DNA of 64,000 bases from assembly GCF_012910705.2 (NCBI RefSeq), contig NZ_WTVG02000040.1, forward strand, positions 496,001 through 560,000, in the 5' to 3' direction. Of the stretch, positions 1 through 64,000 are shown in pieces. The notes beneath the pieces were generated by a model that saw only the letters and a list, made by a program, of their open reading frames with translations, was not told the origin of the DNA and made no database searches. Position 1 is the stretch's first letter, and every line of letters begins with the position of its first letter. Position numbers and translations under genes: made by a program. This stretch comes from Aromatoleum anaerobium. GTDB lineage: Bacteria; Pseudomonadota; Gammaproteobacteria; Burkholderiales; Rhodocyclaceae.

Positions 1-813
1 TATCGCACCGCGCTCTACCAGGGTTTCCAGTCCCTGGAGCAGCGACCGCTTTGCACCGGCACTGCGGTAGAAATCTGCCGCACGCTCAAGGGCGTGGAGA
101 TGGACATTCGCCGCACTCCGGGCACTCAACTCGCCAATGACTGCACCGGTGAGGTGATTTATACGCCGCCGGAGGGAGAAGCGACGCTGCGCGATTTGCT
201 CGCCAACTGGGAGCGTTTTCTGCACAACGAAACGGGACTGGACCCTCTTGTCCGCATGGCAGTTGGACATTACCAGTTCGAGGCCATCCACCCGTTCTCG
301 GACGGCAATGGTCGCACCGGACGTGTGCTCAACATCCTCTACCTGATCCAGGAAGACCTGCTGACACTGCCCATCCTCTACCTCAGCCGCTACATCATTG
401 CCCACAAGGCCGACTACTACCGCCTGCTGCTCGATGTGACCCGCGATCAGGCATGGGAGCCGTGGCTGCTCTACATGCTTACCGCGGTCGAAGAGACGGC
501 CCGCTGGACGGGCGCGAAGATCGCTGCCATCCGCGCGCTCGCCGAACACACCACGGGCTTCGTGCGCGAGCGACTGCCCAAGACCTACTCCCGCGAACTG
601 GTGGACGTGATCTTCGAGCAACCCTATTGCCGCATCGGCAACGTCGTCGACAAGCAGATCGCGCAGCGCCAGGCCGCATCACGCTACCTGAAGGAACTCG
701 TCGCACTCGGCGTGCTGCGCGAAGCCCAGGTTGGCAAGGAAAAACTTTTCATCCATCCCAAGCTGATGCAGTTGCTCATCCGCGACAGCAACGACTTCAA
801 GCCCTACGCCTGA
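1..813 (+). CDS. Fic family protein (5' end outside window)
   Basis: Fic-domain protein, predicted to transfer AMP (or another nucleotide group) to a target protein. The frame is open from base 1, so the N terminus is missing; the ATG at 94 is internal. The Fic motif HPFSDGNGRTGR begins at residue 97 counted from the window edge and has the catalytic His and the complete phosphate-binding loop. The C-terminal part (from about codon 210) looks like a winged helix, as in SoFic-type class II/III proteins. It ends 15 bases before the methyltransferase gene, so it probably belongs to the same operon. The regulatory helix, if present, would lie in the missing part. Family assignment is firm; the target is unknown. 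Confidence 0.93.
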   Translation, partial: YRTALYQGFQSLEQRPLCTGTAVEICRTLKGVEMDIRRTPGTQLANDCTGEVIYTPPEGEATLRDLLANWERFLHNETGLDPLVRMAVGHYQFEAIHPFSDGNGRTGRVLNILYLIQEDLLTLPILYLSRYIIAHKADYYRLLLDVTRDQAWEPWLLYMLTAVEETARWTGAKIAAIRALAEHTTGFVRERLPKTYSRELVDVIFEQPYCRIGNVVDKQIAQRQAASRYLKELVALGVLREAQVGKEKLFIHPKLMQLLIRDSNDFKPYA

Positions 814-828
814 AGCAACCCGGAACGC

Positions 829-3800
829 ATGACCATGAGCAAGCACAAAGAACGATTCATCGAACTGCTGAACGAGCTCTTCCAGCTCAACCAGCCCGAG
901 CTCGACTTCGGCCTCTACCGCATCCTTCACGCCCGCAGCGCGCAGATCAAGGCCTTCATCGACACCGAACTCGGTGCCGAAATCGACGCCCAGTTCGCCG
1001 GCGAATCGCAGGCCGGCGCGCACGACGCGCTGGAAGCCGCGCGCGTGCGCGTGGCCGAGACCCTCGGCGAAGACGTCTTCCTGCCCACCGGCCAGCTCAA
1101 GCCTGAATACCGCGTCACCAAGGTCGGCAAGGAATTCGAACTCGCGCAGCAACGCGCGCGCGAAGGCGGCGGCGTGCTGGCCGACGACGCGCAGGTGTAC
1201 GAGCACCTCTACCGCTTCTTCAGCCGCTACTATGACAAGGGCGACTTCATGTCGAAGCGCTACTTCGTCGCCGAAAACGACAGCCGCGCCGCCCCCTACG
1301 CCATCCCCTACGACGGCCGCGAGGTGATGCTGCACTGGGCCAACAAGGACCAGTACTACATCAAGTCCAGCGAAACCCTCACGAATTTCAGCTTCGACCT
1401 CGCCGCGGCGCAGGCGCGGGTGCAGGGCGCGCAGGCCGGTTTCGACTTCGACACGCGCAGCGAAGCGCCCCTGAAGGTGCATTTCCGCCTCGCCGCTGCC
1501 ACCGAAGGCGAACACAACAACGTCAAGGAAGGGCAGGAGCGCTTCTTCATCCTGCATGCCGCGGAACCGCTGCGCCTCGAAACCGGCGCCACCGGCCAGC
1601 CCGAACTGGTGATTCAGTTCGACTACCGCCCGGACCCGGAAAAGACCGGGCAGGCCGGCACCTGGCAGCAAAAGCGCCTCGCCGAAGCCGAACAGGCGGT
1701 GCGCGAACGGCTACCGGCCTTCGCGACCGAGCACCCGCAGGCGCGCGCCTTCGCGCAGCCCCTGTTCGCCCTGGCCCCCACGGAGAAGCAGCCCAACCGC
1801 ACGCTGCTGGCCAAATACCTCGGCCAATTCACCGCGCGCAACACCATGGACTACTTCATCCACAAGAACCTGGGCGGCTTCCTGCGGCGCGAGCTGGATT
1901 TCTACATCAAGAACGAGATCATGCGCCTCGACGACATCGAGGCCGCCGACGCGCCGCGCGTCGAGGACTACCTGACGAAGCTGCGCGTGCTGCGCCGCAT
2001 CGCCCGCCGCATCATCGACTTCCTCGCCCAGCTCGAGGACTTCCAGAAGAAACTGTGGCTGAAGAAGAAGTTCGTCGTCGACACCCAGTACTGCATTACG
2101 CTGGACCGCATTCCCGAATCCTTCTATCCCGAGATCGCCGCCAACGAGCGGCAGCGCGAGGAGTGGGTGAAGCTGTTCGCGATCGACGAGATCGAGGGGG
2201 ATATGGCGCAGCCGGGGTACAGCGTGCCGCTGACGGTGGAGTTTCTGAAAGCGAACCCATATTTGCTTCTTGATACGTCCAATTTTTCACCAGCGCTCAA
2301 GGATACATTGCTAGCGACACTCCCCAGCCTGGACGAAGACTTTGATGGCGTCATCATTCACTCCGAGAACTTTCAAGCACTAAATATTTCGCGGAACAAG
2401 TTTGCAAGAGCAGCGAGCTGCGTATACATCGACCCACCGTACAATACCGGAAATGATGAATTTATATACAAGGACAGATATCAGGAATCGAGTTGGGCAT
2501 CGATGATTTCAGACAGGATCGACGCATCGCTTGACCTGCTTTCAAATAAGTCAGCTCTTCTGATATCCCTTGACGACAAGGAATCAGGCGTACTCAGAGA
2601 GGCTCTCAGAACAAAACCTCTTAATCGCCATGGAGAATTTGTATGGAGAACACGAAACACTGACAACCGAGTCACTTCAAATTTCTCCTTGGACCACGAG
2701 TCAATTCACGTATTTACAACACCAAATGGAGGCCTACCTGGAAGAACGATTGACAGAAGCAATTTCAAGAATCCAGATAATGACCCAAGAGGTCCATATA
2801 CAACGGATCCGCTCACCGGCAAAGCTAACGCTGTCAATAGACCAAACCTTCATTACACGGTAACAAATCCAAACACCGGGGATATTTATCCTCCAGAACC
2901 TGATTTTGGGTGGATTACTGACCGAGCGGGCTTCGACGAACTCATAAAAAATAATTTAGTTTATTGGCCAGCAAATCCACTAACAGGAAAACCGCGAAAA
3001 AAGCGTTTTCTTAAAGACACGCCCCCCAAGGTACCGATTTCAAGCTTCGCATTGTCAATTAAACAAGGCGAAGGAAACCAAGGCTTATCGGACATAATAG
3101 GATTCAAGGCACTCAATTTCCCGAAACCTGTCTCAATCATGGAAACCATAATTGATGCCAGCACCAAGGAAAGAGACCTGGTAGTTGACTATTTCGCCGG
3201 ATCTGGGACAACTGGCCACGCAGTAATTAACATGAATCGGAGGACGGCAGATAAGAGGCGCTATCTTCTTATCGAGGGAGGCACCCACTTTAGCCCGATA
3301 CTGCTCCAGCGGATCAAGAAGGCGGTCTTCGCAAGCGAATGGATGAATGGAAAGCCGGTTTCGCGCGACGGTATCAGCCACTGCTTCAAATACCTTCGCC
3401 TCGAATCCTTCGAAGACACGCTGAACAACCTGCAACTGCCCGAGCAGCCGCCGCTCGACCTCGGTTCGCCCGAAACCCGCGACATGGCGCGCGACTATCT
3501 GCTGAAGTACTGGCTGGACTTCGAGACCGCCGGCAGCCCCAGCCTGCTCAACGTGCGCGAGTTCGCCGACCCCACGGCCTACCGGCTCAAGGTGAAGCAG
3601 CCCGGCAGCGAGGCGCAGGTGGAGCGCACCGTCGACCTCGTGGAGACCTTCAACTGGCTGATCGGCCTGCACGTGGCGCAGCTCGACCGCCCGCGCCGCT
3701 ACGCCATCGAGATGATGCGCGAACCCGACCCCGAGCTGCCGAAGGACCAGCACATGCGCTGGCGCGCGACCGCGATCAAGGAGCGCGAGGACGGCGAATT

Positions 3801-4080
3801 CTGGTTCCGCTGCGTCGAAGGCCATGTGCTGGCCGTGCCCGGCGACGAGCTGTCGCGCGAGCGCGTGCTGGTGATCTGGCGCAAGCTCAGCGGCGACGCC
3901 GGCCGCGACCAGGCCGCGCTGGAAGCGTGGCTCGGCAAGCGCGGTATCAACCCGCGCGACAGCGAGTTCGACTGGATCTACGTGAACGGCAGCCACGCGC
4001 TCCCCAGCGACGGCACCGCCGCGACACGCGTGCGCCTGATCGAGGACACTTTCGCGCAGCGCATGTGGGAGGACGCCTGA
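829..4080 (+). CDS. Type III-like adenine-specific DNA methyltransferase (Mod)
   Basis: Predicted N6-adenine methyltransferase and specificity subunit of a type III-like restriction-modification system, 1083 residues. Motif IV (DPPYNTG, about residue 535) precedes motif I (FAGSGTT, about residue 789). This is the beta-class order typical of Mod, with the target-recognition region between them. Residues 1-470 form a long N-terminal domain, larger than in minimal Mod proteins. A second ATG at 835 is an alternative start. Composition changes sharply: about 2245-3360, covering both motifs and the recognition region, is AT-rich (20 of 60 G+C in 2941-3000) against 44 of 60 in 1021-1080, suggesting an exchanged core. 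The stop is one base before the next start. Function is firm; sequence specificity is unknown. Confidence 0.93.
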   Translation: MTMSKHKERFIELLNELFQLNQPELDFGLYRILHARSAQIKAFIDTELGAEIDAQFAGESQAGAHDALEAARVRVAETLGEDVFLPTGQLKPEYRVTKVGKEFELAQQRAREGGGVLADDAQVYEHLYRFFSRYYDKGDFMSKRYFVAENDSRAAPYAIPYDGREVMLHWANKDQYYIKSSETLTNFSFDLAAAQARVQGAQAGFDFDTRSEAPLKVHFRLAAATEGEHNNVKEGQERFFILHAAEPLRLETGATGQPELVIQFDYRPDPEKTGQAGTWQQKRLAEAEQAVRERLPAFATEHPQARAFAQPLFALAPTEKQPNRTLLAKYLGQFTARNTMDYFIHKNLGGFLRRELDFYIKNEIMRLDDIEAADAPRVEDYLTKLRVLRRIARRIIDFLAQLEDFQKKLWLKKKFVVDTQYCITLDRIPESFYPEIAANERQREEWVKLFAIDEIEGDMAQPGYSVPLTVEFLKANPYLLLDTSNFSPALKDTLLATLPSLDEDFDGVIIHSENFQALNISRNKFARAASCVYIDPPYNTGNDEFIYKDRYQESSWASMISDRIDASLDLLSNKSALLISLDDKESGVLREALRTKPLNRHGEFVWRTRNTDNRVTSNFSLDHESIHVFTTPNGGLPGRTIDRSNFKNPDNDPRGPYTTDPLTGKANAVNRPNLHYTVTNPNTGDIYPPEPDFGWITDRAGFDELIKNNLVYWPANPLTGKPRKKRFLKDTPPKVPISSFALSIKQGEGNQGLSDIIGFKALNFPKPVSIMETIIDASTKERDLVVDYFAGSGTTGHAVINMNRRTADKRRYLLIEGGTHFSPILLQRIKKAVFASEWMNGKPVSRDGISHCFKYLRLESFEDTLNNLQLPEQPPLDLGSPETRDMARDYLLKYWLDFETAGSPSLLNVREFADPTAYRLKVKQPGSEAQVERTVDLVETFNWLIGLHVAQLDRPRRYAIEMMREPDPELPKDQHMRWRATAIKEREDGEFWFRCVEGHVLAVPGDELSRERVLVIWRKLSGDAGRDQAALEAWLGKRGINPRDSEFDWIYVNGSHALPSDGTAATRVRLIEDTFAQRMWEDA

Positions 4081-4081
4081 C

Positions 4082-5188
4082 ATGGACCAGCCGCCTAGCC
4101 TGCAGCGCGTGGCCCTGCGGGGGTTCCGCTCGATCCGCGAGATGGATCTCGAACTCGGGCCGCTGAATGTGCTGATCGGCGCCAACGGCGCCGGCAAGTC
4201 GAATTTCATCAGCTTTTTCAGGTTCATGAACAAGCTGCAGGACAAGGATCTGCAGTTCTATGCCCAGCAGCAGGGGGGGGCGGACCGGATTCTGCATTTC
4301 GGCCGCAAGACGACCGATACGCTGGAAATTGAACTCCGCTTTTCCCTCAACGGTTACGCGGCCGTCCTGGCGCCCACGCCCGATAACCGTCTGGTATTCA
4401 GGGACGAGTTCCATGCGCCGCCCGGCCTGAAGCCGCCGGCAAAGGGCGGCAACGGCGCCTACCGCAAGCGCCGGACGCGCCTCGGGCGCACCGGCGCGGA
4501 AGAATCGGCCCTCCCCAAGCCGGACATCACGACGGAACGCGGGCGCCTCGCCGCCTTTCTTGCGGACTGGAAGACCTACCATTTCCACGACACCAGCGAC
4601 ACCGCCAAAGTGAAGGGCACTTGCAGCGTGCACGACACGACACGCCTGCGATCCCAGGGCGAAAACCTCGCCGCCTTCCTTTACGGCATCCGCAACACCG
4701 ACGCCTACGCACGCATCGTCCGGACCGTCCAGCGCGTGGCGCCGTTCTTTCACGACTTCGTTCTCGACCCGGATGGCAGCGACTGGATCCGCCTGCGCTG
4801 GAAGCACAAGGGCAGCGACGACTACTTCGACGCGTCGATGCTCTCGGATGGCACGCTGCGCTTCATCTGCCTCGCCACGCTGCTGCTGCAACCGCGCCTC
4901 CCGACCATCATCCTGCTCGACGAGCCGGAGCTGGGCCTGCATCCCTACGCCCTGCAGTTGCTGGGCGCCATGATGCGCATGGCCAGCACGCGGACCCAGA
5001 TCGTCGCGACGACCCAGTCGGTAACGCTGGCCAACGAATTCGGCTGGCAGGACATCGTGGTCGTCGACCAGATCGACAACGCATCGCGTTTCCGGCGCCT
5101 TGAGGAACAGGCGGTCGGGCACTGGCTGGAGGATTACCGCGTCGGCGAGATCTGGGAGATGAACCTTCTCGGGGGCAACCCCGCATGA
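4082..5188 (+). CDS. AAA family ATPase (AAA_21/OLD-like)
   Basis: SMC/ABC-like ATPase of the AAA_21 type, 368 residues. The N terminus has the RGFRSI segment typical of RecF/OLD ATPases. Walker A GANGAGKS lies near residues 33-40, an ABC-signature-like LSDGTLRF near 257, and Walker B (ILLDEPELGLHP) near 275-285. No Toprim nuclease is fused to it. The next gene, overlapping by 4 bases, encodes a Toprim-like DUF4276 protein, so the two probably form one ATPase/effector machine. This two-gene layout parallels PARIS (AriA/AriB) and a split OLD nuclease. It lies between mod and res. The ATPase call is firm; a defence role is inferred from context. Confidence 0.9.
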   Translation: MDQPPSLQRVALRGFRSIREMDLELGPLNVLIGANGAGKSNFISFFRFMNKLQDKDLQFYAQQQGGADRILHFGRKTTDTLEIELRFSLNGYAAVLAPTPDNRLVFRDEFHAPPGLKPPAKGGNGAYRKRRTRLGRTGAEESALPKPDITTERGRLAAFLADWKTYHFHDTSDTAKVKGTCSVHDTTRLRSQGENLAAFLYGIRNTDAYARIVRTVQRVAPFFHDFVLDPDGSDWIRLRWKHKGSDDYFDASMLSDGTLRFICLATLLLQPRLPTIILLDEPELGLHPYALQLLGAMMRMASTRTQIVATTQSVTLANEFGWQDIVVVDQIDNASRFRRLEEQAVGHWLEDYRVGEIWEMNLLGGNPA

Positions 5189-5793
5189 TCCGTCTCGGCA
5201 TCAGCGTCGAAGGGGCGACCGAGCGCGAATTCATCCTGCAGGTGCTGGCCCCGCACCTGGCTCGTTACGGCGTGTTCGCAAGCCCGGTGGACATGCGCGG
5301 CAACGTCAGCCGCGACCGCATTCGCGGCGCACTGCCGCACCTGATCGCCAGTTTCGACCACGTCAGCACCCTGTACGACTATTACCGCTTCAAGCAGCGG
5401 GAAACGCTCTCGGTCGACGCGTTGCAGACGGCCATGCTCGAACTGGTCGCCCCCGCGCAGCGCCGGCATTTCACGCCCTATATCCAGCTCCACGAGTTCG
5501 AGGCCTTGCTGTTCGCAGTCCCCGAACTGACCGTGCAGACACTGGGCGGAACCGAAAGGCAACTGCACGCCCTGCGGGCCGCCGTTGACGCTTGCGGCTC
5601 GCCGGAAGCGGTCAATGACAGGCCCGAAACCAGCCCGTCCCACCGGCTGCTTGCCCTGTTCGGCAGGGATTACGAAAAGCCGTTCCACGGGCCGGAAGTT
5701 TTGCGCATCGCCGGCTTGCCCGCCATCCGCGCTCGATGCCCGCGCTTCGACGCCTGGGTGACCCGACTCGAAAACCTGGGAGGCCGGGCATGA
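5185..5793 (+). CDS. DUF4276 family protein, Toprim-like putative effector
   Basis: DUF4276 protein, 202 residues. The N terminus VEGATEREF (residues 8-16) resembles the first acidic Toprim motif. The segment around Asp65 (LYDYYRF) and the downstream LHEFEALLF stretch (about residue 105) match the DUF4276 signature. The fold suggests metal-dependent nucleic-acid cleavage; this is inferred, not shown. The start overlaps the ATPase stop (ATGA-type), which implies coupled translation, and its own stop overlaps the res start in the same way. It therefore sits inside an uninterrupted mod-ATPase-DUF4276-res operon. Family call is good; activity is unproven. Confidence 0.85.
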   Translation: MIRLGISVEGATEREFILQVLAPHLARYGVFASPVDMRGNVSRDRIRGALPHLIASFDHVSTLYDYYRFKQRETLSVDALQTAMLELVAPAQRRHFTPYIQLHEFEALLFAVPELTVQTLGGTERQLHALRAAVDACGSPEAVNDRPETSPSHRLLALFGRDYEKPFHGPEVLRIAGLPAIRARCPRFDAWVTRLENLGGRA

Positions 5794-8700
5794 GCCGCGC
5801 CCCACGCCGCACCAAGTCCCAGCCGCCGCTCGTCGCCAGCCACTTCCAGGACGCGCTGGTGCTGAACCAGTACCTGCTCAGTCTGTTCGGCATCGACCCG
5901 CTGGCGCCGCACCGCGACGGCGGCCGCCCGGTGCGCCCGCTGGAACTGATCGCCAAGACGCTGCGCGATGCCGAGCCGGGCATCGGCCCCGACGGCAGGC
6001 ACCGCTTCCTCGGCGAGCTGATCTCGCATCTGCCACGGAACTCGACCCTGACGCCGGCGGAGCTGGCGCGCTTCGACGCCAACCTCGTCGCGCACACGCA
6101 GGCGATCAACGCCCGGCGCCGGCACAAGGGCGACATCGCGTGGAAATACTTCCAGTGGCTGACGCTGCTGTTCGTGGAGATCTACCTCGACCGCTACTTC
6201 AACGACCGCCAGGGGCTGTGCGCGGCGCTCAACGACTTCGTCGAACGCTTCAACAGCCACCACCTCGGGCAGGGGCGCGAAACGGGCCTGACGCCGTATG
6301 CCGTCGAGGACCTGAACAAGCTGTGCCTGCAGAACGCCACCGGCAGCGGCAAGACGCTGCTGATGCACGTGAATCTGCGCCAGTTCGCCCATCACGCGCG
6401 TGCCACCGGCCAGGCCGACAGCTACAGCCGGGTGATCGTGCTGTCGCCGAACGAGCGCCTGACCGCGCAGCATGAACGCGAGCTGCGCGACAACGGCTTC
6501 TACCCGGAGGCGCTGCGCCAGGAGAGCGACCTGGTGTCGCGCGGCCAGAGTGCGCTCGACATTCCGCTGCTGACCGAGATCACCAAGCTCGCCGACGAAC
6601 AGAAGGTGAAGCAGATGGCCGTCGACAGCTTCGGCGATGCCAACCTGCTGCTGGTCGACGAAGGCCACCGCGGCATGAGCGGCAGCGACTGGAAGGGCAA
6701 GCGCGACAAGCTGGCCGCGAAGGGCTTCACCTTCGAGTATTCCGCCACCTTCAAGCAGGCGGTGCGGGCCGCCAACGACCGCGTGCTGGCGGAGAACTAT
6801 GCCAAGGCGGTGCTGTTCGATTACAGCTACCGATACTTCTACGCCGACGGCTACGGCAAGGACTACCGCATCTTCAACCTGCCGGCCGACGAGCTGGCGT
6901 ACAAGGACACCTACCTGACCGCGGCGCTGCTGGCGTTCTACCAGCAGTTGCGGATGTTCGCCGAAGCGGGCAGCCGCTATGCCGGCTACAACCTGGAAAA
7001 GCCGCTGTGGGTGTTCGTCGGCGCCAGCGTGACCGGGCGCAAGGTGGACGAGGAAAGCGTGTCGCCGTCGGACGTGGCGCAGATCCTCGATTTCCTCGCG
7101 CGCTTCCTCGCCCGGCGCGAGGCGTTCACCGGCCTCGTCCGCAGCGTGCTCACCGGCAACAGCCAGCAGACCGGCCTGCTCGATGCACAGGGGCGCGACA
7201 TCTTCGTGCAGTCCTTCCCGTATCTGAAGGGGCTGAAACAGGATGCGGCGCAGATCTACGCGGATATCTGCGTGCGCCTGTTCCATGCACCGGGCGGCGG
7301 CCATCTCGTCGTCGAACGCGTCAAGGGCGACAGCGGCGAGCTGTTGCTGAAGGTGGGCGAGTCCGACACGCCCTTCGGGGTCATCAACGTCGGCGACGCG
7401 GCGGCGCTCGCCAAGCATGTGCAGGAGGAACTGGAGCACAAACGGTCCCTCGCCGAGGTGCGCCCGAGCGAGTTCGGCGAACCGGTTTTCGGCGATGTCC
7501 ATAAACCGACCTCGCCGATCCACCTGCTCGTCGGTTCGAAGAAGTTCATCGAAGGTTGGGATTGCTGGCGCGTGTCCAGCCTCGGGCTGATGCGCATGGG
7601 CCAGAGCGAGGGCGCCCAGATCATCCAGCTGTTCGGGCGCGGCGTGCGTCTCAAGGGCAAGGACATGAGCCTGATGCGCACCAGCCGCTATCAGCCGGTG
7701 AACCCGCCGCGGGATATCCACTTTCTGGAAACGCTGAACGTGTTCGGCGTGCAGGCCGACTTCATGGCGACCTTCCGTGATTTTCTTGAAAGTGAAGGCT
7801 TGCCGCCGAACGATGTGCCCCACGTCGAGGAGATCACGCTCAACGTCACCCACGATTTCGGCCTGAAGCTGAAGATCCTGCGGGCGAAGTTCCGCAAGGA
7901 CACGCAGGAGCAGTACGACTTCCGCAAGCATGGTCCGGTAGTCGAATTCGGCCTCGCGGCACTGCCGCCGAGCCTGACGATAGGAGGGGTGCCGCTGGTG
8001 GTGGATCGCTTCCCGCGTTTGCAGGTGATCCAGGCTGCGGAGATTACCGGGGAGGCTGTGGACGCCCCGGTGTCGGGACCTCGCCATTTCGACGCCTTGC
8101 GCCTCGCGATGCTGGACTGGGACAAGCTGTGGATCGATCTGGAGCGTTTCCGCCGCCAAAGACACTTGGAGAACGCCATCGTGCCCCGCGATGCGCTCCG
8201 CCCTCTGCTGGAAAAGCCGGACTGGTACTGCCTCCTGGTGCCCACGCAGTGGTGGGCGCCGTCGATGGGGAACGTTCGGCACTGGCAGTCGATTGCCGTT
8301 GAACTGCTGAGCGCCGCCCTCGAGCGCAGCTTCAATTACCAGAAGCGCAAGTATCTTGACCCGCGCATGGAGTTGGTACCGCTGACCTGCGACCATGAGA
8401 ACCTGCCCGCGGACGGCACAGACTATCAGCTCATCGTCGAGGCAAACGAGCAGTACCTGATCGACGACATCAAGGCGCTGAAGGAAGAGCTCGCGCAAGT
8501 AGGCTGGCGCGACCACGGCCACGTCCAGGGCGTGCGGTTGGCGATGCACCTGTATGAGCCGCTGCTATCGAGCGAGAAAGTGAAGATCCAGCCGGTCGGC
8601 CTAAACAAGTCCGAGTTCCGCTTCGTCGAAGACCTCCGGCTTTGGCTGCAGACCAACGCGGCGGACGTAGAGACGCGCGGGGAGCGCCTCTTCCTGTTGC

Positions 8701-9068
8701 GAAACCTCGCCAAGCAAGGCGTGGGCTTCTTCGAGGCCGGAAACTTCTACCCGGACTTTATCCTGTGGTGCCTGAAAGCCGACGGCAGCCAGCGAATTTG
8801 CTTCATCGACCCTCATGGGCTGGAGCATGAAGGACCGGGCAGCGACAAGATTCAGCTCGCCGAGAACATCAAGGATCTTGAAGCGCGCCTGAACGATAAG
8901 ACTGTCACGCTCGAATCCATCATCTTGTCGCCTAATACCAACCGCATGCGCATCGAGCATCTGTGGACACAAAAAGGCCTTCCTCGGCCCGACCTCGACG
9001 CGCTTCACGTGTACTTCATCGGGGAAGGCGACTACCTAGCCAAAGTCATGAAGGTAGTTATCGAGTAG
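5790..9068 (+). CDS. Type III-like restriction enzyme Res subunit (DEAD/DEAH helicase-nuclease)
   Basis: Restriction subunit of the type III-like system, 1092 residues from the ATG at 5790, which overlaps the previous stop by 4 bases and follows a GGAG sequence. An upstream in-frame ATG at 5736 lies inside the DUF4276 gene and is less likely. Superfamily 2 helicase motifs are clear: Walker A ATGSGKT near residue 187, DEGH near 288 and the motif VI-like QLFGRGVRL near 612. A C-terminal PD-type nuclease is suggested by PDFILW near residue 988 followed by FIDPHGL; the usual lysine of the DPK signature is His here. Expected to pair with Mod for ATP-dependent cleavage of unmodified DNA. Confidence 0.92.
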
Positions 9069-9091
9069 CCCCTGTTCGCAATCATTACCTC

Positions 9092-10888
9092 ATGAAAACG
9101 CAAAAATACGCCGTCAATCAGTACCTTATTGAAAGCATGCTCGCCAAAGTGAAAGAAGGCGAGATTGCCATCCCGGAAATCCAGCGCCCCTTCGTCTGGG
9201 ACGGCACCCAAGTGCGGGATCTTCTGGACTCGCTGTACCAGGGCTTCCCCGTCGGATATCTGATCGCTTGGCGGAATCCGGATGTGAAGCTGAAGGACGG
9301 CTCGACCGCATCCGGGAAGATGATCCTGATCGATGGCCAGCAGCGGGTAACTGCGCTGACTGCCGCGGTGCTCGGTGAGCAGGTGGTGAACAAGGACTAC
9401 AAGAAGACGCGTATCACCATCGCCTTTCATCCGGTCAACGAACGTTTCGAGGTATGCAACACAGCGATTCGCAAAGACAGCGCGTGGATTCCTGACGTTG
9501 CGCCGGTGGTCAACGGTGACATCAAGCTGACAAAGGCAATCAAGCATTACCTGGAAGCAAACCCGGCCGCTGACGAGGACGCAGTGGAGGAGGCACTCTC
9601 GGCGCTGACCGACATCGGCAAGAAGCAGATCGGTCTGATCGAGTTATCGCACGACCTGGATATCGAGACGGTGACGGAGATCTTCATCCGTATCAATTCG
9701 AAGGGTACCGTGCTCTCCCAGGCGGATTTCGTGATGTCCAAAATCGCGGCCGACCAGCTCTATGGCGGTCCGTTGCTACGCAAGTGCATCGACTATTTCT
9801 GCCACCTGGCCGTTGCCCCCGAATTCTACGGGCAGATCAAGGAAAACGACCCGGCGTTCGCCTCATCGGATTACTTCCAGAAGATGGCGTGGCTGCGCAA
9901 CATCAATGACGACCTGTATGACCCGGCCTATACCGATATGCTTCGTGTTGCTTTCGCCACCGAATTCGGCCGCGGCAAGCTGGCGGACCTGGTGAGCCTG
10001 CTGTCCGGCCGGAACTTCGGCACAAAGCAGTACGAAGAGACGATTGCCGAGGAAAGTTTCGGGAAGTTGGCGACCGGTGTTCGAGCGTTCATCAATGAAA
10101 CGCACTTCCAGCGGTTCGTCATGATCATCAAGTCGGCCGGCTTCGTCTCCGCTGAGATGGTGCGATCCCAGAACGTGCTGAACTTCGGCTACGCGCTGTA
10201 TCTGCGGCTCCGGGCTGCGGGAGTGAATGAATCGCTTATCGAAACCTATGTGCGACGTTGGCTCGTCCTGTCGATCCTCACTGGCCGGTTTTCCGGTTCA
10301 GCCGAAACGCAGTTTGAAGCGGATATCCGCCTGACTTACGAGCCGGATTTCGGGGCGGTACTGTCCTGGCTTGAGCAGGCCGAGTTGTCCGATGCCTTCT
10401 GGAACTTTGGCCTGGTGCAGGCACTGGAGGTATCCGCCACCAGTCACCCGCTGTTCTGGGTCTTCGTTGCCTCGCAAGTGAAGGCCAATGACAAGGGGTT
10501 CCTCGCCAAGGACGTCACCGTGCGTGACCTGGTTAGTCACTTGGGAGATATCCATCACATTTTCCCGCGCGAGTACCTGAAAAAAGCCGGCATGGCTCGC
10601 AACCAGTACAACCAGATCGCCAACTACGTCTATGCCCAGGACTCGATAAACATCAAGATCGGCAGCAAGGCACCCGCGGACTATTTCGAAACCGTTTGTG
10701 GTCAATGCGAAGGCGGTTCGCTGAAGTACGGAGCCATCGACAACGTCGATGAACTCAAGGCGAATCTTGCTGTGAATTGCATCCCCGCCAGCGTAGCCAC
10801 CATGCGCGATTCCGACTACGAAGCCTTTCTGCGGCAGCGTCGCCTGCTTATGGCAGCGAAGATCCGGGACTACTACTTTTCATTGTGA
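9092..10888 (+). CDS. DUF262 domain protein with C-terminal HNH-like domain
   Basis: DUF262 (GmrSD/ParB-like) protein, 598 residues. The N terminus has the family segments [11 protein letters not shown] (residues 27-37) and DGQQR (about residue 82), which in GmrS-type enzymes bind and hydrolyse nucleotides. The C terminus has HHIFPREYL near residue 487 followed by conserved Asn residues and an [10 protein letters not shown] stretch, matching the DUF1524/HNH nuclease half of GmrD-type proteins. It may restrict DNA that carries a given modification. The start at 9092 is 23 bases after the res stop, so it is probably co-transcribed. Whether it works with the type III system or independently cannot be told from sequence. 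Confidence 0.88.
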
Positions 10889-10906
10889 GCCGACGCCTGC
10901 CGGCTC
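10887..10906. terminator. Hairpin between convergent defence and flagellar operons
   Basis: GAGCCG and CGGCTC form a 6-bp stem with an 8-base loop exactly at the junction of two convergent genes. There is no T run, so it is at best a weak or Rho-assisted terminator. Confidence 0.3.
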
Positions 10907-10907
10907 C

Positions 10908-11753
10908 TCACGGGACCTGCACCTCCGACGGCCCCACTCCCTCCGGCATGATCGACCGTATCGGATCGCCGGCCCGGATTCGTCCGGGGCTGCGCGGCAC
11001 GGGATCGCCGAGCATCGACTCGATCAGGATCGTGACCCGCCGGTTGCGCGCGCGGCCTTCTTCGTTCGTATTGTCGGTGAGCGGCCGCTGGTCGGCGTAG
11101 CCGGCGGCGGTGAGGCGGTCGCCGCGCACACCGGCGTCGATGAACAGGCGCACGACCGACGACGCGCGCACTGACGACAGCTCCCAGTTCGACGGGAAGC
11201 GTCCGGTGCCAATCGGCACGCTGTCGGTGTGGCCCTGGACGGTGATCGGGAAATCCGCGCCGGCGAGCACCTGCGCGACGGCTTGCAGCACCGCGACCGC
11301 CGGCGCGCCGAGCGTCGCGTCACCGGGCGCGAACAGCACGCTGGCGTTGATCTCGACGGTGATTCCATGCACGCCTTCGGCAACGCTGACCTGTCCGCCT
11401 GCGGTGAGCGGCTGGAGCACGCGGCGTATTTCGTCCGCCATGCTGTTGATGCGCTTCATTTCGGCTTCGCGCCGGGCCTCGGCTGCCGGCTCGCGGACGG
11501 GGCGCACCACCGGCGGCGACGGCGCCGCGGGGATCGACGCAGCGATGATCCGCCCGCCGGCCGGGCTGATTGCGCCGCTGCGAAAAGCGCTGACGAGGGA
11601 ATCGGACAGGACCCGATACTTGCCCTCGTTGACCGATGACAGCGAATACATGACGACGAAGAATGCGAACAGCAGCGTGATGAAGTCCGCGTAGGAGACG
11701 AGCCAGCGCTCGTGATTCTCGTAGTCTTCGTCAGGGGGGCGGCGACGCGACAT
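10908..11753 (-). CDS. motD: Flagellar motor protein MotD (MotB-type stator)
   Basis: MotB-family stator subunit, 281 residues, inner membrane with a periplasmic peptidoglycan-binding domain. A short basic N terminus is followed by one membrane helix with the proton-channel aspartate in the SYADFITLLFAFF segment (about residues 19-31). An OmpA-like domain fills roughly residues 130-260 (TVQGHTDSVPIG, NWELSSVRA). It lies 59 bases downstream of a MotA-like gene, as in the motCD pair next to fliA in Pseudomonas and many betaproteobacteria. It is called MotD from that context; another motAB pair could exist elsewhere. Confidence 0.9.
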   Translation of the reverse strand: MSRRRPPDEDYENHERWLVSYADFITLLFAFFVVMYSLSSVNEGKYRVLSDSLVSAFRSGAISPAGGRIIAASIPAAPSPPVVRPVREPAAEARREAEMKRINSMADEIRRVLQPLTAGGQVSVAEGVHGITVEINASVLFAPGDATLGAPAVAVLQAVAQVLAGADFPITVQGHTDSVPIGTGRFPSNWELSSVRASSVVRLFIDAGVRGDRLTAAGYADQRPLTDNTNEEGRARNRRVTILIESMLGDPVPRSPGRIRAGDPIRSIMPEGVGPSEVQVP

Positions 11754-11812
11754 GGGCGAGGCTTGCGGCTAGGGCCGAGCGGCGCGCGGCAGGAGGAATC
11801 CCATCACCGGCT

Positions 11813-12553
11813 TCAGCTCACATAGCCCTGCATGCGGCTCTCGATGATGCGCGGGTTGTCGCCGCTGGCGATGCCGACGAGTCCGTCCACCAGCATCTCG
11901 CGCTGCGAGACGCCGCTCGCAACATGCGCCAGCAGCTTCTTCGAGATCGGCAGGAAAATCAGGTTCGCGAAGCCGACGCCGTAGATTGTCGCGACGAACG
12001 CGACTGCGATGCCCGAGCCGAGCCGCGACGGATCGGAGAGGTTTTCCATCACGTGGATCAGGCCCATGACTGCGCCGAGAATGCCGATCGTCGGCGCGTA
12101 GCCCCCGGCCGATTCCCAGATCTTCGCGCCGAGCCGCATCTGCGCGCTCCACGCATCGATTTCGACTTCGAGCACGTCGCGCAGGTGCTGTGGCTCGACG
12201 CCATCGATGAGCAGTTGCAGCCCCTTGCGCACGAACGGATCGGGCAGCGTGTCGAGGCGCTCTTCCAGCGCGAGCAGGCCTTCCTTGCGCGCGATGTGGC
12301 TCCAGTCGGTGGTCTGCGCGATGAGGTCGGTGTGGTTCGAGGACGGCGGCACGAACACCCATTTCGCCATCCGCATGCCATTGCGGAATACCGGCAGCGG
12401 GCTCTGCAGCATCACCGCGCCGAGCGTGCCGCCGACGACGATCAGGAACGCGGTCGGCTGCACCAGCGAGGAAATATGGCCGCCCTCGAGCACCTGTCCC
12501 GACAGGATCGCGGCGATTCCGAGCGTGATGCCGATGAGACTGGTCTTGTCCAT
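11813..12553 (-). CDS. motC: Flagellar motor protein MotC (MotA-type stator)
   Basis: MotA/TolQ/ExbB-family proton-channel subunit, 246 residues, with about four membrane helices. Two are near the N terminus (residues 5-25 and 32-52), and two lie after the cytoplasmic loop (TIGILGAVMGLIHVM near 150 and VAFVATIYGVGFANLIF near 185). The loop has charged residues expected to meet FliG. It partners the downstream MotB-type gene to form a stator. It starts 24 bases after the fliA stop, so it belongs to the same - strand flagellar operon. Confidence 0.92.
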   Translation of the reverse strand: MDKTSLIGITLGIAAILSGQVLEGGHISSLVQPTAFLIVVGGTLGAVMLQSPLPVFRNGMRMAKWVFVPPSSNHTDLIAQTTDWSHIARKEGLLALEERLDTLPDPFVRKGLQLLIDGVEPQHLRDVLEVEIDAWSAQMRLGAKIWESAGGYAPTIGILGAVMGLIHVMENLSDPSRLGSGIAVAFVATIYGVGFANLIFLPISKKLLAHVASGVSQREMLVDGLVGIASGDNPRIIESRMQGYVS

Positions 12554-12577
12554 GCCGGAGAGTCGGTGGAAGCCCGT

Positions 12578-13465
12578 TCAGGCCGCGGCCGGAGGGGTCT
12601 TTCGCGGTCGGCCGCGGCGCGCGCCGCCGGCCTCGCCAGCACCGAGGATGCGCGCCCGCAGCCGCGCGACGGCCTGGCTGTGCAGCTGGCACACGCGCGA
12701 CTCGGACACGCCGAACACCTCGCCGATCTCGCGCAGGTTGAGCTCCTCGTCGTAATACAGCGCCATCATCAGCTTTTCGCGCTCGGGCAGGTCCTCGATC
12801 GCCTGCACCAGCGCGCTGCGCATGTCGGACGCTTCGAGCAGGTCGAGCGGATTCGATGCGTGCTCGCCGAGGTGACGCTCGAAGTAGTCCTCGCCTTCGT
12901 CGCCGGCGAAATCCTCGAAGTGCACCAGCTGGTAGCCGCGCGCGTCCTGCAGCATGCGCTGGTATTCGGCGAGCGGCATTTCGAGCGACTCGGCGAGCTC
13001 GACTTCGGTCGGCTGGCGGCCGTGGTGTTGCTCGAGGCTGTGGATCGCGCCTTCGATGCGCCGCATGTCGCGCCGGATGCTGCGCGGCAGCCAGTCGTTG
13101 TCGCGCAGCCCGTCGAGCATCGCCCCGCGCACGCGCTGCACCGCGTAGGTCTCGAACTGCGCGCCGAGGCCATCCTCGTAGCGGTTGATCGCGTCGAGCA
13201 GCCCGATCATGCCGTTCTGGATGACGTCGTCGATATGCACGCTCGCCGGCAGCTTCGCCATCAGGTGGTAAGCGAGGCGCTTGACCAGCGGAGCATAAGT
13301 CTCCACCAGCTGGCTCTTGTCGAGATTTCCTTCGGGGTCGTACATCCACTTCGCCTGTATTTTCCGGGCTCCCGGCCGCGGCGCCGGGGTTTCCTGCTTT
13401 TCGTCGGCCTGCCATGGTCCGGCGGCGGGTTGCGCCTTGCCGCGCGGATAAGTCAGTCCGATCAT
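12578..13465 (-). CDS. fliA: RNA polymerase sigma-28 factor FliA
   Basis: Flagellar sigma factor for late motility genes. Region 2 is recognised by LPASVHIDDVIQNGMIGLLDAI and region 4 by the ERE-x-LMMALYYDEEL/VFGVSESRVCQ segments. Two starts are possible. The ATG at 13465 overlaps the flhG stop (ATGA) and has an AGGCGG-type site; it gives 295 residues. The ATG at 13345 gives 255 residues and begins MYDPEGNLDK, which fits the usual FliA N terminus. The C terminus carries an unusual basic tail with RRGRPRK, resembling an AT-hook core. Placement after flhF-flhG is standard. FlgM would be its expected inhibitor; it is not in the window. Confidence 0.93.
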   Translation of the reverse strand: MIGLTYPRGKAQPAAGPWQADEKQETPAPRPGARKIQAKWMYDPEGNLDKSQLVETYAPLVKRLAYHLMAKLPASVHIDDVIQNGMIGLLDAINRYEDGLGAQFETYAVQRVRGAMLDGLRDNDWLPRSIRRDMRRIEGAIHSLEQHHGRQPTEVELAESLEMPLAEYQRMLQDARGYQLVHFEDFAGDEGEDYFERHLGEHASNPLDLLEASDMRSALVQAIEDLPEREKLMMALYYDEELNLREIGEVFGVSESRVCQLHSQAVARLRARILGAGEAGGARRGRPRKTPPAAA

Positions 13466-14268
13466 GGTCGCCGGTCCGCCTGCGCCGTCGCGCCCGGCCG
13501 GCGTGCGGACAGCGCGAGGCGGCGCAGGAACGCGGCCTCGCCCCCGGACGCGCACGCGCGCTGCGCGTCGGCCGTCAAGCCCGCGGCGATGTCGTCGCGC
13601 TCGACCTCGCCGAGCCACGCCAGCGGCACGCCGACGTGGCGCCGCACCAGGGCGTTCAGACTCGCGAAGAACGCGCTCGCGTCGTCGCGATGACGCGCAC
13701 GCGAGACGGCCACATGCAGCGCCCCGGCTCCGGCGGCGGCGAGATGCTTGATCGTGCGGTATGCCTCGGTCGCGCCGCTGTGGCTTGCTTCGGCGACGAC
13801 GAGCCGGCGTGGCGCGGCGAAGACGAACGGCGACGGATCGCCTGCCGATGCGCAGCTCGCGTGAATCAGCACGAAGCCGGCGTGGCGATGCAGGCTGTGC
13901 AGCGCGCCGACAAGACACTGGCGGCGCTCCTCGTCGAGCAACGGCAGTGCGAGCGCCGCGGCCGACACCGGGACGCGGCCCAACAGCCCCGCCACCGGCT
14001 GCAGCAGCTCGCGCGCGCCGATGCGCCCGCCAAGCACACCCAGCAGGTCGGGGCCGTCGGCCAGCCCGAGCGGGGCGGCGAGCGATTCGTGCCCGGCAGC
14101 CTCGTCGAGCAGCAGCACCCGGCTGCTCCGACCCGCAACGCGATGGGCGACGTGGATCGCCGCCGCGGCGCGATGCGCCCCGGTCGCATACAGCGCGACC
14201 ACGGTCGGCGGCGCCCGCCGGAAAAGCCGGCGCAGTCCGGCCGCCTGGTCCTCGCGCGTGTCGATCAT
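13462..14268 (-). CDS. flhG: FlhG/FleN-like MinD-family protein with degenerate P-loop
   Basis: 268-residue protein in the flhG position between flhF and fliA. FlhG is a MinD/ParA-type ATPase that limits flagellar number by acting on FlhF. The expected deviant Walker A (GKGGVGKT) is absent: the corresponding stretch after the first beta strand reads VVALYATGAHRAAAAIHVA near residues 23-41. The second strand region (RVLLLDEAAG) is recognisable. The identification rests on position and overall pattern; nucleotide binding is doubtful. The sequence is very Ala/Arg rich. The start is one base after the FlhF stop, and the stop overlaps the fliA start. Confidence 0.72.
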   Translation of the reverse strand: MIDTREDQAAGLRRLFRRAPPTVVALYATGAHRAAAAIHVAHRVAGRSSRVLLLDEAAGHESLAAPLGLADGPDLLGVLGGRIGARELLQPVAGLLGRVPVSAAALALPLLDEERRQCLVGALHSLHRHAGFVLIHASCASAGDPSPFVFAAPRRLVVAEASHSGATEAYRTIKHLAAAGAGALHVAVSRARHRDDASAFFASLNALVRRHVGVPLAWLGEVERDDIAAGLTADAQRACASGGEAAFLRRLALSARRPGATAQADRRP

Positions 14269-14269
14269 G

Positions 14270-15776
14270 TCACGCCCCCCGGCCCGATGCGGCGAGCATC
14301 AGCGCCGCCTCGTCGCCCTCCAGCTTCCATGGCGAACCGGCCGCCTGCTCGCGCAGCGCGCGATGCAGCAGGTAGGCGCGATTGGGCAGGTGGAGGTCCT
14401 CCGGCACGCGCTGGCCGTTGGCGACGTAAAAAACGTCCAGCTCGTTGCTGACCGCGACATCGATCGCCGAAGCGAGCGATGCTGCCTCATCGACTTTCGT
14501 CAGCACGCAGCCGGCGAGATCCGGGCCGCGATAGGCGCGCACGACATCGGCGAGCGTGTCGCCGCGGCACGTCGCGTTCAGCAGCAGCAGCCGGCGCACG
14601 TTGCCGGCGCCCATCAGCATCGCCGCCTGTTCGGCGACCATGCGGTCGCGCTGGCTCATGCCCATGGTGTCGATCAGCACCATGTGCTTGCCGCGCAGTT
14701 CGGCAAGCGTCTGGCGCAGGTCGGCGGCGTCGCGCACCGAGAACACCGGCACGCCGAGAATCCGCCCGTAGATGCGCAGCTGCTCCTGTGCGCCGATGCG
14801 GTAACCGTCGGTCGTGATCAGCGCGAGCTTTTCGGCGCCATGGCGGACGACACAGCGCGCGGCGAGCTTTGCGGTCGTCGTCGTCTTGCCCACACCGGTC
14901 GGCCCGACCAGCGCGTAGACGCCGCCCCGGTCGATGATGTCGGCATCCGACGACTTGACGCGCAGTTCGCGGCCCAACGCATTCCTGACCGCAACCCGTG
15001 CGTTCTCGGCGCTGGCGTCGTCGGCGACGACGCCGGCAAGCCGACGCGCCAGAGGGCCGGAAAAACCGGCTTCGAGCAGTTCGCCGACGATGTCGGCACG
15101 CGCCGGCGCGTTGCGCCGCGCTTCGCCCCATGCGAAGCCGGAGAGTTGGCGCTCGATCAGTTCGCGGATGCCGGCCAGCTCGTCCATCAGACGCACATTC
15201 GCCTGCTGCAGGTCGCGGAGGCGCCCGTCGTCGGCGGGCGATGGGGCGCAATGCGCGGCGCCCGGAGCCGCCGCGACGGGATGGGCTTCCACTGCGGCGC
15301 GAGCCGGCGGCAGTTCGGCAGGCACGGCGTACGCAGGGGACTCGGGCGCGTACCAGTCGTCGCCGAGCAGATCCGCGCCGCGCGGCATTGCCGGCGTGCG
15401 CGTCATGTAGTCCGGCGTTTCGACTCGCGGCGGCTGGAACGGCCTGACGACCGGCGCCGGGGCCTTGCGCGCCGGGGTGGGTTCGCGGGCGCTGGACGCT
15501 GGCCGGACAGGCTGACGTGAAAATCGTCGTCGATATCGGGCAGCGAAGCCGGGAACGGAGCCCGGGCGGGAGCGGCCGCGACCGGAGCGGCGGGGGCCGG
15601 GGCGCCGGACGTGTCGCACTCTGCAGTGCACCGACCGCGTCGGCCGGCAGCGCGAGGATCTCGACGCCGCCTTCGACCGGACGGTTCGCCAGCACGATCG
15701 CGTCGGCGCCGAGTTCGGCCTTGAGTGCACGCAGTGCCTCGCGGGCGGTCTGGGCGAAATAGCGCTTCACGTTCAT
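14270..15776 (-). pseudogene. flhF: Flagellar GTPase FlhF, disrupted by frameshifts
   Basis: FlhF is an SRP-type GTPase that sets the polar site of flagellar assembly. The N terminus (MNVKRYFAQTAREALRALKA, start 15776) is in one frame. The GTPase core (LVGPTGVGKTTTTAKLA, then ITTDGYRIGAQEQL and TKVDEAASL) and the C terminus are in another, ending at 14270. Between about 15600 and 15495 a third frame reads a plausible acidic linker (LPDIDDDFHVSLSGQ), so two separate one-base losses explain the data: one near a C-rich run at about 15598 and one near 15500. Each half is intact. Either the gene is broken or the sequence has indel errors in a GC-rich linker. Confidence 0.85.
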
Positions 15777-15888
15777 TTGAGTGTCCCCCGGCTACGCACT
15801 CGGCGCAGGATGGTTCCGATTATCGTCGGCGCCGCGGATCCCGATAGGGTGGAATAAAAGCGGTTTCCCCCGCCTATTCGGGTGTGCT

Positions 15889-17991
15889 TCAGCGCGCCGC
15901 GCCGCCGACCATCGCGGTGACGCGAATCGTGCGCGTTTCGGGCACCTCGGAATTCGCGATGACCTTGAGCGAAGGCACCGCGCGCCGCAGAAAGCGCGAC
16001 AGCAGCCAGCGCAGTTGCGGCGGCACCAGCAGCACCGGCGGCAGGCCGATGTCCTCCTGGCGTTGCGCGACTTCCACGGCGTGGCGCAACAGGCCGTCGG
16101 CCAGGCTCGGCTCGATGACGCCGCCCTCGCCGCCTGCCGCGCTGACCGCCTGGCCGAGGATGCGCTCGAGCGACGGATCGAGCGCCATCACCTGGATCTC
16201 GGCGTTGCCGGGGAACAGGCTCTGCAGGATCGAGCGGCCGAGGCCCTGTCGCACGCGCGACGTGAGCTCCAGCGGGTCCTGCGTGCGCGGCGCGTTCTCG
16301 GCGAGGATCTCGATGATCGTGCGCATGTCGCGGATATTGACCCCCTCTTCGAGGAGATTCTGCAGCACCCGCTGCACCGTCGACACCGACAGCAGCGCCG
16401 GCACGAGGTCCTCGACGAGCTTCGGCGCGTTCTTGCCGATGTGGTCGAGCAGCGCCTGCGTTTCCTGGCGGCCGAGCAGTTCGGCGGCGTGACTGAGGAT
16501 CAGGTGGTTCAGGTGGGTCGCGACGACCGTGCTCGCGTCGACGACCGTGTAGCCGAGCGCGTGCGCCTGTTCGCGCTGGCCGGCGTCGATCCAGAACGCG
16601 GGCAGATCGAACGCCGGGTCACGCGTCTCGCGCCCGGCGAGCGGCCCGGTGACGCGGCCCGGGTTGATCGCGAGGAACTGGCCAGGATAGGCCTCGCCGT
16701 TGCCGATCTCGACGCCCTTCAACGCGATGCGGTACGCGTTCGGCTTGAGTTCGAGGTTGTCGCGGATATGCACCGGCGCGGACAGGAAGCCGACGTCCTG
16801 GGCAAACTTCTTGCGCAGGCCGCGGATGCGCTTCAGCAGTTCGCCGTCCTGCCACTTGTCGACCATCGGGATCAGGCGGTAGCCGACTTCGAGACCCAGC
16901 ACGTCCACCGGGGCGACGTCGTTCCAGCTTGCCTCGAGGTTCTCGGCCGGCGGTTCGAGGGCGACTGCTTCAGGCGGCGTGCGTGCGCCCTCGGCCGCGT
17001 CGCGCCGCGCGTCGCCCATGCGGCGCCACGCGAGCCAGCCCAGCAGGCCGGCGATCAGGATGAATACGAGGTTCGGCATCCCCGGAATCAGGCCGAGCAC
17101 GCCGATGATGCCGGCAGTCAGCATCAGCACCTGCGGGTTCGAGAACACCTGCGCGATGACGAGGTTGCCGATGTCGGACTCATCGCCGACCCGCGACACG
17201 ACCATGCCGGCCGCGACCGAGATGATCAGCGCCGGGATCTGCGCGACGAGACCGTCGCCGATCGTCAGCAGCGTGTAGGTCTCGATCGCGACGCCGGCGT
17301 CCATGTCGTGCTGCACGATGCCGACCATCAGCCCGCCGAGGATGTTGATCAGCAGGATCAGGATGCCGGCGACGGCATCGCCGCGCACGAACTTCGACGC
17401 ACCGTCCATCGCGCCGTAGAACTCGGATTCCTGCGCGACCTCCTTGCGCCGGCGCTTCGCCTCGGCCTCGTCGACGAGGCCGGCGTTGAGGTCGGCGTCG
17501 ATCGCCATCTGCTTGCCGGGCATCGCATCGAGCGTGAAGCGCGCGCTCACTTCCGCGATCCGCCCGGCGCCCTTCGTGACGACGACGAAGTTGATCAGCA
17601 CGAGGATCACGAACACGACGAGACCGATCGCGGTGTTGCCGCCGACGAGGAAATGGCCGAAGGCCTCGATGACCTTGCCCGCGGCATCCGGACCGGTGTG
17701 GCCTTCGAGCAGCACGATGCGCGTCGAGGCGACGTTCAGCGCGAGGCGCAAGAGTGTGGTCACCAGCAGCACGGTCGGGAACACCGAGAACTCCAGCGGC
17801 TTCTTCGTGTACATCGCCACCAGCATCACCATCACCGAGATCGCGATATTGAACGTGAAGAACACGTCGAGCGCGAACGCCGGCAGCGGCAGCACCATCA
17901 TCGACAGCACCATGATGATGAAGACCGGCGCGCCGAGCATCCGCAGGTTCGCCGGCGTCATCAGCGCGCGCAGGTTCAGGGCTTCGAACAT
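15889..17991 (-). CDS. flhA: Flagellar biosynthesis protein FlhA
   Basis: Core export-gate protein of the flagellar type III secretion system, 700 residues, full family length. The N-terminal third holds about eight membrane helices (for example residues 20-45, 50-70 and 110-135). The FHIPEP-type loop is visible (GKQMAIDADLNAGLVDEAEA near 155-175). The C-terminal half is the cytoplasmic ring domain that docks chaperone-substrate complexes. It lies 32 bases after the flhB stop and 112 bases before flhF, the normal betaproteobacterial order. The frame is intact. Confidence 0.97.
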   Translation of the reverse strand: MFEALNLRALMTPANLRMLGAPVFIIMVLSMMVLPLPAFALDVFFTFNIAISVMVMLVAMYTKKPLEFSVFPTVLLVTTLLRLALNVASTRIVLLEGHTGPDAAGKVIEAFGHFLVGGNTAIGLVVFVILVLINFVVVTKGAGRIAEVSARFTLDAMPGKQMAIDADLNAGLVDEAEAKRRRKEVAQESEFYGAMDGASKFVRGDAVAGILILLINILGGLMVGIVQHDMDAGVAIETYTLLTIGDGLVAQIPALIISVAAGMVVSRVGDESDIGNLVIAQVFSNPQVLMLTAGIIGVLGLIPGMPNLVFILIAGLLGWLAWRRMGDARRDAAEGARTPPEAVALEPPAENLEASWNDVAPVDVLGLEVGYRLIPMVDKWQDGELLKRIRGLRKKFAQDVGFLSAPVHIRDNLELKPNAYRIALKGVEIGNGEAYPGQFLAINPGRVTGPLAGRETRDPAFDLPAFWIDAGQREQAHALGYTVVDASTVVATHLNHLILSHAAELLGRQETQALLDHIGKNAPKLVEDLVPALLSVSTVQRVLQNLLEEGVNIRDMRTIIEILAENAPRTQDPLELTSRVRQGLGRSILQSLFPGNAEIQVMALDPSLERILGQAVSAAGGEGGVIEPSLADGLLRHAVEVAQRQEDIGLPPVLLVPPQLRWLLSRFLRRAVPSLKVIANSEVPETRTIRVTAMVGGAAR

Positions 17992-18023
17992 TGCCTACCT
18001 CAAGAGAGTCGGGGAGCGGCGCA

Positions 18024-19163
18024 TCAGGCCGGTGCGCCCGGGTCCATGTCTTCGGGCACCGGCAGCTTGCCCGGCACAGCGGGCGGCAGGCCGCCGCCGG
18101 CCATCCAGCGGTTGAGCTGGTACACGTAGGCCATGACTTCGGCCACCGCGGTGTAGAGCGCGCCCGGCACCGCCTGCTCGAGTTCGCAGTGCTTGTACAG
18201 CGCGCGCGCGAGCGGCGGCGCCTCGAGCAGCGGCACCTTGTGCTCCTTCGCGAGCTCGCGGATCTTCAGCGCGATCTCGCCACGCCCTTTCGCGACGACG
18301 ACCGGCGCGCCCATCTTCTGCGCGTCGTATTTCAGCGCGACCGAGAAATGCGTCGGGTTCGTCACGACGACGTCGGCCTTCGGCACTTCGGCCATCATCC
18401 GCCGGCGCGCCATCTCGCGCTGCATGCTCCGGATGCGGCCCTTGACGTGGGGGTCGCCTTCCTGCTCCTTGCCCTCGCGCTTGACCTCTTCCTTCGTCAT
18501 GCGCAGGCGCTTGTGGTATTGCCACAGCTGGAACGGCACGTCGATCAGCGCCAGCAGCGCGAGTCCCATGATGATCAGCAGCGCAGAAAACAGCACCGCC
18601 TGCAGAAAATCCGGCACCGCGCTCTCCACCGCCTCGGAGGTCAGCGCGAAGATGTGCTCGTGCTCGCGCCACACCGCGAAAACACCGATGCCGCCGACGA
18701 CCGCCGCCTTGAGCAGCGACTTCAGCATTTCGGCGAACCCGTGCAGCGAAAACATCCGGCCGATGCCCTTGAGCGGATCCATGCGGTCGAGCTTGAGCCC
18801 GAGCGCCTTCGGCGAGAACACGAAACCGCCGAGCAGGATCGGCGCGCCGACCGCGGCCACCATCAGCACGCCGAACAGCGGCAGCATCGTCAGCAAGGCT
18901 TGCGTGAACAGGTCGCCGAAGTCCTTCAGCATCAGCTGCGGGTCGAAGGCGACCGCGCGCTCGAAGCGGAAGCCGTGGCGCAGCATGCCGAGCACGCGCT
19001 CGCCGATCCAGTCGCCCATCAGCCACAGGCCGCTGACGCCGGTGATCAGGACGAGGAAGGTCGACAGCTCGCGCGACTGCGGAACCTGCCCTTCCTCACG
19101 GGCCTGTTCCAGCCGCCGTGCCGATGCCTGTTCCGTTTTCTCGAGATCGCTGTCCTCGGCCAT
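18024..19163 (-). CDS. flhB: Flagellar biosynthesis protein FlhB
   Basis: Export-gate switch protein, 379 residues. The start at 19163 is preceded by an AAGGAG site; an upstream in-frame start at 19232 lacks one. The N terminus has the typical KTEQASARRLEQAREEGQVP segment, four membrane helices follow, and the autocleavage motif NPTH lies near residue 268 (VVTNPTHFSVAL). Self-cleavage there is the known switch from rod/hook to filament export. The C terminus ends with a short Pro-rich tail. It is the first gene of the - strand flagellar block here. Confidence 0.97.
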   Translation of the reverse strand: MAEDSDLEKTEQASARRLEQAREEGQVPQSRELSTFLVLITGVSGLWLMGDWIGERVLGMLRHGFRFERAVAFDPQLMLKDFGDLFTQALLTMLPLFGVLMVAAVGAPILLGGFVFSPKALGLKLDRMDPLKGIGRMFSLHGFAEMLKSLLKAAVVGGIGVFAVWREHEHIFALTSEAVESAVPDFLQAVLFSALLIIMGLALLALIDVPFQLWQYHKRLRMTKEEVKREGKEQEGDPHVKGRIRSMQREMARRRMMAEVPKADVVVTNPTHFSVALKYDAQKMGAPVVVAKGRGEIALKIRELAKEHKVPLLEAPPLARALYKHCELEQAVPGALYTAVAEVMAYVYQLNRWMAGGGLPPAVPGKLPVPEDMDPGAPA

Positions 19164-19329
19164 CGCCGGCTCCTTGCCTGCACCGCGCCGCAAGCCGCCC
19201 GCGCGATGCGGGCGGACGACGAGCTGCGGCAATTATCGCGGCGGGGCGGCAGCTGGCGGTGGCCGATAAGCGACGGGAAAAGCCCTTAATTCAGGAGTCG
19301 GAAGGCGAAACGGGGACGGCTCGCGCCGC

Positions 19330-19788
19330 TCAGCGCGCCGTGGGGAGCCGGTCGACGCCGCGGATCTGGGCGCCGGCGGCGATATTGCGTTCCGCAAACC
19401 AGTCCCGGTTCATTTCCAGCGCGAAGCGTGCCGGGCCGGTAGCACAGTGGCTGTCCTCGCTTTGCGGCTGCATCTGCTCGATGTTGAGGATGCGTCCGTC
19501 GCGGTCGAGAAACGCGACCGACAGCGGGATCAGCGTGTTCTTCATCCACATGCAGTGGCGGGCGTCGTGCGCGAAGACGAAGATCATGCCGCGGTGCACC
19601 GGCATCGCAGGCCTGTTCATCAGGCCGATCTGGCGGGCCTCGTCAGTGTGCGCGAGCTCCGCCTCGATGCGGTACATCCCCGCCCCCAGTTCGACGAGCG
19701 GCAAGCCGGCCTGCACGACCGGAACCTGGAGCAGACAGCTGGCGAGAAACAGCGCGGCGTGACGGACGGAACGACGTTGCAGGAACAT
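19330..19788 (-). CDS. DUF192 family exported protein
   Basis: DUF192 protein, 152 residues, with an N-terminal signal peptide (about residues 1-26, ending VVQA). Family landmarks are RQIGLMNRPAMP (about 53-64), CMWMKNTLIPLSVAFLD (about 84-100) and the ALEMNRDWFAERNI segment near the C terminus. The molecular function of the family is unknown; proteins of this type are small beta-rich exported domains. It is encoded 34 bases after the RluE gene and may be co-transcribed with it. Start chosen at 19788 so that the signal peptide is N-terminal. Confidence 0.88.
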   Translation of the reverse strand: MFLQRRSVRHAALFLASCLLQVPVVQAGLPLVELGAGMYRIEAELAHTDEARQIGLMNRPAMPVHRGMIFVFAHDARHCMWMKNTLIPLSVAFLDRDGRILNIEQMQPQSEDSHCATGPARFALEMNRDWFAERNIAAGAQIRGVDRLPTAR

Positions 19789-19822
19789 GGCAGCAGCCTG
19801 GGTGCGATTTCGACGCGGAATT

Positions 19823-20434
19823 CTACCCTCGACCGCCCCTGCGCCGTCCGTCCACGCCCGCGAATGGCTTCGCAACGGACATTGCCGGGCTTTCCACCTG
19901 CTCGCTGTGCCACTGGCCGGGAGCGAGCCCGGCCAGCGACCAGTCGCCGATCGCCAGCCGGATCAGCCGCAGCGTCGGAAAACCGGCTTTCGCTGTCATC
20001 CGCCGTACCTGGCGGTTCTTCCCCTCGTGCAGGACGATCTCGAGCCACGAGGTCGGCACGTTCTTGCGGAACCTCACCGGCGGATCGCGCGGCCACAGCC
20101 AGTCCGGCTCGTCGACGCGGCGTGCGCGGCACGGACGGGTGACGAAGTCCCCCAGATCGAGCCCAGCCCGCAGCGCGGCCAGCGCCGCGTCGTCGGGCTC
20201 GCCCTCGACCTGCACCAGGTAGGTTTTCGGCAGCTTGTGGCGCGGGTCGGCGATGCGGTGCTGCAGTGCGCCGTCGTCGGTGAGCAGCAACAGGCCCTCG
20301 CTGTCGGTGTCGAGCCGCCCGGCGGGATAGACGCCGGGCACGGGGACGAAGTCCTTGAGCGTGACGTGCGCGCCGTCGCCGGAAAACTGGCAGATCACGC
20401 CGTACGGCTTGTTGAGGAGGATCAGGCGGGACAT
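19823..20434 (-). CDS. rluE: Pseudouridine synthase, RluE family
   Basis: RsuA/RluE-family pseudouridine synthase, 203 residues; RluE modifies U2457 of 23S rRNA. The catalytic aspartate lies in [16 protein letters not shown] near residue 41. Further family motifs are KTYLVQVEG and [10 protein letters not shown]. There is no N-terminal S4 domain, which fits RluE rather than RsuA/RluB. The start at 20434 gives the family N terminus ([13 protein letters not shown]). Specificity is inferred from size and similarity. Confidence 0.9.
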
Positions 20435-20525
20435 GGGATCGCCGCCTCCGCCGGCCGCTCCCGGCGCGTCGCGCATCGCCTCGGCAGCCACGGCCGGGCA
20501 GCGGCCCCGGCGTGCGCCACCTCGT

Positions 20526-21260
20526 TCAGTCGCTGGACGATTTGGCGCCAGCCGTGGTCGTGGCCGCTGCATCGGGGGCGGGATGTTCGCCCGCCGCCTC
20601 CGCCGCGCTCTGCCGGATTCGCGCCAGCGCCGTCTTGCCCTTGGTCGTGAGGAAAGGTTCGACCAGCAGCTGGATGCCTTCGTCGACGTATTCGGCGAGC
20701 GTGTACCGTTCGCGGAACGCCCAGTACTTCAGTGCCCATGAATGCGCGAACGTGACACATTGATAAGAAAGCAGATGTTCGTTGATCGGGCGCATGAAGC
20801 CGCCCGTGGTGCACGCGCGGATCGACTTCTCGATCAGGCGGTTGGTGCGGGTTTCGCCATCCTTGACGAGGCCCCGCCGATCGGGACGCAACGACTTCGT
20901 CGAGCGGTAGGCGAGCACCGTCGCGTCGCGCTGCGCGTCGACGATCGCGCAATACGCCCAGATCGCCCGGCACAGGCGCTCGACCGGGTGTGTCAGGCCT
21001 TCGAGCTGGCGCGGAATCTCGTTCTCGTAAGTGTCGAGCACGTGCTTCAGCGTCAGGAACAGGATGTCGTCCTTGTCGCCGAAATACTGGTAGATCAGCC
21101 CGGTGCTCACCTTGGCCTCGCGGGCGATCTGCAGAATGGTCGTCGTATAGTAGCCTTCTTCGGAAAAAAGCTTCGTCGCCGCACGGATGATCTGGTGACG
21201 GCGCTCCTCGACCAGTTTCGGGTCGGAAACCACGCTCTTGACGTTTTCTGCTGAACTCAT
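20526..21260 (-). CDS. TetR/AcrR family transcriptional regulator
   Basis: 244-residue TetR-type regulator. The helix-turn-helix covers about residues 20-66 ([20 protein letters not shown], then [18 protein letters not shown]). The C-terminal ligand domain is unlike better-known TetR groups by eye. It lies 183 bases downstream of the crotonase gene on the same strand, at the left edge of the catabolic cluster. Four copies of a 20-bp inverted repeat lie in the cluster's promoter regions; this is the only regulator in the cluster, so it is the best candidate to bind them. By analogy with other aromatic-degradation TetR proteins the inducer may be a CoA thioester; that is inference. Confidence 0.9.
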
Positions 21261-21443
21261 GATCGTTCCTCGGGGATGTTCTGTTGCTGCCGCCGGCCGG
21301 CGCCGGAATCGCGTCGGACGTCGTATTGTGCCATCACTGCGTGCGTGTTTCCGCGCCCGCGGTCATGAGGGCCCGCCTCGACAGCGCTGGCGGAACCGCC
21401 TCGCGCAGCGCTCCCGGCAGCGGCGCCGCCACACATGGCACTT

Positions 21444-22205
21444 TTACTGCCGCTGCTTGTCGAGGAATCGCTGCACGCGCCGCTGCGTCTCGGCGTCGGC
21501 GAGCAGCGCCGCGCTGCCGGAGAGTTCCACTTCGAATCCATTTTCCTCGGCGGCGACCGCGACATCGATGCAGCGCTTGCATTCGGCAAGCGCCGTACCC
21601 GGCAGCGCCGCAATGCGTTCGACCACGGCCCGCGCGACCGATTCCAGCTCGGCAGCCGGCGCGACCCAGTGCGCACAGCCGAGTGCGACCGCTTCCGCGC
21701 CGCCGATCACTTCGGCGCCGAGGATCAGCCGCCTTGCGACCGCTTCGCCGCAGATGCGCGTCATGCGCTGTGTGCCGCCCGCCGCCGGCAGAAGCCCGAG
21801 CCGCGCTTCGGGCAGGCCGATCCTGGCGGAGTCGGCGACGACGCGCAGATCGCACGCGAGCGCGAGTTCGAAGCCCCCGCCCATCGCCGCCCCGCCAATC
21901 TCGACGACCGACACCTGCGGGAGACGTTCGAGGCGCGCATACACTTCCTGCATCCGGCGGGTCATCGCGATCATCTGCCTGCGCCCGGTCTCGCTGTCGA
22001 ACAACGAGCGGATCAGCTCCAGATCCGCACCGGCGCAAAACACCCGCTCGCCGCTGCGGATCCACAGCACGTTGACGCGCGGCGTGCGTTCGATCTCGGC
22101 GAGGATGCGGTCGAGCTGCTCGATCCATTCCTCGTTGATCGCATTGACCGGGGACCGGCACAGTGTCACGGTCGCGACCGAAGCTTCAATAGTTAGCGAA
22201 ATCAT
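21444..22205 (-). CDS. Enoyl-CoA hydratase/isomerase family protein (copy 1)
   Basis: Crotonase-family protein, 253 residues, start at 22205 preceded by GGGAGGG. The oxyanion-hole segments are present (RVFCAGADLEL near 55-65 and GGAAMGGGFELALACDLR near 104-121). The first catalytic Glu of hydratases is kept in LPEARLG (about residue 132). The position of the second Glu (as in rat ECH E164) is occupied by Arg in the VARRLILG stretch. A role in hydration or hydrolysis of a ring-derived enoyl-CoA is likely from context; the exact reaction is not fixed. It is the last catabolic gene of the unit that begins at 24149. Confidence 0.85.
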   Translation of the reverse strand: MISLTIEASVATVTLCRSPVNAINEEWIEQLDRILAEIERTPRVNVLWIRSGERVFCAGADLELIRSLFDSETGRRQMIAMTRRMQEVYARLERLPQVSVVEIGGAAMGGGFELALACDLRVVADSARIGLPEARLGLLPAAGGTQRMTRICGEAVARRLILGAEVIGGAEAVALGCAHWVAPAAELESVARAVVERIAALPGTALAECKRCIDVAVAAEENGFEVELSGSAALLADAETQRRVQRFLDKQRQ

Positions 22206-22529
22206 AAATCCCTCCCGATGGAACCCGATTCCCGGCCTGCGACGCCGCCACGGCGCCCACTGAAGGGGGAATCGGCACGGCGCGGTCAAGAATAAAAGGG
22301 AGGCATCGCCGGCGTTTGCGGACGTCGGAGGAGATGAGCAGCGTGGTATCACGCAAGCCGTTCGATGCGATGCCCCCGAAAACGGGTCGCCAGGAACCAC
22401 GCTCCGGCGAAGACCTGCAGCGGCGCCAGGGACGACACCTGCGGGCGCCGGCTCCCATGGCCGCCCGGCCATGTCTTCCCCTCCCCGCCCCGACGCCGTG
22501 CCGACACCGGGGCGCTGCCGTTTCCGGGC
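22206..22529. other. Intergenic gap between the two crotonase genes
   Basis: 324 bases with no coding signal. It holds a perfect 8-bp inverted repeat CATGGCCG-CC-CGGCCATG at 22456-22473, without a T run, and the ribosome-binding site of the downstream crotonase gene. The gap is long for an operon, so an internal promoter is possible, but I see no copy of the cluster operator here. Confidence 0.5.
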
Positions 22530-23348
22530 TCAGTTGCCTTCGAACTTCGGCACCTGCTTGTTCACGAACGCGTTATAGGCACGTTCGAAGTCCTTCGTCT
22601 GCATGCAGATCGCCTGGGCTTCGGCCTCAGTCTCGAGCGCCTGCTCGATCGTCTGGTTCCATTCCTGGTGCAGGCACTTCTTCGTCATCGAATGCGCGAA
22701 CGCCGGTCCGTTGGCGAGCGACAGCGCCATCTCCTGCGCCTTCGCCAGCACCTTCTCGCCCGGGACGATGTCGTTGAAGTAACCCCAGGCACGGCCTTCC
22801 TCGGCGCTCATCGAGCGGCCGGTGTAGAGCAGCTCGGACGCGCGGCCCTGGCCGATGATGCGCGGCAGGATGCTGCAAGCGCCCATGTCGCAGCCGGCCA
22901 AGCCCACCCGCACGAACAGGAAGGCGGTCTTCGCTTCCGGCGTCGCGTAGCGCATGTCGGAAGCCATCGAGATGATCGCGCCGGCGCCGGCGCAGATGCC
23001 GTCGACTGCCGAGATGATCGGCTGCGGGCAGTTGCGCATTTCCTTGACGAGGTTGCCCGTCATGCGGGTGAAGGCGAGCAGGCCGTCCATGTTCATGCGG
23101 GTGAGCGGGCCGATGATGTCGTGCACATCGCCGCCCGAGCAGAAGTTGCCACCCGCGCCCGTGATCACCACGACGCGCACGTCCTCCGCGTACTGCAGCT
23201 TGATGAAGGTGTCGCGCAGTTCGGCGTAGCTCTCGAACGTCAGCGGGTTCTTGCGCTCGGGACGGTTCAGCGTGATCGTCGCGACGCGATCGACCACGTC
23301 GAGTTTGAAATGCTCGGGACGCCACTCGGCAGCTTTCAGCTTGTACAT
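22530..23348 (-). CDS. Enoyl-CoA hydratase family protein (copy 2)
   Basis: Crotonase-family protein, 272 residues. The oxyanion-hole motifs are [11 protein letters not shown] (about 69-79) and [17 protein letters not shown] (about 117-133). The usual PE catalytic Glu is missing (the segment reads [14 protein letters not shown]), whereas a Glu is kept at the second position (RASELLYTG). This is the reverse of the neighbouring copy and is more like isomerase-type family members. It lies between the BadH-like dehydrogenase (54 bases upstream) and copy 1, so it probably acts on a ring or ring-opened acyl-CoA of the same pathway. The substrate is unknown. Confidence 0.87.
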
Positions 23349-23402
23349 GAAATTCTCCTGATGATTGACTGGGGGAAATAGTTGGAATTGGCAGGGAACC
23401 GC

Positions 23403-24149
23403 TCAGCCCGCGAGCGTCAGACCGCCGCTCACGCTGATGACCTGGCCGGTGATGAAACTCGCCCGGTCGCTGGCGAAGAACAGCACCGCATCGGCGAGCT
23501 CGGACGGCTTGGCGAGGCGCCGCATCGGTGTCGCCTTGACGAAGGCTTCGCGATGCTTCTCCGGCACCGCCTGCAACAGCGGCGTGTCGGTCGGTCCCGG
23601 GCACACGCAATTGACGTTGATGTTGTAGCGCGCGACTTCGCGGGCGAGCGACTTGGTGAACGCGATCGCACCGCCCTTCGCCCCGGAATACACGGTTTCA
23701 CCGAGGCTGCCGACGCGCCCCGCGTCGCTCGCGACGGTGACGATCTTGCCCGCGCCGCGCTCGATCATCTGCGGCAGGAACGCGTGCGAAACCGCGACCG
23801 GCCCGAGCAGGTTGAGGTCGATGACCTTGCGCCAGAAGTCCGGCGTGTTGTCCATGAACGGCTGGATCTTGCCCCACCCTGCAACGTTTGCGACGATGTC
23901 GATCTGGGGGCGGCGGCGGTACGCCTCGTCCTTGAACGCGGCGATCGAATCGAGATCGGTGACGTCGAGGCGGATGAAGTCCACGCCCAGTTGCTGTTCG
24001 CACAGCGCGCCGGCGACGGCGGCACCCTTCTGCTCGTCGATGTCGCCGATCAGTACATAAGCCCCGGCGCGCGCGAGCGTTTCCGCGGTCGCCAGGCCGA
24101 TCCCCGATGCTCCGCCCGTGACTACTGCCGTTTTTCCGTCAAGCCGCAT
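23403..24149 (-). CDS. SDR dehydrogenase, BadH-like (hydroxyacyl-CoA dehydrogenase)
   Basis: Short-chain dehydrogenase, 248 residues. It has the Rossmann motif TGGASGIG (about 11-18), the NVAG segment, and a catalytic Ser-Tyr-x3-Lys set (IVTVASDAGRVG, then VYSGAKGG). Stretches such as NVNCVCPGPTDTPLLQ and FITGQVISVSGGLTL closely resemble BadH, the 2-hydroxycyclohexanecarboxyl-CoA dehydrogenase of Rhodopseudomonas palustris, from memory of that family. It is the first gene of a - strand unit with a strong promoter and operator upstream. A role in beta-oxidation of an alicyclic acyl-CoA is likely. Confidence 0.9.
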   Translation of the reverse strand: MRLDGKTAVVTGGASGIGLATAETLARAGAYVLIGDIDEQKGAAVAGALCEQQLGVDFIRLDVTDLDSIAAFKDEAYRRRPQIDIVANVAGWGKIQPFMDNTPDFWRKVIDLNLLGPVAVSHAFLPQMIERGAGKIVTVASDAGRVGSLGETVYSGAKGGAIAFTKSLAREVARYNINVNCVCPGPTDTPLLQAVPEKHREAFVKATPMRRLAKPSELADAVLFFASDRASFITGQVISVSGGLTLAG

Positions 24150-24276
24150 TTTGTTCTCGCCTCCTGATTCACAAAGTTTTTGCCTGGTCGGGTGTCCGGA
24201 TACCGGCCTTGCCGCTCACGAACCCCTGTTGCTCACACGCCGCGCCGGGTCTTGCACGGAAGCGCAGCTGGTGTAT

Positions 24277-24296
24277 GAATGATTGTTCAGTCAGTC
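24277..24296. promoter_or_regulatory. Cluster operator, copy 1 (upstream of BadH-like gene)
   Basis: GAATGATTGTTCAGTCAGTC matches the 20-bp inverted repeat GAATGAnTGnnCAnTCATTC with one mismatch. It covers most of the spacer and the -10 of the promoter read toward the BadH-like gene. TetR-type repression is inferred. Confidence 0.65.
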
Positions 24297-24307
24297 AATC
24301 AAGTCAA
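24279..24307 (-). promoter_or_regulatory. Predicted sigma-70 promoter for BadH-like operon
   Basis: On the - strand TTGACT (24307-24302), a 17-base spacer and AATCAT (24284-24279) form a sigma-70-like promoter. The same -35, spacer length and -10 occur in the divergent promoter. The operator covers the spacer and -10, which fits repression. Confidence 0.55.
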
Positions 24308-24404
24308 CCCCCTGAGGCAGGATTCCTCTTGTCAACGTACGGAAGCCGACCCGGCGAGCCGCACGGTCCAGCACCTCTGGCAATGGTTTTCGCCTATCGC
24401 GCAG

Positions 24405-24433
24405 TTGACTGTTGTGACTGAGCACTCAATCAT
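24405..24433 (+). promoter_or_regulatory. Predicted sigma-70 promoter for MFS gene
   Basis: TTGACT (24405-24410), 17-base spacer, AATCAT (24428-24433). It is a near mirror copy of the divergent promoter and is also overlapped by an operator. The MFS start codon is 24 bases past the -10. Confidence 0.55.
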
Positions 24434-24435
24434 TC
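24416..24435. promoter_or_regulatory. Cluster operator, copy 2 (upstream of MFS gene)
   Basis: GACTGAGCACTCAATCATTC matches the shared inverted repeat with three mismatches, all in the left half. It covers the spacer and -10 of the MFS promoter in the same register as copy 1 does on the other strand. Confidence 0.6.
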
Positions 24436-24457
24436 ATCAACACTCCAGGGGAAAGCA

Positions 24458-25696
24458 ATGCAGAAGACTTCATGGACCGCGGTAGGCATCGCGATCTTTT
24501 CCGGCATGGTGGCGGCAGCGGCCATCGGCAAGGTCCCGCCCGCGCTGCCGGCGGTGCGCGACCAGCTGGGACTGACGATGGTCGAGGCGGGCTGGGTGAT
24601 GTCGACGTTCGCGACGCTCGGCAGTTGTTGCGCGCTGTTTTTCGGCGGCGCGAGCGCGCGTGTCGGCGAGCTTCGGCTGACGCTGCTCGGGCTCGCGATG
24701 ATGGTGCTCGGCGCACTCCTCGGCGCGTTCGCGCAGAGTTACACGCTGTTGCTGGTGTCGCGCGTGCTCGAGGGCAGCGGCTTCATCGCCGTCGTCGTCA
24801 CCCTCCCCTCGCTGATCACGCGCAGCACGGCGCCGCGCGACTACCGCCTCGCGCTCGGCCTGTGGAGCATCTACCTGCCATTCGGCAGCAGCGTCGTGAT
24901 GCTGACGGCGCCGTTCCTGCTCCCGTCGCTCGGCTGGCGGGGCCTGTGGCTCGTTCTCGCCGGCGTGACGCTTGCCTGCGCGGCGCTGCTCTACCGCATG
25001 CGCCAGCGCTTCGTCGCGCCGGCGAACACCGCCAAGGGCCCCGCTTCGGGCGTGATCCTCGAAACCTTGCGCAGTCCGGGCGCGTGGTGCCTGACCGCCG
25101 CGTTTTTCACGTATACCCTGCAGTGGTTCACGCTGATGGTGTGGCTGCCGAGCTTCCTCGTCGAGCACCGCGGCCTTTCAGTGTCGCTCGCCGGCGCGCT
25201 GACCGCAGGGGTGGTCGCGGCAAACGTGCCCGGTAACATATTCGGCGGCTGGCTCGTCCACCGCGACATCCGGCGCGGCACGCTCATCTGCGGGACCTCG
25301 CTGTTCATGCTGGCGTGCGCGTTCGGCATTTTCGACGAGCGCCTGCCGGACGCGCTGCGCTACGGCCTGTGCCTGCTGTTTACCGCTGTCGGCGGCATTC
25401 TCCCGGCTGCCGCGTTCTCGGGCCTGACCGCCCATGCGCCGTCGCCGCGGCACATCGGGGCGGTCAATGGACTGCTCGTGCAGGGCTCGAACCTCGGCCA
25501 GTTCATCGGACCGCCGGCGATCGCCGCAGCCGTTACCGCGGGCGGGGGCTGGCACGCTGCGACCGGCATCATGGCAGGGGCTGCCGTGGCAGGCGTCGCC
25601 GCCGGCCTGTTGCTGCGGGTGATCGAACGCACCCAGCCGGACGCGCGCAGCGCCCCTGCGGACCATGCGCTCGCGGAAGGGGGCGGTCCGGGCTGA
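24458..25696 (+). CDS. MFS transporter
   Basis: Major facilitator superfamily transporter, 412 residues with about 12 membrane helices, transcribed divergently from the catabolic genes. The first half has typical helices with small residues (GWVMSTFATLG near 45-55), and the second half begins after a loop near residue 200. The closest resemblance by eye is to the CynX/NimT or aromatic-acid uptake groups. The shared operator and mirror-image promoter indicate regulation with the degradation genes, so it probably imports the aromatic or alicyclic acid or exports an intermediate. The substrate is not determinable from sequence. Confidence 0.9.
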   Translation: MQKTSWTAVGIAIFSGMVAAAAIGKVPPALPAVRDQLGLTMVEAGWVMSTFATLGSCCALFFGGASARVGELRLTLLGLAMMVLGALLGAFAQSYTLLLVSRVLEGSGFIAVVVTLPSLITRSTAPRDYRLALGLWSIYLPFGSSVVMLTAPFLLPSLGWRGLWLVLAGVTLACAALLYRMRQRFVAPANTAKGPASGVILETLRSPGAWCLTAAFFTYTLQWFTLMVWLPSFLVEHRGLSVSLAGALTAGVVAANVPGNIFGGWLVHRDIRRGTLICGTSLFMLACAFGIFDERLPDALRYGLCLLFTAVGGILPAAAFSGLTAHAPSPRHIGAVNGLLVQGSNLGQFIGPPAIAAAVTAGGGWHAATGIMAGAAVAGVAAGLLLRVIERTQPDARSAPADHALAEGGGPG

Positions 25697-25876
25697 TGAA
25701 GAACGCGGCAACGACACAAACGGCGGTCTTCGATGGTCTGATCACAAACGACAAATTCTGCGTCACCCGCTTTGTCCGGCTGACACTGACCTCGCCGCGC
25801 CATGACTGGCGGCGACAGGGCACGGCTCAGCATGCTGCGTGTCCTTCCGCGGAGAGTGTTCTCTGCGGAGGGGGCC
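25697..25876. other. Junction between catabolic cluster and mobile element
   Basis: 180 bases without a gene. It contains an imperfect inverted repeat at 25846-25869 (TCCGCGGAGA / TCTCTGCGGA with a GTGT loop, 9 of 10 pairs) just before the small ORF ahead of the recombinase. This may be part of the element's left end or a recombinase site. Confidence 0.4.
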
Positions 25877-26080
25877 ATGAAACACCAATGGCAGATTCGC
25901 CGGCAGACGAAGCCGTTGCCGGACGGTCAGCAGCGGTGGGATCGAGCCTACCAGCTGTTGCTGGAATGGAGCCGGTGTCCGGCGGCGCCTCCGCATCCAC
26001 CGGCAAAGGAGAAGGATGATGCGAGTTGCCGTGTATGTGAGGGTATCGACCTCGAACCAAGTCCACCAGCAGACCATTGA
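25877..26080 (+). CDS. Small conserved-type ORF preceding the serine recombinase
   Basis: 67 residues, start preceded by GGAGGGGG. It begins MKHQWQIRRQTKPLPDGQQR and contains WDRAYQLLLEW, then a Pro-rich tail. It overlaps the recombinase start by 65 bases in another frame. From memory, similar short ORFs precede recombinases of this group, so it is probably a functional companion or a translational leader. No known domain is seen. The overlap suggests coupled translation. Confidence 0.6.
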   Translation: MKHQWQIRRQTKPLPDGQQRWDRAYQLLLEWSRCPAAPPHPPAKEKDDASCRVCEGIDLEPSPPADH

Positions 26081-28457
26081 TCAGCAACTCGATCGCCTGC
26101 GAGCCCATCTCCAAGCACAGGACCTTACCCTGACGGATCAGAACATCTACCGTGACGACGGCTTCAGCGGCGCGCGCCTGAACCGTCCCGGGTTGGATCA
26201 TCTGCGCGATGCCATACGGGAGCGCAGTATCGATCGGGTGGTGCTGACGGCGCCGGATCGGCTGGCGCGCAATTATGTCCATCAGATGCTGCTGCTGGAA
26301 GAATTCGAAGAGCATGGCTGCCAGGTCGAATTTCTCGACCGCCCGATGAGCCAGGATCCGCACGACCAGCTGTTGTTGCAGATTCGCGGAGCGGTGGCCG
26401 AATACGAACGCACCCTCATCACCGAACGGATGCGCCGTGGCCGCCAGGCAAAGCTGCGCGCCGGAGTGTTGTTGCCCTGGACGCGGGCGCCCTACGGCTA
26501 CCGCCTTCATCCCGATCGGCCGCGCGATCCGGGCGGGGTGGTGCTGGAACCCGGCGAGGCCGCCGTGGTGGCGGAAATCTTTGCGCTTTACCTGGAGCCC
26601 CAGGTGAGCCTGTTGCAACTGGCGCGCACGCTTGCCGAACGTCATATACCGTCGCCCGGCGGCAAGTCGGTGTGGGCAGTCGCCACCTTGCACGGGATAC
26701 TGACGAATCCCGCCTATACCGGCCAGGTCTATACTGGACGAGTACGTTACCGCCCACCCCGTATCCGGCGTTCGGCGACCCACCCGATTGGCCGGCCGCA
26801 CGAAAGCCGCATCCCGGTGCCACGCGCCGAATGGATTGCGGTGGCGACGGTGCCGGCCATCGTGGCCACCGAACAGTTTGACCTGGTACAAAGCGAGTTG
26901 GCGAAGAATCGATGCTTTTCGCAACGCAACAACACGGCGCACCCCTACCTGCTGCGGGCGCTGGTCAGCTGCGGCTACTGCCGGTATGCCTGTATCGGTC
27001 GCACGGCGGTCCGTTCTCCCTATTCGTATTACATGTGTTCGAGCAAGCTCAGATGGGCCATGTTGGGGCGTGAGCCTTGCCATGCGCGTTTTGCTCCGGC
27101 CGGCCAACTCGATGATCTGGTGTGGCGCGACTTGTGCGAAGTGCTGACCCATCCGGCTGAACTCACGCGGGCGCTGGAGCGGGCGCACGGCGGACAGTGG
27201 TTGCCGCAGGAATTGCAGGCACGCCGGGAGAACCTGCGCCAAGGCCGGGTCAGCCTGGGCCAGCAGATCGACCGCCTGACGGAAGCCTACCTGCACGACG
27301 TCATTGCCCTGCCTGAGTACGAGCGGCGGCGTCGCGACTTGGAACAGCGCGATCAGGCGTTGGCGGAACAGGAGCGCCAGTTGTCCGCCCAAGCCGACCG
27401 GCATGAGGAACTCGCCGGCACCGCCATCGCCATCGAGAACTTCTGCGCCCGCGTATGCGCTGGACTGGATAACGCCAGCTTCGAGCAGAAGCGCCAGTTG
27501 GTCGAACTGCTGATCGATCGGGTCATCGTCACGGACACCGCGGTGGAAATCCACTATGTGATTCCCACCGACCGGAGCAGCGAGCACGTCCGTTTTTGTC
27601 ATTTGCGTACAGACTATCTCCACTTCCCAGTGACTGCGCACGGCGTGCGCGATCTTGTCCGCGTCCGGGGCGAGGCTGCTGATGTAGTGGCACCGCTCGA
27701 CGGTGGTCTTGCCGCCCACGGTGCGGCTGCGCTCGACCACGGCAAAGCTTCGGATGTCGCGCCGCTGCTCGACCTGATAGAGTCGCTCGCCCACGTCGAA
27801 CGCCCAACAGCGGCGCAGCTCCTCGCGCCCATGGCCGCGCGAGCGCGTCTCGTTGGAGCTTACCGCCGTCAGCGGCCCGCCCACACCCGCGTGCAGGAGG
27901 GGGATCGAGTCCATGAGCTTCGGGTGTTAGTGGGGCGGTCGAACCCGTCTCATCGGGCGACGGGCCGAATTTCTTGCGGTGACGCCGGTCGGGAGGGGGC
28001 GGTTTCGGGTTGCGATGATCATCCGCCACGGAATCTGGGGATTTGCCGCGCGTACGGCATCCGGGACGCGCGTTGCAGCCTCGCCGATCAGCTCGAGATT
28101 GCGTACGGATGCGTCGTAGCTCAATCCGCTGGCGATGAATGCGGCCTGGTCGAGTTGCTTGGTGTAGGCGATCACCTTTTCGGCAAAGCCGATCATGTCG
28201 TCGAGATAGAAGCGCCATTCGCGCGCGCCGCGGTCAGACATGCACCGCCTCCTTCTCGACGAATGGGCGCAGTTCGGGGCGCAAGGCCTTGTCGGTCACC
28301 AGATCGACCGGGACGCCGAACATGTCTTCAAGATAGAACTGAACACCGAAGTAACGCTCCGATGTGGCCGGACCATCGAACGCGACCAGGATGTCGACGT
28401 CGCTATCGCCACGCGCGGTGTCGCGAACGGTGGATCCGAACAGGGCGAGATCCGTAA
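26016..28457 (+). CDS. Large serine recombinase with aberrant read-through C terminus
   Basis: Resolvase/invertase-type large serine recombinase. Residues 1-145 form the catalytic domain (VAVYVRVSTSNQ with the nucleophile serine in the RVSTS segment; DGFSGARLNRPGL). Next come a Recombinase domain (RAPYGYRLHPD near 160), a zinc-ribbon-like segment (ALVSCGYCRYACIGR near 325) and a coiled coil (about 395-470). The start is preceded by AAGGAG; 26019 is an alternative. Recognisable family sequence ends near 27617 (VRFCHLRTDY). The frame then continues about 280 codons antisense through a transposase remnant and a HepT remnant, which is not natural coding sequence. The true element probably ended near 27617 with its stop lost. 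Confidence 0.85.
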   Translation: MMRVAVYVRVSTSNQVHQQTIDQQLDRLRAHLQAQDLTLTDQNIYRDDGFSGARLNRPGLDHLRDAIRERSIDRVVLTAPDRLARNYVHQMLLLEEFEEHGCQVEFLDRPMSQDPHDQLLLQIRGAVAEYERTLITERMRRGRQAKLRAGVLLPWTRAPYGYRLHPDRPRDPGGVVLEPGEAAVVAEIFALYLEPQVSLLQLARTLAERHIPSPGGKSVWAVATLHGILTNPAYTGQVYTGRVRYRPPRIRRSATHPIGRPHESRIPVPRAEWIAVATVPAIVATEQFDLVQSELAKNRCFSQRNNTAHPYLLRALVSCGYCRYACIGRTAVRSPYSYYMCSSKLRWAMLGREPCHARFAPAGQLDDLVWRDLCEVLTHPAELTRALERAHGGQWLPQELQARRENLRQGRVSLGQQIDRLTEAYLHDVIALPEYERRRRDLEQRDQALAEQERQLSAQADRHEELAGTAIAIENFCARVCAGLDNASFEQKRQLVELLIDRVIVTDTAVEIHYVIPTDRSSEHVRFCHLRTDYLHFPVTAHGVRDLVRVRGEAADVVAPLDGGLAAHGAAALDHGKASDVAPLLDLIESLAHVERPTAAQLLAPMAARARLVGAYRRQRPAHTRVQEGDRVHELRVLVGRSNPSHRATGRISCGDAGREGAVSGCDDHPPRNLGICRAYGIRDARCSLADQLEIAYGCVVAQSAGDECGLVELLGVGDHLFGKADHVVEIEAPFARAAVRHAPPPSRRMGAVRGARPCRSPDRPGRRTCLQDRTEHRSNAPMWPDHRTRPGCRRRYRHARCRERWIRTGRDP
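27618..27914 (-). pseudogene. ISAs1-family transposase remnant
   Basis: On the - strand a fragment reads ETRSRGHGREELRRCW, then SFAVVERSRTVGG and YISSLAPDADKIAHAVRSHW. This is the C-terminal part of an ISAs1/H-repeat-type DDE transposase, from memory of the family. Both ends are missing: the N-terminal catalytic part is absent upstream, and the sequence stops at HWEVE where it meets the end of the recombinase (about 27617). No terminal repeats are visible. Confidence 0.75.
27927..28241 (-). pseudogene. HepT-like toxin (DUF86), 3' end replaced
   Basis: HepT-family HEPN ribonuclease remnant, 104 codons. The N-terminal helices are normal (YLDDMIGFAEKVIAYT, then SYDASVRNLELIGEAATRVP). The sequence should continue into the HEPN active-site motif RNxxxH followed by GY. 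Here it reads IIATRNRPLPTG, so the histidine and all downstream helix residues are gone and replaced by unrelated sequence from about 27985. The start overlaps the antitoxin stop by 8 bases, as in intact MntA/HepT pairs. Predicted inactive. Confidence 0.8.
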
Positions 28458-28527
28458 CGCCGTAGCGCTCGGCCAGCGTGGGCTTGCTTCGGGCGAGTAG
28501 TTCGAGGGCGCGTAATCGGTTCACCAT
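28234..28527 (-). CDS. MntA-like minimal nucleotidyltransferase (antitoxin)
   Basis: Minimal nucleotidyltransferase, 97 residues, start preceded by AGGAGG. It carries the family motif GS-x10-DxD (ALFGSTVRDTARGDSDVDIL, about residues 27-46) and the third conserved Asp region (VPVDLVTDKAL). MntA proteins neutralise the HepT ribonuclease by AMPylating it. Here the toxin partner is broken, so this is probably an orphaned antitoxin. It lies in the mobile debris between the MFS gene and the CoA ligase gene. Confidence 0.88.
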   Translation of the reverse strand: MVNRLRALELLARSKPTLAERYGVTDLALFGSTVRDTARGDSDVDILVAFDGPATSERYFGVQFYLEDMFGVPVDLVTDKALRPELRPFVEKEAVHV

Positions 28528-28771
28528 GTCCTCCTGGTGCGCTGTGGGGGCCGGCCCGGCAATCTTGCGTAGCAAGTCCGACCGAATGCCCGGCGAGTGA
28601 TGCTCCTCTCTTCCACCTGCCGACGGTATCGGGTGCGTCGATAAGATTATCCCGCTTTGCCGGAATTTCGTGTTGTCCCTGCCGGCCCCGCACGCGGCGC
28701 CGGCCCTCTTTGCAGATCGGCGTCGGGGTGGCTGGGCTGCGGCTTTGCCCGACCGCCCGACGTGGTTCACG

Positions 28772-30343
28772 TCATGCGGCCGTTTTCATCATTTCCCGCA
28801 GACGGTATTTCTGGATCTTGCCGGTGGCCGTGCGCGGCAGCTCGTCGACGAAGCGGATCGTGCGCGGGCACTTGTAGATCGACAGGTTCGCCTTCAGCGT
28901 GTCGAGGACTTCCTCGGACAGCCGTGCGTGGTTCGCCGCCGGATCCTTGGCGACGGCAATCAGCGCGAGGCGCACCAGCCCGTCATCCTGCTGGATGCCG
29001 ACGACGGCGGCCTCGGAGATCCCCGGCGCCGTCATCGCACAGGATTCGATCTCCGACGGGCTCACCCATTGCCCGGAAATTTTCAGCATGTCGTCGGCGC
29101 GCCCGTTGTGGTACCAGTACCCGTCGCGGTCGAAACTGAACATGTCGCCGGGGTAGTACCAGCCGTCCCGCAGCGCCTTCGCGGTCAGTTCGGGCTGCTT
29201 CCAGTAGCCGGCGAACTGTGACGGCGTCCTGATCGCGATCAGCCCCGGCACATCGGGGGTGACGATCTCTTCGCCGGCTTCATCGACTAGGCGGACTTCG
29301 GCCCACGGCACCTTCTTGCCGCACGAACCCGGCCGCTGCTCGTGCCCCTCATTGACGAGAAACAGGAAGATCGTCTCCGACGCGCCGATGCCATCGATGA
29401 TCGGTTTGCCGCAGGCTTCGAGCCAGCGCTGGTAGAGCGTCTCGGGCAGCTTCTCGCCGGCCGACAGAAAATGGCGGATCTCGCGGCACGCGGGCGTTTC
29501 GGCGACGCCTTCGCGCAGCAGGTTGCGGTACATCACCGGTGTGCTGAACAGGATCGTCGGCTTGTGCCGCTCGATGACGCCGGCCATCAGCGTCGGGTCC
29601 GGCCAGCCCGGCACGACGATCACGGTCGCCCCGCAACGCAACCCGCCCATCAGCGAATGGCCGAGCGCCCAGCCGAAGAACATCTTCGATGTGGTGAAGA
29701 TGCGGTCTCCCGGCACGACGCCGAAATACTCGCGCTCCATCTGGTCCGCGATCAGCACGCAGTCGTGCGTGTGCATCACTGCCTTCGGCCGGCCGGTCGT
29801 GCCCGAGGAGTAGACCCAGAACGCGATGTCGTTCGGTGCCGCCGGCTCCGATTCGAGCGCATCGGAGCGGCCCTCGACGAAGCTCTCGAGCGACACGCAG
29901 CCCGCAGGAGGCGCGGCGCCGCGAACCACGACCAAAGGCCGGGACGCGAGCTCGCCGGCGATTTCCTCGTACAGGTGAACGAACTCGGCATCGATCATCA
30001 GCACCCGGCACTCGCTGTCTTCGATGACGTAGCGCACGTCGCGCGGCGCGAGGCGGACGTTGAGCGCAACCGAGACGGCGCCAATGCGCATCGTGCCGAG
30101 GTAGGCCGCAACCATTTCGGGCGAGTCGTCCATGAGGAAGAGCACCCGGTCTCCCCTGGCGAGCCCATGTTCCTTCAGCGCGTTCCCGGTGCGATTGACC
30201 ATCGCATTCAGTTCGCCATAGCTCACCGAGCGTTCGCCGCTGACGATCGCGGCCCGATCGCCGAGCCCCAGGAAAAGGGGGCGACCGATGATTTCGTCGG
30301 CCGCGTTCATCGTTCCATATCGCGCGGTATTGTCAAAGCTCAT
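28772..30343 (-). CDS. Benzoate-CoA ligase family protein
   Basis: Acyl-adenylate/thioester-forming enzyme, 523 residues, expected to activate an aromatic carboxylate with ATP and CoA. The ATP-binding loop YSSGTTGRPKAVMH lies near residue 175, and the hinge region DGWYYPGDM near 387. The C-terminal catalytic lysine is in RTATGKIQKYRLRE near 510. Overall it resembles benzoate/hydroxybenzoate-CoA ligases. The start is preceded by GTGGAG. A terminator-like hairpin separates it from the TRAP binding-protein gene upstream, so it may be read by partial read-through. The conserved lysine is the site acetylated in BadA-type ligases, relevant to the GNAT gene in this cluster. Confidence 0.9.
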   Translation of the reverse strand: MSFDNTARYGTMNAADEIIGRPLFLGLGDRAAIVSGERSVSYGELNAMVNRTGNALKEHGLARGDRVLFLMDDSPEMVAAYLGTMRIGAVSVALNVRLAPRDVRYVIEDSECRVLMIDAEFVHLYEEIAGELASRPLVVVRGAAPPAGCVSLESFVEGRSDALESEPAAPNDIAFWVYSSGTTGRPKAVMHTHDCVLIADQMEREYFGVVPGDRIFTTSKMFFGWALGHSLMGGLRCGATVIVVPGWPDPTLMAGVIERHKPTILFSTPVMYRNLLREGVAETPACREIRHFLSAGEKLPETLYQRWLEACGKPIIDGIGASETIFLFLVNEGHEQRPGSCGKKVPWAEVRLVDEAGEEIVTPDVPGLIAIRTPSQFAGYWKQPELTAKALRDGWYYPGDMFSFDRDGYWYHNGRADDMLKISGQWVSPSEIESCAMTAPGISEAAVVGIQQDDGLVRLALIAVAKDPAANHARLSEEVLDTLKANLSIYKCPRTIRFVDELPRTATGKIQKYRLREMMKTAA

Positions 30344-30362
30344 GTCTGCTCCACAACGACAG

Positions 30363-30390
30363 AAAAAATCCCCGGCGCGAGGACCGGGGA
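30363..30390 (-). terminator. Rho-independent terminator between TRAP and ligase genes
   Basis: On the - strand CCCCGG (30389-30384), an 8-base loop and CCGGGG (30375-30370) are followed by six T at 30368-30363. It lies just after the TRAP binding-protein stop and before the CoA ligase start, both on the - strand. Confidence 0.75.
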
Positions 30391-30408
30391 GCGAGACGAC
30401 CTTCGCGG

Positions 30409-31440
30409 TCAGTTACTCAGCAGGGCCTGGGCTTCGGCGAGCAATTTCTGCCCGTCATGCCCCTTGGCGGTGACTTCCTTGACCCACTCGGCAGTCACCG
30501 ACTCGGAGGCCTTCTGCCACTTCTTCACTTCGTCCGCGGGCACCATATAGAAAGTGTTCTTGCGGTCCACCGCCGACTGACGCCCGGCCAGCGTCGCGTC
30601 ATCCCAGACCTTGCCGGCCCACGCCGACACCTCGGCGCCGCTGTTCGCGTCGATGACCTTCTTCAGCTCCGGCGGCAGGCTGTCGTATTTGGCCGGGTTC
30701 ATCGCCAGCACGAAGGCCGATGTCGACAGCAGCGGCATGCTCGGATCGGTCTCGGTGTGATACTTGACGACGTCCTGCACCTTCATCGCCGGCACCACTT
30801 CCCACGGGATCATCGCCCCGTCGATGACCCCCTTCGACAGGCTCTCGGTGACCAGCGGCACCGGCATCGGCACCGGCGTGGCGCCCAGCGCGGTGAGCAT
30901 CCGCGTTGCCAGCCGGGTCGGCGCGCGTACTTTCAGGCCACGCAGGTCGTCCATCGTCTTGACTTGCTTCTTCGACGTGTGCAGGGCCATGCCGGAGATC
31001 ACGTGGAAAACCAGCGGCCGCACGCCCTTGTACTCCTCCGTCGCGTTTTTCGTCGCGTAGGTCCACAGCGCCCGGCTCGACTTCTCGCCGGAGATGCCCA
31101 TGAACGGCAGCTCGAACGCTTCGGTCACGAGGAAGCGGCCCGCCTGGTAGCCGGGCAATGCCCAGACGATGTCGGCGACGCCGTCCTTGGCCTGGTCGAA
31201 CAGCTGCGGCGGCGTGCCGCCCATCTGCATCGCCGGATAGATCTGGCACTTCAGCCGGCCCGCGGATTCCGCATTGATTTTCGCGCACCACGGTTCGAGG
31301 AACTTCAGCTGCGTGTTCGACGACGGCGGCAGGAAGTGATGCACACGCAGCGTGACGACATCGTCTGCCTGGGCCTGGGCGGCACCAAACGTCATCAGCA
31401 CGGAAGCGCAAAGCGGGGTGAGCAGGTTGCGGGTTTTCAT
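30409..31440 (-). CDS. TRAP transporter substrate-binding protein (DctP family)
   Basis: Periplasmic solute receptor of a TRAP transporter, 343 residues, with a signal peptide of about 25 residues ending AQAQA. The DctP fold is recognisable (LRVHHFLPPSSN, then MDDLRGLKVRAPT near 160 with the carboxylate-binding Arg of that segment). It captures an organic acid and delivers it to the QM membrane pair encoded just upstream. Receptors next to aromatic CoA ligases often bind aromatic carboxylates; that specificity is inferred. The gene is followed by a strong terminator. Confidence 0.93.
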   Translation of the reverse strand: MKTRNLLTPLCASVLMTFGAAQAQADDVVTLRVHHFLPPSSNTQLKFLEPWCAKINAESAGRLKCQIYPAMQMGGTPPQLFDQAKDGVADIVWALPGYQAGRFLVTEAFELPFMGISGEKSSRALWTYATKNATEEYKGVRPLVFHVISGMALHTSKKQVKTMDDLRGLKVRAPTRLATRMLTALGATPVPMPVPLVTESLSKGVIDGAMIPWEVVPAMKVQDVVKYHTETDPSMPLLSTSAFVLAMNPAKYDSLPPELKKVIDANSGAEVSAWAGKVWDDATLAGRQSAVDRKNTFYMVPADEVKKWQKASESVTAEWVKEVTAKGHDGQKLLAEAQALLSN

Positions 31441-31480
31441 CGGTTTTTTCCTTTGAACAGATCGAATGAACCGGGCCCGG

Positions 31481-32812
31481 CTAGCCGCCGAAGGTCCGTA
31501 CCAGGTACAGCGTGATAACCGGGAAGAACATCAGCAACACGATGCGCATCAGGTCGGAGGCGAGGAACGGCATCACCCCCTTGAAGGTGTCGCTGAGCGG
31601 GACGTCCTTCGCGAGACGGTTGATGATGTAGATGTTCATGCCGACCGGCGGATGCACCAGACCGATCTCGACGACCATCAGCACGAGGATGCCGAACCAG
31701 ATCGACTTGTCTGCCTGGCTCAGGTCCCAAAACTCCAGGCCCATCACCACCGGATAGAAGATCGGGATCGTCAGCAGGATCATCGCCAGCGCGTCCATGA
31801 CGCAGCCGAGGAAGACATAGATCAGCAGGATCGCAGTCAGCACCAGCAGCGGCGACAGGCCGCTGTCCTTCACCCAGTTGGCGAGCTCGGCCGGCATCTG
31901 CGTGAGCGCGAGGCCCGTGTTGAGCATGTCCGCCCCGAGCAGCACGAGAAAGATCATCGCCGTCGCTTCGGCTGCCCCGAGGATGCTGTCCTTGACGCCT
32001 TCGAAGCGCATCCCGCCCGAGACGACCGCGAGGATGCCGCACGCGGCGGCGCCGATCGACGCCGCTTCAGTCGGATTGGCCCAGCCGCCATAGATACCGA
32101 TGATCACGACCAGGAAGATCAGTGCGACCGGGAACACGCTCGCGATCGAACGCAGCTTCTCGGCAAGCGGCACATGCGGGCCGGCGGGGCCGGCTTCCGG
32201 CTTGAGCGTGACGATGATGCGGATCACCAGCATGTAGCCGAGCATCGCGATGATGCCGGGCAGCACCGCCGCCATGAACAGCTTGCCGATCGATTCCTGC
32301 GTCAGCACGGCGTAGATCACGAGCGGCACCGACGGCGGGATCAGGATGCCGAGCGTGCCGCCCGCGGCCAGCGCGCCGGTCGACAGCGCGCCGGAATACT
32401 TGTAGCGCTTGAGCTCCGGCAGCGCGACCTGGCCCATCGTCGCGGCCGTCGCCAGCGACGAGCCGCAGATCGCGCCGAAGCCCGCACAGGCGCCCGTCGA
32501 GGCCATCGCGACGCCGCCGCGCCAGTGCCCGACCAGCGAACTCACGCAGCGGAACAGCGCCCGCGACAGGCCGCCGTGCGTCGCGAACTGCCCCATCAGC
32601 AAGAACATCGGGATGACGGCGAGGTCGTAGTTCGAGAGCCGCGCATACGCGAGGTTCTTGAGCATGTTGAGAAAAGGCGACCAGTCGCCGCCGGTCATCG
32701 TCAGGAAGCCGCCGGCGCCGACCGTGAACATCGTGATGCCGATATGCACGCGCAGCACGAGCATCACCAGCAGGATGCCGAACATCGTGACGCCGATTTC
32801 GATGCCGCTCAT
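31481..32812 (-). CDS. TRAP transporter large permease (DctM family)
   Basis: Large membrane subunit of the TRAP transporter, 443 residues with about 12-13 helices. Typical DctM segments are GFGAICGSSLATAATMGQVA near 110-130 and GTLGILIPPSVPLVIYAV near 155. It catalyses sodium-coupled uptake together with the DctQ protein and the periplasmic receptor. The start overlaps the DctQ stop by 4 bases, indicating coupled translation and a fixed complex. It ends 40 bases before the receptor gene. Confidence 0.95.
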   Translation of the reverse strand: MSGIEIGVTMFGILLVMLVLRVHIGITMFTVGAGGFLTMTGGDWSPFLNMLKNLAYARLSNYDLAVIPMFLLMGQFATHGGLSRALFRCVSSLVGHWRGGVAMASTGACAGFGAICGSSLATAATMGQVALPELKRYKYSGALSTGALAAGGTLGILIPPSVPLVIYAVLTQESIGKLFMAAVLPGIIAMLGYMLVIRIIVTLKPEAGPAGPHVPLAEKLRSIASVFPVALIFLVVIIGIYGGWANPTEAASIGAAACGILAVVSGGMRFEGVKDSILGAAEATAMIFLVLLGADMLNTGLALTQMPAELANWVKDSGLSPLLVLTAILLIYVFLGCVMDALAMILLTIPIFYPVVMGLEFWDLSQADKSIWFGILVLMVVEIGLVHPPVGMNIYIINRLAKDVPLSDTFKGVMPFLASDLMRIVLLMFFPVITLYLVRTFGG

Positions 32813-33453
32813 TTCGCCTCTCCCAGTGCATGACGGAAACGCCGTCCGGCGATGTACAGGCCGGTCAGCGCGAACAGGATGAAGCTCGGCACGATCAGCG
32901 CGATCGCGATCCATCCCGGCCATCCGAGCATCAGCGACGCCTCGCCCGACTCGAACGACGCGACGGCGCCGATCGCGGTGCGCCACGAAACCAGCAGCGC
33001 GACGACGCACATCAAGAGCGCGGCGAGGCCGTCGAGGAAGGCGCGCAGGCGCGCCGGCATCCAGGTCGTGAAGAAATCGACCTTCACGTGCCCGTCGGTC
33101 ATTTGGCAGTACGCGAAGAACGTCGCCGCGGCCACCGCCGCGCCCATCTGCAGCACCTCGAAATCGCCGGGCACCGGCAGCGAGAACAGCTTGCGCCCGA
33201 TGATCGACACCAGCGACATCGCGATCAGCACGATGAACAAGACTCCGCCGGCCAAGGCGAACATCCTGCTGACCCCGTGCAGCCGCATGCCCCATGGCCC
33301 GTGCGGCAGCGCTTCAGGATGGGCGACGTGTTCGATGGAACCGGGCTCGAGCAGGATTCCCTCTTCGCCCGCGGGCACCGTGGGTCGAACAGGAAGCCCT
33401 TCGGCGCCACGCGGCGTAGCCGTCGCATCGTAGCTCGCAATGCTTGCATGCAT
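32809..33453 (-). CDS. TRAP transporter small permease (DctQ family)
   Basis: Small membrane subunit, 214 residues, start preceded by AGGAGGAG. An unusually long hydrophilic N terminus of about 60 residues precedes four helices (about 65-88, 105-125, 135-160, 175-198). The DGHVKVDFF stretch is typical of DctQ. It partners the large permease encoded by the overlapping downstream gene. Upstream lies a 161-base gap with a strong palindrome, so the transporter genes may be regulated separately from the acyl-CoA dehydrogenase gene at the RNA level. Confidence 0.92.
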   Translation of the reverse strand: MHASIASYDATATPRGAEGLPVRPTVPAGEEGILLEPGSIEHVAHPEALPHGPWGMRLHGVSRMFALAGGVLFIVLIAMSLVSIIGRKLFSLPVPGDFEVLQMGAAVAAATFFAYCQMTDGHVKVDFFTTWMPARLRAFLDGLAALLMCVVALLVSWRTAIGAVASFESGEASLMLGWPGWIAIALIVPSFILFALTGLYIAGRRFRHALGEAK

Positions 33454-33573
33454 GTTTTGTCTCCTCCTGCATGGGGAACTGGATGAATGCCCAGTCCCGC
33501 AATAACGGGTATTTTCCCGATTGGTCCCGGCCCACGCCGCAAGGTCGCGGGCCGGCTTTACGCCGGACGCGAG

Positions 33574-33600
33574 TGCCAAACGATCCCCGATCGTTTGGCA
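33574..33600. repeat. Perfect 12-bp inverted repeat between acyl-CoA dehydrogenase and TRAP genes
   Basis: TGCCAAACGATC-CCC-GATCGTTTGGCA, extended by an outer ACGCCGG/CCGGCGT stem (33560-33616 region). There is no T run on either strand. It could be an mRNA processing or stability hairpin, or an operator different from the cluster operator. Confidence 0.6.
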
Positions 33601-33614
33601 CCGGACGGCCGGCG

Positions 33615-34793
33615 TCAGTACTTCTGTTCCCGTTCGTACGCTGAAAGCGTCTGCCGGGCGATGATGAGTTGCTGGACTTCGGTTGCGCCTTCGTAGATGC
33701 GCAGCGACCGGATCTCGCGATACAGGCGCTCGACGGGGTGATCGCTGACGACTCCGCAGCCGCCCCAGATCTGCACGGCGGCATCGATGACCTGCTGCGC
33801 CGTCTCGGTGGATGTCATCTTCGCCATCGCGGCGGCGCGCGTGATGTTCTGTCCCTGATCGCGCAGCCACGCAGCGCGGTAGGTGAGCAGCGCCGAAGTG
33901 TCGACACCGGTGGCCATCTGCGCGAGCTTCGCCTGCGTGATCTGGAAATCAGCAAGCTTCTGGCCGAACATGTCGCGCGTCGTCGCGCGCTTGAGCGCTT
34001 CGTCGAGCGCGCGCCGCGCAAAACCGAGCGCCGCCGCGGCCACCGACGTGCGGAAAATGTCGAGGGTCTGCATCGCGACCTTGAAACCCTGGCCCGGCAG
34101 GCCGAGGAGGCAGGACTTCGGCACGCGGCACTCGCGAAAGCGCAGACGGGCGAGCGGATGCGGCGCGATGACGTCGATGCGTTCGGCGATTTCGAGCCCC
34201 GCCCTGTCGGCCTCGACGATGAACGCGGAAAGCCCGCGGGCGCCGGGCGCTTCGCCGGTGCGGGCGAAGACCACGTAAAAATCGGCGATGCCGCCGTTCG
34301 AGATCCACGTCTTCTCGCCGTCGATCACGTACTCGTCGCCGTCCTGGCGCGCGCTGCAGGCCATCGCGGCGACGTCCGAACCGGAGCCGGGCTCCGACAG
34401 CGCGAAGGCGGCGATCGCCCGGCCGGCTGCGACGCGCGGCAGGTAGTCGCGCTTCTGCGCGTCCGATCCATGCAGCGTGATCGCGCCGGAACCCAGCCCC
34501 TGCATGCCGAAGGCGAAGTCGGCGAGCCCGGAGTGACGCGCCAGCGTCTCGCGCAGCAGGCATACCGCGCGGGTATCGATGACGTCGTGACAACCGCCGT
34601 AGGCGGTGCCGCCGACGACGTAGCGCAGCCAGCCGGCGGCGCCCAGCTTGGCCACCAGCTCGCGGCACGCGGCGTCGAGATCGCTGCCGTGATGTGCGTT
34701 CACGTTCGCCGACGCCCAGGCCTCGAGTTCGATCTGCAGTTGCCGGTGACGCTCGTCGAAGAACGGCCACTCGAGATAGGTCTGATCACTCAT
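33615..34793 (-). CDS. Acyl-CoA dehydrogenase
   Basis: FAD-dependent acyl-CoA dehydrogenase, 392 residues. Landmarks are [17 protein letters not shown] near 128-144, the KTWISNGG flavin segment near 160, and the C-terminal [20 protein letters not shown] stretch, whose Glu (YEGATE) is the position of the catalytic base in many family members. It probably oxidises an alicyclic or ring-derived acyl-CoA to an enoyl-CoA, feeding the crotonase proteins; this follows the BadJ precedent but is inferred. Electron transfer would need ETF, not encoded here. It lies 148 bases after the SDR gene in the same direction. Confidence 0.92.
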
Positions 34794-34941
34794 CTATTTC
34801 TCCTCCTGCAAACGGGAAGGTGAGCCGATGTCACCTCCTCCTCTGGTTCATTGCACTGCGCCGCGCTGCCGGCGGGCGGCGGTGGTCAACCGGACCCGCT
34901 CCGGGATTTCCGCACTGCCGGCCTGTCGCGTCCGCGCAGCC

Positions 34942-35736
34942 TCACATGACTTCTCCGCCGGACACCGAAATCGCCTGGCCGGTGATCGCTTCCGCACCCG
35001 GCAGGCACAGCCACAGCACGGCATTCGCGACTTCGTCGGGACGAACCAGGCGGCCTTGCGGGTTGTGCTTTGCCAGCTCGCCTTGCGCTTCGGCTTCGCT
35101 GCGGCCAGTCTTGGCGCGGATATTCGTGATCGCCTCGCGCACGATGTCGGTGTCGGTGTAGCCGGGACAAACCGCATTCACCGTGATGTTCTTCTGGGCC
35201 AGTTCGAGCGCCAGCGCGCGGGTCATGCCGATGACGCCATGCTTGGCGGCGCAATAGGCCGAGACGTAAGGGTAGCCTTTCTGCCCGGCAGTGCTGGCGA
35301 CATTGACGATGCGGCCCCAGCCGGCGGCGAGCATGCCGGACAGCACTGCCTTCGTCCCGAGGTAAGTGCCGGTGAGGTTGACGTCGAGCATCTGCTGCCA
35401 CAGCGCGAGATCGGTCTTGATGAACGGCGCGCTCGACGCCTGGCCGGCGTTGTTGACCAGGATCGAGACCGGCCCGAATCTGTGTGCGGCCGCCTCGAAA
35501 GCGGCCGCGACGGAGGCCGGGTCGGCGACGTCGACGGCTTCGCAATGCATGTCGCAATGCACGCCGATGAGTGCGCGCAGCGCGTCCGCCCGCTCTTCGA
35601 GCGGTTCGCGCGTGCGCCCCATCAGCGTGACGCGGGCGCCTTGTTCGGCCAGGCGCTGTGCGATCGCGGCACCGATGCCACGGCCGCCTCCGGTGACCAC
35701 CGCATGCTTGCCGGAAAGTTCGCGCACCGTACTCAT
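34942..35736 (-). CDS. SDR family oxidoreductase (second copy)
   Basis: Short-chain dehydrogenase, 264 residues, start preceded by GGAGGGGG. It has the Rossmann motif TGGGRGIG (about 15-22), NNAG near 93, and the catalytic Ser in IVNVASTAG with the YCAAKHG Tyr-x3-Lys. The C terminus ITGQAISVSGGEVM is typical of hydroxyacyl-CoA dehydrogenases. It is the first gene of a unit that continues with acyl-CoA dehydrogenase, the TRAP transporter and the ligase, and it has an operator upstream. It probably acts on a different hydroxyacyl-CoA stereoisomer or ring position from the BadH-like enzyme. Confidence 0.9.
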   Translation of the reverse strand: MSTVRELSGKHAVVTGGGRGIGAAIAQRLAEQGARVTLMGRTREPLEERADALRALIGVHCDMHCEAVDVADPASVAAAFEAAAHRFGPVSILVNNAGQASSAPFIKTDLALWQQMLDVNLTGTYLGTKAVLSGMLAAGWGRIVNVASTAGQKGYPYVSAYCAAKHGVIGMTRALALELAQKNITVNAVCPGYTDTDIVREAITNIRAKTGRSEAEAQGELAKHNPQGRLVRPDEVANAVLWLCLPGAEAITGQAISVSGGEVM

Positions 35737-36139
35737 TCCACCCCCTCCTTCATTGACTGGAACCCATCGCCACCTGCCTGGCACCGATGCTCCGCTTCCT
35801 GCCGCCGCAGGGCGCGTATCACCCCTCGGGGTGTCACTGCCACCCAAATCAGTGAATGAATGGTCACTCATTCACCTCCATGCGTCAAGTCATATTCGAC
35901 GTTGAAAGGACAATTCTTGTGGTGAGCCGTCCGTGTGGACGGCGCCTGTTTCTTCTGGAATGAATTGTGGCGGAGACAGTGTTACTACCGGCCTGGCGAT
36001 CGTCGGTCACGACCACCCGGCCCATCGGTGCCGCAAGTATGCAGCGCTTCGGCGCGCTCTGGTTGACTGCAGGCAGTCCCGCGCCAAGATGTCGCCTCCG
36101 GCGCGGCAGACCTTGCCGGTCACCGCGCCGGCTACCCGC
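35737..36139. other. Intergenic control region between SDR operon and reductase operon
   Basis: 403 bases. It holds the operator copy at 35854-35873 and a 7-bp hairpin GCCGTCC-GTGT-GGACGGC at 35926-35943, possibly the end of the reductase transcript. A TTGACG hexamer on the - strand upstream of the operator could be a -35. No coding signal is seen. Confidence 0.5.
35854..35873. promoter_or_regulatory. Cluster operator, copy 3 (upstream of SDR operon)
   Basis: GAATGAATGGTCACTCATTC matches the inverted repeat at every defined position and extends to a 24-bp near-palindrome with flanking GT/AC. It lies about 118 bases upstream of the SDR start codon, with a TTGACG hexamer on its upstream side. 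Confidence 0.68.
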
Positions 36140-36592
36140 TCAGGGCAGCTGATATTCCAGATTCACCCGCTTGGACGGCGTGAACTTCTGCCGCGAGAAG
36201 AATTTCTCCAGCGCGAAATCGTCCCAGTTCACCAGCGTGTAGACCTTCTTCACGCCCGCCGCCTTCATGTTCATCATGAACTGGTCGAGCATTTCACTGG
36301 CGATGCCGTGGTTCTGGAACTCCGGATGGACGCCGAGGGTGTCGATCGTCGCGGACGTTTCCGGGATGCCGAACTCGCCGAAATAGACGTCGCCCATGAC
36401 GAAGCCCACGATCCTGCCATCGATCTCGCAGACGATCGACGAGTTGATGTTGTGAGCAGAATTGAGGATTGTCTCGAACTTGCGTTCGTAGTAATCGCGG
36501 CGGGAGCGCTTTGCACCGATTTCGTCGATTGCGACGACCGCGCCGAGATCATCCTTCTTCAGTACGCGCATTACACGGTTCTTTTCAGGCAT
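36140..36592 (-). CDS. GNAT family N-acetyltransferase
   Basis: GNAT acyltransferase, 150 residues, with the acetyl-CoA pyrophosphate-binding signature in HPEFQNHGIASEM near 88-100 and the core strands (IVGFVMGDVYF, then KKVYTLVNWDD). It is the last gene after the reductase subunits, 62 bases downstream and separated by a strong hairpin. In R. palustris, GNAT enzymes acetylate the catalytic lysine of benzoate-CoA ligase and switch it off. A similar role on the cluster ligase is a reasonable inference, but small-molecule acetylation is also possible. Confidence 0.87.
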   Translation of the reverse strand: MPEKNRVMRVLKKDDLGAVVAIDEIGAKRSRRDYYERKFETILNSAHNINSSIVCEIDGRIVGFVMGDVYFGEFGIPETSATIDTLGVHPEFQNHGIASEMLDQFMMNMKAAGVKKVYTLVNWDDFALEKFFSRQKFTPSKRVNLEYQLP

Positions 36593-36613
36593 TTCCCCTT
36601 CTCCTCGATAAAT

Positions 36614-36641
36614 GCAGCGCCGGCAGGGATGCCGGCGCTGC
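36614..36641. repeat. Perfect 12-bp hairpin between bzdQ and GNAT genes
   Basis: GCAGCGCCGGCA-GGGA-TGCCGGCGCTGC. On the - strand the stem is followed by ATTTATCG, not a proper T run, so it could be a partial terminator or a 3'-end stabiliser of the reductase message. Confidence 0.6.
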
Positions 36642-36654
36642 TTCAGCCCCGACT

Positions 36655-37575
36655 TCAGGCCGCTTTCACCTGCTTCTGCATCAGCGTGTAGCCGAACAGC
36701 GCCGCGCCCAGCGCGCCGGCGATCTGGCTGTCGATCTTGGTGTCGACCGCCTTGATGCCGAGGATGCGCTCGATGCGCTTGACGACACCCGGGTTCTTCG
36801 CGATGCCGCCGGTGATGAAGAAGCCTTCCTCGACGCCGATGCGCTCCAAGAGGCTCACCACGCGCTCGGCCATCGCCTGGCAGTATGCCGCGATCACCTT
36901 GTTCTTGGTGTAGCCGGCCTTCAGGAGACCCAGCGCTTCGGACTTGGCGAACACGACGCAGATCGACGACACCGCTTCGGGTTCGACATCGACGTCGAAC
37001 GAGCGCGGGCCCAGTTCGGCGATCGGGATCTGCATCAGGTCGGAGATGACTTCCATGCCGCGCCCGGTGCCGGCCGCGCACTTGTCGTTCATCAGGAAGT
37101 TGGTGACCTTGCCTTTCTCGTCGCAGTGGATCGCCTTGCAATCCTGGCCGCCCATGTCGAGGATGGTGCGCACCTTGTTGCCGCCCATGTAGTTCGCGCC
37201 GCGCGCGTGGCAGGCGATCTCGGTGATCGCCTTGTGGGCGAACGGCACGTTCACCCGGCCGTAGCCGGTGCCGACGACGTAGTGGATGTCCTCGAGCTTC
37301 ATGCCGATCTTGTCCATGATGCCCTGCAAGGCATTCCTGGCCGAGTCCGGCGAGTTGTTGCCGGTGCGCATGCTGTTGTAGCCGTACAGCTCGCCGTCAC
37401 AGACCAGCACCGCTTGCGAGGACACCGAGCCGACGTCGATGCCGCAGGTGATGATCTTGGCGTCTCTCCAGTCCTTCTTCGTCTCGTCGAACCAGACGTT
37501 TTCCTGCCAGCGCCAGAATTCCTTCTTCTCGGGGGCCGCTTCTGCCGCCGTGGCCGCAGCAACTTCTGCATTCAT
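36655..37575 (-). CDS. bzdQ: Class I benzoyl-CoA reductase, Bzd-type Q subunit
   Basis: ATP-hydrolysing electron-activating subunit of the BadF/BcrA family, 306 residues, matching Bzd-type Q (shorter than Thauera BcrA). The N-terminal ASKHA-type ATPase motif is CGIDVGSVSSQAV near 46-58. Two cysteines expected to hold the [4Fe-4S] cluster shared with the partner subunit are in NDKCAAGTGRGME (about 138) and SSICVVFAKSE. ITGGIAKNPGVV is near 258. With the P subunit it drives low-potential electrons to the N/O half, which reduces the aromatic ring of an acyl-CoA. The substrate need not be benzoyl-CoA itself. Confidence 0.9.
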   Translation of the reverse strand: MNAEVAAATAAEAAPEKKEFWRWQENVWFDETKKDWRDAKIITCGIDVGSVSSQAVLVCDGELYGYNSMRTGNNSPDSARNALQGIMDKIGMKLEDIHYVVGTGYGRVNVPFAHKAITEIACHARGANYMGGNKVRTILDMGGQDCKAIHCDEKGKVTNFLMNDKCAAGTGRGMEVISDLMQIPIAELGPRSFDVDVEPEAVSSICVVFAKSEALGLLKAGYTKNKVIAAYCQAMAERVVSLLERIGVEEGFFITGGIAKNPGVVKRIERILGIKAVDTKIDSQIAGALGAALFGYTLMQKQVKAA

Positions 37576-37625
37576 TTGATCGCTCCTTTATCCGTGTCTT
37601 GTCGCGTGTCTTTGCGCGTATCGGT

Positions 37626-38435
37626 TCAGTGCTGGCGTTCGGCCGCGATCAGCGCGCAGCCCAGCGCGCTGACGAATTCCGGCAGCTCGGGCAGCAGCAC
37701 CTGATCGACGTCCATCGCGTTCTTGAGCGACGCGACGAAACCGGGGTTGTGCACCATGCCGCCGATCAGCACCACGTTGCCTTCGATGCCGACGCGGCGC
37801 ACCATCGCGCACACCCGGCTGGCGACCGCGTCGAGCACGGCCTTGGCGATGTCTTCCTTCGGCGTCGCGGAGTGGATCAGCGACACCACTTCGGACTCGG
37901 CGAACACCGTGCATTGGGCGTTCATCGGGATCGACTTGTCCGAGCGCAGGCTCGCTTCGCCGAATTCCTTGAGCGTGAGCTGCAGCGCGCGGCTCATCGC
38001 TTCGGCGAAGGAACCCGCCCCGGCGGCGCACTTCTCGTTGCCGGCGAAGTCGATCGCCTTGCCGTCCGCGTCGGTCTTGATGCCGCGCCCTTCCTCGGCG
38101 CCGACGTCGACCACGGTGCGCGCCTGCGGGTACATGTACACCGCGCCGCGCGCCCCTGCCGTCATCTCGGTGACGCCTTCGGTGGCGAACTCGACCTGCT
38201 TGCGACCGGCCCCGGTCGCGAACACCGACTTCACCTGGTCACGCGACACCCCGGCCGCGGCCAGCGCTTCGGTGAAAGCCTTCTCGGCGGCCTGGTCGGC
38301 GTCGATGTCGCCCGGCATCATCAGGTGCGCTTTCTTCACCGCGTAGTTCAGTTGCGGCGCGCCATCCACCTTGATCTCCTCCAGCAGCACAACCTTCACG
38401 CTGCGGGAGCCCATGTCGATTCCAGCGGTAATCAT
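37626..38435 (-). CDS. bzdP: Class I benzoyl-CoA reductase, Bzd-type P subunit
   Basis: Second BadF/BcrD-type ATPase subunit, 269 residues, start at 38435 preceded by GAGGA. The N-terminal phosphate motif is TAGIDMGSRSVKVVLLE. Cluster-ligand cysteines lie in NEKCAAGAGSF (about 128) and NAQCTVFAESE (about 168); LIGGMVHNPGFV is near 226. It pairs with the Q subunit. The gene begins 130 bases after bzdO, a gap with a small hairpin, and ends 50 bases before bzdQ. Confidence 0.9.
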   Translation of the reverse strand: MITAGIDMGSRSVKVVLLEEIKVDGAPQLNYAVKKAHLMMPGDIDADQAAEKAFTEALAAAGVSRDQVKSVFATGAGRKQVEFATEGVTEMTAGARGAVYMYPQARTVVDVGAEEGRGIKTDADGKAIDFAGNEKCAAGAGSFAEAMSRALQLTLKEFGEASLRSDKSIPMNAQCTVFAESEVVSLIHSATPKEDIAKAVLDAVASRVCAMVRRVGIEGNVVLIGGMVHNPGFVASLKNAMDVDQVLLPELPEFVSALGCALIAAERQH

Positions 38436-38545
38436 TCTCGTATCCTCAATCGAAAATTCATTCTGATACCACCTGCACGCCGGAACGCACCGATTCGTCA
38501 CCCGCCGCACGTGTGGTGCGACAGGCGACGTCGGCAACGATACGG

Positions 38546-38560
38546 CGCGCTGGCAGCGCG
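38546..38560. repeat. Small hairpin at the bzdO-bzdP junction
   Basis: CGCGCT-GGC-AGCGCG, a 6-bp perfect stem next to the bzdO stop. It could tune the stoichiometry of the N/O and P/Q halves of the reductase. Confidence 0.4.
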
Positions 38561-38565
38561 GAAAA

Positions 38566-39870
38566 TCAGGCGGCCAGGCGGCGCAGGCCGAGCTGCTCCA
38601 TGAACGCATCGACCCGCGCCTGGGTGCGAACTTCGTCGAACTCGCGCTCGTCGCCCATGTTTCCTTCGTACGTCATGATCGGGATGCCGGCCTTCGCCAT
38701 CGCCTGGCGGTTCTCCATGATCCCGACGGAGAGACCTTCGCAACCGCGGTTCAGGTGCATCATGCAGCCATCGACTTTCCAGTCGCGCGCGATGTTGAGC
38801 ATCATCTCGGACTTCACCGACGGGTCGAAGAACTGCTGCCACAGCGGCTTCGACAGGTTCCAGTCGGCATAGAGACGCAGCGCCGTGTCGCGGTCGTTCA
38901 TCTCGATGCCGTTCTCCCACGGCAGCGTGCGTGCGCCCCAGCTGCCGTCGGGCTTGGTCTCCCACGTGCCTTCGAGGCCGAAGGTGTAGAGCGAGCCGAC
39001 CGACACCGCGCCGTAGCTCTCCAGATAGCGGAATATCTTCAGGAAAGGCCACGGCGGCTGCGTGTCCGACATCAAGCGGCAGCGCTCGTTGGGCACTGCG
39101 GCGATGCCGCGCGCGACGCGGTCCTTCACTTCCTCGTACAGCTCGTCATAGAAGTCGGCGCACCACTGCGAGGACTTGTGCAGGATCGCGAGCACGTACA
39201 GCGAGTACATCGTCTTCTCGTCGAGCGGCGCCGGCACGGCTTTCTGCAGTTCGCAGATCTGCGCCCAGCGTGCGGTCGAGCGCATCTCGTTCTTGATCGC
39301 GCGGATCAAGAGCTCGTCGTCGCACTTGCGACCCGTGGCTTTCTCGACGAACTCGATCGAGTCGTGCAGCTGGCTCGTCACATAGTCGAGGCGGTCCGGC
39401 GTCAGGTCCTTGTACGCGCCGACCGACACGTCGACGTAGAAATCGGGAATGCCTTTCGTGCGCGCGACGTGCTGGTACCACTTCGCGTGCGAGCAGCAGA
39501 TCTGCGTCTGGTAGATGAAGTCCGACTTCGGCCACTTGCCGCCGTAGAAGTACTCATCCAGATGCATGCTGCCCCAGTAGATGCGCATGTACGAGCACAT
39601 GTCGCGCGCGAAGCCGTAGGATTCGGCGGCGTCGAGGCAGCGCTGGGTGAATTTGCGGTCGAGCGACACGCCGGCCGAATACGGCTCGCCGGTCAGCGGA
39701 TAGACGTCGTCGCCGAGCGAGGTCGGGATCGCGTCGAACGACCAGCCGGCCGCCGACCAGCGGATGCCGCCGTTGTCCTTCGCACGGGCGTAGTTCTGGT
39801 AGTACTGCTCGCGCAGCTGCTTGGCCTTGCCCCAGAGCTTGAGCGGTTCGGTCGGGTACAGGTTCGTCAT
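38566..39870 (-). CDS. bzdO: Class I benzoyl-CoA reductase, Bzd-type O subunit
   Basis: Subunit of the active-site half of the reductase, 434 residues, of the 2-hydroxyglutaryl-CoA dehydratase D-component/BcrB family and of Bzd-type O length. Cysteines for an iron-sulfur cluster and substrate site are visible in [17 protein letters not shown] (about 119-135), together with [12 protein letters not shown] (about 93) and the [12 protein letters not shown] segment near 385. Together with the N subunit it binds the aromatic acyl-CoA and receives electrons from the P/Q half. It starts 19 bases after the bzdN stop. Confidence 0.9.
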
Positions 39871-39889
39871 GGTTGGTCTCCTTGAGGGC

Positions 39890-41029
39890 TCAGAACAGCT
39901 CTTCTTCGCTCAGCGTCTCGAGCATCGCTTCGATGCGGATGCGGAACGGGCCGATGGGGTTCGTGATGTCGAATTCCAGGAACAGCGTCGGAATGCCGTT
40001 GGCTTCGAGGTGACGCTTCAGGTCCGGGTAGTCGCCCTCGTGCGGATCGCAGAACTTCTGCTGCAGGAAGATCGCGGCCTGGACGTTGTATTCCTTCGCC
40101 AGATTGAGCACGTGGTCGAAACGCGTGTGGGCCGGGTAGTCCTTGGTCGGGCACGCCGGCCGGTCGCAGTAGCGCTCGGCGATCGCGCGGACGACGTCGT
40201 CGCCGGGTTTCGAGGCGTTCCAGAAGTAGCGCGTGCCCGAGCACTGGTCGTCGATGACGATCGTCGCGCCGACGGATTCGACCATCGCCATGAACGAGAC
40301 GTCGTCGTTTTCCGAGCCGATGGTCATGAAGCGCGCGCCCTGCGGACGATCGAGATTGCGCGTCGGCAGCGCCGCCAGCACTTTCTTCAGCTGCTCGTTG
40401 TGCTCGCGCTTGTCGATGAACTGGGCGGTGATCGACGCATACAGCGCTTCGACGCCGGTCACCTGCGGGTTCGTTTCCTTGCGGTAGTCGAAGAGCTGGC
40501 GCAGCAGGCGGCGGTTCTCGTCACACACGGCAAGCGACTCGCGCAGCATGTCGTCGGTGATTTCCTTGCCGGTCAGCGTCTGCAGGAACACGCGGAAGCG
40601 CTGCACTTCGGCGATATGCGCCTTGCGCGAATGCGGCGACTGCACGTCGTTCGGCATCGCGACGTAGTAGTCCCACTTCACCGTCGGGACATTCTGGCGC
40701 CACGAGCTGTAGGTCTGGCGGTACTGGATGCACGACTGCGTCAGCGTCACGCCTTCCGCATAGTCGTAGCGGCCGAGCAGGCCCTGGGCGAGCGAGTCGC
40801 GACAGAACGGGCAGAACATGCCGAAGATGTGCGGCTCGGTGACGTTCTGCGGCTCATGCGCGCCGAGCACGCGCACCGGCAGCATCCCGGCCGCGATCAG
40901 CAATTCCTCGGGCGAATAGGTACACATCGTCGCCACGACCTGCCCGCCCGTGCGCGCCTTCCAGGCCCGCGCGTAGTCGTGACGCTTCTCGTACCACTCC
41001 TTGAACTGGTCAAACAATCCGTCGTTCAT
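39890..41029 (-). CDS. bzdN: Class I benzoyl-CoA reductase, Bzd-type N subunit
   Basis: Other subunit of the active-site half, 379 residues, BcrC/2-hydroxyglutaryl-CoA dehydratase family and of Bzd-type N length. Candidate cluster cysteines are in [18 protein letters not shown] (about 31-48) and the MFCPFCRDS segment near 75. It is the first gene of the N-O-P-Q order used in Azoarcus bzd clusters. Upstream are an FNR-type box and a cluster operator. Unlike the standard bzd cluster there is no ferredoxin, dienoyl-CoA hydratase or ring-opening hydrolase beside it, so this may be a second reductase for another aromatic acyl-CoA. Confidence 0.9.
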
Positions 41030-41130
41030 GAACTTGCCTCCTTAAGAATGTTCCGCTGCGCGGCGGATCCGGCCATCTGAAAAACATATCGAGCGATACA
41101 AACCCCATCCGCCCCTGGGTCTTCACTTGT

Positions 41131-41144
41131 TTGATGCCAATCAA
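41131..41144. promoter_or_regulatory. FNR-type binding site upstream of bzdN
   Basis: TTGATGCCAATCAA is a perfect TTGAT-N4-ATCAA box, extended by one more pair (G/C) on each side. It lies about 102 bases upstream of the bzdN start. In Azoarcus the FNR homologue AcpR activates benzoate-degradation promoters under anoxia, so the same control is likely here. Confidence 0.72.
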
Positions 41145-41146
41145 AC

Positions 41147-41166
41147 GACTGAATGAACACTCACTC
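41147..41166. promoter_or_regulatory. Cluster operator, copy 4 (upstream of bzdN)
   Basis: On the - strand GAGTGAGTGTTCATTCAGTC matches the shared inverted repeat with two mismatches. It lies just upstream of the FNR box, a different layout from the other copies, where the operator overlaps the promoter. Confidence 0.62.
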
Positions 41167-41270
41167 TACTCGCGGTTTATCAGGAATGCAAGCATTCGGG
41201 GGGAAATCGGGTCCGGCCACCGAACAGGGGTAATCCGGGAGTGCCTTGATGGGCAGGACGTCGCGGAGTC

Positions 41271-41323
41271 GTGGCTCAACGGGCCACGGCTTGCTTGAAG
41301 CCGAGGCGGTGTCGCTTGACACC
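41271..41323. repeat. Three back-to-back small hairpins
   Basis: GTGGC/GCCAC (41271-41287), CGGCTT/AAGCCG with a GCTTG loop (41287-41303) and GGTGTC/GACACC with a GCTT loop (41308-41323) follow one another. They lie in the non-coding stretch 41167-41365 between the reductase promoter and the tRNA terminator. No gene is seen in that stretch. Confidence 0.45.
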
Positions 41324-41365
41324 AACCTCGTTTCGGCTTTGCACTGTTTAGTATGGGGTAAACGG

Positions 41366-41392
41366 AAAAAGCGGCCAAAATGACCGCTTTTT
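41366..41392 (-). terminator. Rho-independent terminator after tRNA-Ser
   Basis: AAAAAGCGG and CCGCTTTTT form a 9-bp stem with flanking A and T runs, 11 bases after the tRNA 3' end on the - strand. It would work in either direction. Confidence 0.8.
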
Positions 41393-41402
41393 CTCGTATT
41401 TT

Positions 41403-41490
41403 TGGCGGAAGCGGTGAGATTCGAACTCACGAACGGTTGCCCGTTGCCGGTTTTCAAGACCGGTGCAATCGACCACTCTGCCACGCTTCC
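41403..41490 (-). tRNA. tRNA-Ser (anticodon UGA)
   Basis: On the - strand the sequence starts GGAAGCGTGGCAGAGTGGTC and ends with an encoded CCA. The acceptor stem pairs GGAAGCG with CGCTTCC. The anticodon loop reads CTTGAAA, giving UGA (Ser). A long variable arm and the GTTCGAATC T arm are present. Length 88 with CCA, normal for a class II tRNA. Its 3' end faces the catabolic cluster. Confidence 0.97.
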
Positions 41491-41631
41491 TGGGCGGGGG
41501 TTCAGGGCAGGTTTTCAGTTGCGCTGCCCTGCTGCCGAGAGCGGCGAAGTATACCACCGGGCACGCCGTGCACCGCCATATGGAAGCTGCCGGCACGAAT
41601 CCCGCGGTGCGGGGCGGCAAATTCCTCCGCG

Positions 41632-42933
41632 TCAGTTTCGCTCGAAAAGCGCGATCGATTCCACGTGCGAGGTTTGCGGGAACATGTTGGCAATGCCGGC
41701 GCCTCGCAGCACGTAGCCCTTCTCGTGCACCAGCACGGCCGCATCGCGCGCGAGCGTCGCCGGGTTGCAGGATACATACACGATGCGCGCGGGCGATTGC
41801 AGCGCGCTGAGCGCCTTGACGACCGCGATCGCTCCTTCGCGCGGCGGATCGATCAGCAGCTTGTCGAGCCTGCCGAGCGCAGCGAGACTGTCCTCGGTCG
41901 CTTCGAAAAGGTTTGCGGCGTGGAATTCGCTGCGGCCGTGCAGGCCGTTGCGTCGCGCGTTCTTGGCCGCACGCCTGACGAGTGATTCGCTGCCCTCGAC
42001 GCCTACCACGGTGGCTCCGCGGCGAGCGATCGGCAGGCTGAAATTTCCCAGCCCGCAAAACAGGTCGGCGATGCGCTCGCCAGGCCGGGGGTCGAGCAAC
42101 TGCAACGAACGACGGATCAGCAGGCGGTTGATGTCGATATTCACCTGGGTAAAATCGGTCGGCTGGAACGCCATCGCGACATCGAACTCGGGCAGGGTGT
42201 AGGCGAGCGGCGCGGCGCCCTTCGGGTGCAGCGGATGAGCTGTCGCCGGCGCGCCGGGCTGCAGCCACACCTGCACGCCGTGCTCGTCGGCGAAGGCCGC
42301 GAGCCGCGCCTCGTCCGCGGGAGTCAACGGCAAAAGGTTGCGGAACACCAGTACGGTCGTCGTGTCGCCGATCGCGATTTCGATCTGTGGCAGCCGGTCG
42401 GCTATCGAGAGTCCGCCGACGAGTTCGTGCAGTGCCGGCAACATCCCCGAGACGTGAGAAGGCAGGATGGCGCAGCTGCGCATGTCGGCGATGTAGCTGC
42501 TGCGCCGTTCGTGGAAGCCGATCAGCACTCCGCCTTTTTTCGGCACCACCCGCACGCCGATCCGCGCACGATAGCGGTAACCCCAGGACGGGCCGTGAAT
42601 CGCCGCGTAGATGATGCCGGGCCTTACCTTTCCGACGTGCCACAACGCGTCCTCGAGCACGCGCTGCTTGGCGGCCGCCTGCGCGACCGAATCGAGATGC
42701 TGCATCGAGCACCCGCCGCACACGCCGAAATGCTCGCACCGGGGCACAACGCGCTGGGCGCTGGCCTTGATGATGCGTGTCACCTCGGCGAGGTCGTAAC
42801 TCGGCCGCTGACGATAGACCGTATATTCGACCCGCTCGCCCGCAAGCGCCCCCTCGACGAAGACGACCTTGCCGTCAACGTGCGCGACCCCGCGACCTTC
42901 GTGATCCAGCGACTCGATGACTGCGACAGGCAT
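41632..42933 (-). CDS. rlmD: 23S rRNA (uracil-5-)-methyltransferase RlmD
   Basis: RumA/RlmD-type SAM-dependent methyltransferase, 433 residues; RlmD makes m5U1939 in 23S rRNA. An N-terminal TRAM domain (residues 1-60) is followed by iron-sulfur cysteines (PRCEHFGVCGGCSMQHL near 64-80 and CAIL near 150). The SAM motif DLFCGLGNFSLPIA lies near 285, and the catalytic Cys is in VSCNPATLARD near 385. Start at 42933 gives the family N terminus. Confidence 0.95.
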   Translation of the reverse strand: MPVAVIESLDHEGRGVAHVDGKVVFVEGALAGERVEYTVYRQRPSYDLAEVTRIIKASAQRVVPRCEHFGVCGGCSMQHLDSVAQAAAKQRVLEDALWHVGKVRPGIIYAAIHGPSWGYRYRARIGVRVVPKKGGVLIGFHERRSSYIADMRSCAILPSHVSGMLPALHELVGGLSIADRLPQIEIAIGDTTTVLVFRNLLPLTPADEARLAAFADEHGVQVWLQPGAPATAHPLHPKGAAPLAYTLPEFDVAMAFQPTDFTQVNIDINRLLIRRSLQLLDPRPGERIADLFCGLGNFSLPIARRGATVVGVEGSESLVRRAAKNARRNGLHGRSEFHAANLFEATEDSLAALGRLDKLLIDPPREGAIAVVKALSALQSPARIVYVSCNPATLARDAAVLVHEKGYVLRGAGIANMFPQTSHVESIALFERN

Positions 42934-43276
42934 TGAAGATCCGCCAAAAGTCGGTGATTTTACGTCTCTCCGCAGCACTTTTTACAGCGATACATCGCTG
43001 GCAGGAAAACTTCCCGGAAGCATCCAGGCGGCAGGTCACCTTGCTCCCCCATTCATACAAATTGAAACATGTTGGTCGCCGGGAAATGTCGTGGACCTTG
43101 TGCCGTGCGGAGTCCATGCCGTTTATCCGGGTGCGGCACTGCAACACATAACGAGTGGCAGCGACATTGACATGTTAGAATTTCCATTGGTCTACCGCTT
43201 GCATAATCGCTTTGACGATCTGCAGACAAGGCGGATCAACTGCTGTCATCACCTCTATCTAATAAGGAAACCAGAC
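42934..43276. other. Intergenic region upstream of rlmD and a small lipoprotein gene
   Basis: 343 bases between divergent genes, more AT-rich than its surroundings. A TTGACA hexamer near 43168 and a TAGAAT stretch just after it could belong to the lipoprotein promoter, but spacing is not ideal. No gene, repeat or known RNA is recognised. Confidence 0.4.
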
Positions 43277-43516
43277 ATGAAACAATCGCTCCTCGTCGCT
43301 GCCCTGCTCGCCTTTGCCCTGTCCGCATGCGGCAAGAAGGAAGAGCCCGCCGCTCCTCCGGCTCCCGCCCAGGAAGCAGCCCCCGCAGCCGCCGCCGGGG
43401 AAGCCGCGAAGGAAGCCGTGGAAAGCGCCAAGGAAGGCGCGGTCAATGCGGTCGAAGCAGCCAAGGAAGGTGCTGAGGCGGCTGTTGAAGCAACGAAGGA
43501 AGCCGTTCAGAAGTAA
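43277..43516 (+). CDS. Small Ala/Glu/Lys-rich lipoprotein
   Basis: 79 residues. It has a lipoprotein signal with lipobox LSAC at residues 15-18 (LLAFALSACGKKEEPA), then a Pro/Ala stretch and a heptad-like helical tail built from repeated EAAKEGA/EATKEAV units. After lipidation on the Cys the protein would be a short helix at the outer membrane, somewhat like Lpp-type spacers, but family membership is not established. It is followed by a strong terminator and so is transcribed alone. Confidence 0.8.
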   Translation: MKQSLLVAALLAFALSACGKKEEPAAPPAPAQEAAPAAAAGEAAKEAVESAKEGAVNAVEAAKEGAEAAVEATKEAVQK

Positions 43517-43533
43517 CGAGCTCTTCAGGAATG

Positions 43534-43560
43534 AAAAAGCCGGCGCGAGCCGGCTTTTTT
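43534..43560 (+). terminator. Rho-independent terminator after the small lipoprotein gene
   Basis: AAAAAGCCGG, loop CGCGA and GCCGGCTTTTTT form a GC-rich hairpin with a T run 18 bases after the stop codon. Confidence 0.88.
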
Positions 43561-43622
43561 ACGCACCACGGAAACATCTCCGCGGCGCGCTCCGGGTCAC
43601 GCCGGCGGGATGCCGCCACACC

Positions 43623-44759
43623 TCAGCGCAGTTGCTCCTTCAATAGAGCGAGAATCTTGCGCGCGGTAGGCGACGAATCCTCCCCGCCTTCGCGTGTCAT
43701 CACGGTGATCACCGACGCATCCTTTTCCCCCTGCACCCGCAGACGATATTCACTGCCGCTTGCGGCGACTTCGTCCTTGCCGCGCCAGAACGCCAGCTTC
43801 GACAGGAAGCCCTCGGATTTCTTCGACTCGATATCGACCTCCGGATCGACATAGCGGACGAAATACAGCCCTTTCGAACGGTCGCGATCCTCGACGGTGA
43901 AACCGATCCGGTCGAGCGCGAGGCCGACCCGTCGCCACGCGCGATCGAAAGACTCCTGCATCGACAGGCTCGCCTTCCCGCCAGCGGTCTGCAGCGTCGC
44001 GCGCTCGGCCTCCGGGGCCGCCGCAACGATTGCCTCCGCGCGCTCTTCCTTCGCGCCGAGCCGCACCATCAGGCGGCGCAGCATCTCGGCCTCGATGTCC
44101 GGATCGGCCGGGCGGGGCTGCCAGATCGTCGTGTCCTTCCCTTCGGTGGGATAGATCTCCACCATTCCGCGATGGCTGATATAGATCTCGACGGTGTTCG
44201 GTTCCTTGCCCGGCTCGAGCCGGGTGCGGAATTTGTCCCGTTCCGGCGTCGAGAACAATCCGTCGAGCACACCGCCGATCGCGGAGCGCAGGAAGTCCTG
44301 CGGAATTTTCGCCCTGTCTTCGGCCCAATCGGTTTCCATCACCCCGACTTGCGGGCGGTCGATGTTCACGACGAAGCCCAGTTCGAGCCAGAAATCCTTG
44401 ACCTGCGGCCACAGCACGTCCGGCGTTCCCGGAACGACGAGCCAGCGCTGCGTGCCGGCACGTTCGACCCGCATGCTTTGCACTGCGGGCAGCACGTCTG
44501 CGGTCGCCGTCGCCTGGGGCTGCGCGGCCCGGTCGCTGGTATAGGCCGAATAGGTCGCGACGCCGCGCGGCGAGACATCCGGTACGGCATAGCGGTCGTC
44601 ACGCGTCGGGGCGGTGAGGTCGGGGGGGATTTCGAGCGGCGGCAACTGGCGCGCACTTTTGTAGTCGATCTTCTTTGATTCGACCAGTGAGCCGGAGCAT
44701 CCGGCCAGGACGAGTGAAAGGGCGAGAAGTGAAGCCGAGGTGCGGACGCTGCGATTCAT
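43623..44759 (-). CDS. bamC: Outer membrane assembly lipoprotein BamC
   Basis: BamC (NlpB/DapX) lipoprotein of the beta-barrel assembly complex, 378 residues. The lipobox is LAGC near residues 17-20. The unstructured N-terminal region (KKIDYKSARQLPPLEIPPDL) is the part that contacts BamD. Two helix-grip domains follow (about 100-220 and 250-375). It lies 23 bases after dapA on the same strand, the conserved dapA-bamC order. Start at 44759 gives the signal peptide. Confidence 0.94.
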   Translation of the reverse strand: MNRSVRTSASLLALSLVLAGCSGSLVESKKIDYKSARQLPPLEIPPDLTAPTRDDRYAVPDVSPRGVATYSAYTSDRAAQPQATATADVLPAVQSMRVERAGTQRWLVVPGTPDVLWPQVKDFWLELGFVVNIDRPQVGVMETDWAEDRAKIPQDFLRSAIGGVLDGLFSTPERDKFRTRLEPGKEPNTVEIYISHRGMVEIYPTEGKDTTIWQPRPADPDIEAEMLRRLMVRLGAKEERAEAIVAAAPEAERATLQTAGGKASLSMQESFDRAWRRVGLALDRIGFTVEDRDRSKGLYFVRYVDPEVDIESKKSEGFLSKLAFWRGKDEVAASGSEYRLRVQGEKDASVITVMTREGGEDSSPTARKILALLKEQLR

Positions 44760-44782
44760 GAGTTTCCGAAAGTCCTGAAGAT

Positions 44783-45661
44783 TCAAACGTTCACGCCGGC
44801 ACGACGCATCGCGAGCAGCACGCGCTCCTGCGAGCCGGACGACAACGGGGTCAACGGAAGGCGAATGCCGGACTCGATCAGGCCCATGCGGGCAACCGCC
44901 CACTTGACCGGAATCGGATTGGCCTCGCAAAAGAGATCGCGGTGCAGGCCGACGAGGCGCGCGTTGATCTCGCGCGCCCTGAGCGCATCTCCCGCACGTG
45001 CCGCGGCGCACATCTCGTGCATTGCCCGCGGCGCGACGTTGGCGGTGACCGAGATCGTGCCGTGACCGCCAAGAAGGATGAAGGCCGCCGCGGTCATGTC
45101 GTCGCCGGTGTAGAGGGCGAAATCCTTCGGCGCGCGCTCGATCAGATCGCAGGCGCGGTCAATGCTGCCCGTGGCGTCCTTGATGCCGATGATGTTCGGG
45201 ATCTCGGCCAGGCGCAGCGCCGTGTCGTTCGACAGATCGGCGACGGTGCGCCCCGGCACGTTATAAAGGATCAGCGGCAGTTCGACGGTTTCGGCGATCG
45301 AGCGGAAGTGCCGGTAAAGGCCTTCCTGGGTCGGCCGGTTGTAATACGGGACGACCGAAAGCTGCGCGACTGCCCCCGCCTCCTGCGCAAAGCGGGCAAG
45401 TTCGATCGCTTCGGCTGTCGAATTGGCCCCGGCTCCGGCTATCACCGGGATGCGCCCGGCGGCATGTTCGACCGTCGTGCGGATGAGTTCGCAATGCTCC
45501 TCGACGTTCACCGTCGGCGATTCGCCGGTGGTGCCGACGACGACGATGCCGTCGGTGCCTTCGGCCACGTGGAAGTCGATCAAACTGCGCAGACGAGGGT
45601 AATCCAGGCTGCCATCCTCGTGCATCGGCGTGACGATGGCGACAAGCGATCCGGTAATCAT
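44783..45661 (-). CDS. dapA: 4-hydroxy-tetrahydrodipicolinate synthase
   Basis: DapA, first committed enzyme of lysine/diaminopimelate synthesis, 292 residues. It has the GTTGESPT motif near 43-50, the proton-relay Tyr in VVPYYNRPT near 132, and the Schiff-base Lys in IIGIKDATG near 160. It condenses pyruvate with aspartate semialdehyde in the cytoplasm. It is followed by bamC. Start at 45661 matches the family N terminus ([13 protein letters not shown]). Confidence 0.97.
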
Positions 45662-45754
45662 GGAAGTGGCCGAAAGATTAAAAACGCTGATTCTACCCGA
45701 TCGACGGCAGACGACCACCCCGACGCGGGCGCGGATCGCGTCGCGCGCCCCCCA

Positions 45755-46681
45755 TCACAGATCGGCCAGCGCCTTGATATGCGCAACCACCGAACGGGCG
45801 AGCGAAGACAGCGCGTGTCCCCCTTCAAGGACGGAAACGATGTTCTTGTGTCCGCAGTCCGCCGCCAGCGCCTTGACCTGCTGCGTCGCCCAGACGTAGT
45901 CGGATTCGACCAGACCGAGCGACCCCATGTCGTCTTCGTAATGCCCGTCGAAACCCGCGGAGATGAAGATCATCTGCGGGTTGTGGTTCCTCAGCGCGGG
46001 GATCCAAACGTCGCTGACAATCTGGCGGAAGGTGTCTCCGCGCGCCCCGGCGGGGACGGGCACATTGACCATGTGGGCCGCCGTGCAGTCCGCGCCGCTG
46101 TATGGATAGAACGGATGCTGGAAAATGCTCGCCATCATCACGCGGGGATCCTCGCGGAAAATGTCCTCGGTGCCGTTGCCGTGGTGAACGTCGAAATCGA
46201 CGATCGCCACCCGTTCCAGCCCGTGCGCCTCGAGCGCGTGGCACGCCGCGATCGCGACATTGTTGAGGAAACAGAATCCCATTGCCCGGGCCCGTTCCGC
46301 GTGATGCCCCGGCGGGCGCACCGCGCAGAACGCGTTCTCGATCTCGCCCTTCAGCACCAGGTCCGTCGCCAGCACGCCCGCGCCGGCCGAACGCAACGCC
46401 GCCTTCATCGTCTCGGGGTTCATTGCGGTATCGGGATCGAGGTGGCGGATGCCATGCTCGGGCACGCTGTTCATCAGCTCTTCGAGGTACGCGGCAGGGT
46501 GTGCGCGAGTGATCTGCTCGGGCGTCGCCTGGGGCGCGTCGTAAAATGAGAGATAGAGGTCGAGGCCGGCCGCGATCAGGCGGTCATTGATCGCCGCTAG
46601 CCGGTCGGAACATTCCGGATGGAAGGTCCCCATATCGTGCAGCCAGCATTCCCGGTGCGTAATGAACGCAGTCGTCGTCAT
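45755..46681 (-). CDS. Histone deacetylase family protein (acetoin utilization-like)
   Basis: Class II HDAC-type zinc amidohydrolase, 308 residues, start preceded by GAGGGGAGGG. It has the active-site HH in RPPGHHAERA (about 129-138), zinc ligands in VDFDVHHGNGTED (about 165-177) and the SAGFDGHYED segment near 247. Bacterial members deacetylate acetylpolyamines or acetylated proteins such as acetyl-CoA synthetase. The substrate here is not known. Given the GNAT gene about 9 kb away, reversal of enzyme acetylation is possible but unsupported by linkage. Confidence 0.93.
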   Translation of the reverse strand: MTTTAFITHRECWLHDMGTFHPECSDRLAAINDRLIAAGLDLYLSFYDAPQATPEQITRAHPAAYLEELMNSVPEHGIRHLDPDTAMNPETMKAALRSAGAGVLATDLVLKGEIENAFCAVRPPGHHAERARAMGFCFLNNVAIAACHALEAHGLERVAIVDFDVHHGNGTEDIFREDPRVMMASIFQHPFYPYSGADCTAAHMVNVPVPAGARGDTFRQIVSDVWIPALRNHNPQMIFISAGFDGHYEDDMGSLGLVESDYVWATQQVKALAADCGHKNIVSVLEGGHALSSLARSVVAHIKALADL

Positions 46682-47035
46682 ATCCCTCCCCTCATTCATT
46701 GCAGGCGATGTCATCGCGGCCTGGCCTTCGAACCGTTTTGTCGCCTGCGTCGGGCGCAGCCTGATGATCTTTGTCGTCTATTATCACCGCTTCCCGGTCA
46801 ATTTCACAGTGCGCAGCCCCTGCCTCACGGCCATGCCACCCGCCTGCCCGGCGAAGCAATCCCGGCCCTTCCCGCCCCGGGCGGCACCACGACTTCACGC
46901 CGGCGGCTCAAGCTGGCCCCGGTCCTGCATCAAGCACGGCGCCTATTGCCGGCCGCCTGGTTTGCCTGGCCGGAGCAGGGGAACCCATGGATTCCCGGCG
47001 GCCACCACCCAGAGACTGAGACACCTGAGACACAA
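46682..47035. other. Intergenic region between deacetylase and mltB genes
   Basis: 354 bases between divergent genes. No convincing gene. A frame is open through it on the + strand, but it has no coding character and is very Pro/His/Arg rich. Promoters for both genes are expected here, but I cannot place them with confidence. Confidence 0.4.
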
Positions 47036-48049
47036 ATGAAACAACGCTTCGTCACCCCGCTCCTCGCACTCGCTCTCCTCTCGGGCACAGCGCTCGCGGA
47101 TGCGTCCTATGTCCAGCGCGAGGAGGTCAGGGCGTTCGTCCGCACAATGGAGGAAAAACACGGTTTCGACGGCGGGGAAGTGCTCGCGGCGCTCGACCGC
47201 GCCCGCCACGAGCCCGGCGTCATCCGGCTGATCAGCCCGTCGGGCTCGCCCGGCGTCCGCTCGTGGCAACGCTACCGCGCCCGCTTTCTCGATTCGGCAC
47301 GCATCAGTGGCGGCGTTGCGTTCTGGCAGGAGCATGCGGCGACCTTGCAGGCCGCGCACGAACGCTATGGCGTGCCGCCGGAAATCGTCGTCGCGATCAT
47401 CGGCGTGGAAACCTACTATGGCCGCAATACGGGAAATTTCGAGACGCTGTCAGCGCTGGCAACGCTGGCGTTCGACTATCCGCCACGGGCGCCGCTGTTC
47501 CTGCGCGAACTCGAAAACCTGTTCCTGCTGGCACGCGAGCAGCAACGCGATCTCTTCAGCTATTACGGTTCGTATGCCGGCGCGATCGGCTACCCACAGT
47601 TCCTGCCCAGCAGCATCCGCAGCTACGGCGTTGATTTCGACCGCAGCGGTGGCATCGATTTCGATCTGGAACCGACCGACGCGATCGGCAGTGTCGCGCG
47701 CTACCTGGCCGAGCATGGCTGGGTGCGTGATGAACTCGTAGCGGAGCCGGCGCGCGTCGCGCCCGGAGCCGACCTGCAGGCGCTGATCGACGCCGGCATC
47801 AAACCCGCGCTTTCACCGGAACAACTGGCACAGGCCGGCGTGACGGGCCTCGATGGCTCGTCACGCGCGGCTCCCGCAACCTTGGTCGACCTTGCGGCGC
47901 CCGGCACTGAAACCGAATACTGGCTTGGGTACCAAAATTTCTACACGATCACGCGATACAACAAGAGCAGCTTCTACGCGATGGCCGTGTTCGAGCTGTC
48001 GCAGGCCTTGCGTGAGCAGCAAAGGGGTGAAACCGCACGCGCGGAGTGA
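47036..48049 (+). CDS. mltB: Lytic murein transglycosylase B (MltB family)
   Basis: Periplasmic lytic transglycosylase, 337 residues, that cleaves peptidoglycan glycan chains. The signal peptide covers residues 1-21 and has no lipobox Cys, so the protein is likely soluble, unlike E. coli MltB. The catalytic Glu is in IIGVETYYGRNTGNF near residue 123; SYAGAIGYPQFLPSS near 180 is the other strong family signature. A longer in-frame upstream extension lacks coding character, so 47036 is chosen. It converges with rpoS, the stops being 15 bases apart. Confidence 0.94.
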   Translation: MKQRFVTPLLALALLSGTALADASYVQREEVRAFVRTMEEKHGFDGGEVLAALDRARHEPGVIRLISPSGSPGVRSWQRYRARFLDSARISGGVAFWQEHAATLQAAHERYGVPPEIVVAIIGVETYYGRNTGNFETLSALATLAFDYPPRAPLFLRELENLFLLAREQQRDLFSYYGSYAGAIGYPQFLPSSIRSYGVDFDRSGGIDFDLEPTDAIGSVARYLAEHGWVRDELVAEPARVAPGADLQALIDAGIKPALSPEQLAQAGVTGLDGSSRAAPATLVDLAAPGTETEYWLGYQNFYTITRYNKSSFYAMAVFELSQALREQQRGETARAE

Positions 48050-48064
48050 ACGGGCGGAGCAAGC

Positions 48065-49000
48065 CTACAGCAGTTCGTCCCGCGAAATACCGCGCCGTTT
48101 GACGGTCCTTCGCAATTGTCCCAGCGCCTCGAGCTGGATCTGGCGCACCCGCTCACGCGTCAGGCACAGCCGCGACGCGAGCTCCTCCAGCGTCATCACC
48201 TCGCATTCGTCGAGCCCGTATCGATGCCGGATCACGAGGCGCTGCTTTTCGTTCAACATCCCGATCCATTCCTGGATCAGCCTCTCGACCTCCGCATCCT
48301 GGATGTGGGTATCGGGAGGCTCGGCCTGATCGTCGGCGAGCGATTCGCCGATCGAAAGGGTCGGGTCGATCTCGAGTGGCGCGTCGAGCGACGCGGTGTG
48401 CTCGCTCAGGGCGAGGATCGCGCGCACCTCCTCGACCGACTTGTCGAGACGATGGGCAACCTGCTCAAGCGTGAACTCGCCGTTGCCCGACGCTTCGAGG
48501 TTGCGCTGCGCGCGCAGCACCTGGTTCAGCTCCTTGACCACATGCACCGGCAAGCGGATCGTGCGCGACTGGTTCATGATCGCCCGCTCGATGTTCTGGC
48601 GAATCCACCACGTCGCGTAGGTCGAGAAGCGGAAGCCGCGCTCGGGGTCGAATTTCTCGAGCGCATGCATCAGACCGAGATTTCCCTCCTCGACCAGGTC
48701 GAGCAGCGGGATGCCGCGATTGAGGTAATGTTTCGCGATGTTGACCACCAGGCGCAAATTGCGCTCGATCATGATCTGGCGAGCGGAAAAATCGCCGGTG
48801 CGCACCCTTCGCGCAAGCGCAGCCTCTTCGGTTGCCGTAAGCAGCGGATTCGCCCCGATCTCGTTCAGGTAGATCTGGGTGACGTCGCTGAGAAACTCGT
48901 TCTCGAATGCGGGCGCGGCCCGCTCGACGAACACCTCCACCTCGGGGGGCAGATCCGGCTCCTGACTATCCACATCGTCACGACTCACCGGATCGTACAT
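48065..49000 (-). CDS. rpoS: RNA polymerase sigma factor RpoS
   Basis: Stationary-phase/general stress sigma factor, 311 residues. Region 1.2 ([16 protein letters not shown]), region 2 ([20 protein letters not shown] and [17 protein letters not shown]) and region 4 ([20 protein letters not shown]-type) are all intact. The gene follows nlpD by 10 bases in the conserved surE-pcm-nlpD-rpoS order; in enterics the main rpoS promoter lies inside nlpD, and the same may hold here. Confidence 0.97.
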
Positions 49001-49010
49001 AGCCTCCTCG

Positions 49011-49901
49011 TTAGCGTGCAGGCAGATATTTCATCGGATCGACCGGACGTCCCTGCTTGCGAATTTCGAAGTGAAGCTTCGGGCGATCCGCATCGGTACT
49101 TCCGAGCTCTGCGATTTTCTGACCCTTGGTAACCGACTCCCCTTCCTTGACCAGCAACTGCTGGTTATGCGCGTATGCCGTGAGATAGTTCGCGTCGTGC
49201 TTGATGATGACCAGTTTTCCATAGCCGCGCAAGCCGCTGCCCGAATAGACTACCTTGCCCCCTGCGGAGGCAATCACCGGATCGCCCGGCTTGCCCGCGA
49301 TATCGAGCCCCTTGTTGGCGGCCTCGTCGAATGTCCCGATGACCTGACCGCTTACCGGCCATAGCCAGACAGGGTCGGCAGTTACCGCCTTGTCCGCTTC
49401 GGGGGCGGCCGGCGGCACGACTGGCGGAAGCGTCGAGCGTGGCTGGAGCGAAGCCCACGCTTCGTCGCTGTAAGGCTGCTTTCCGCCCTTCGGTTCCTGC
49501 TTTACCAGCACGCCGTTCCCTTCGCTCCCCGGCTTCACCGGCTGCACTTCGACCGGTTGACCGATTGCGATCGGCTGCGCAACCACATCCACGGGAGGAC
49601 CGACACGCAATTCCCGGCCCACATGTATTTGATTCGGATCCGTCAAATTGTTCCAGACGACCAGATCCCTTGCCGTCACCCCGTACAGCCGTGCGATACC
49701 CATCAAGGTGTCGCCCGGCCGGACCACATGAACGGGCTGCTTCGCACCGTTGGTCGGGGCCGGCGACGGTGCCTGGGCCGAGGGTGGGGGCGTGGTGTCG
49801 CGGACAGGAGCGGGGCCTGTCGCTGCGCATGCCGACAGCAGCGCGGCGAGAAGCACGGGGCCGAAAAACTTCAACGAAGCGGATTTTACTGAATGGATCA
49901 T
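49011..49901 (-). CDS. nlpD: NlpD-like lipoprotein (LysM + degenerate M23)
   Basis: Outer-membrane lipoprotein, 296 residues, lipobox LSAC (about 22-25). A LysM domain ([18 protein letters not shown] near 59-76) binds peptidoglycan, and the C-terminal M23/LytM domain covers about 185-290. Active-site residues are degenerate (KGLDIAG without the zinc His; KLHFEIR without the first His of HxH). This matches NlpD-type activators of the AmiC amidase rather than enzymes. The start overlaps the pcm stop by 4 bases. Confidence 0.94.
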
Positions 49902-50554
49902 TCCGTACCAGTGAGCAAGGGGACGAAGCGCACCGCTTCGAACCGGCTTTCCCTGAAAATATTGCCGTGCCGCTCGGTCATCACGAGACGCTGGTCGGCG
50001 GTCCCGAGCGGGATCATCAGCCGCCCGCCGGGAGCGAGCTGCTCCTTCAGCGAGCCCGGGATGCCGGCCGCGGCGGCGGCCACGATAATGGTGTCAAAAG
50101 GAGCGGCTTCGGGCAATCCCAGATTGCCGTCGGCGTATTTGAGACGAACGTTCGGCAGCCGCAAGGGCCGCAGGTTTTCGCGTGCCCGGTCGAGAAGGGG
50201 GCGAATGCGCTCCACGGCATACACTTCGGTCGCCACGAGGGACAGTACCGCAGCCTGGTAGCCGCAGCCGGCGCCGACTTCGAGGGTCCGCCCCAGTTCA
50301 CGGCCCGCGTGCAGGATCTCGATCATGCGCGCGACCACCAGCGGTTGCGAAATCGTCTGCTGGTATCCGATCGGCAGCGCCGTGTCGTCGTACGCACTGA
50401 AGGCGAGGCCTTCATCGACAAACGCGTGGCGCGGAATCTGCATCATCGCCGCGAGCACCTTCTCGTCGGCGATCCCCTGCGCACGGAGCCGCTCGACCAT
50501 GCGGGCACGGGCACGGCTCGAGGCCTGCCCGGGATCCGGGGGCCGCATGCTCAT
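49898..50554 (-). CDS. pcm: Protein-L-isoaspartate O-methyltransferase
   Basis: SAM-dependent repair methyltransferase, 218 residues, that starts conversion of isoaspartyl residues in aged proteins back to aspartyl. It has the substrate segment [13 protein letters not shown] near 66-78 and the SAM-binding motif [15 protein letters not shown] near 96-110. The ATGA-type overlaps with surE upstream and nlpD downstream show tight translational coupling in the stress/stationary-phase operon. Confidence 0.96.
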
Positions 50555-51294
50555 CTACCGACCCATTCGGCGACGCTGGGAATGAGGCCGCTGTGGGTGA
50601 GGTCGATCTGTAACGGCGTAACCGACACGAAGCCTTCAGCCACCGCCTGGAAGTCGGTACCCTCACCCGCGTCCGCAGCCTGGCCGGCCGCGCCCACCCA
50701 ATAGACGGTCTCGTTGCGCGGCGTCACGCTGCGGATCACCGGTTCGGCCTTGTGCCGCTTGCCCAGCCTCGTGACGCGGATGCCGCGCAGTTCTTCATAG
50801 GGGCGGTCCGGCACATTCACGTTCAGCAATACCGGATGCTGGAAAGGGACGCGTGTAAATCGCTCGGCGAGATCGCGCGCGACCCGCGCAGCCGCCGAAA
50901 AATCGGTCGCCGCCTTGCTCACGAGAGACACCGCAATCGCCGGCACTCCGAGCAGGAATCCTTCCGTGGCGGCCGCGACCGTGCCCGAATAAATCGTGTC
51001 GTCGCCCATGTTGGCGCCGTGATTCACGCCGGACACGACCATGTCCGGGAGGTGATCGAGCATGCCGGTGACCGCAAGGTGCACGCAGTCGGTTGGTGTG
51101 CCATTGACGAAATGGAAACCGTTTGCCGCCTGCCGCAGTGACAACGGGCGGTCGAGCGTCAGGGAATTGCTTGCGCCGCTTCGGTCACGCTCGGGCGCCA
51201 CCACCGTGATGTCACCGATCTCCTGCAGAGCCTCAGCGAGGGCGGCAATCCCCGGAGCAAAATAACCGTCGTCGTTACTCACCAAAATGCGCAT
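50551..51294 (-). CDS. surE: 5'/3'-nucleotidase SurE
   Basis: Metal-dependent survival-protein nucleotidase, 247 residues. It has the metal-binding SNDDG at residues 6-10, the Asn-containing [12 protein letters not shown] loop near 36-47, and [19 protein letters not shown] near 88-106. It dephosphorylates nucleoside monophosphates and is linked to stationary-phase survival. Start at 51294 gives the family N terminus MRILVSND. It is the first gene of the surE-pcm-nlpD-rpoS run. Confidence 0.96.
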
Positions 51295-51466
51295 GATTCT
51301 TCCGTTCGGAATGGCACGAGCGCCCACACCGTGCCCGATGTACGCAAGAGAAGCGGGGAATGTTAGCACAGCGGCACACACCCTCCGCACCGCATCCGCA
51401 CGCCTCTCTGAAGGGGCGCTGCCGGCACCCTGATGAGACCGCCCCCCGTGCGGGGTGGCGCCACTT

Positions 51467-52624
51467 CTAGCAGGCGCTGAAGCAGACCTGGTCGCGGCCG
51501 TTGTGCTTGGCGAGATACATCCGCTGGTCGGCTTTCTCGATCAGGGCTTTCCAGTCGCCGGTGCCGTCGGTACGGCGCTCCGCCAGGCCGATGCTGGCGG
51601 TCACCGGTGTGCCATCCGGACCGCTGCCCAGACCGAGCGTGCACAGGCGCCCCATCGCTGTGCGGGCTTCGGCGAGATCGGTGTTGGGCATGATGACGAT
51701 GAATTCTTCGCCGCCCCAGCGGACCAGGACGTCGACACGCCGCAGCGCCGCCGTGATGTGCGTGGCGAGCGTGATCAGGACCTTGTCGCCTGCTTCATGG
51801 CCGAAGCGGTCGTTGATGCTCTTGAAGTGATCGACGTCGATGAAGGCGACCGTGATCGACGCCTGGTTGCGATTCGCGATGGCCAGTTGCAGTTCGAGCA
51901 TTTCTTCGCCGCTGCCGCGTGAAAAGGCGCCGGTCAGGGGATCCCGCACCGACTGGCGCACCAGCGCCGTCATGAAGGCGAGCTGGCTCATCCCGGCAAT
52001 GATCGACACGCCGGTGATCAGCACCAGCAACCAGAACGAGCCGGCAAACGACGGCCAGTTGAGCGTCGTCCAGCTCAGATAGCCAGCGAGGGCTTGGGCG
52101 AGCAGGATCGGGCTCGAAATCAGCACGTTCTCGATCAGCGTCAGCGGAAAGACCGACAGGCCCGCGAGCAGGACGAACGGCAGAAAAGCATAGCCCGCGC
52201 CGATCGCTGCCGAAAGCTCGGACAGCTGGTACGTCCCGAGCAGGGTGTGCGAAGCGACATAGAACGCCGTCGGAATCGCGAACAGGACCGCAATCGCGCG
52301 GTAGGCATCGAACAGGTTGCCTGACGGCCGGTAGCAGATCAGGAGGGTCGCGAACGCGGCGCTGGCAAAAAGCCGCATCAGCGCGAGGGTTATCCACAGC
52401 GACGGCGGAAAGACGACGAAGTCGATCACGCTCCACAGCGGCGTGAGCACGGCGAACAGAAACGCGAACATCCGCACGCGATTGACGATCATCGTCGCCC
52501 GTCGCCGCACCAGAAGCGGCATGTGCCGGTTCGGAAGGAAGAGGTAGCCGAGTTCCGACTTATCCAGTTCCCCCGGCAGCGGGCCGGCGAGCCTGTGCCA
52601 CAACACGTCGGCCAGATATGACAT
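51467..52624 (-). CDS. Membrane-bound diguanylate cyclase (GGDEF)
   Basis: 385 residues. The N-terminal 220 residues hold about six membrane helices, and the C-terminal GGDEF domain has the active motif RWGGEEF near residue 310, [10 protein letters not shown] at its start and [12 protein letters not shown] for metal/substrate binding. It is predicted to make c-di-GMP. No canonical RxxD inhibitory site is obvious upstream of the motif. It is transcribed on its own strand run after surE, with 172 bases between. Confidence 0.92.
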
Positions 52625-52809
52625 TCGTGCTCTTTCCCTTCAGAACGTTGGTTCGCTGATCGATGGACCGGGCGCCAGTCTAGCAGCCGGCTTCGGCCGT
52701 TCTCAGCACCGATCTATCGGAAAACGAGACGTTTTTCTCGCACGGATGCCAATTTCACCAGGGTTGACAAAGTCATAGGGTCCGGCGCCCTGCCTGACGC
52801 GGAGGAAGG

Positions 52810-53652
52810 TCAGTCGTAGCGCTTCCTGTAGATGCGCATGCAACCATCCAGCTCGGCGAAGCGGGACTCGATGCTCGTTCGTTCAAGCACCTCCTTGAGC
52901 CCGAGGCAGAGAAATCCGCCGGGCGGGAGGCTGTCGTCGAACAGGCGCAGGCAGCGTTCCTTGAGCGGCGGCTTGAAATAGATCATGACGTTGCGGCACA
53001 GGATCATGTTCATTTCGCCGAACTCGGCGTCGGTCGCGAGGTTGTGCGGCGCGAAGACGATATTTTTTCGCAACGCCGGGGACAGCAGCGCGTGCTCGTA
53101 GCGCGCCGTGTAGTAATCCGCGAAGGACGCGGCCCCGCCGCTCAACTGGTAGTTGCGGGTGAACAGCTGCATGCTGGCGACCGAGAGGATGCCTTCCTGC
53201 GCGCGCTCGAGGATCGCCTCGTTGATGTCGGTCGCGTAGATCCGGTAGCGCCCCGCCATCCCCTCCTCGTTGAGCAGGATCGCCATCGAGTAGGCTTCCT
53301 CGCCGGTGGCACAGCCCGCGTGCCAGATCTTGACGAAGGGATACGTCCGGAGGAAGGGAACGACTTTCGTGCGCACCATCCTGAAGAAGCCGGGGTCGCG
53401 GAACATTTCCGTGACGTTGATCGTGATTCCGCGCAGCAGCGAATCGAAGACGCGGCGGTCGCGCAGCAGCCGCGACTGCGCGAGCGAAAACGTCTCGAAG
53501 CCGGATTCGGCGAGCCAGCGCACCAGGCGGCGCCTGATCGAAGCTTCCGCATAGTCGCGAAAGTCGTAGCCATACACCTGCTCGATTCCCTCGAGCAGCA
53601 AGCGCATTTCCACCTCTTGCAGATCCGGTTTCCGCTGGTCCCACTCAGACAC
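52810..53652 (-). CDS. CheR-type chemotaxis protein methyltransferase
   Basis: CheR family, 280 residues. The N-terminal helical domain (ASIRRRLVRWL near 37-47) is followed by the SAM-binding motif KIWHAGCATGEEAYSMAI near 109-126 and the NMILCRNVMIYF segment near 208-219. It lies 7-8 bases inside the end of a hybrid histidine kinase gene, so the two are translationally coupled. No CheB, CheW or receptor gene is present, so it probably serves the kinase signalling system rather than classical chemotaxis. Confidence 0.93.
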   Translation of the reverse strand: MSEWDQRKPDLQEVEMRLLLEGIEQVYGYDFRDYAEASIRRRLVRWLAESGFETFSLAQSRLLRDRRVFDSLLRGITINVTEMFRDPGFFRMVRTKVVPFLRTYPFVKIWHAGCATGEEAYSMAILLNEEGMAGRYRIYATDINEAILERAQEGILSVASMQLFTRNYQLSGGAASFADYYTARYEHALLSPALRKNIVFAPHNLATDAEFGEMNMILCRNVMIYFKPPLKERCLRLFDDSLPPGGFLCLGLKEVLERTSIESRFAELDGCMRIYRKRYD

Positions 53653-56600
53653 GCTGATACATCCACACGCGAATCAGCGAAAACAGCTTGTCGACATCGA
53701 TCGGCTTGGCGATGTAATCGCTCGCTCCCGCCTCGATGCACTTCTCGTAATCGCCCTTCATCGCCTTCGCCGTCATCGCGATCACCGGAAGCTTGGCGAA
53801 GCGCGGATTGCGGCGGATTTCGCGCATCGCGGCATAGCCGTCGGTCTCCGGCATCATGATGTCCATGAGCACGATCGACACATCCGGATGCTCTTCCAGG
53901 CGGGCCAGCGCCTTGCGGCCGTTGTCCGCCTCGATCACGACCATGTTCTTTTCGGCCAGCACGCTCGACAGCGAGAACAGGTTGCGCATGTCGTCGTCGA
54001 CCAGCAGCACCTTCCTGCCCTCGAGCATCGCCTCCTTGTCGAGTGCCGCGCGGATCATGCGCTGCTTGTTCGCGGGCAGCCTCGTTTCGACCTGGTGCAG
54101 GAAGAGGGTCACTTCGTTGATCAGCCGCTCGGGGCTCTTCGCGCCCTTGATGACGATACTTTCCGCGTAGCGCCGCAGTCTGCGCTCGTCATCCTCGCTC
54201 AGCTCGCGGCCCGAATGGATGACGACCGGGACGCGCGCGCCGCGTTCCATCGCCTGCATGTGATCGAGCAGATCGAAACCGGACATCTCCGGCAGCCCCA
54301 GATCGAGGACGACGCAATCGAAGGTTTCGGACGCCAGCAGATCGACCGCCTCGCGTCCCGAGGCGGCGACCGAGATCTCGACGTCCTTGTCGTCGAGCAG
54401 CGCGACGATGCTGTACGCCTCGTTCTGGTCGTCCTCGACGACGAGGAGCCGCTTGACGGACTTCGTCACCGAGCGCTCGATCGCCTCGAGAACCTCGTTG
54501 AGCTGCTCGCTGTCGACCGGCTTCGTTGCGAAGCCGATCGCCGCCATCCCCAAAGCCTTTTGCCGCTCCTCGAGGCAGGTGAGGAAGTGGACCGGGATGT
54601 GGCGCGTGCGCGGATTGTCCTTCAGGCTGCGCATCACGTTCCAGCCGTCGATGCCGGGCAGCATCACGTCGAGGATGATCGCGCTCGGCAGTTCCCGCTC
54701 GGCGAGTTCGAGCCCCTTTTCCCCGCTCTCGGCGACGAGGACGGAGAAGCCGCGCTCGCGGATCAGTTCCTGCAGGATCTTCGCGAACTCGGGATCGTCC
54801 TCGACGACCAGGATGCTCCGGTCGCCGGCTTTCGCATGACCGTGCTCCTCCGTCCTCGGCGAACGGGCGGACGGCTCGTGCTGGGCACGCACCGCCGGCG
54901 CCTGCGGGAGCAGCGCGGCGGGCGGACGGCGCCGCTCGGGCCCCTTGTCGCTTTCGACGCACAGCGGCAGGTACAGGATGAACACGCTGCCTTCGCCCTC
55001 GCTGCTGCTCATGTGGATATCGCCGTGCATCCTGCGGGCCAGCTCGAGCGAGATCGAAAGGCCCAGGCCGGTGCCGCCGTATTTGCGGCTGATCGAACCG
55101 TCAGCCTGCTGGAAGGCATCGAAAATCCCTTGCTGCTTGTCCGGCGGAATCCCGATGCCGGTATCGCTGACGACGAACGCGATCGCGAGCTCCGGCAGGG
55201 GATTGGCGCTCCCGGAAGGGAAAGTCACGCACAACCTGACTTCGCCGTGCTCGGTGAACTTCAGCGCGTTGGAAAGAAGGTTCTTCAGTATCTGATGAAC
55301 GCGCTGCGAATCGCCGTGGAACGTTCGGGGGACATCCGCCTGGACTTCCACGCTGAATGCGATCCGCTTCTGCTCGGCCTGGGACTGGAACAGGCTGCGC
55401 ATCGACGCGGACAGCTCCTCGACGGCGATATCGGCGAAGTCGAGTTCGATCCGCCCCGCCTCGATCTTCGACAGATCGAGAATATCGTTGATGAGGTCGA
55501 GCAGGTCGGTGCCGGCCGAGTGGATCGTCGAGGCGAACTCGATCTGCTTTTCGCTCAGGTTGCCGTCCTTGTTCTGCATCAGCAGGCTCGACAGAATCAT
55601 CAGGCTGTTGAGGGGCGTGCGCAGTTCGTGCGACATGTTCGCGAGAAACTGCGACTTGTACGCACTCACGCGCTCGAGTTCCTGCGCCTTGACGCGAAGG
55701 TCCTCGGCGGCGAGCTTGATCTCGCGGTTCTTCGCCCGGATGTTTTCGCGCTGCGTTTCGAGCATCTGCGCGCGTTCTTCCAGTTCCTCGTTGCTTTGCT
55801 GCAGTTCCTCCTGCTGCACGCGGAGTTCTTCGGCCTGCTGCTGGGTCTCTTCGAGGAGTTCGGCCATCCGCTGGCGCGACAGACTGACGCTCAGGCCGAT
55901 CGCGACGGCTTCCTGCGCCAGGTTCAGGAACTCGAGCTGGATGTCCGTCATGTCGGCGAAAGTGCCGATCTCGAGCGCGCCGATCAGCCGCGTTCCATGC
56001 AGCAAAGGCAGCGCGAGGACGATTTTCGGCACCGACTCGCCGAGCGCGGAGGCGATCGGCAGATAATCGGCCGGCACGTTCGCGAGGCAGATCGGCTTGC
56101 GTTCCCGTGCGGCCTGCCCGATCAGCCCCTCGCCGAGGCGGAAGCGGTCGCCGAGGTTCTTGCGTCGCGTGAAGGCATAGCTCGCCGCCAGGCTCAGTTC
56201 CTCCGCGCGCTCATCGAGCAGGTACAGCGCACCGACACCCGCCTTGAGGTATTCCACGAGGTACGCAAGCACCTTGTCGGCGATGTCGGACGCCCCCTGT
56301 TCTCCCCGCATCACCGAGTTGAGCTCGTTCAGCCCGCTCTTGAGCCAGTCCGCCTCGTGTGCCTGGGCACGCGCCTGGCGCAACGACGAGGTCATGTTGC
56401 GGAAGGAGTGGTCGAGCTCGTTCTGGACCGCGCTCAGTTGCGCCGCCGCCTTGAGCAGGGTCCCGGTTTCGTCGTGCGGCAGAGCTTCCGGGTCGAGCTT
56501 GAGCGGCTTCGATTCTGCGATCTCCTGGCTCAGGTCTCCTGCCCCGATCGCTTCGACGACCCGCGCCTTGTCCGAACTGCTTTCGATCACGCGCTTGACT

Positions 56601-57262
56601 TCGTTAGCCGCGCGTCGCAGCGAGCGGTTGACGCTGTGCGTGACGACGAAGGTCAAGGCCGCTCCGGCAGCGAGGATCAGCACCAGCGCGGCGACGAGCA
56701 GGCGCCCTGCGGACGCCGCCTCATTTGCCGAATCCTGCTGGTAGATCGAGGCCCGCTGGTCCGAGAAATTCGAAACGGCGTTCATGCGGTCGAGCAGCGC
56801 ATTGACGAGCCGGTCCGAACGCTCGCGGTGCAAAACGATCGCCTCGGCGCGACGGCCGCTTTTCACGAGCGCGATCGTCTCGGCGCGCGCCACCCTCCAG
56901 TCGTCCCGTGCCTGCTGGATCCTGTCCAGGTCGGCGGGGTTGCCGCGGTAACGCTCCCGCAGCAACGCAAACCTCTCGTCATTGTCCTTGCGCCGCGCCT
57001 CGAGCCTTTGCTCGAGGCTGTGGACTTCCGCGGAGTCCGCGTAGTGCACGAGGGTGCTCATGACCTGCTGGGCGACCAAGGCTTCCGTCTTCGCTTCGCG
57101 AATCGCGATGGCCACGGTAAACGGATGCCGGTACATGCTCGCGGTCGTCTCGGCGAGGCCCTGGATGCTGCGCAGGCTCATCACGCCCAACAGCAGGGTC
57201 GCCACCAGCATCAGGGAAAACCCGGCGACCAGGCGCGTCGTGATACTCGTTCGTCTTATCAT
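53645..57262 (-). CDS. Hybrid sensor histidine kinase with three receiver domains
   Basis: 1205 residues from the ATG at 57262; a further upstream in-frame start overlaps the preceding gene and would put 19 residues before the membrane helix. Layout: helix 1 (about 10-30), helical sensor region (31-185, CHASE3/4HB-like), helix 2 (about 186-208), HAMP-like linker, GAF (about 320-460), coiled coil, HisKA with the phospho-His in NMSHELRTPLNSL near 545, HATPase (SDTGIGIP and GGTGLGLSIS), then three receivers with Asp near 864, 986 and 1134. The last receiver has the full DIMMPETDG and KPID marks. It probably responds to envelope or cytoplasmic signals; output is unknown. Confidence 0.93.
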   Translation of the reverse strand: MIRRTSITTRLVAGFSLMLVATLLLGVMSLRSIQGLAETTASMYRHPFTVAIAIREAKTEALVAQQVMSTLVHYADSAEVHSLEQRLEARRKDNDERFALLRERYRGNPADLDRIQQARDDWRVARAETIALVKSGRRAEAIVLHRERSDRLVNALLDRMNAVSNFSDQRASIYQQDSANEAASAGRLLVAALVLILAAGAALTFVVTHSVNRSLRRAANEVKRVIESSSDKARVVEAIGAGDLSQEIAESKPLKLDPEALPHDETGTLLKAAAQLSAVQNELDHSFRNMTSSLRQARAQAHEADWLKSGLNELNSVMRGEQGASDIADKVLAYLVEYLKAGVGALYLLDERAEELSLAASYAFTRRKNLGDRFRLGEGLIGQAARERKPICLANVPADYLPIASALGESVPKIVLALPLLHGTRLIGALEIGTFADMTDIQLEFLNLAQEAVAIGLSVSLSRQRMAELLEETQQQAEELRVQQEELQQSNEELEERAQMLETQRENIRAKNREIKLAAEDLRVKAQELERVSAYKSQFLANMSHELRTPLNSLMILSSLLMQNKDGNLSEKQIEFASTIHSAGTDLLDLINDILDLSKIEAGRIELDFADIAVEELSASMRSLFQSQAEQKRIAFSVEVQADVPRTFHGDSQRVHQILKNLLSNALKFTEHGEVRLCVTFPSGSANPLPELAIAFVVSDTGIGIPPDKQQGIFDAFQQADGSISRKYGGTGLGLSISLELARRMHGDIHMSSSEGEGSVFILYLPLCVESDKGPERRRPPAALLPQAPAVRAQHEPSARSPRTEEHGHAKAGDRSILVVEDDPEFAKILQELIRERGFSVLVAESGEKGLELAERELPSAIILDVMLPGIDGWNVMRSLKDNPRTRHIPVHFLTCLEERQKALGMAAIGFATKPVDSEQLNEVLEAIERSVTKSVKRLLVVEDDQNEAYSIVALLDDKDVEISVAASGREAVDLLASETFDCVVLDLGLPEMSGFDLLDHMQAMERGARVPVVIHSGRELSEDDERRLRRYAESIVIKGAKSPERLINEVTLFLHQVETRLPANKQRMIRAALDKEAMLEGRKVLLVDDDMRNLFSLSSVLAEKNMVVIEADNGRKALARLEEHPDVSIVLMDIMMPETDGYAAMREIRRNPRFAKLPVIAMTAKAMKGDYEKCIEAGASDYIAKPIDVDKLFSLIRVWMYQRV

Positions 57263-57287
57263 TGCTCGATGCTCTCTGTGCCGCGCC

Positions 57288-59204
57288 TCACTTTCCGACG
57301 AGGCTCGGCTGGTTGTCACAGCTCACCGCCAAGGCATGCCAGCGCATGTTGCCCTGCATGCGTTTCGCGCCGCCGGTCCTGAACTTCTTTGTCAGCTCGC
57401 TCGCCGGGAGCGGCTTGCTGTAGAGATACCCCTGGTATTCGTCGCATCCCAGCCTGCGCAACGCCCCGAGCTGAGCTTCGTTTTCCACCCCTTCGGCGAT
57501 GACGTTGAGCCCGATCGCGTGGGCCATCTGGACGATTGCGGTGACGATGGCATGGGTGTCGCGGTCGTGCGGCAGGTCGCGCACGAACGATTGGTCGATC
57601 TTGAGGATGTGGATCGGAAGCGCCTTGAGGATCGCGAGCGACGAGTAGCCGGTGCCGAAGTCATCGACCGCGATCGATACGCCGGTTGCGCCGATCTGCG
57701 CCAGCACGCTCACCGCCTGGTCGACGTCGCGCATCAGCAAGGTTTCGGTGATCTCGAGCTCGATATGCGCCGGAGACAGCCCGTGCTCGTCGAGCAGGCG
57801 CGCAAGCGTGTCGGGCAGCGCCGAATAGATCTGCGGCTCGGCGACATTCACCGCGATTCGCACGGTGTCCTTGAGCCATCCCGCATCCTGCCACTGCCGC
57901 GCCTGGCGGCACGCCGCGCGCAGCGCCCATTCGCCCAGCGGCACCAGCATGCCGGCCTCCTCGGCCAGCCCCATGAACTGTTCGGCCGAAAGGAATCCGA
58001 GTTGGGGATGGTGCCAGCGCAGCAACGCCTCCAGCCCCGCGATCGTTCCGTCGACGACGTTGACCTTCGGCTGGTAGTACAACTCGAATTCGTCATTCTC
58101 CAGCGCCTGCTGCAGCTCGTGCTCGTGCCGGATGCGTTCCAGCAGGCGGCAGTTGAGCTCCTCGCGATAGAACTCGTGGCCGTTACGTCCCCTCTGCTTT
58201 GCTTCGTACATCGCCAGATCGGCATTCTTCATCAGCGCCCCCGCACTCGTCCCGTCCTCCGGGTAAAGGCTGATCCCGACGCTCGCGGACACCTTCACCG
58301 TGCTGGAGCCAAGCTCGAACGGATGCGCCAGCGCGGCGCAGATCTTGATCGCCACTTGCGCGGCATCGTCCCTGTCGTGCAGGTTTTCGAGCAACACGAC
58401 GAACTCGTCGCCGCCAAACCGGGCCAGCGTGTCAGCCTCCCGCACCGCGCCGCGCAGCCGCGTGGCGACCTGTTTCAGCAGTTCGTCCCCCTTGTCGTGC
58501 CCGAGGGAATCATTGACGCGCTTGAAGCGATCGAGGTCCAGGAACAGCAGCGCGAGACGGTCGTTCTGGCGACCGGCCACCGCGATCGCATGGGCGAGAC
58601 GGTCGTTGAGCGAGCGGCGGTTGAAGAAACCGGTAAGCGTGTCCCGAAGCGCGAGCTCCCGGGCGAGCTTTTCCGCTCCGCGCCGCTCTGCAACCTCCGT
58701 CTGCAGGGCCGCGTTGGCACGCTCCAGATCCGCCAGGCGCTGTACCTGCAGCTCGCGATTGAGATCCGCGAGCAAAGCCGCCTTGTGCTCCAGTTCCCGC
58801 CGTTGCCGGCACAGTTCGACGAACACGCCCACCTTTGCCTGCAGCACCTGCGGGACGAGCGGGGTGAAGAGGTAATCGGCAGCGCCAGCCTCGTAACCCC
58901 TGATCCGGTCGAGCTCGTCGGACCGGTGAGCGGTCAGGAAGATGATCGGTATCGCCGCCGAACGGGGGCGGCCGTGAATCAGCCGGGCAGTCTCGAATCC
59001 GTCGAGTCCCGGCATGTTCACGTCGAGCAGGATCGTCGCGAATTCATGCTCGAGAAGCTGTCGCAGCGCCTCCTCGCCCGAGCTCGCGGTCACGACCGTG
59101 AAACGCAGCTCCTCCGCCGCAGTTTCAAGCAGCGCGGCAACGGCCTTCAGGCTGGCATCGTCGTCATTGACAACGAGCACCAGGGGGTTCTGTTCGGGAT
59201 CCAT
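57288..59204 (-). CDS. Response regulator with GGDEF and EAL domains
   Basis: 638 residues. A receiver domain (about 8-125, phospho-Asp in LLDVNMPGLDG) is followed by a coiled-coil linker, a GGDEF domain with intact RFGGDEF near 262 (diguanylate cyclase), and an EAL domain with EALLRW near 390 and the DDFGTGYSSL segment (c-di-GMP phosphodiesterase). Both output motifs look intact, so the protein could make or break c-di-GMP depending on phosphorylation. It is encoded 25 bases before the hybrid kinase and is the obvious candidate to receive its signal. Confidence 0.94.
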   Translation of the reverse strand: MDPEQNPLVLVVNDDDASLKAVAALLETAAEELRFTVVTASSGEEALRQLLEHEFATILLDVNMPGLDGFETARLIHGRPRSAAIPIIFLTAHRSDELDRIRGYEAGAADYLFTPLVPQVLQAKVGVFVELCRQRRELEHKAALLADLNRELQVQRLADLERANAALQTEVAERRGAEKLARELALRDTLTGFFNRRSLNDRLAHAIAVAGRQNDRLALLFLDLDRFKRVNDSLGHDKGDELLKQVATRLRGAVREADTLARFGGDEFVVLLENLHDRDDAAQVAIKICAALAHPFELGSSTVKVSASVGISLYPEDGTSAGALMKNADLAMYEAKQRGRNGHEFYREELNCRLLERIRHEHELQQALENDEFELYYQPKVNVVDGTIAGLEALLRWHHPQLGFLSAEQFMGLAEEAGMLVPLGEWALRAACRQARQWQDAGWLKDTVRIAVNVAEPQIYSALPDTLARLLDEHGLSPAHIELEITETLLMRDVDQAVSVLAQIGATGVSIAVDDFGTGYSSLAILKALPIHILKIDQSFVRDLPHDRDTHAIVTAIVQMAHAIGLNVIAEGVENEAQLGALRRLGCDEYQGYLYSKPLPASELTKKFRTGGAKRMQGNMRWHALAVSCDNQPSLVGK

Positions 59205-59587
59205 GGGGGTGCCCGGTATGAATTGCGGTTGTAGTGGGATGCCTCAAGGCACAAAATTGCTGACTATAGGGCCATGAAAGGGCGTCAGCCAGAGCGTGAA
59301 GTTGCTCGCGCGGGAGCGCCCGGGACGCGATATCCCGAGTTTCAGCTTTCGATCTTCAAGCCTTTGGCGGGCACCGCAGCGACGAAAGCCGCTTTCCGCC
59401 TAAGGGTTATTCGATTGCCAAAGCGGTGCGGGGATACGAGTGTGGTCACCAACCTCCCTCCCGGCATACGGATTTCCGCGACGATTTGATACAAAATCGC
59501 CAACCTACGCGCAGGGAGGGGAGCAGATTGACCCTTTCTTGTCCCCCTCGGGGGGCGGAAACGGCAAAGCTGTTTCCTGGGGGGCGC
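59205..59587. other. Non-coding stretch between signalling block and CBS gene
   Basis: 383 bases without a convincing gene. It has an AT-richer patch (TTGATACAAAATCG near 59487) and a GC-rich palindromic patch after it (CCCCCTCGGGGGGCGG near 59543), perhaps the transcript end of the CBS gene. No operator copy or RNA gene is recognised. Confidence 0.4.
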
Positions 59588-60031
59588 TCAGACGCCGCGG
59601 TCGCCGGCGATGTAGTGTTCGAGCTGCTCGATGATGAACCGCTGCTCCGCGACGATGCTTTTCACCAGGTCGCCGATCGACACGATGCCGACCACCTTGC
59701 CGGCCTCGACGACGGGAAGATGGCGAAGTCGTTTCTCGGTCATCAGGGCCATGCATTCCTCGCTGGTCTGGTCGGGGCGCACATACATCACCGGCGAGGA
59801 CATGATCGCGCGCACCGGCAGATCCCTCGACGAGCGTGCCAGCAGGATGACTTTGCGGGCGTAGTCGCGTTCGCTGACGATGCCGGCAAGGCGCTCGCCT
59901 TGCATGACCAGAAGCGCGCCGACGTTGTGTTGCGCCATCCGCTCGAGCGCCTCGAACACCGACGCCTCGGGGCCGATCGTGTGGACGCTCGGATCGAGCT
60001 TCTCCTTCAGAATCGCGGCGGCGCTTTTCAC
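59588..60031 (-). CDS. CBS domain protein
   Basis: Two tandem CBS motifs in 147 residues (about 1-60 and 72-130), with VGALLVMQGERLAGIVSERD and LRHLPVVEAGKVVGIVSIGD. Such stand-alone pairs bind adenine nucleotides and often regulate partners. The best start is the GTG at 60031, preceded by GGGGAGAAG; the longer ATG frame lacks coding character and a ribosome site. Partner unknown. Confidence 0.87.
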   Translation of the reverse strand: MKSAAAILKEKLDPSVHTIGPEASVFEALERMAQHNVGALLVMQGERLAGIVSERDYARKVILLARSSRDLPVRAIMSSPVMYVRPDQTSEECMALMTEKRLRHLPVVEAGKVVGIVSIGDLVKSIVAEQRFIIEQLEHYIAGDRGV

Positions 60032-60210
60032 GGGCTTCTCCCCGGCAGCTCGGCTGATGATTGATCGTAGCCCCTGGAGGCCGGCGCTGCCAGCGGCGCG
60101 AAATCGTGCCGCAAAGCGGGGCTCGCCCCACTTGCGCGACCCAGCTGTTTTTTCGCGCTCGGGCAAGGGCACACCACCGAATGACCGAGGATGTTCTAAC
60201 ATTGCCACCA

Positions 60211-60753
60211 ATGAATCGGCAATTGCTTTCCGGACTTCCCCTCATGCTCCAGCGCACGCGTCTTCTCCCGGTCATCGCTGTCGTCGGGCTGCTCCTGGCC
60301 GGGTGTTCGTCTCCCCAGCCCGTCTACCGAACCGAGACCTTCGAACCCGAATCCCCCTTCGTCAACTGGAGCACGCAGGAACCGGCCGTCGCGTGCGAGG
60401 TCGGCAAGCGCGCGCTGCTGAGCCAGGGATACCGGGTCGACAGCGCCAATCCGACGAGCATTCGCGGCGAGAAATTCTTCCAGCCGAAGGCGGACCACGG
60501 AATAACGCTCCACATCACGCTGGTGTGCCTGCCCAGCAACGTCGGAACGGTCCTGTACGCGAACGCGCTGCAGACGCGCTACGAGCTGAAGTCGAGTTCA
60601 AACAGCACCGGGGTCAGCGTCGCCGGCGTCGGGTCGATTTCGCTGCCGTGGGCTGCCCACAAGGAAGCACTGGTGAAGGTCGGCGAGGAAACCGTCGCCG
60701 ACCCCGATTTCTATCGCCGGCTTTTCGCCCTCATCGACGCCCTCGACGCCTGA
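60211..60753 (+). CDS. Putative lipoprotein (DUF2242-like)
   Basis: 180 residues from the ATG at 60211; the ATG at 60244 is an equally possible start and puts the signal directly at the N terminus. Lipobox LLAGC lies about 30 residues from the first start. The mature part begins with SSPQPVYRTETFEPESPF and has alternating beta segments (GITLHITLVCLPSN, then VSVAGVGSISLPW). It resembles the DUF2242 family, from memory, which has no assigned function. Outer-membrane or periplasmic location is expected. Confidence 0.78.
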   Translation: MNRQLLSGLPLMLQRTRLLPVIAVVGLLLAGCSSPQPVYRTETFEPESPFVNWSTQEPAVACEVGKRALLSQGYRVDSANPTSIRGEKFFQPKADHGITLHITLVCLPSNVGTVLYANALQTRYELKSSSNSTGVSVAGVGSISLPWAAHKEALVKVGEETVADPDFYRRLFALIDALDA

Positions 60754-60781
60754 AGGCCGCGCATCGCCGGTCTACGCTCGG

Positions 60782-61846
60782 TCAGGACTGCCCGCGCCGC
60801 GCGAGGACCACCGCCGCGGGCCCGGCTCCCGCGGGCTGTCCGACCCCGCCCGGGGCGATCGCCCGGGCGCGCAACTGGCCGCAACCGCCGTCGACATCCT
60901 GCCCCGCCGAATGGCGCAGCTTCGTCAGGATCCCGCGCCGATGCAGGTGGCGCGCCATTGCCGCCGCATGCTCCCAGGAAGGACGGGCGAAACCCGTGCC
61001 GGCGACGCTGTTGTACGGGATGAAGTTCATCACCGCGTACTTGCCGGCGAGCAGCCGGACAATGCCGTCGAGTTCCTCGTCGTCGTCGTTGACGCCTGCG
61101 AGCAACGTCCATTGATACTGGATCGGGTATCCCGTCGCGCGGGCATAGGTTTCGCCGAGCTCGACGAGTTCGGCCGGGTCGATGCGCGGCGCGCGCGGCA
61201 TGAGCTTTGCGCGCAGCGCGGCGCGGGTCGTGTGCAGCGACAGCGCGAGCGCCGGCTTGACGTTCCCCTGCGGCAGCCGCTCGAACACACGCCGGTCGCC
61301 AACGGTCGAGAAAACCAGGTTCTTGTGTCCGATCCCGCCTTCGGTGCCGAGCAGCCCGATCGCCTCGAGCACGTTGTCGAGGTTGTGGGCGGGCTCGCCC
61401 ATGCCCATGAACACGACCTTGCGGACGACCCTGCGCGAGCGGGCGAGCACCACCTGCGCAACGATCTCGGCGCTGCCGAGCTGGCGCAGCAGGCCATCGC
61501 GACCGGTCATGCAGAAGGCGCATCCGACAGCACAGCCGACCTGCGTCGACACACACAGGCCGTCGCGCGGCAGCAGCACGCTCTCCACGGCCTGGCCGTC
61601 GGCCAGTTCGACCAGCAGGCGCGCGCCGTCCTCGCCGGCATGTTCAGAGCGCACGTGCGCGAGCGCGGCCAGCTCCGTGGCGATCGCGGGCAGGCCGGCA
61701 CGCAGCGGCGCAGGGAAAAAATCCTCGGATCGGCTTTGGCCGCCATCGAGGGGGAGTGCCTGCGTCCAGGCGCGCAACACGCGCTGCTCGTGGCAGGGTT
61801 TGGCGCCGCTCGCCCGCAGGCGCTGCCGGATATCGTCGATACGCAT
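60782..61846 (-). CDS. RlmN-like radical SAM RNA methyltransferase
   Basis: Radical SAM enzyme of the RlmN/Cfr family, 354 residues from the ATG at 61846 (61867 is an alternative). The three-Cys cluster motif is VGCAVGCAFCMTG near 108-120, and FMGMGEPAHNLDNV near 155 is the family GEP signature. The C-terminal reactive Cys is in QDVDGGCGQLRA near 332. RlmN methylates A2503 of 23S rRNA and A37 of some tRNAs. The N terminus is shorter and less canonical than in typical RlmN, so it may be a paralogue. Confidence 0.87.
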   Translation of the reverse strand: MRIDDIRQRLRASGAKPCHEQRVLRAWTQALPLDGGQSRSEDFFPAPLRAGLPAIATELAALAHVRSEHAGEDGARLLVELADGQAVESVLLPRDGLCVSTQVGCAVGCAFCMTGRDGLLRQLGSAEIVAQVVLARSRRVVRKVVFMGMGEPAHNLDNVLEAIGLLGTEGGIGHKNLVFSTVGDRRVFERLPQGNVKPALALSLHTTRAALRAKLMPRAPRIDPAELVELGETYARATGYPIQYQWTLLAGVNDDDEELDGIVRLLAGKYAVMNFIPYNSVAGTGFARPSWEHAAAMARHLHRRGILTKLRHSAGQDVDGGCGQLRARAIAPGGVGQPAGAGPAAVVLARRGQS

Positions 61847-62085
61847 CAAATGCGCGAATGCTAGCATCGCCCGGCGATGGCCGCATAGCCGCGCTTCGGG
61901 GCAGCAAGCTACCCGTTTTCCCCCGATGCCCGCTACACCGGACGCGGTATCGGCAACCTCCCCGGCCCGCCTCATAATCTCCTTGGCCAATCGTTCTTTG
62001 ACGACTATCAATCAGTATTGGCGGGCCGAGGTGCAGCCGGTGGTCCGCCGATACCCGAAATCGACGCAAGATGAGGAGACCTGAC

Positions 62086-62679
62086 ATGCAGAATTCACCG
62101 ACAGAACAGCTTCGGACCGAAAACATGGAGTGCGAATTCGTTCCACCGCTTGATCTGCCGGAGACCTGGGGGCTTGCGTGGGAACGCCAGTTGAACGCGG
62201 CGCTCGCGTGGCAGGCCGCCAATGCGGACAGCGGCGCGGAAGCGAGCCCGGTGACGAATGCAACGGCGAGCGCCGGGGCGGCGGAATTCCGGCAGGTGGG
62301 CGGCACGGCGTGCGCACCGACGATGCGGACGATCACCAGGATGACGACGCTGCTGGGCTCGCTGCGGGAGCGAACGCTGCAGATCCAGAGCGAGGCCGCG
62401 AACGTCGCCATCGCCGAGGTGTCGCGTTCCCGTGCTCCGGCGGCGGACGGTGCGGGGAACGATGAAGCATTGCGCCCGCTCGACGCGGAAAACGCGCGGC
62501 GAATCACCGAACTCATCCGCTCGTGGTTCGAAATGACCGCCGCTGCACAGGCCGAAATGGCGGTCTTGGCAGGCTTCGGCGCGACCGGCGCCCGCAACGA
62601 CGCGACCGGTCCGGTGGTATTCGAGCGGCGCACCCAGGCCCGCGTGATCGACTTTCCCGACCGCCGCCGCGCGGCTTGA
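62086..62679 (+). CDS. Helical protein of unknown function (phasin-like)
   Basis: 197 residues, start at 62086 preceded by GAGGAGA; an earlier ATG at 62071 lies over that site and is less likely. No known motif. The sequence is mostly predicted helix with low aromatic content, Ala-rich in the middle (residues 30-70), and ends with a basic tail (QARVIDFPDRRRAA). Composition and size recall phasin or coiled-coil granule proteins, but I do not claim the family. It is followed by a strong terminator, so it is transcribed alone. Confidence 0.7.
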   Translation: MQNSPTEQLRTENMECEFVPPLDLPETWGLAWERQLNAALAWQAANADSGAEASPVTNATASAGAAEFRQVGGTACAPTMRTITRMTTLLGSLRERTLQIQSEAANVAIAEVSRSRAPAADGAGNDEALRPLDAENARRITELIRSWFEMTAAAQAEMAVLAGFGATGARNDATGPVVFERRTQARVIDFPDRRRAA

Positions 62680-62685
62680 CGGTCC

Positions 62686-62750
62686 GGGCAGGTGAGCGCC
62701 CGCTGCAGGGAATCAACCCGCAGCGCGACGCTCACCTGCCTCCGTTTTTT
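62686..62750 (+). terminator. Long Rho-independent terminator
   Basis: GGCAGGTGAGCG (from 62687) pairs with CGCTCACCTGCC (62729-62740), with an inner CGCTGC/GCAGCG stem, followed by CCGTTTTTT at 62743-62750. It terminates the upstream + strand gene. Confidence 0.85.
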
Positions 62751-62827
62751 ACCTCGCACTCCGGTGTTATCCTCGCCCGCTCGCATGGCAATCCGTTCCG
62801 GATACAACCTGCGTCCGGATTTCATTC

Positions 62828-63769
62828 ATGCTGCAAGTATTCACGATCACCGGCCCGGTCTTCATCGTCATCGCCCTCGGATTCGCCACCGTGCACTGGG
62901 GTTTTTTCGCGAAGTCGGACACCCGCATCCTCGGCAAATTCGCGATCAACATCGCCCTGCCGGCAATGCTGTTCAAGGCGCTGACCGAGCGGCCGTTCGC
63001 GGAAATCCTCAACACCCGTTACCTGCTCGCCTACGCGCTGGGCTCGCTCGCAACCTTCGCGATCGGTGTCGCGGCGACGCACTTTTTTCGTCACAAGAGC
63101 CTGCAGCTGAGCGCCGTGCACGGCATGGGCATGTCGCTGTCGAACAGCGCCTTCATCGGCTACCCGATCGTCCTGCAGTTGCTCGGGCCGCCCGCGGCGA
63201 TCGCGCTCGCGCTGTGCTTTCTCGTCGAGAACCTGCTGATCCTGCCCCTCGCGCTGGCGCTCGCGGAGAGCGGCGGCGGCAACGGTGAAAGCGCTCTCAA
63301 GGTCTTGTCGAACACGTTTCTGCGCCTCGGGCGCAACCCGCTGATCCTCGCGATCGCTGCCGGCTTCGCGTGCGCGATGCTCGAACTGCGGCTGCCCGGG
63401 CCGGCGCTGCGGGCGATCGACCTGCTCGCGCTGGCCTCGGCCGGCATCGCGCTGTTCGTCATCGGCGGCACGCTGGTCGGGCTGAAAATCGAGGGCATGC
63501 GCGGCGACATCGCATATATCGTCGCCGGGAAGCTGCTGCTCCATCCGCTCGCAGTGTTCGTTGCAGTCATGCTCGTTCCGCCCACCGACCGCGCGCTGCA
63601 GATCGCCGCAGTGACGTTCGCATGCATGCCGATGCTGAGCATCTATCCGATCCTGGCGCAGAAGTACGGCCGCGAAGAGCTGTGCGCCGCGGCATTGATG
63701 GCCGCGACGGTCAGTGCGTTCTTCACGATCAGCGCAGTGATCTGGGTGCTGCAGGCCGGCATGGGCTGA
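62828..63769 (+). CDS. AEC family transporter
   Basis: Auxin efflux carrier family membrane protein, 313 residues with about ten helices in two halves. The N-terminal half has KFAINIALPAMLF near 38-50, with the broken helix typical of the fold. The C-terminal half repeats the pattern near 245-300 (LQIAAVTFACMPMLSIYPIL). Bacterial members carry organic acids such as malate or malonate. Substrate not determined. It converges with the LysR-type fragment, the stops being 5 bases apart. Confidence 0.92.
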   Translation: MLQVFTITGPVFIVIALGFATVHWGFFAKSDTRILGKFAINIALPAMLFKALTERPFAEILNTRYLLAYALGSLATFAIGVAATHFFRHKSLQLSAVHGMGMSLSNSAFIGYPIVLQLLGPPAAIALALCFLVENLLILPLALALAESGGGNGESALKVLSNTFLRLGRNPLILAIAAGFACAMLELRLPGPALRAIDLLALASAGIALFVIGGTLVGLKIEGMRGDIAYIVAGKLLLHPLAVFVAVMLVPPTDRALQIAAVTFACMPMLSIYPILAQKYGREELCAAALMAATVSAFFTISAVIWVLQAGMG

Positions 63770-63773
63770 CCGC

Positions 63774-64000
63774 CTATCCGGCGATCTCTTTCAGCACGTC
63801 GAGGAACCCCGCCAGCAACGGGTTCGGGGCGCCCTCGCGGGTGGCGATGGCAAGCGAAAAATGCGCCCCCTCGTCGCGGATCGCAAGGTAGCGCACGCGT
63901 GGCAACCGCACGCACTCCAGCGGCGCCGGCAGCAGCGCGGTGCCCAGGCCCGCGGCGACCAATCCGATCTGCGTTGTCGCCTCGCGCGCCGTCTGCACGA
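63774..64000 (-). CDS. LysR-type regulator, C-terminal fragment (cut by window end)
   Basis: The last 75 codons of a LysR-type regulator, running off the right edge. The text QIGLVAAGLGTALLPAPL is the typical end of the periplasmic-binding-like effector domain, and the C terminus ends ...FLDVLKEIAG. The DNA-binding part is outside the window. Position beside an AEC transporter suggests it might regulate that gene, but that cannot be tested here. Confidence 0.85.
   Translation of the reverse strand, partial: VQTAREATTQIGLVAAGLGTALLPAPLECVRLPRVRYLAIRDEGAHFSLAIATREGAPNPLLAGFLDVLKEIAG

Follow-up and report, generated by a model that had tools for sequence, protein, structure and literature searches.

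The window, a 64,000-nucleotide stretch of the Aromatoleum anaerobium genome, carries on its minus strand a complete set of BzdN/O/P/Q-type reductase genes at 36655-41029. The BzdN-type subunit is encoded by hbdN (39890..41029), which scores 862.6 bits against a TIGR03190 cut-off of 453.8, and the substrate-binding subunit by hbdO (38566..39870; TIGR03191, 982 bits, cut-off 448.6). The activase subunits are encoded by hbdP (37626..38435; TIGR00241, 200.8 bits, cut-off 125.4) and hbdQ (36655..37575; TIGR03192, the BzdQ model, 671.5 bits, cut-off 380.2). The hbdP open reading frame spans 37626-38609, with an ATG at ~38435. In other words, N, O, and Q lie above curated equivalog cut-offs and P is an acyl-CoA dehydratase activase by its TIGR00241 profile, which puts the enzyme in the BZD-type family of class I benzoyl-CoA reductases. 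None of 14 control genomes passed the BzdN, BzdO, or BzdQ cut-offs. BzdN is the carrier of the [8Fe-9S] cluster, and the window N aligns over its full length with the crystal BzdN. An earlier note on this DNA had called the four subunits complete, which holds. It had set the start of the reductase at 36140, however, and thereby took in a separate minus-strand gene for a GNAT acetyltransferase (36140..36592; Pfam) that has a 73% identical paralogue in the bzd cluster.

The genes that follow on the minus strand encode an SDR dehydrogenase (34942..35871; the true start is probably ~50 codons inside the ORF), an acyl-CoA dehydrogenase (33615..34793; profile matches), the DctM-type permease of a TRAP transporter (31481..33295; a 604-aa ORF, TIGR00786, 296.4 bits, cut-off 268.45), its solute-binding protein (30409..31440; NF037995, 85.1 bits, cut-off 50), and the 3-hydroxybenzoate-CoA ligase HbdA (28772..30343; NF053567, 1061 bits, cut-off 1000). 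Beyond a serine recombinase element lies an MFS transporter gene on the plus strand (24458..25696), found at the same place in 5 of 14 contiguous loci (the window, L037, L038, L039, and L041). The cluster continues on the minus strand with a second SDR (23403..24149), a crotonase of the PRK08258 family (22530..23348; NF006107, 485.9 bits, cut-off 330), and another crotonase-family enzyme (21444..22472; profile match). It ends with a TetR-type regulator gene (20526..21260, minus strand) that holds this place in all 14 contiguous loci. The acyl-CoA dehydrogenase, the SDRs, and the two crotonases listed in the earlier note are present; HbdA, the TRAP transporter, and the serine recombinase were absent from its account.

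The hbd gene order is kept, together with the TRAP uptake genes, in all 14 contiguous Aromatoleum loci (window counted); the GNAT gene is missing in three of them and PQ is broken or missing in two. Thus, the cluster is non-standard, as it had been called, relative to bzd, but its layout is the usual one for hbd loci of the genus. One of the syntenic clusters belongs to genome G005, which we take to be very probably A. aromaticum EbN1.

A second reductase in the same genome

The earlier note had advised looking for a second reductase cluster, and would have held its reading refuted if this were the only benzoyl-CoA reductase locus and supported growth on benzoate. A bzd cluster with its own reductase was found on contig C37, along with genes for a ferredoxin, an NADPH:ferredoxin oxidoreductase, a hydratase, dehydrogenase X, and a ring hydrolase. 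A BzdR-type gene adjoins it. The 94-aa ferredoxin has no NCBIfam match and was named from its position and sequence, and the hydratase has TIGR03189 as its best match yet falls under that cut-off.

The window cluster lacks the ferredoxin, oxidoreductase, bzd hydratase, dehydrogenase X, and ring hydrolase genes. Searches of the whole window (tblastn, 1e-3) with the genome's own ferredoxin-like, BzdV-like, and ring hydrolase proteins gave no match, and the bzd hydratase matched only the two crotonases, at 28-30% identity. The BzdX-type dehydrogenase profile had no match in the window, and the ring-hydrolase profile matched one crotonase weakly (42.8 bits, cut-off 464.45). The absence of ferredoxin, dienoyl-CoA hydratase, and ring hydrolase genes had thus been noted correctly.

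Divergence of the catalytic subunits

The window N and O are ~88% and ~77% identical to the bzd copies of the same genome. In trees of N and of O, hbd sequences split from bzd sequences with full support, and the window subunits fall in the separate hbd clade. There are 46 fixed hbd-versus-bzd differences in O and four in N. The cluster ligands Cys95, Cys128, and Cys380 and the acid/base residues Glu65 and His131 of O are invariant in all 15 hbd and all 17 bzd sequences. The clearest change lies at residues 43-48, which read AAGWSF in 15/15 hbd and GSAWAL in 17/17 bzd sequences; the divergent hbd locus L144 also reads AAGWSF. The ring-side block Gly43-Ser44-Ala45 is therefore altered in every one of the 15 hbd sequences. 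In the crystal BzdO, Ser44 lies 3.6-4.0 A from ring C3.

A general enrichment of fixed differences near active-site residues was considered and dropped, because 11 of 77 positions within four residues of a published residue (44, 46, 65, 95, 97, 128, 131, 274, 298, 302, and 380-383) differ, versus 35 of 357 elsewhere, by hand count. Only the 43-48 block stands out. Its change makes an ester other than benzoyl-CoA likelier as the main substrate, and specificity would reside mainly in subunit O, at this block beside ring carbon 3.

Assignment to 3-hydroxybenzoate degradation

A bzd cluster elsewhere in the genome, TRAP and HbdA genes as neighbors, and a kept gene order together identify the locus as a cluster for anaerobic 3-hydroxybenzoate breakdown (hbd), an already known pathway found here in a soil bacterium. 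With HbdA as the cluster's own ligase, a second, bzd reductase in the genome, and a separate hbd clade, 3-hydroxybenzoyl-CoA is the likely substrate of the window reductase. This bears out the earlier proposal of a paralogous reductase for a substituted benzoyl-CoA. As a whole, the best explanation, in which we have high confidence, is that HbdNO acts on 3-hydroxybenzoyl-CoA while PQ is unspecialized.

One obvious rival is that the window holds a redundant second benzoate reductase, a copy of bzd. N, O, and Q do exceed the Bzd equivalog cut-offs, PQ is almost identical to bzd, and the cluster ligands and acid/base residues are unchanged. This reading is nevertheless remote, given that a separate bzd cluster exists, that hbdO forms its own clade with 46 fixed differences, and that the C37 ligase reaches only 371 bits with the HbdA model, whose cut-off of 1000 the window ligase passes. 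A reductase coupled to a cyclohexanecarboxylate-type (bad/ali) lower route, the other suggestion of the earlier note, is scarcely credible. BadH is the best NCBIfam match of one SDR (23403..24149) and the acyl-CoA dehydrogenase matches cyclohexane-1-carbonyl-CoA dehydrogenase, but the scores of 254.7 and 247.7 bits are far under the cut-offs of 431.2 and 650. The AliB score is likewise low (181.7 bits, cut-off 575.35), and matches above cut-off to BadH (482.1) and AliB-type (746.8) models sit on contig C35. Membership in the bad/ali route was therefore rejected, and of the "BadH-like" SDR the family assignment stands while the BadH identity does not.

It is also unlikely that some other meta-substituted benzoyl-CoA is the specific substrate and 3-hydroxybenzoate just one of several. 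Class I reductases can be promiscuous, according to the cited part of PMC5742626, and a Ser44 to Ala change would give room for more than a hydroxyl group. Against this stand the HbdA equivalog with its TRAP synteny and the fact that the 3-methylbenzoate reductase belongs to a different, Mbd-type family (~25% identical). An Mbd-type reductase was found in genome G002 (N protein versus PDB MbdN, 817.7 bits), and no such match was found in the window genome.

Comparison with known systems

For A. aromaticum EbN1, PMC9765128 reports that the anaerobic breakdown of 3-hydroxybenzoate, which proceeds by reductive dearomatization, is specifically regulated, and describes TRAP-type uptake. If G005 is EbN1, the two strains share a syntenic hbd cluster; the window genome differs in that a serine recombinase element separates hbdA from the MFS gene, and in its PQ genes, which are 97.5-97.6% identical to bzdPQ, versus 99.9-100% in G005. 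The BzdNOPQ enzyme of Aromatoleum sp. CIB (PDB 8S02, 8S1T, 8S2R; PMC11971306) has the same subunits. The window O shares with CIB BzdO not only the ligands and acid/base residues but also Tyr97, Gln274, Tyr298, Leu302, Leu383, and Trp46, and departs from it at 43-48; unlike CIB bzd, the window reductase has no M, V, W, X, or Y genes alongside.

The 3-methylbenzoyl-CoA reductase MbdONQP (PDB 9g87; the cited part of PMC4424350) is of the same superfamily and also takes a meta-substituted ester, but the match is weak (MbdO 58.9 bits with window O, MbdN 98.1 bits with window N), which places O and N outside the Mbd type. The Thauera-type BcrCBAD is likewise a class I ATP-dependent reductase, whereas the window subunits are well under its cut-offs (BcrC 129.6 of 421.15, BcrB 54.4 of 486.55; BcrA and BcrD also under). 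Literature searches for 3-hydroxybenzoyl-CoA reductase with anaerobic and hbd, and for "3-hydroxybenzoyl-CoA" with "benzoyl-CoA reductase", gave no match. Broader hbd phrases gave, among the matches listed, papers all unrelated by title, and PMC9795900 contains no hbd terms.

Homogenization of the activase genes

The activase genes have a different history. The window P protein is 100% identical to the C37 bzd copy (97.5% at the DNA level), and hbdQ and bzdQ are 97.6% identical in DNA. Sliding identity shifts abruptly at the PQ genes and delimits a block of ~97% identity to the bzd cluster (36624..38441, unstranded, edges approximate), inside which one 150-column window drops to 82%. In four genomes (the window genome G000, G005, G008, and G011), P and Q match their bzd counterparts at 97.5-100% identity, while N and O differ by 12-20%; the PQ stretch of the EbN1-like genome runs for 1,783 bp with one mismatch. 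The P and Q trees lack the hbd/bzd split (AU p 5.5e-7 and 2.9e-82). Near-identity of P/Q beside such divergence of N/O indicates repeated gene conversion with the bzd copies, in which hbdPQ would be the overwritten partner. P shows no recent conversion in 8 of 12 genomes holding both PQ pairs (Ks 0.36-0.54). A literature search for "benzoyl-CoA reductase" with "gene conversion" matched only a Vibrio paper.

Could strong purifying selection or a recent duplication of the whole cluster account for the likeness instead? The P and Q proteins are indeed conserved (within-genome Ka up to 0.07). However, within-genome Ks of P/Q is 0.00-0.10 in the four genomes against 0.40-0.54 for N/O, and the PQ genes mark a sharp change in identity. 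Between genomes, Ks of P/Q from G000 is 0.03-0.11 to its closest relative G011, 0.15-0.28 to G005 and G008, 0.16-0.21 to G007 (bzd copy only), and 0.24-0.59 to the remaining genomes. Selection or duplication is thus very unlikely, and gene conversion is preferred.

Loci without activase genes

In six genomes, hbdNO occurs without PQ, and each of these has one full-length BzdQ above cut-off. Three of the six are metagenome assemblies by title, and a fourth, G017, may be one as well. Near-identical genes can drop out during assembly, which bears on this count. G001, whose contig ends soon after O, and G062, with only ~520 bp beyond O, were left unassigned. L077 was rejected as a PQ-less locus; its contig breaks off 70 residues into a P gene. 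A metagenome locus, L101, was rejected as one reductase for both pathways: a mis-join inside N is probable because another O, of the hbd type, lies in the same assembly on a contig ending in N (L151).

Because hbdPQ is homogenized in some lineages and absent in others, activation of HbdNO in trans by BzdPQ is probable. More distant activase-like genes occur in several congeners, including G007 and G009, and could activate HbdNO in place of BzdPQ. Among the literature matches listed, judged by title and start of abstract, no sharing of an activase between reductases was described.

Proposed pathway and significance

In the proposed pathway, 3-hydroxybenzoate would enter via the TRAP transporter and be converted to 3-hydroxybenzoyl-CoA by HbdA. 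HbdNO would then reduce the ring, driven by the ATP-hydrolyzing PQ activase, with reduced ferredoxin supplied from elsewhere in the genome. The SDRs, the acyl-CoA dehydrogenase, and the crotonases would complete a modified beta-oxidation, in an order of steps that we infer.

It is an even chance that one BzdPQ activase serves two ring reductases, with hbdPQ redundant and overwritten or lost and the O block acting as the substrate code. Bzd-type reductases have been proposed to assemble only transiently from activase and catalytic pair (PMC11971306, section 4). The activase genes are near-identical or missing in some relatives, as if one activase could serve both enzymes, and loci in nature that encode a catalytic pair and no activase of their own make such sharing testable in existing strains. 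Present models label both reductases alike: the copy in the window and the one on C37 exceed the same set of Bzd equivalog cut-offs. The O block is a sequence marker that separates benzoate from 3-hydroxybenzoate reductases, and it supplies a short list of residues for tests of specificity.

The reductase genes and their neighbours

The genes hbdN, hbdO, hbdP and hbdQ (minus strand, 36655-41029) encode a genuine Bzd-type reductase, as the earlier note had proposed. N, O and Q each exceed their Bzd equivalog cut-off in NCBIfam, and the fourth subunit, P, is a same-superfamily activase. None of 14 control genomes passed the N, O or Q cut-off; some gave matches below it. The start at 36140 given in the earlier note did not hold: from there, the interval also covers a separate gene, for a GNAT acetyltransferase. 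This gene (36140-36592) lies directly after Q, and a GNAT gene is also present in the bzd cluster, after the ferredoxin-like gene. PMC6191541 reports the N-acetyltransferase activity of BadL as needed for benzoate catabolism in R. palustris, so the window gene may have a role as well.

On the minus strand, the genes 3' of Q are, in order, the GNAT gene, an SDR, an acyl-CoA dehydrogenase, a TRAP permease, a TRAP binding protein, and lastly a ligase with 1061 bits against the model NF053567 '3-hydroxybenzoate--CoA ligase HbdA' (cut-off 1000). Two plus-strand genes beyond hbdA, for a serine recombinase and an MFS transporter, separate it from another SDR, a pair of crotonases, and a TetR regulator. 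The reported lack of bzd accessory genes in the window was borne out by tblastn with the genome's own proteins. The ferredoxin-like protein, the BzdV-like protein, and the ring hydrolase gave no match there at 1e-3, and the bzd hydratase matched only the two crotonases (28-30% identity).

The recombinase gene (26016-28457, plus strand) is part of a ~2.98-kb element (25731-28709) between hbdA and the MFS gene. The equivalent site in four other loci (L037, L038, L039, and L041) consists of just ~25-33 bp without the element. Partial copies are found on contig C13 of the same genome (G000:C13:377285, 95% identical) and in the genomes G005 (94%) and G011 (96%).

A second reductase in the same genome

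BzdN and BzdO each gave two matches (profile search, E 0.001) in this genome (G000), whose 40 contigs total 4.56 Mb. The second reductase cluster that the earlier note had considered was found on contig C37, within a bzd cluster. This cluster comprises the four subunit genes (N, O, P and Q), then a 94-aa ferredoxin-like protein (named from position and sequence, with no NCBIfam match), a GNAT gene, and a CehA/McbA-type metallohydrolase. It continues with a BzdV-like oxidoreductase, a hydratase (best match dienoyl-CoA hydratase, 174.7, below the cut-off of 292.5), a BzdX-type dehydrogenase (629.4 vs. 338.65), a ring hydrolase (671.1 vs. 464.45), an SDR, a benzoate-CoA ligase (817.2 vs. 375.25), and a BzdR-type regulator. 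The matches above the cyclohexanecarboxylate cut-offs, AliB-type (746.8 bits) and BadH (482.1 bits), are located at C35:241562-244037. To the extent that gene content can decide, this refutes the cyclohexanecarboxylate-type lower route, the second alternative of the earlier note.

Another ring-opening hydrolase gene (G000:C13:384286-385365; TIGR03200, 564.6 bits, cut-off 464.45) is present off both the bzd and hbd contigs. It adjoins tyrosine-recombinase-like ORFs, recognised by eye, and is ~5 kb from the second copy of the serine recombinase element.

Conservation of hbd loci

Both reductases were above cut-off in 15 of 17 genomes sampled from the genus (G000-G016); G014 had one and G010 none. 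The order N, O, SDR, acyl-CoA dehydrogenase, TRAP genes, hbdA, SDR, two crotonases, and TetR was kept in all 14 contiguous hbd loci, namely the window and 13 others (L047, cut by a contig end, was excluded). Exceptions among the 14 were the absence of GNAT in three and a broken or absent PQ in two. In G003, hbdA is divided over two frames. The G011 locus lacks ~0.5 kb of the TRAP permease gene relative to the window (L039, about 9622-9630), and hbd uptake may therefore be defective in this strain.

The window cluster belongs to a known kind. We take G005 to be, very probably, A. aromaticum EbN1, and we infer that the hbd loci correspond to the published EbN1 gene numbers. According to PMC9765128, the anaerobic 3-hydroxybenzoate route of EbN1 comprises reductive dearomatisation to 3-hydroxydienoyl-CoA and modified beta-oxidation to 3-hydroxypimeloyl-CoA. 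The same paper describes its regulation as specific, with some exceptions at the transcript level, and uptake under anoxic conditions as TRAP-type.

A four-gene Mbd reductase with 25-40% identity to Bzd is present in a congener (G002:C1:4978000-4990000), and its N protein matches PDB MbdN (817.7 bits). In that genome, BzdNO is identical to the crystallised protein. Weak Mbd-kind O-profile matches occurred in G001, G007, and G012, and none in G000.

Divergence of the catalytic pair

Placement against BzdNO separated the hbd and bzd types in the DNA trees of N and O (32 rows, 15 hbd and 17 bzd), with split support of 100/99 for N and 100/100 for O. Within the 15 genomes, synonymous divergence was similar for N (Ks 0.40-0.63) and O (0.48-0.64), and hbd-bzd DNA identity was 84.7-88.1% for N and 78.8-81.7% for O. 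Fixed amino-acid differences numbered 4 in N and 46 in O, the subunit that binds the substrate.

Published residue numbering applies because BzdNO in G002 and G004 matches the crystallised protein at 100% identity. The active-site residues of PMC11971306 that were checked are invariant, except Ser44 and Ala45. In that paper's crystal structure, the Ser44 side chain is 3.6-4.0 A from ring C3 and the Ala45 backbone binds Glu65. O residues 43-48 read GSAWAL in 17/17 bzd and AAGWSF in 15/15 hbd proteins. In a wider alignment of 115 O rows (96 distinct, some repeating the same strains), 28 had AAGWSF and 87 had GSAWAL or a one-residue variant.

All but one of the 28 AAGWSF rows fall in one clade. 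The exception, from a Sterolibacterium MAG (L144), sits among 18 bzd-type rows (GSAWAL in 17, GSAWAF in one), though hbd lower genes are present at its locus. Of the 46 fixed positions, 18 show the hbd state in this row, 17 the bzd state, and 11 a third state; the 18 include all five changed positions of the 43-48 block. This combination ties the AAGWSF block to a 3-hydroxybenzoate context, through shared descent or convergence.

Homogenisation and loss of the activase genes

P and Q have a different history. In trees of 29 rows, from which the hbd loci of G001, G007, and G009 (3/15) were excluded for want of usable P and Q, neither hbd P nor hbd Q formed one clade (AU p 5.5e-7 for P and 2.9e-82 for Q, the Q bootstrap not being settled). 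DNA identity between hbd and bzd copies (P, Q) was 97.5% and 97.6% in G000, 99.9% and 100% in G005, 99.5% and 99.8% in G008, and 99.1% and 99.6% in G011. Within these four genomes Ks was 0.00-0.10, and between G000 and G005 or G008 it was 0.15-0.28. In the P tree the two G005 copies pair, as do the two from G008, and those of G000 and G011 (four in all) group without internal resolution. This makes three or more homogenisation events for P and Q, one at least in each of three lines (G005, G008, and G000 with G011). In G005, one mismatch is all that separates the two copies over a 1,783-bp tract, whose two ends fall within ~20 bp of P and Q. Is homogenisation constant? The other eight genomes (identity 85.7-88.2% for P and 93.2-96.0% for Q) count against it, because their P genes (Ks 0.36-0.54) are without recent conversion and their Q genes (0.11-0.27) are in between.

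Some hbd loci lack the activase genes. In A. buckelii (G007, L038), a ~1.2-kb deletion has removed sequence from the start of P to a point inside Q, leaving a frame-broken Q remnant; only a short Q remnant is left in the one-contig genome G009. In G017, G063, G064, and G065 (L056, L151, L152, and L144), neither P nor Q lies in the 6 kb or more that follow hbdO, an absence to be read with caution as the last three are metagenome assemblies and both N genes of G017 show split frames. All six genomes carry a single full-length BzdQ above cut-off, with the caution that several congeners, including G007 and G009, carry more distant activase-like genes. Among 24 genomes chosen by hand (G000-G017 and the genomes of six of 80 loci), hbd-type O occurred in 21, with PQ adjoining in 12, absent in six, and in neither class in three (G001, G061, and G062); it was absent from G010, G014, and G066 in these data.

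Proposed activation of the hbd reductase

Neither the homogenised or missing activase nor the AAGWSF block was found in print among the open-licence papers searched; the cluster may well have been described for other strains in subscription papers on hbd. In the proposed route, HbdA would make 3-hydroxybenzoyl-CoA, which HbdNO would reduce with electrons raised in energy by the ATP-using PQ pair. Ferredoxin would need another source in the genome, of which the bzd cluster is the simplest. Gene loss together with gene conversion suggests that BzdPQ may activate HbdNO.
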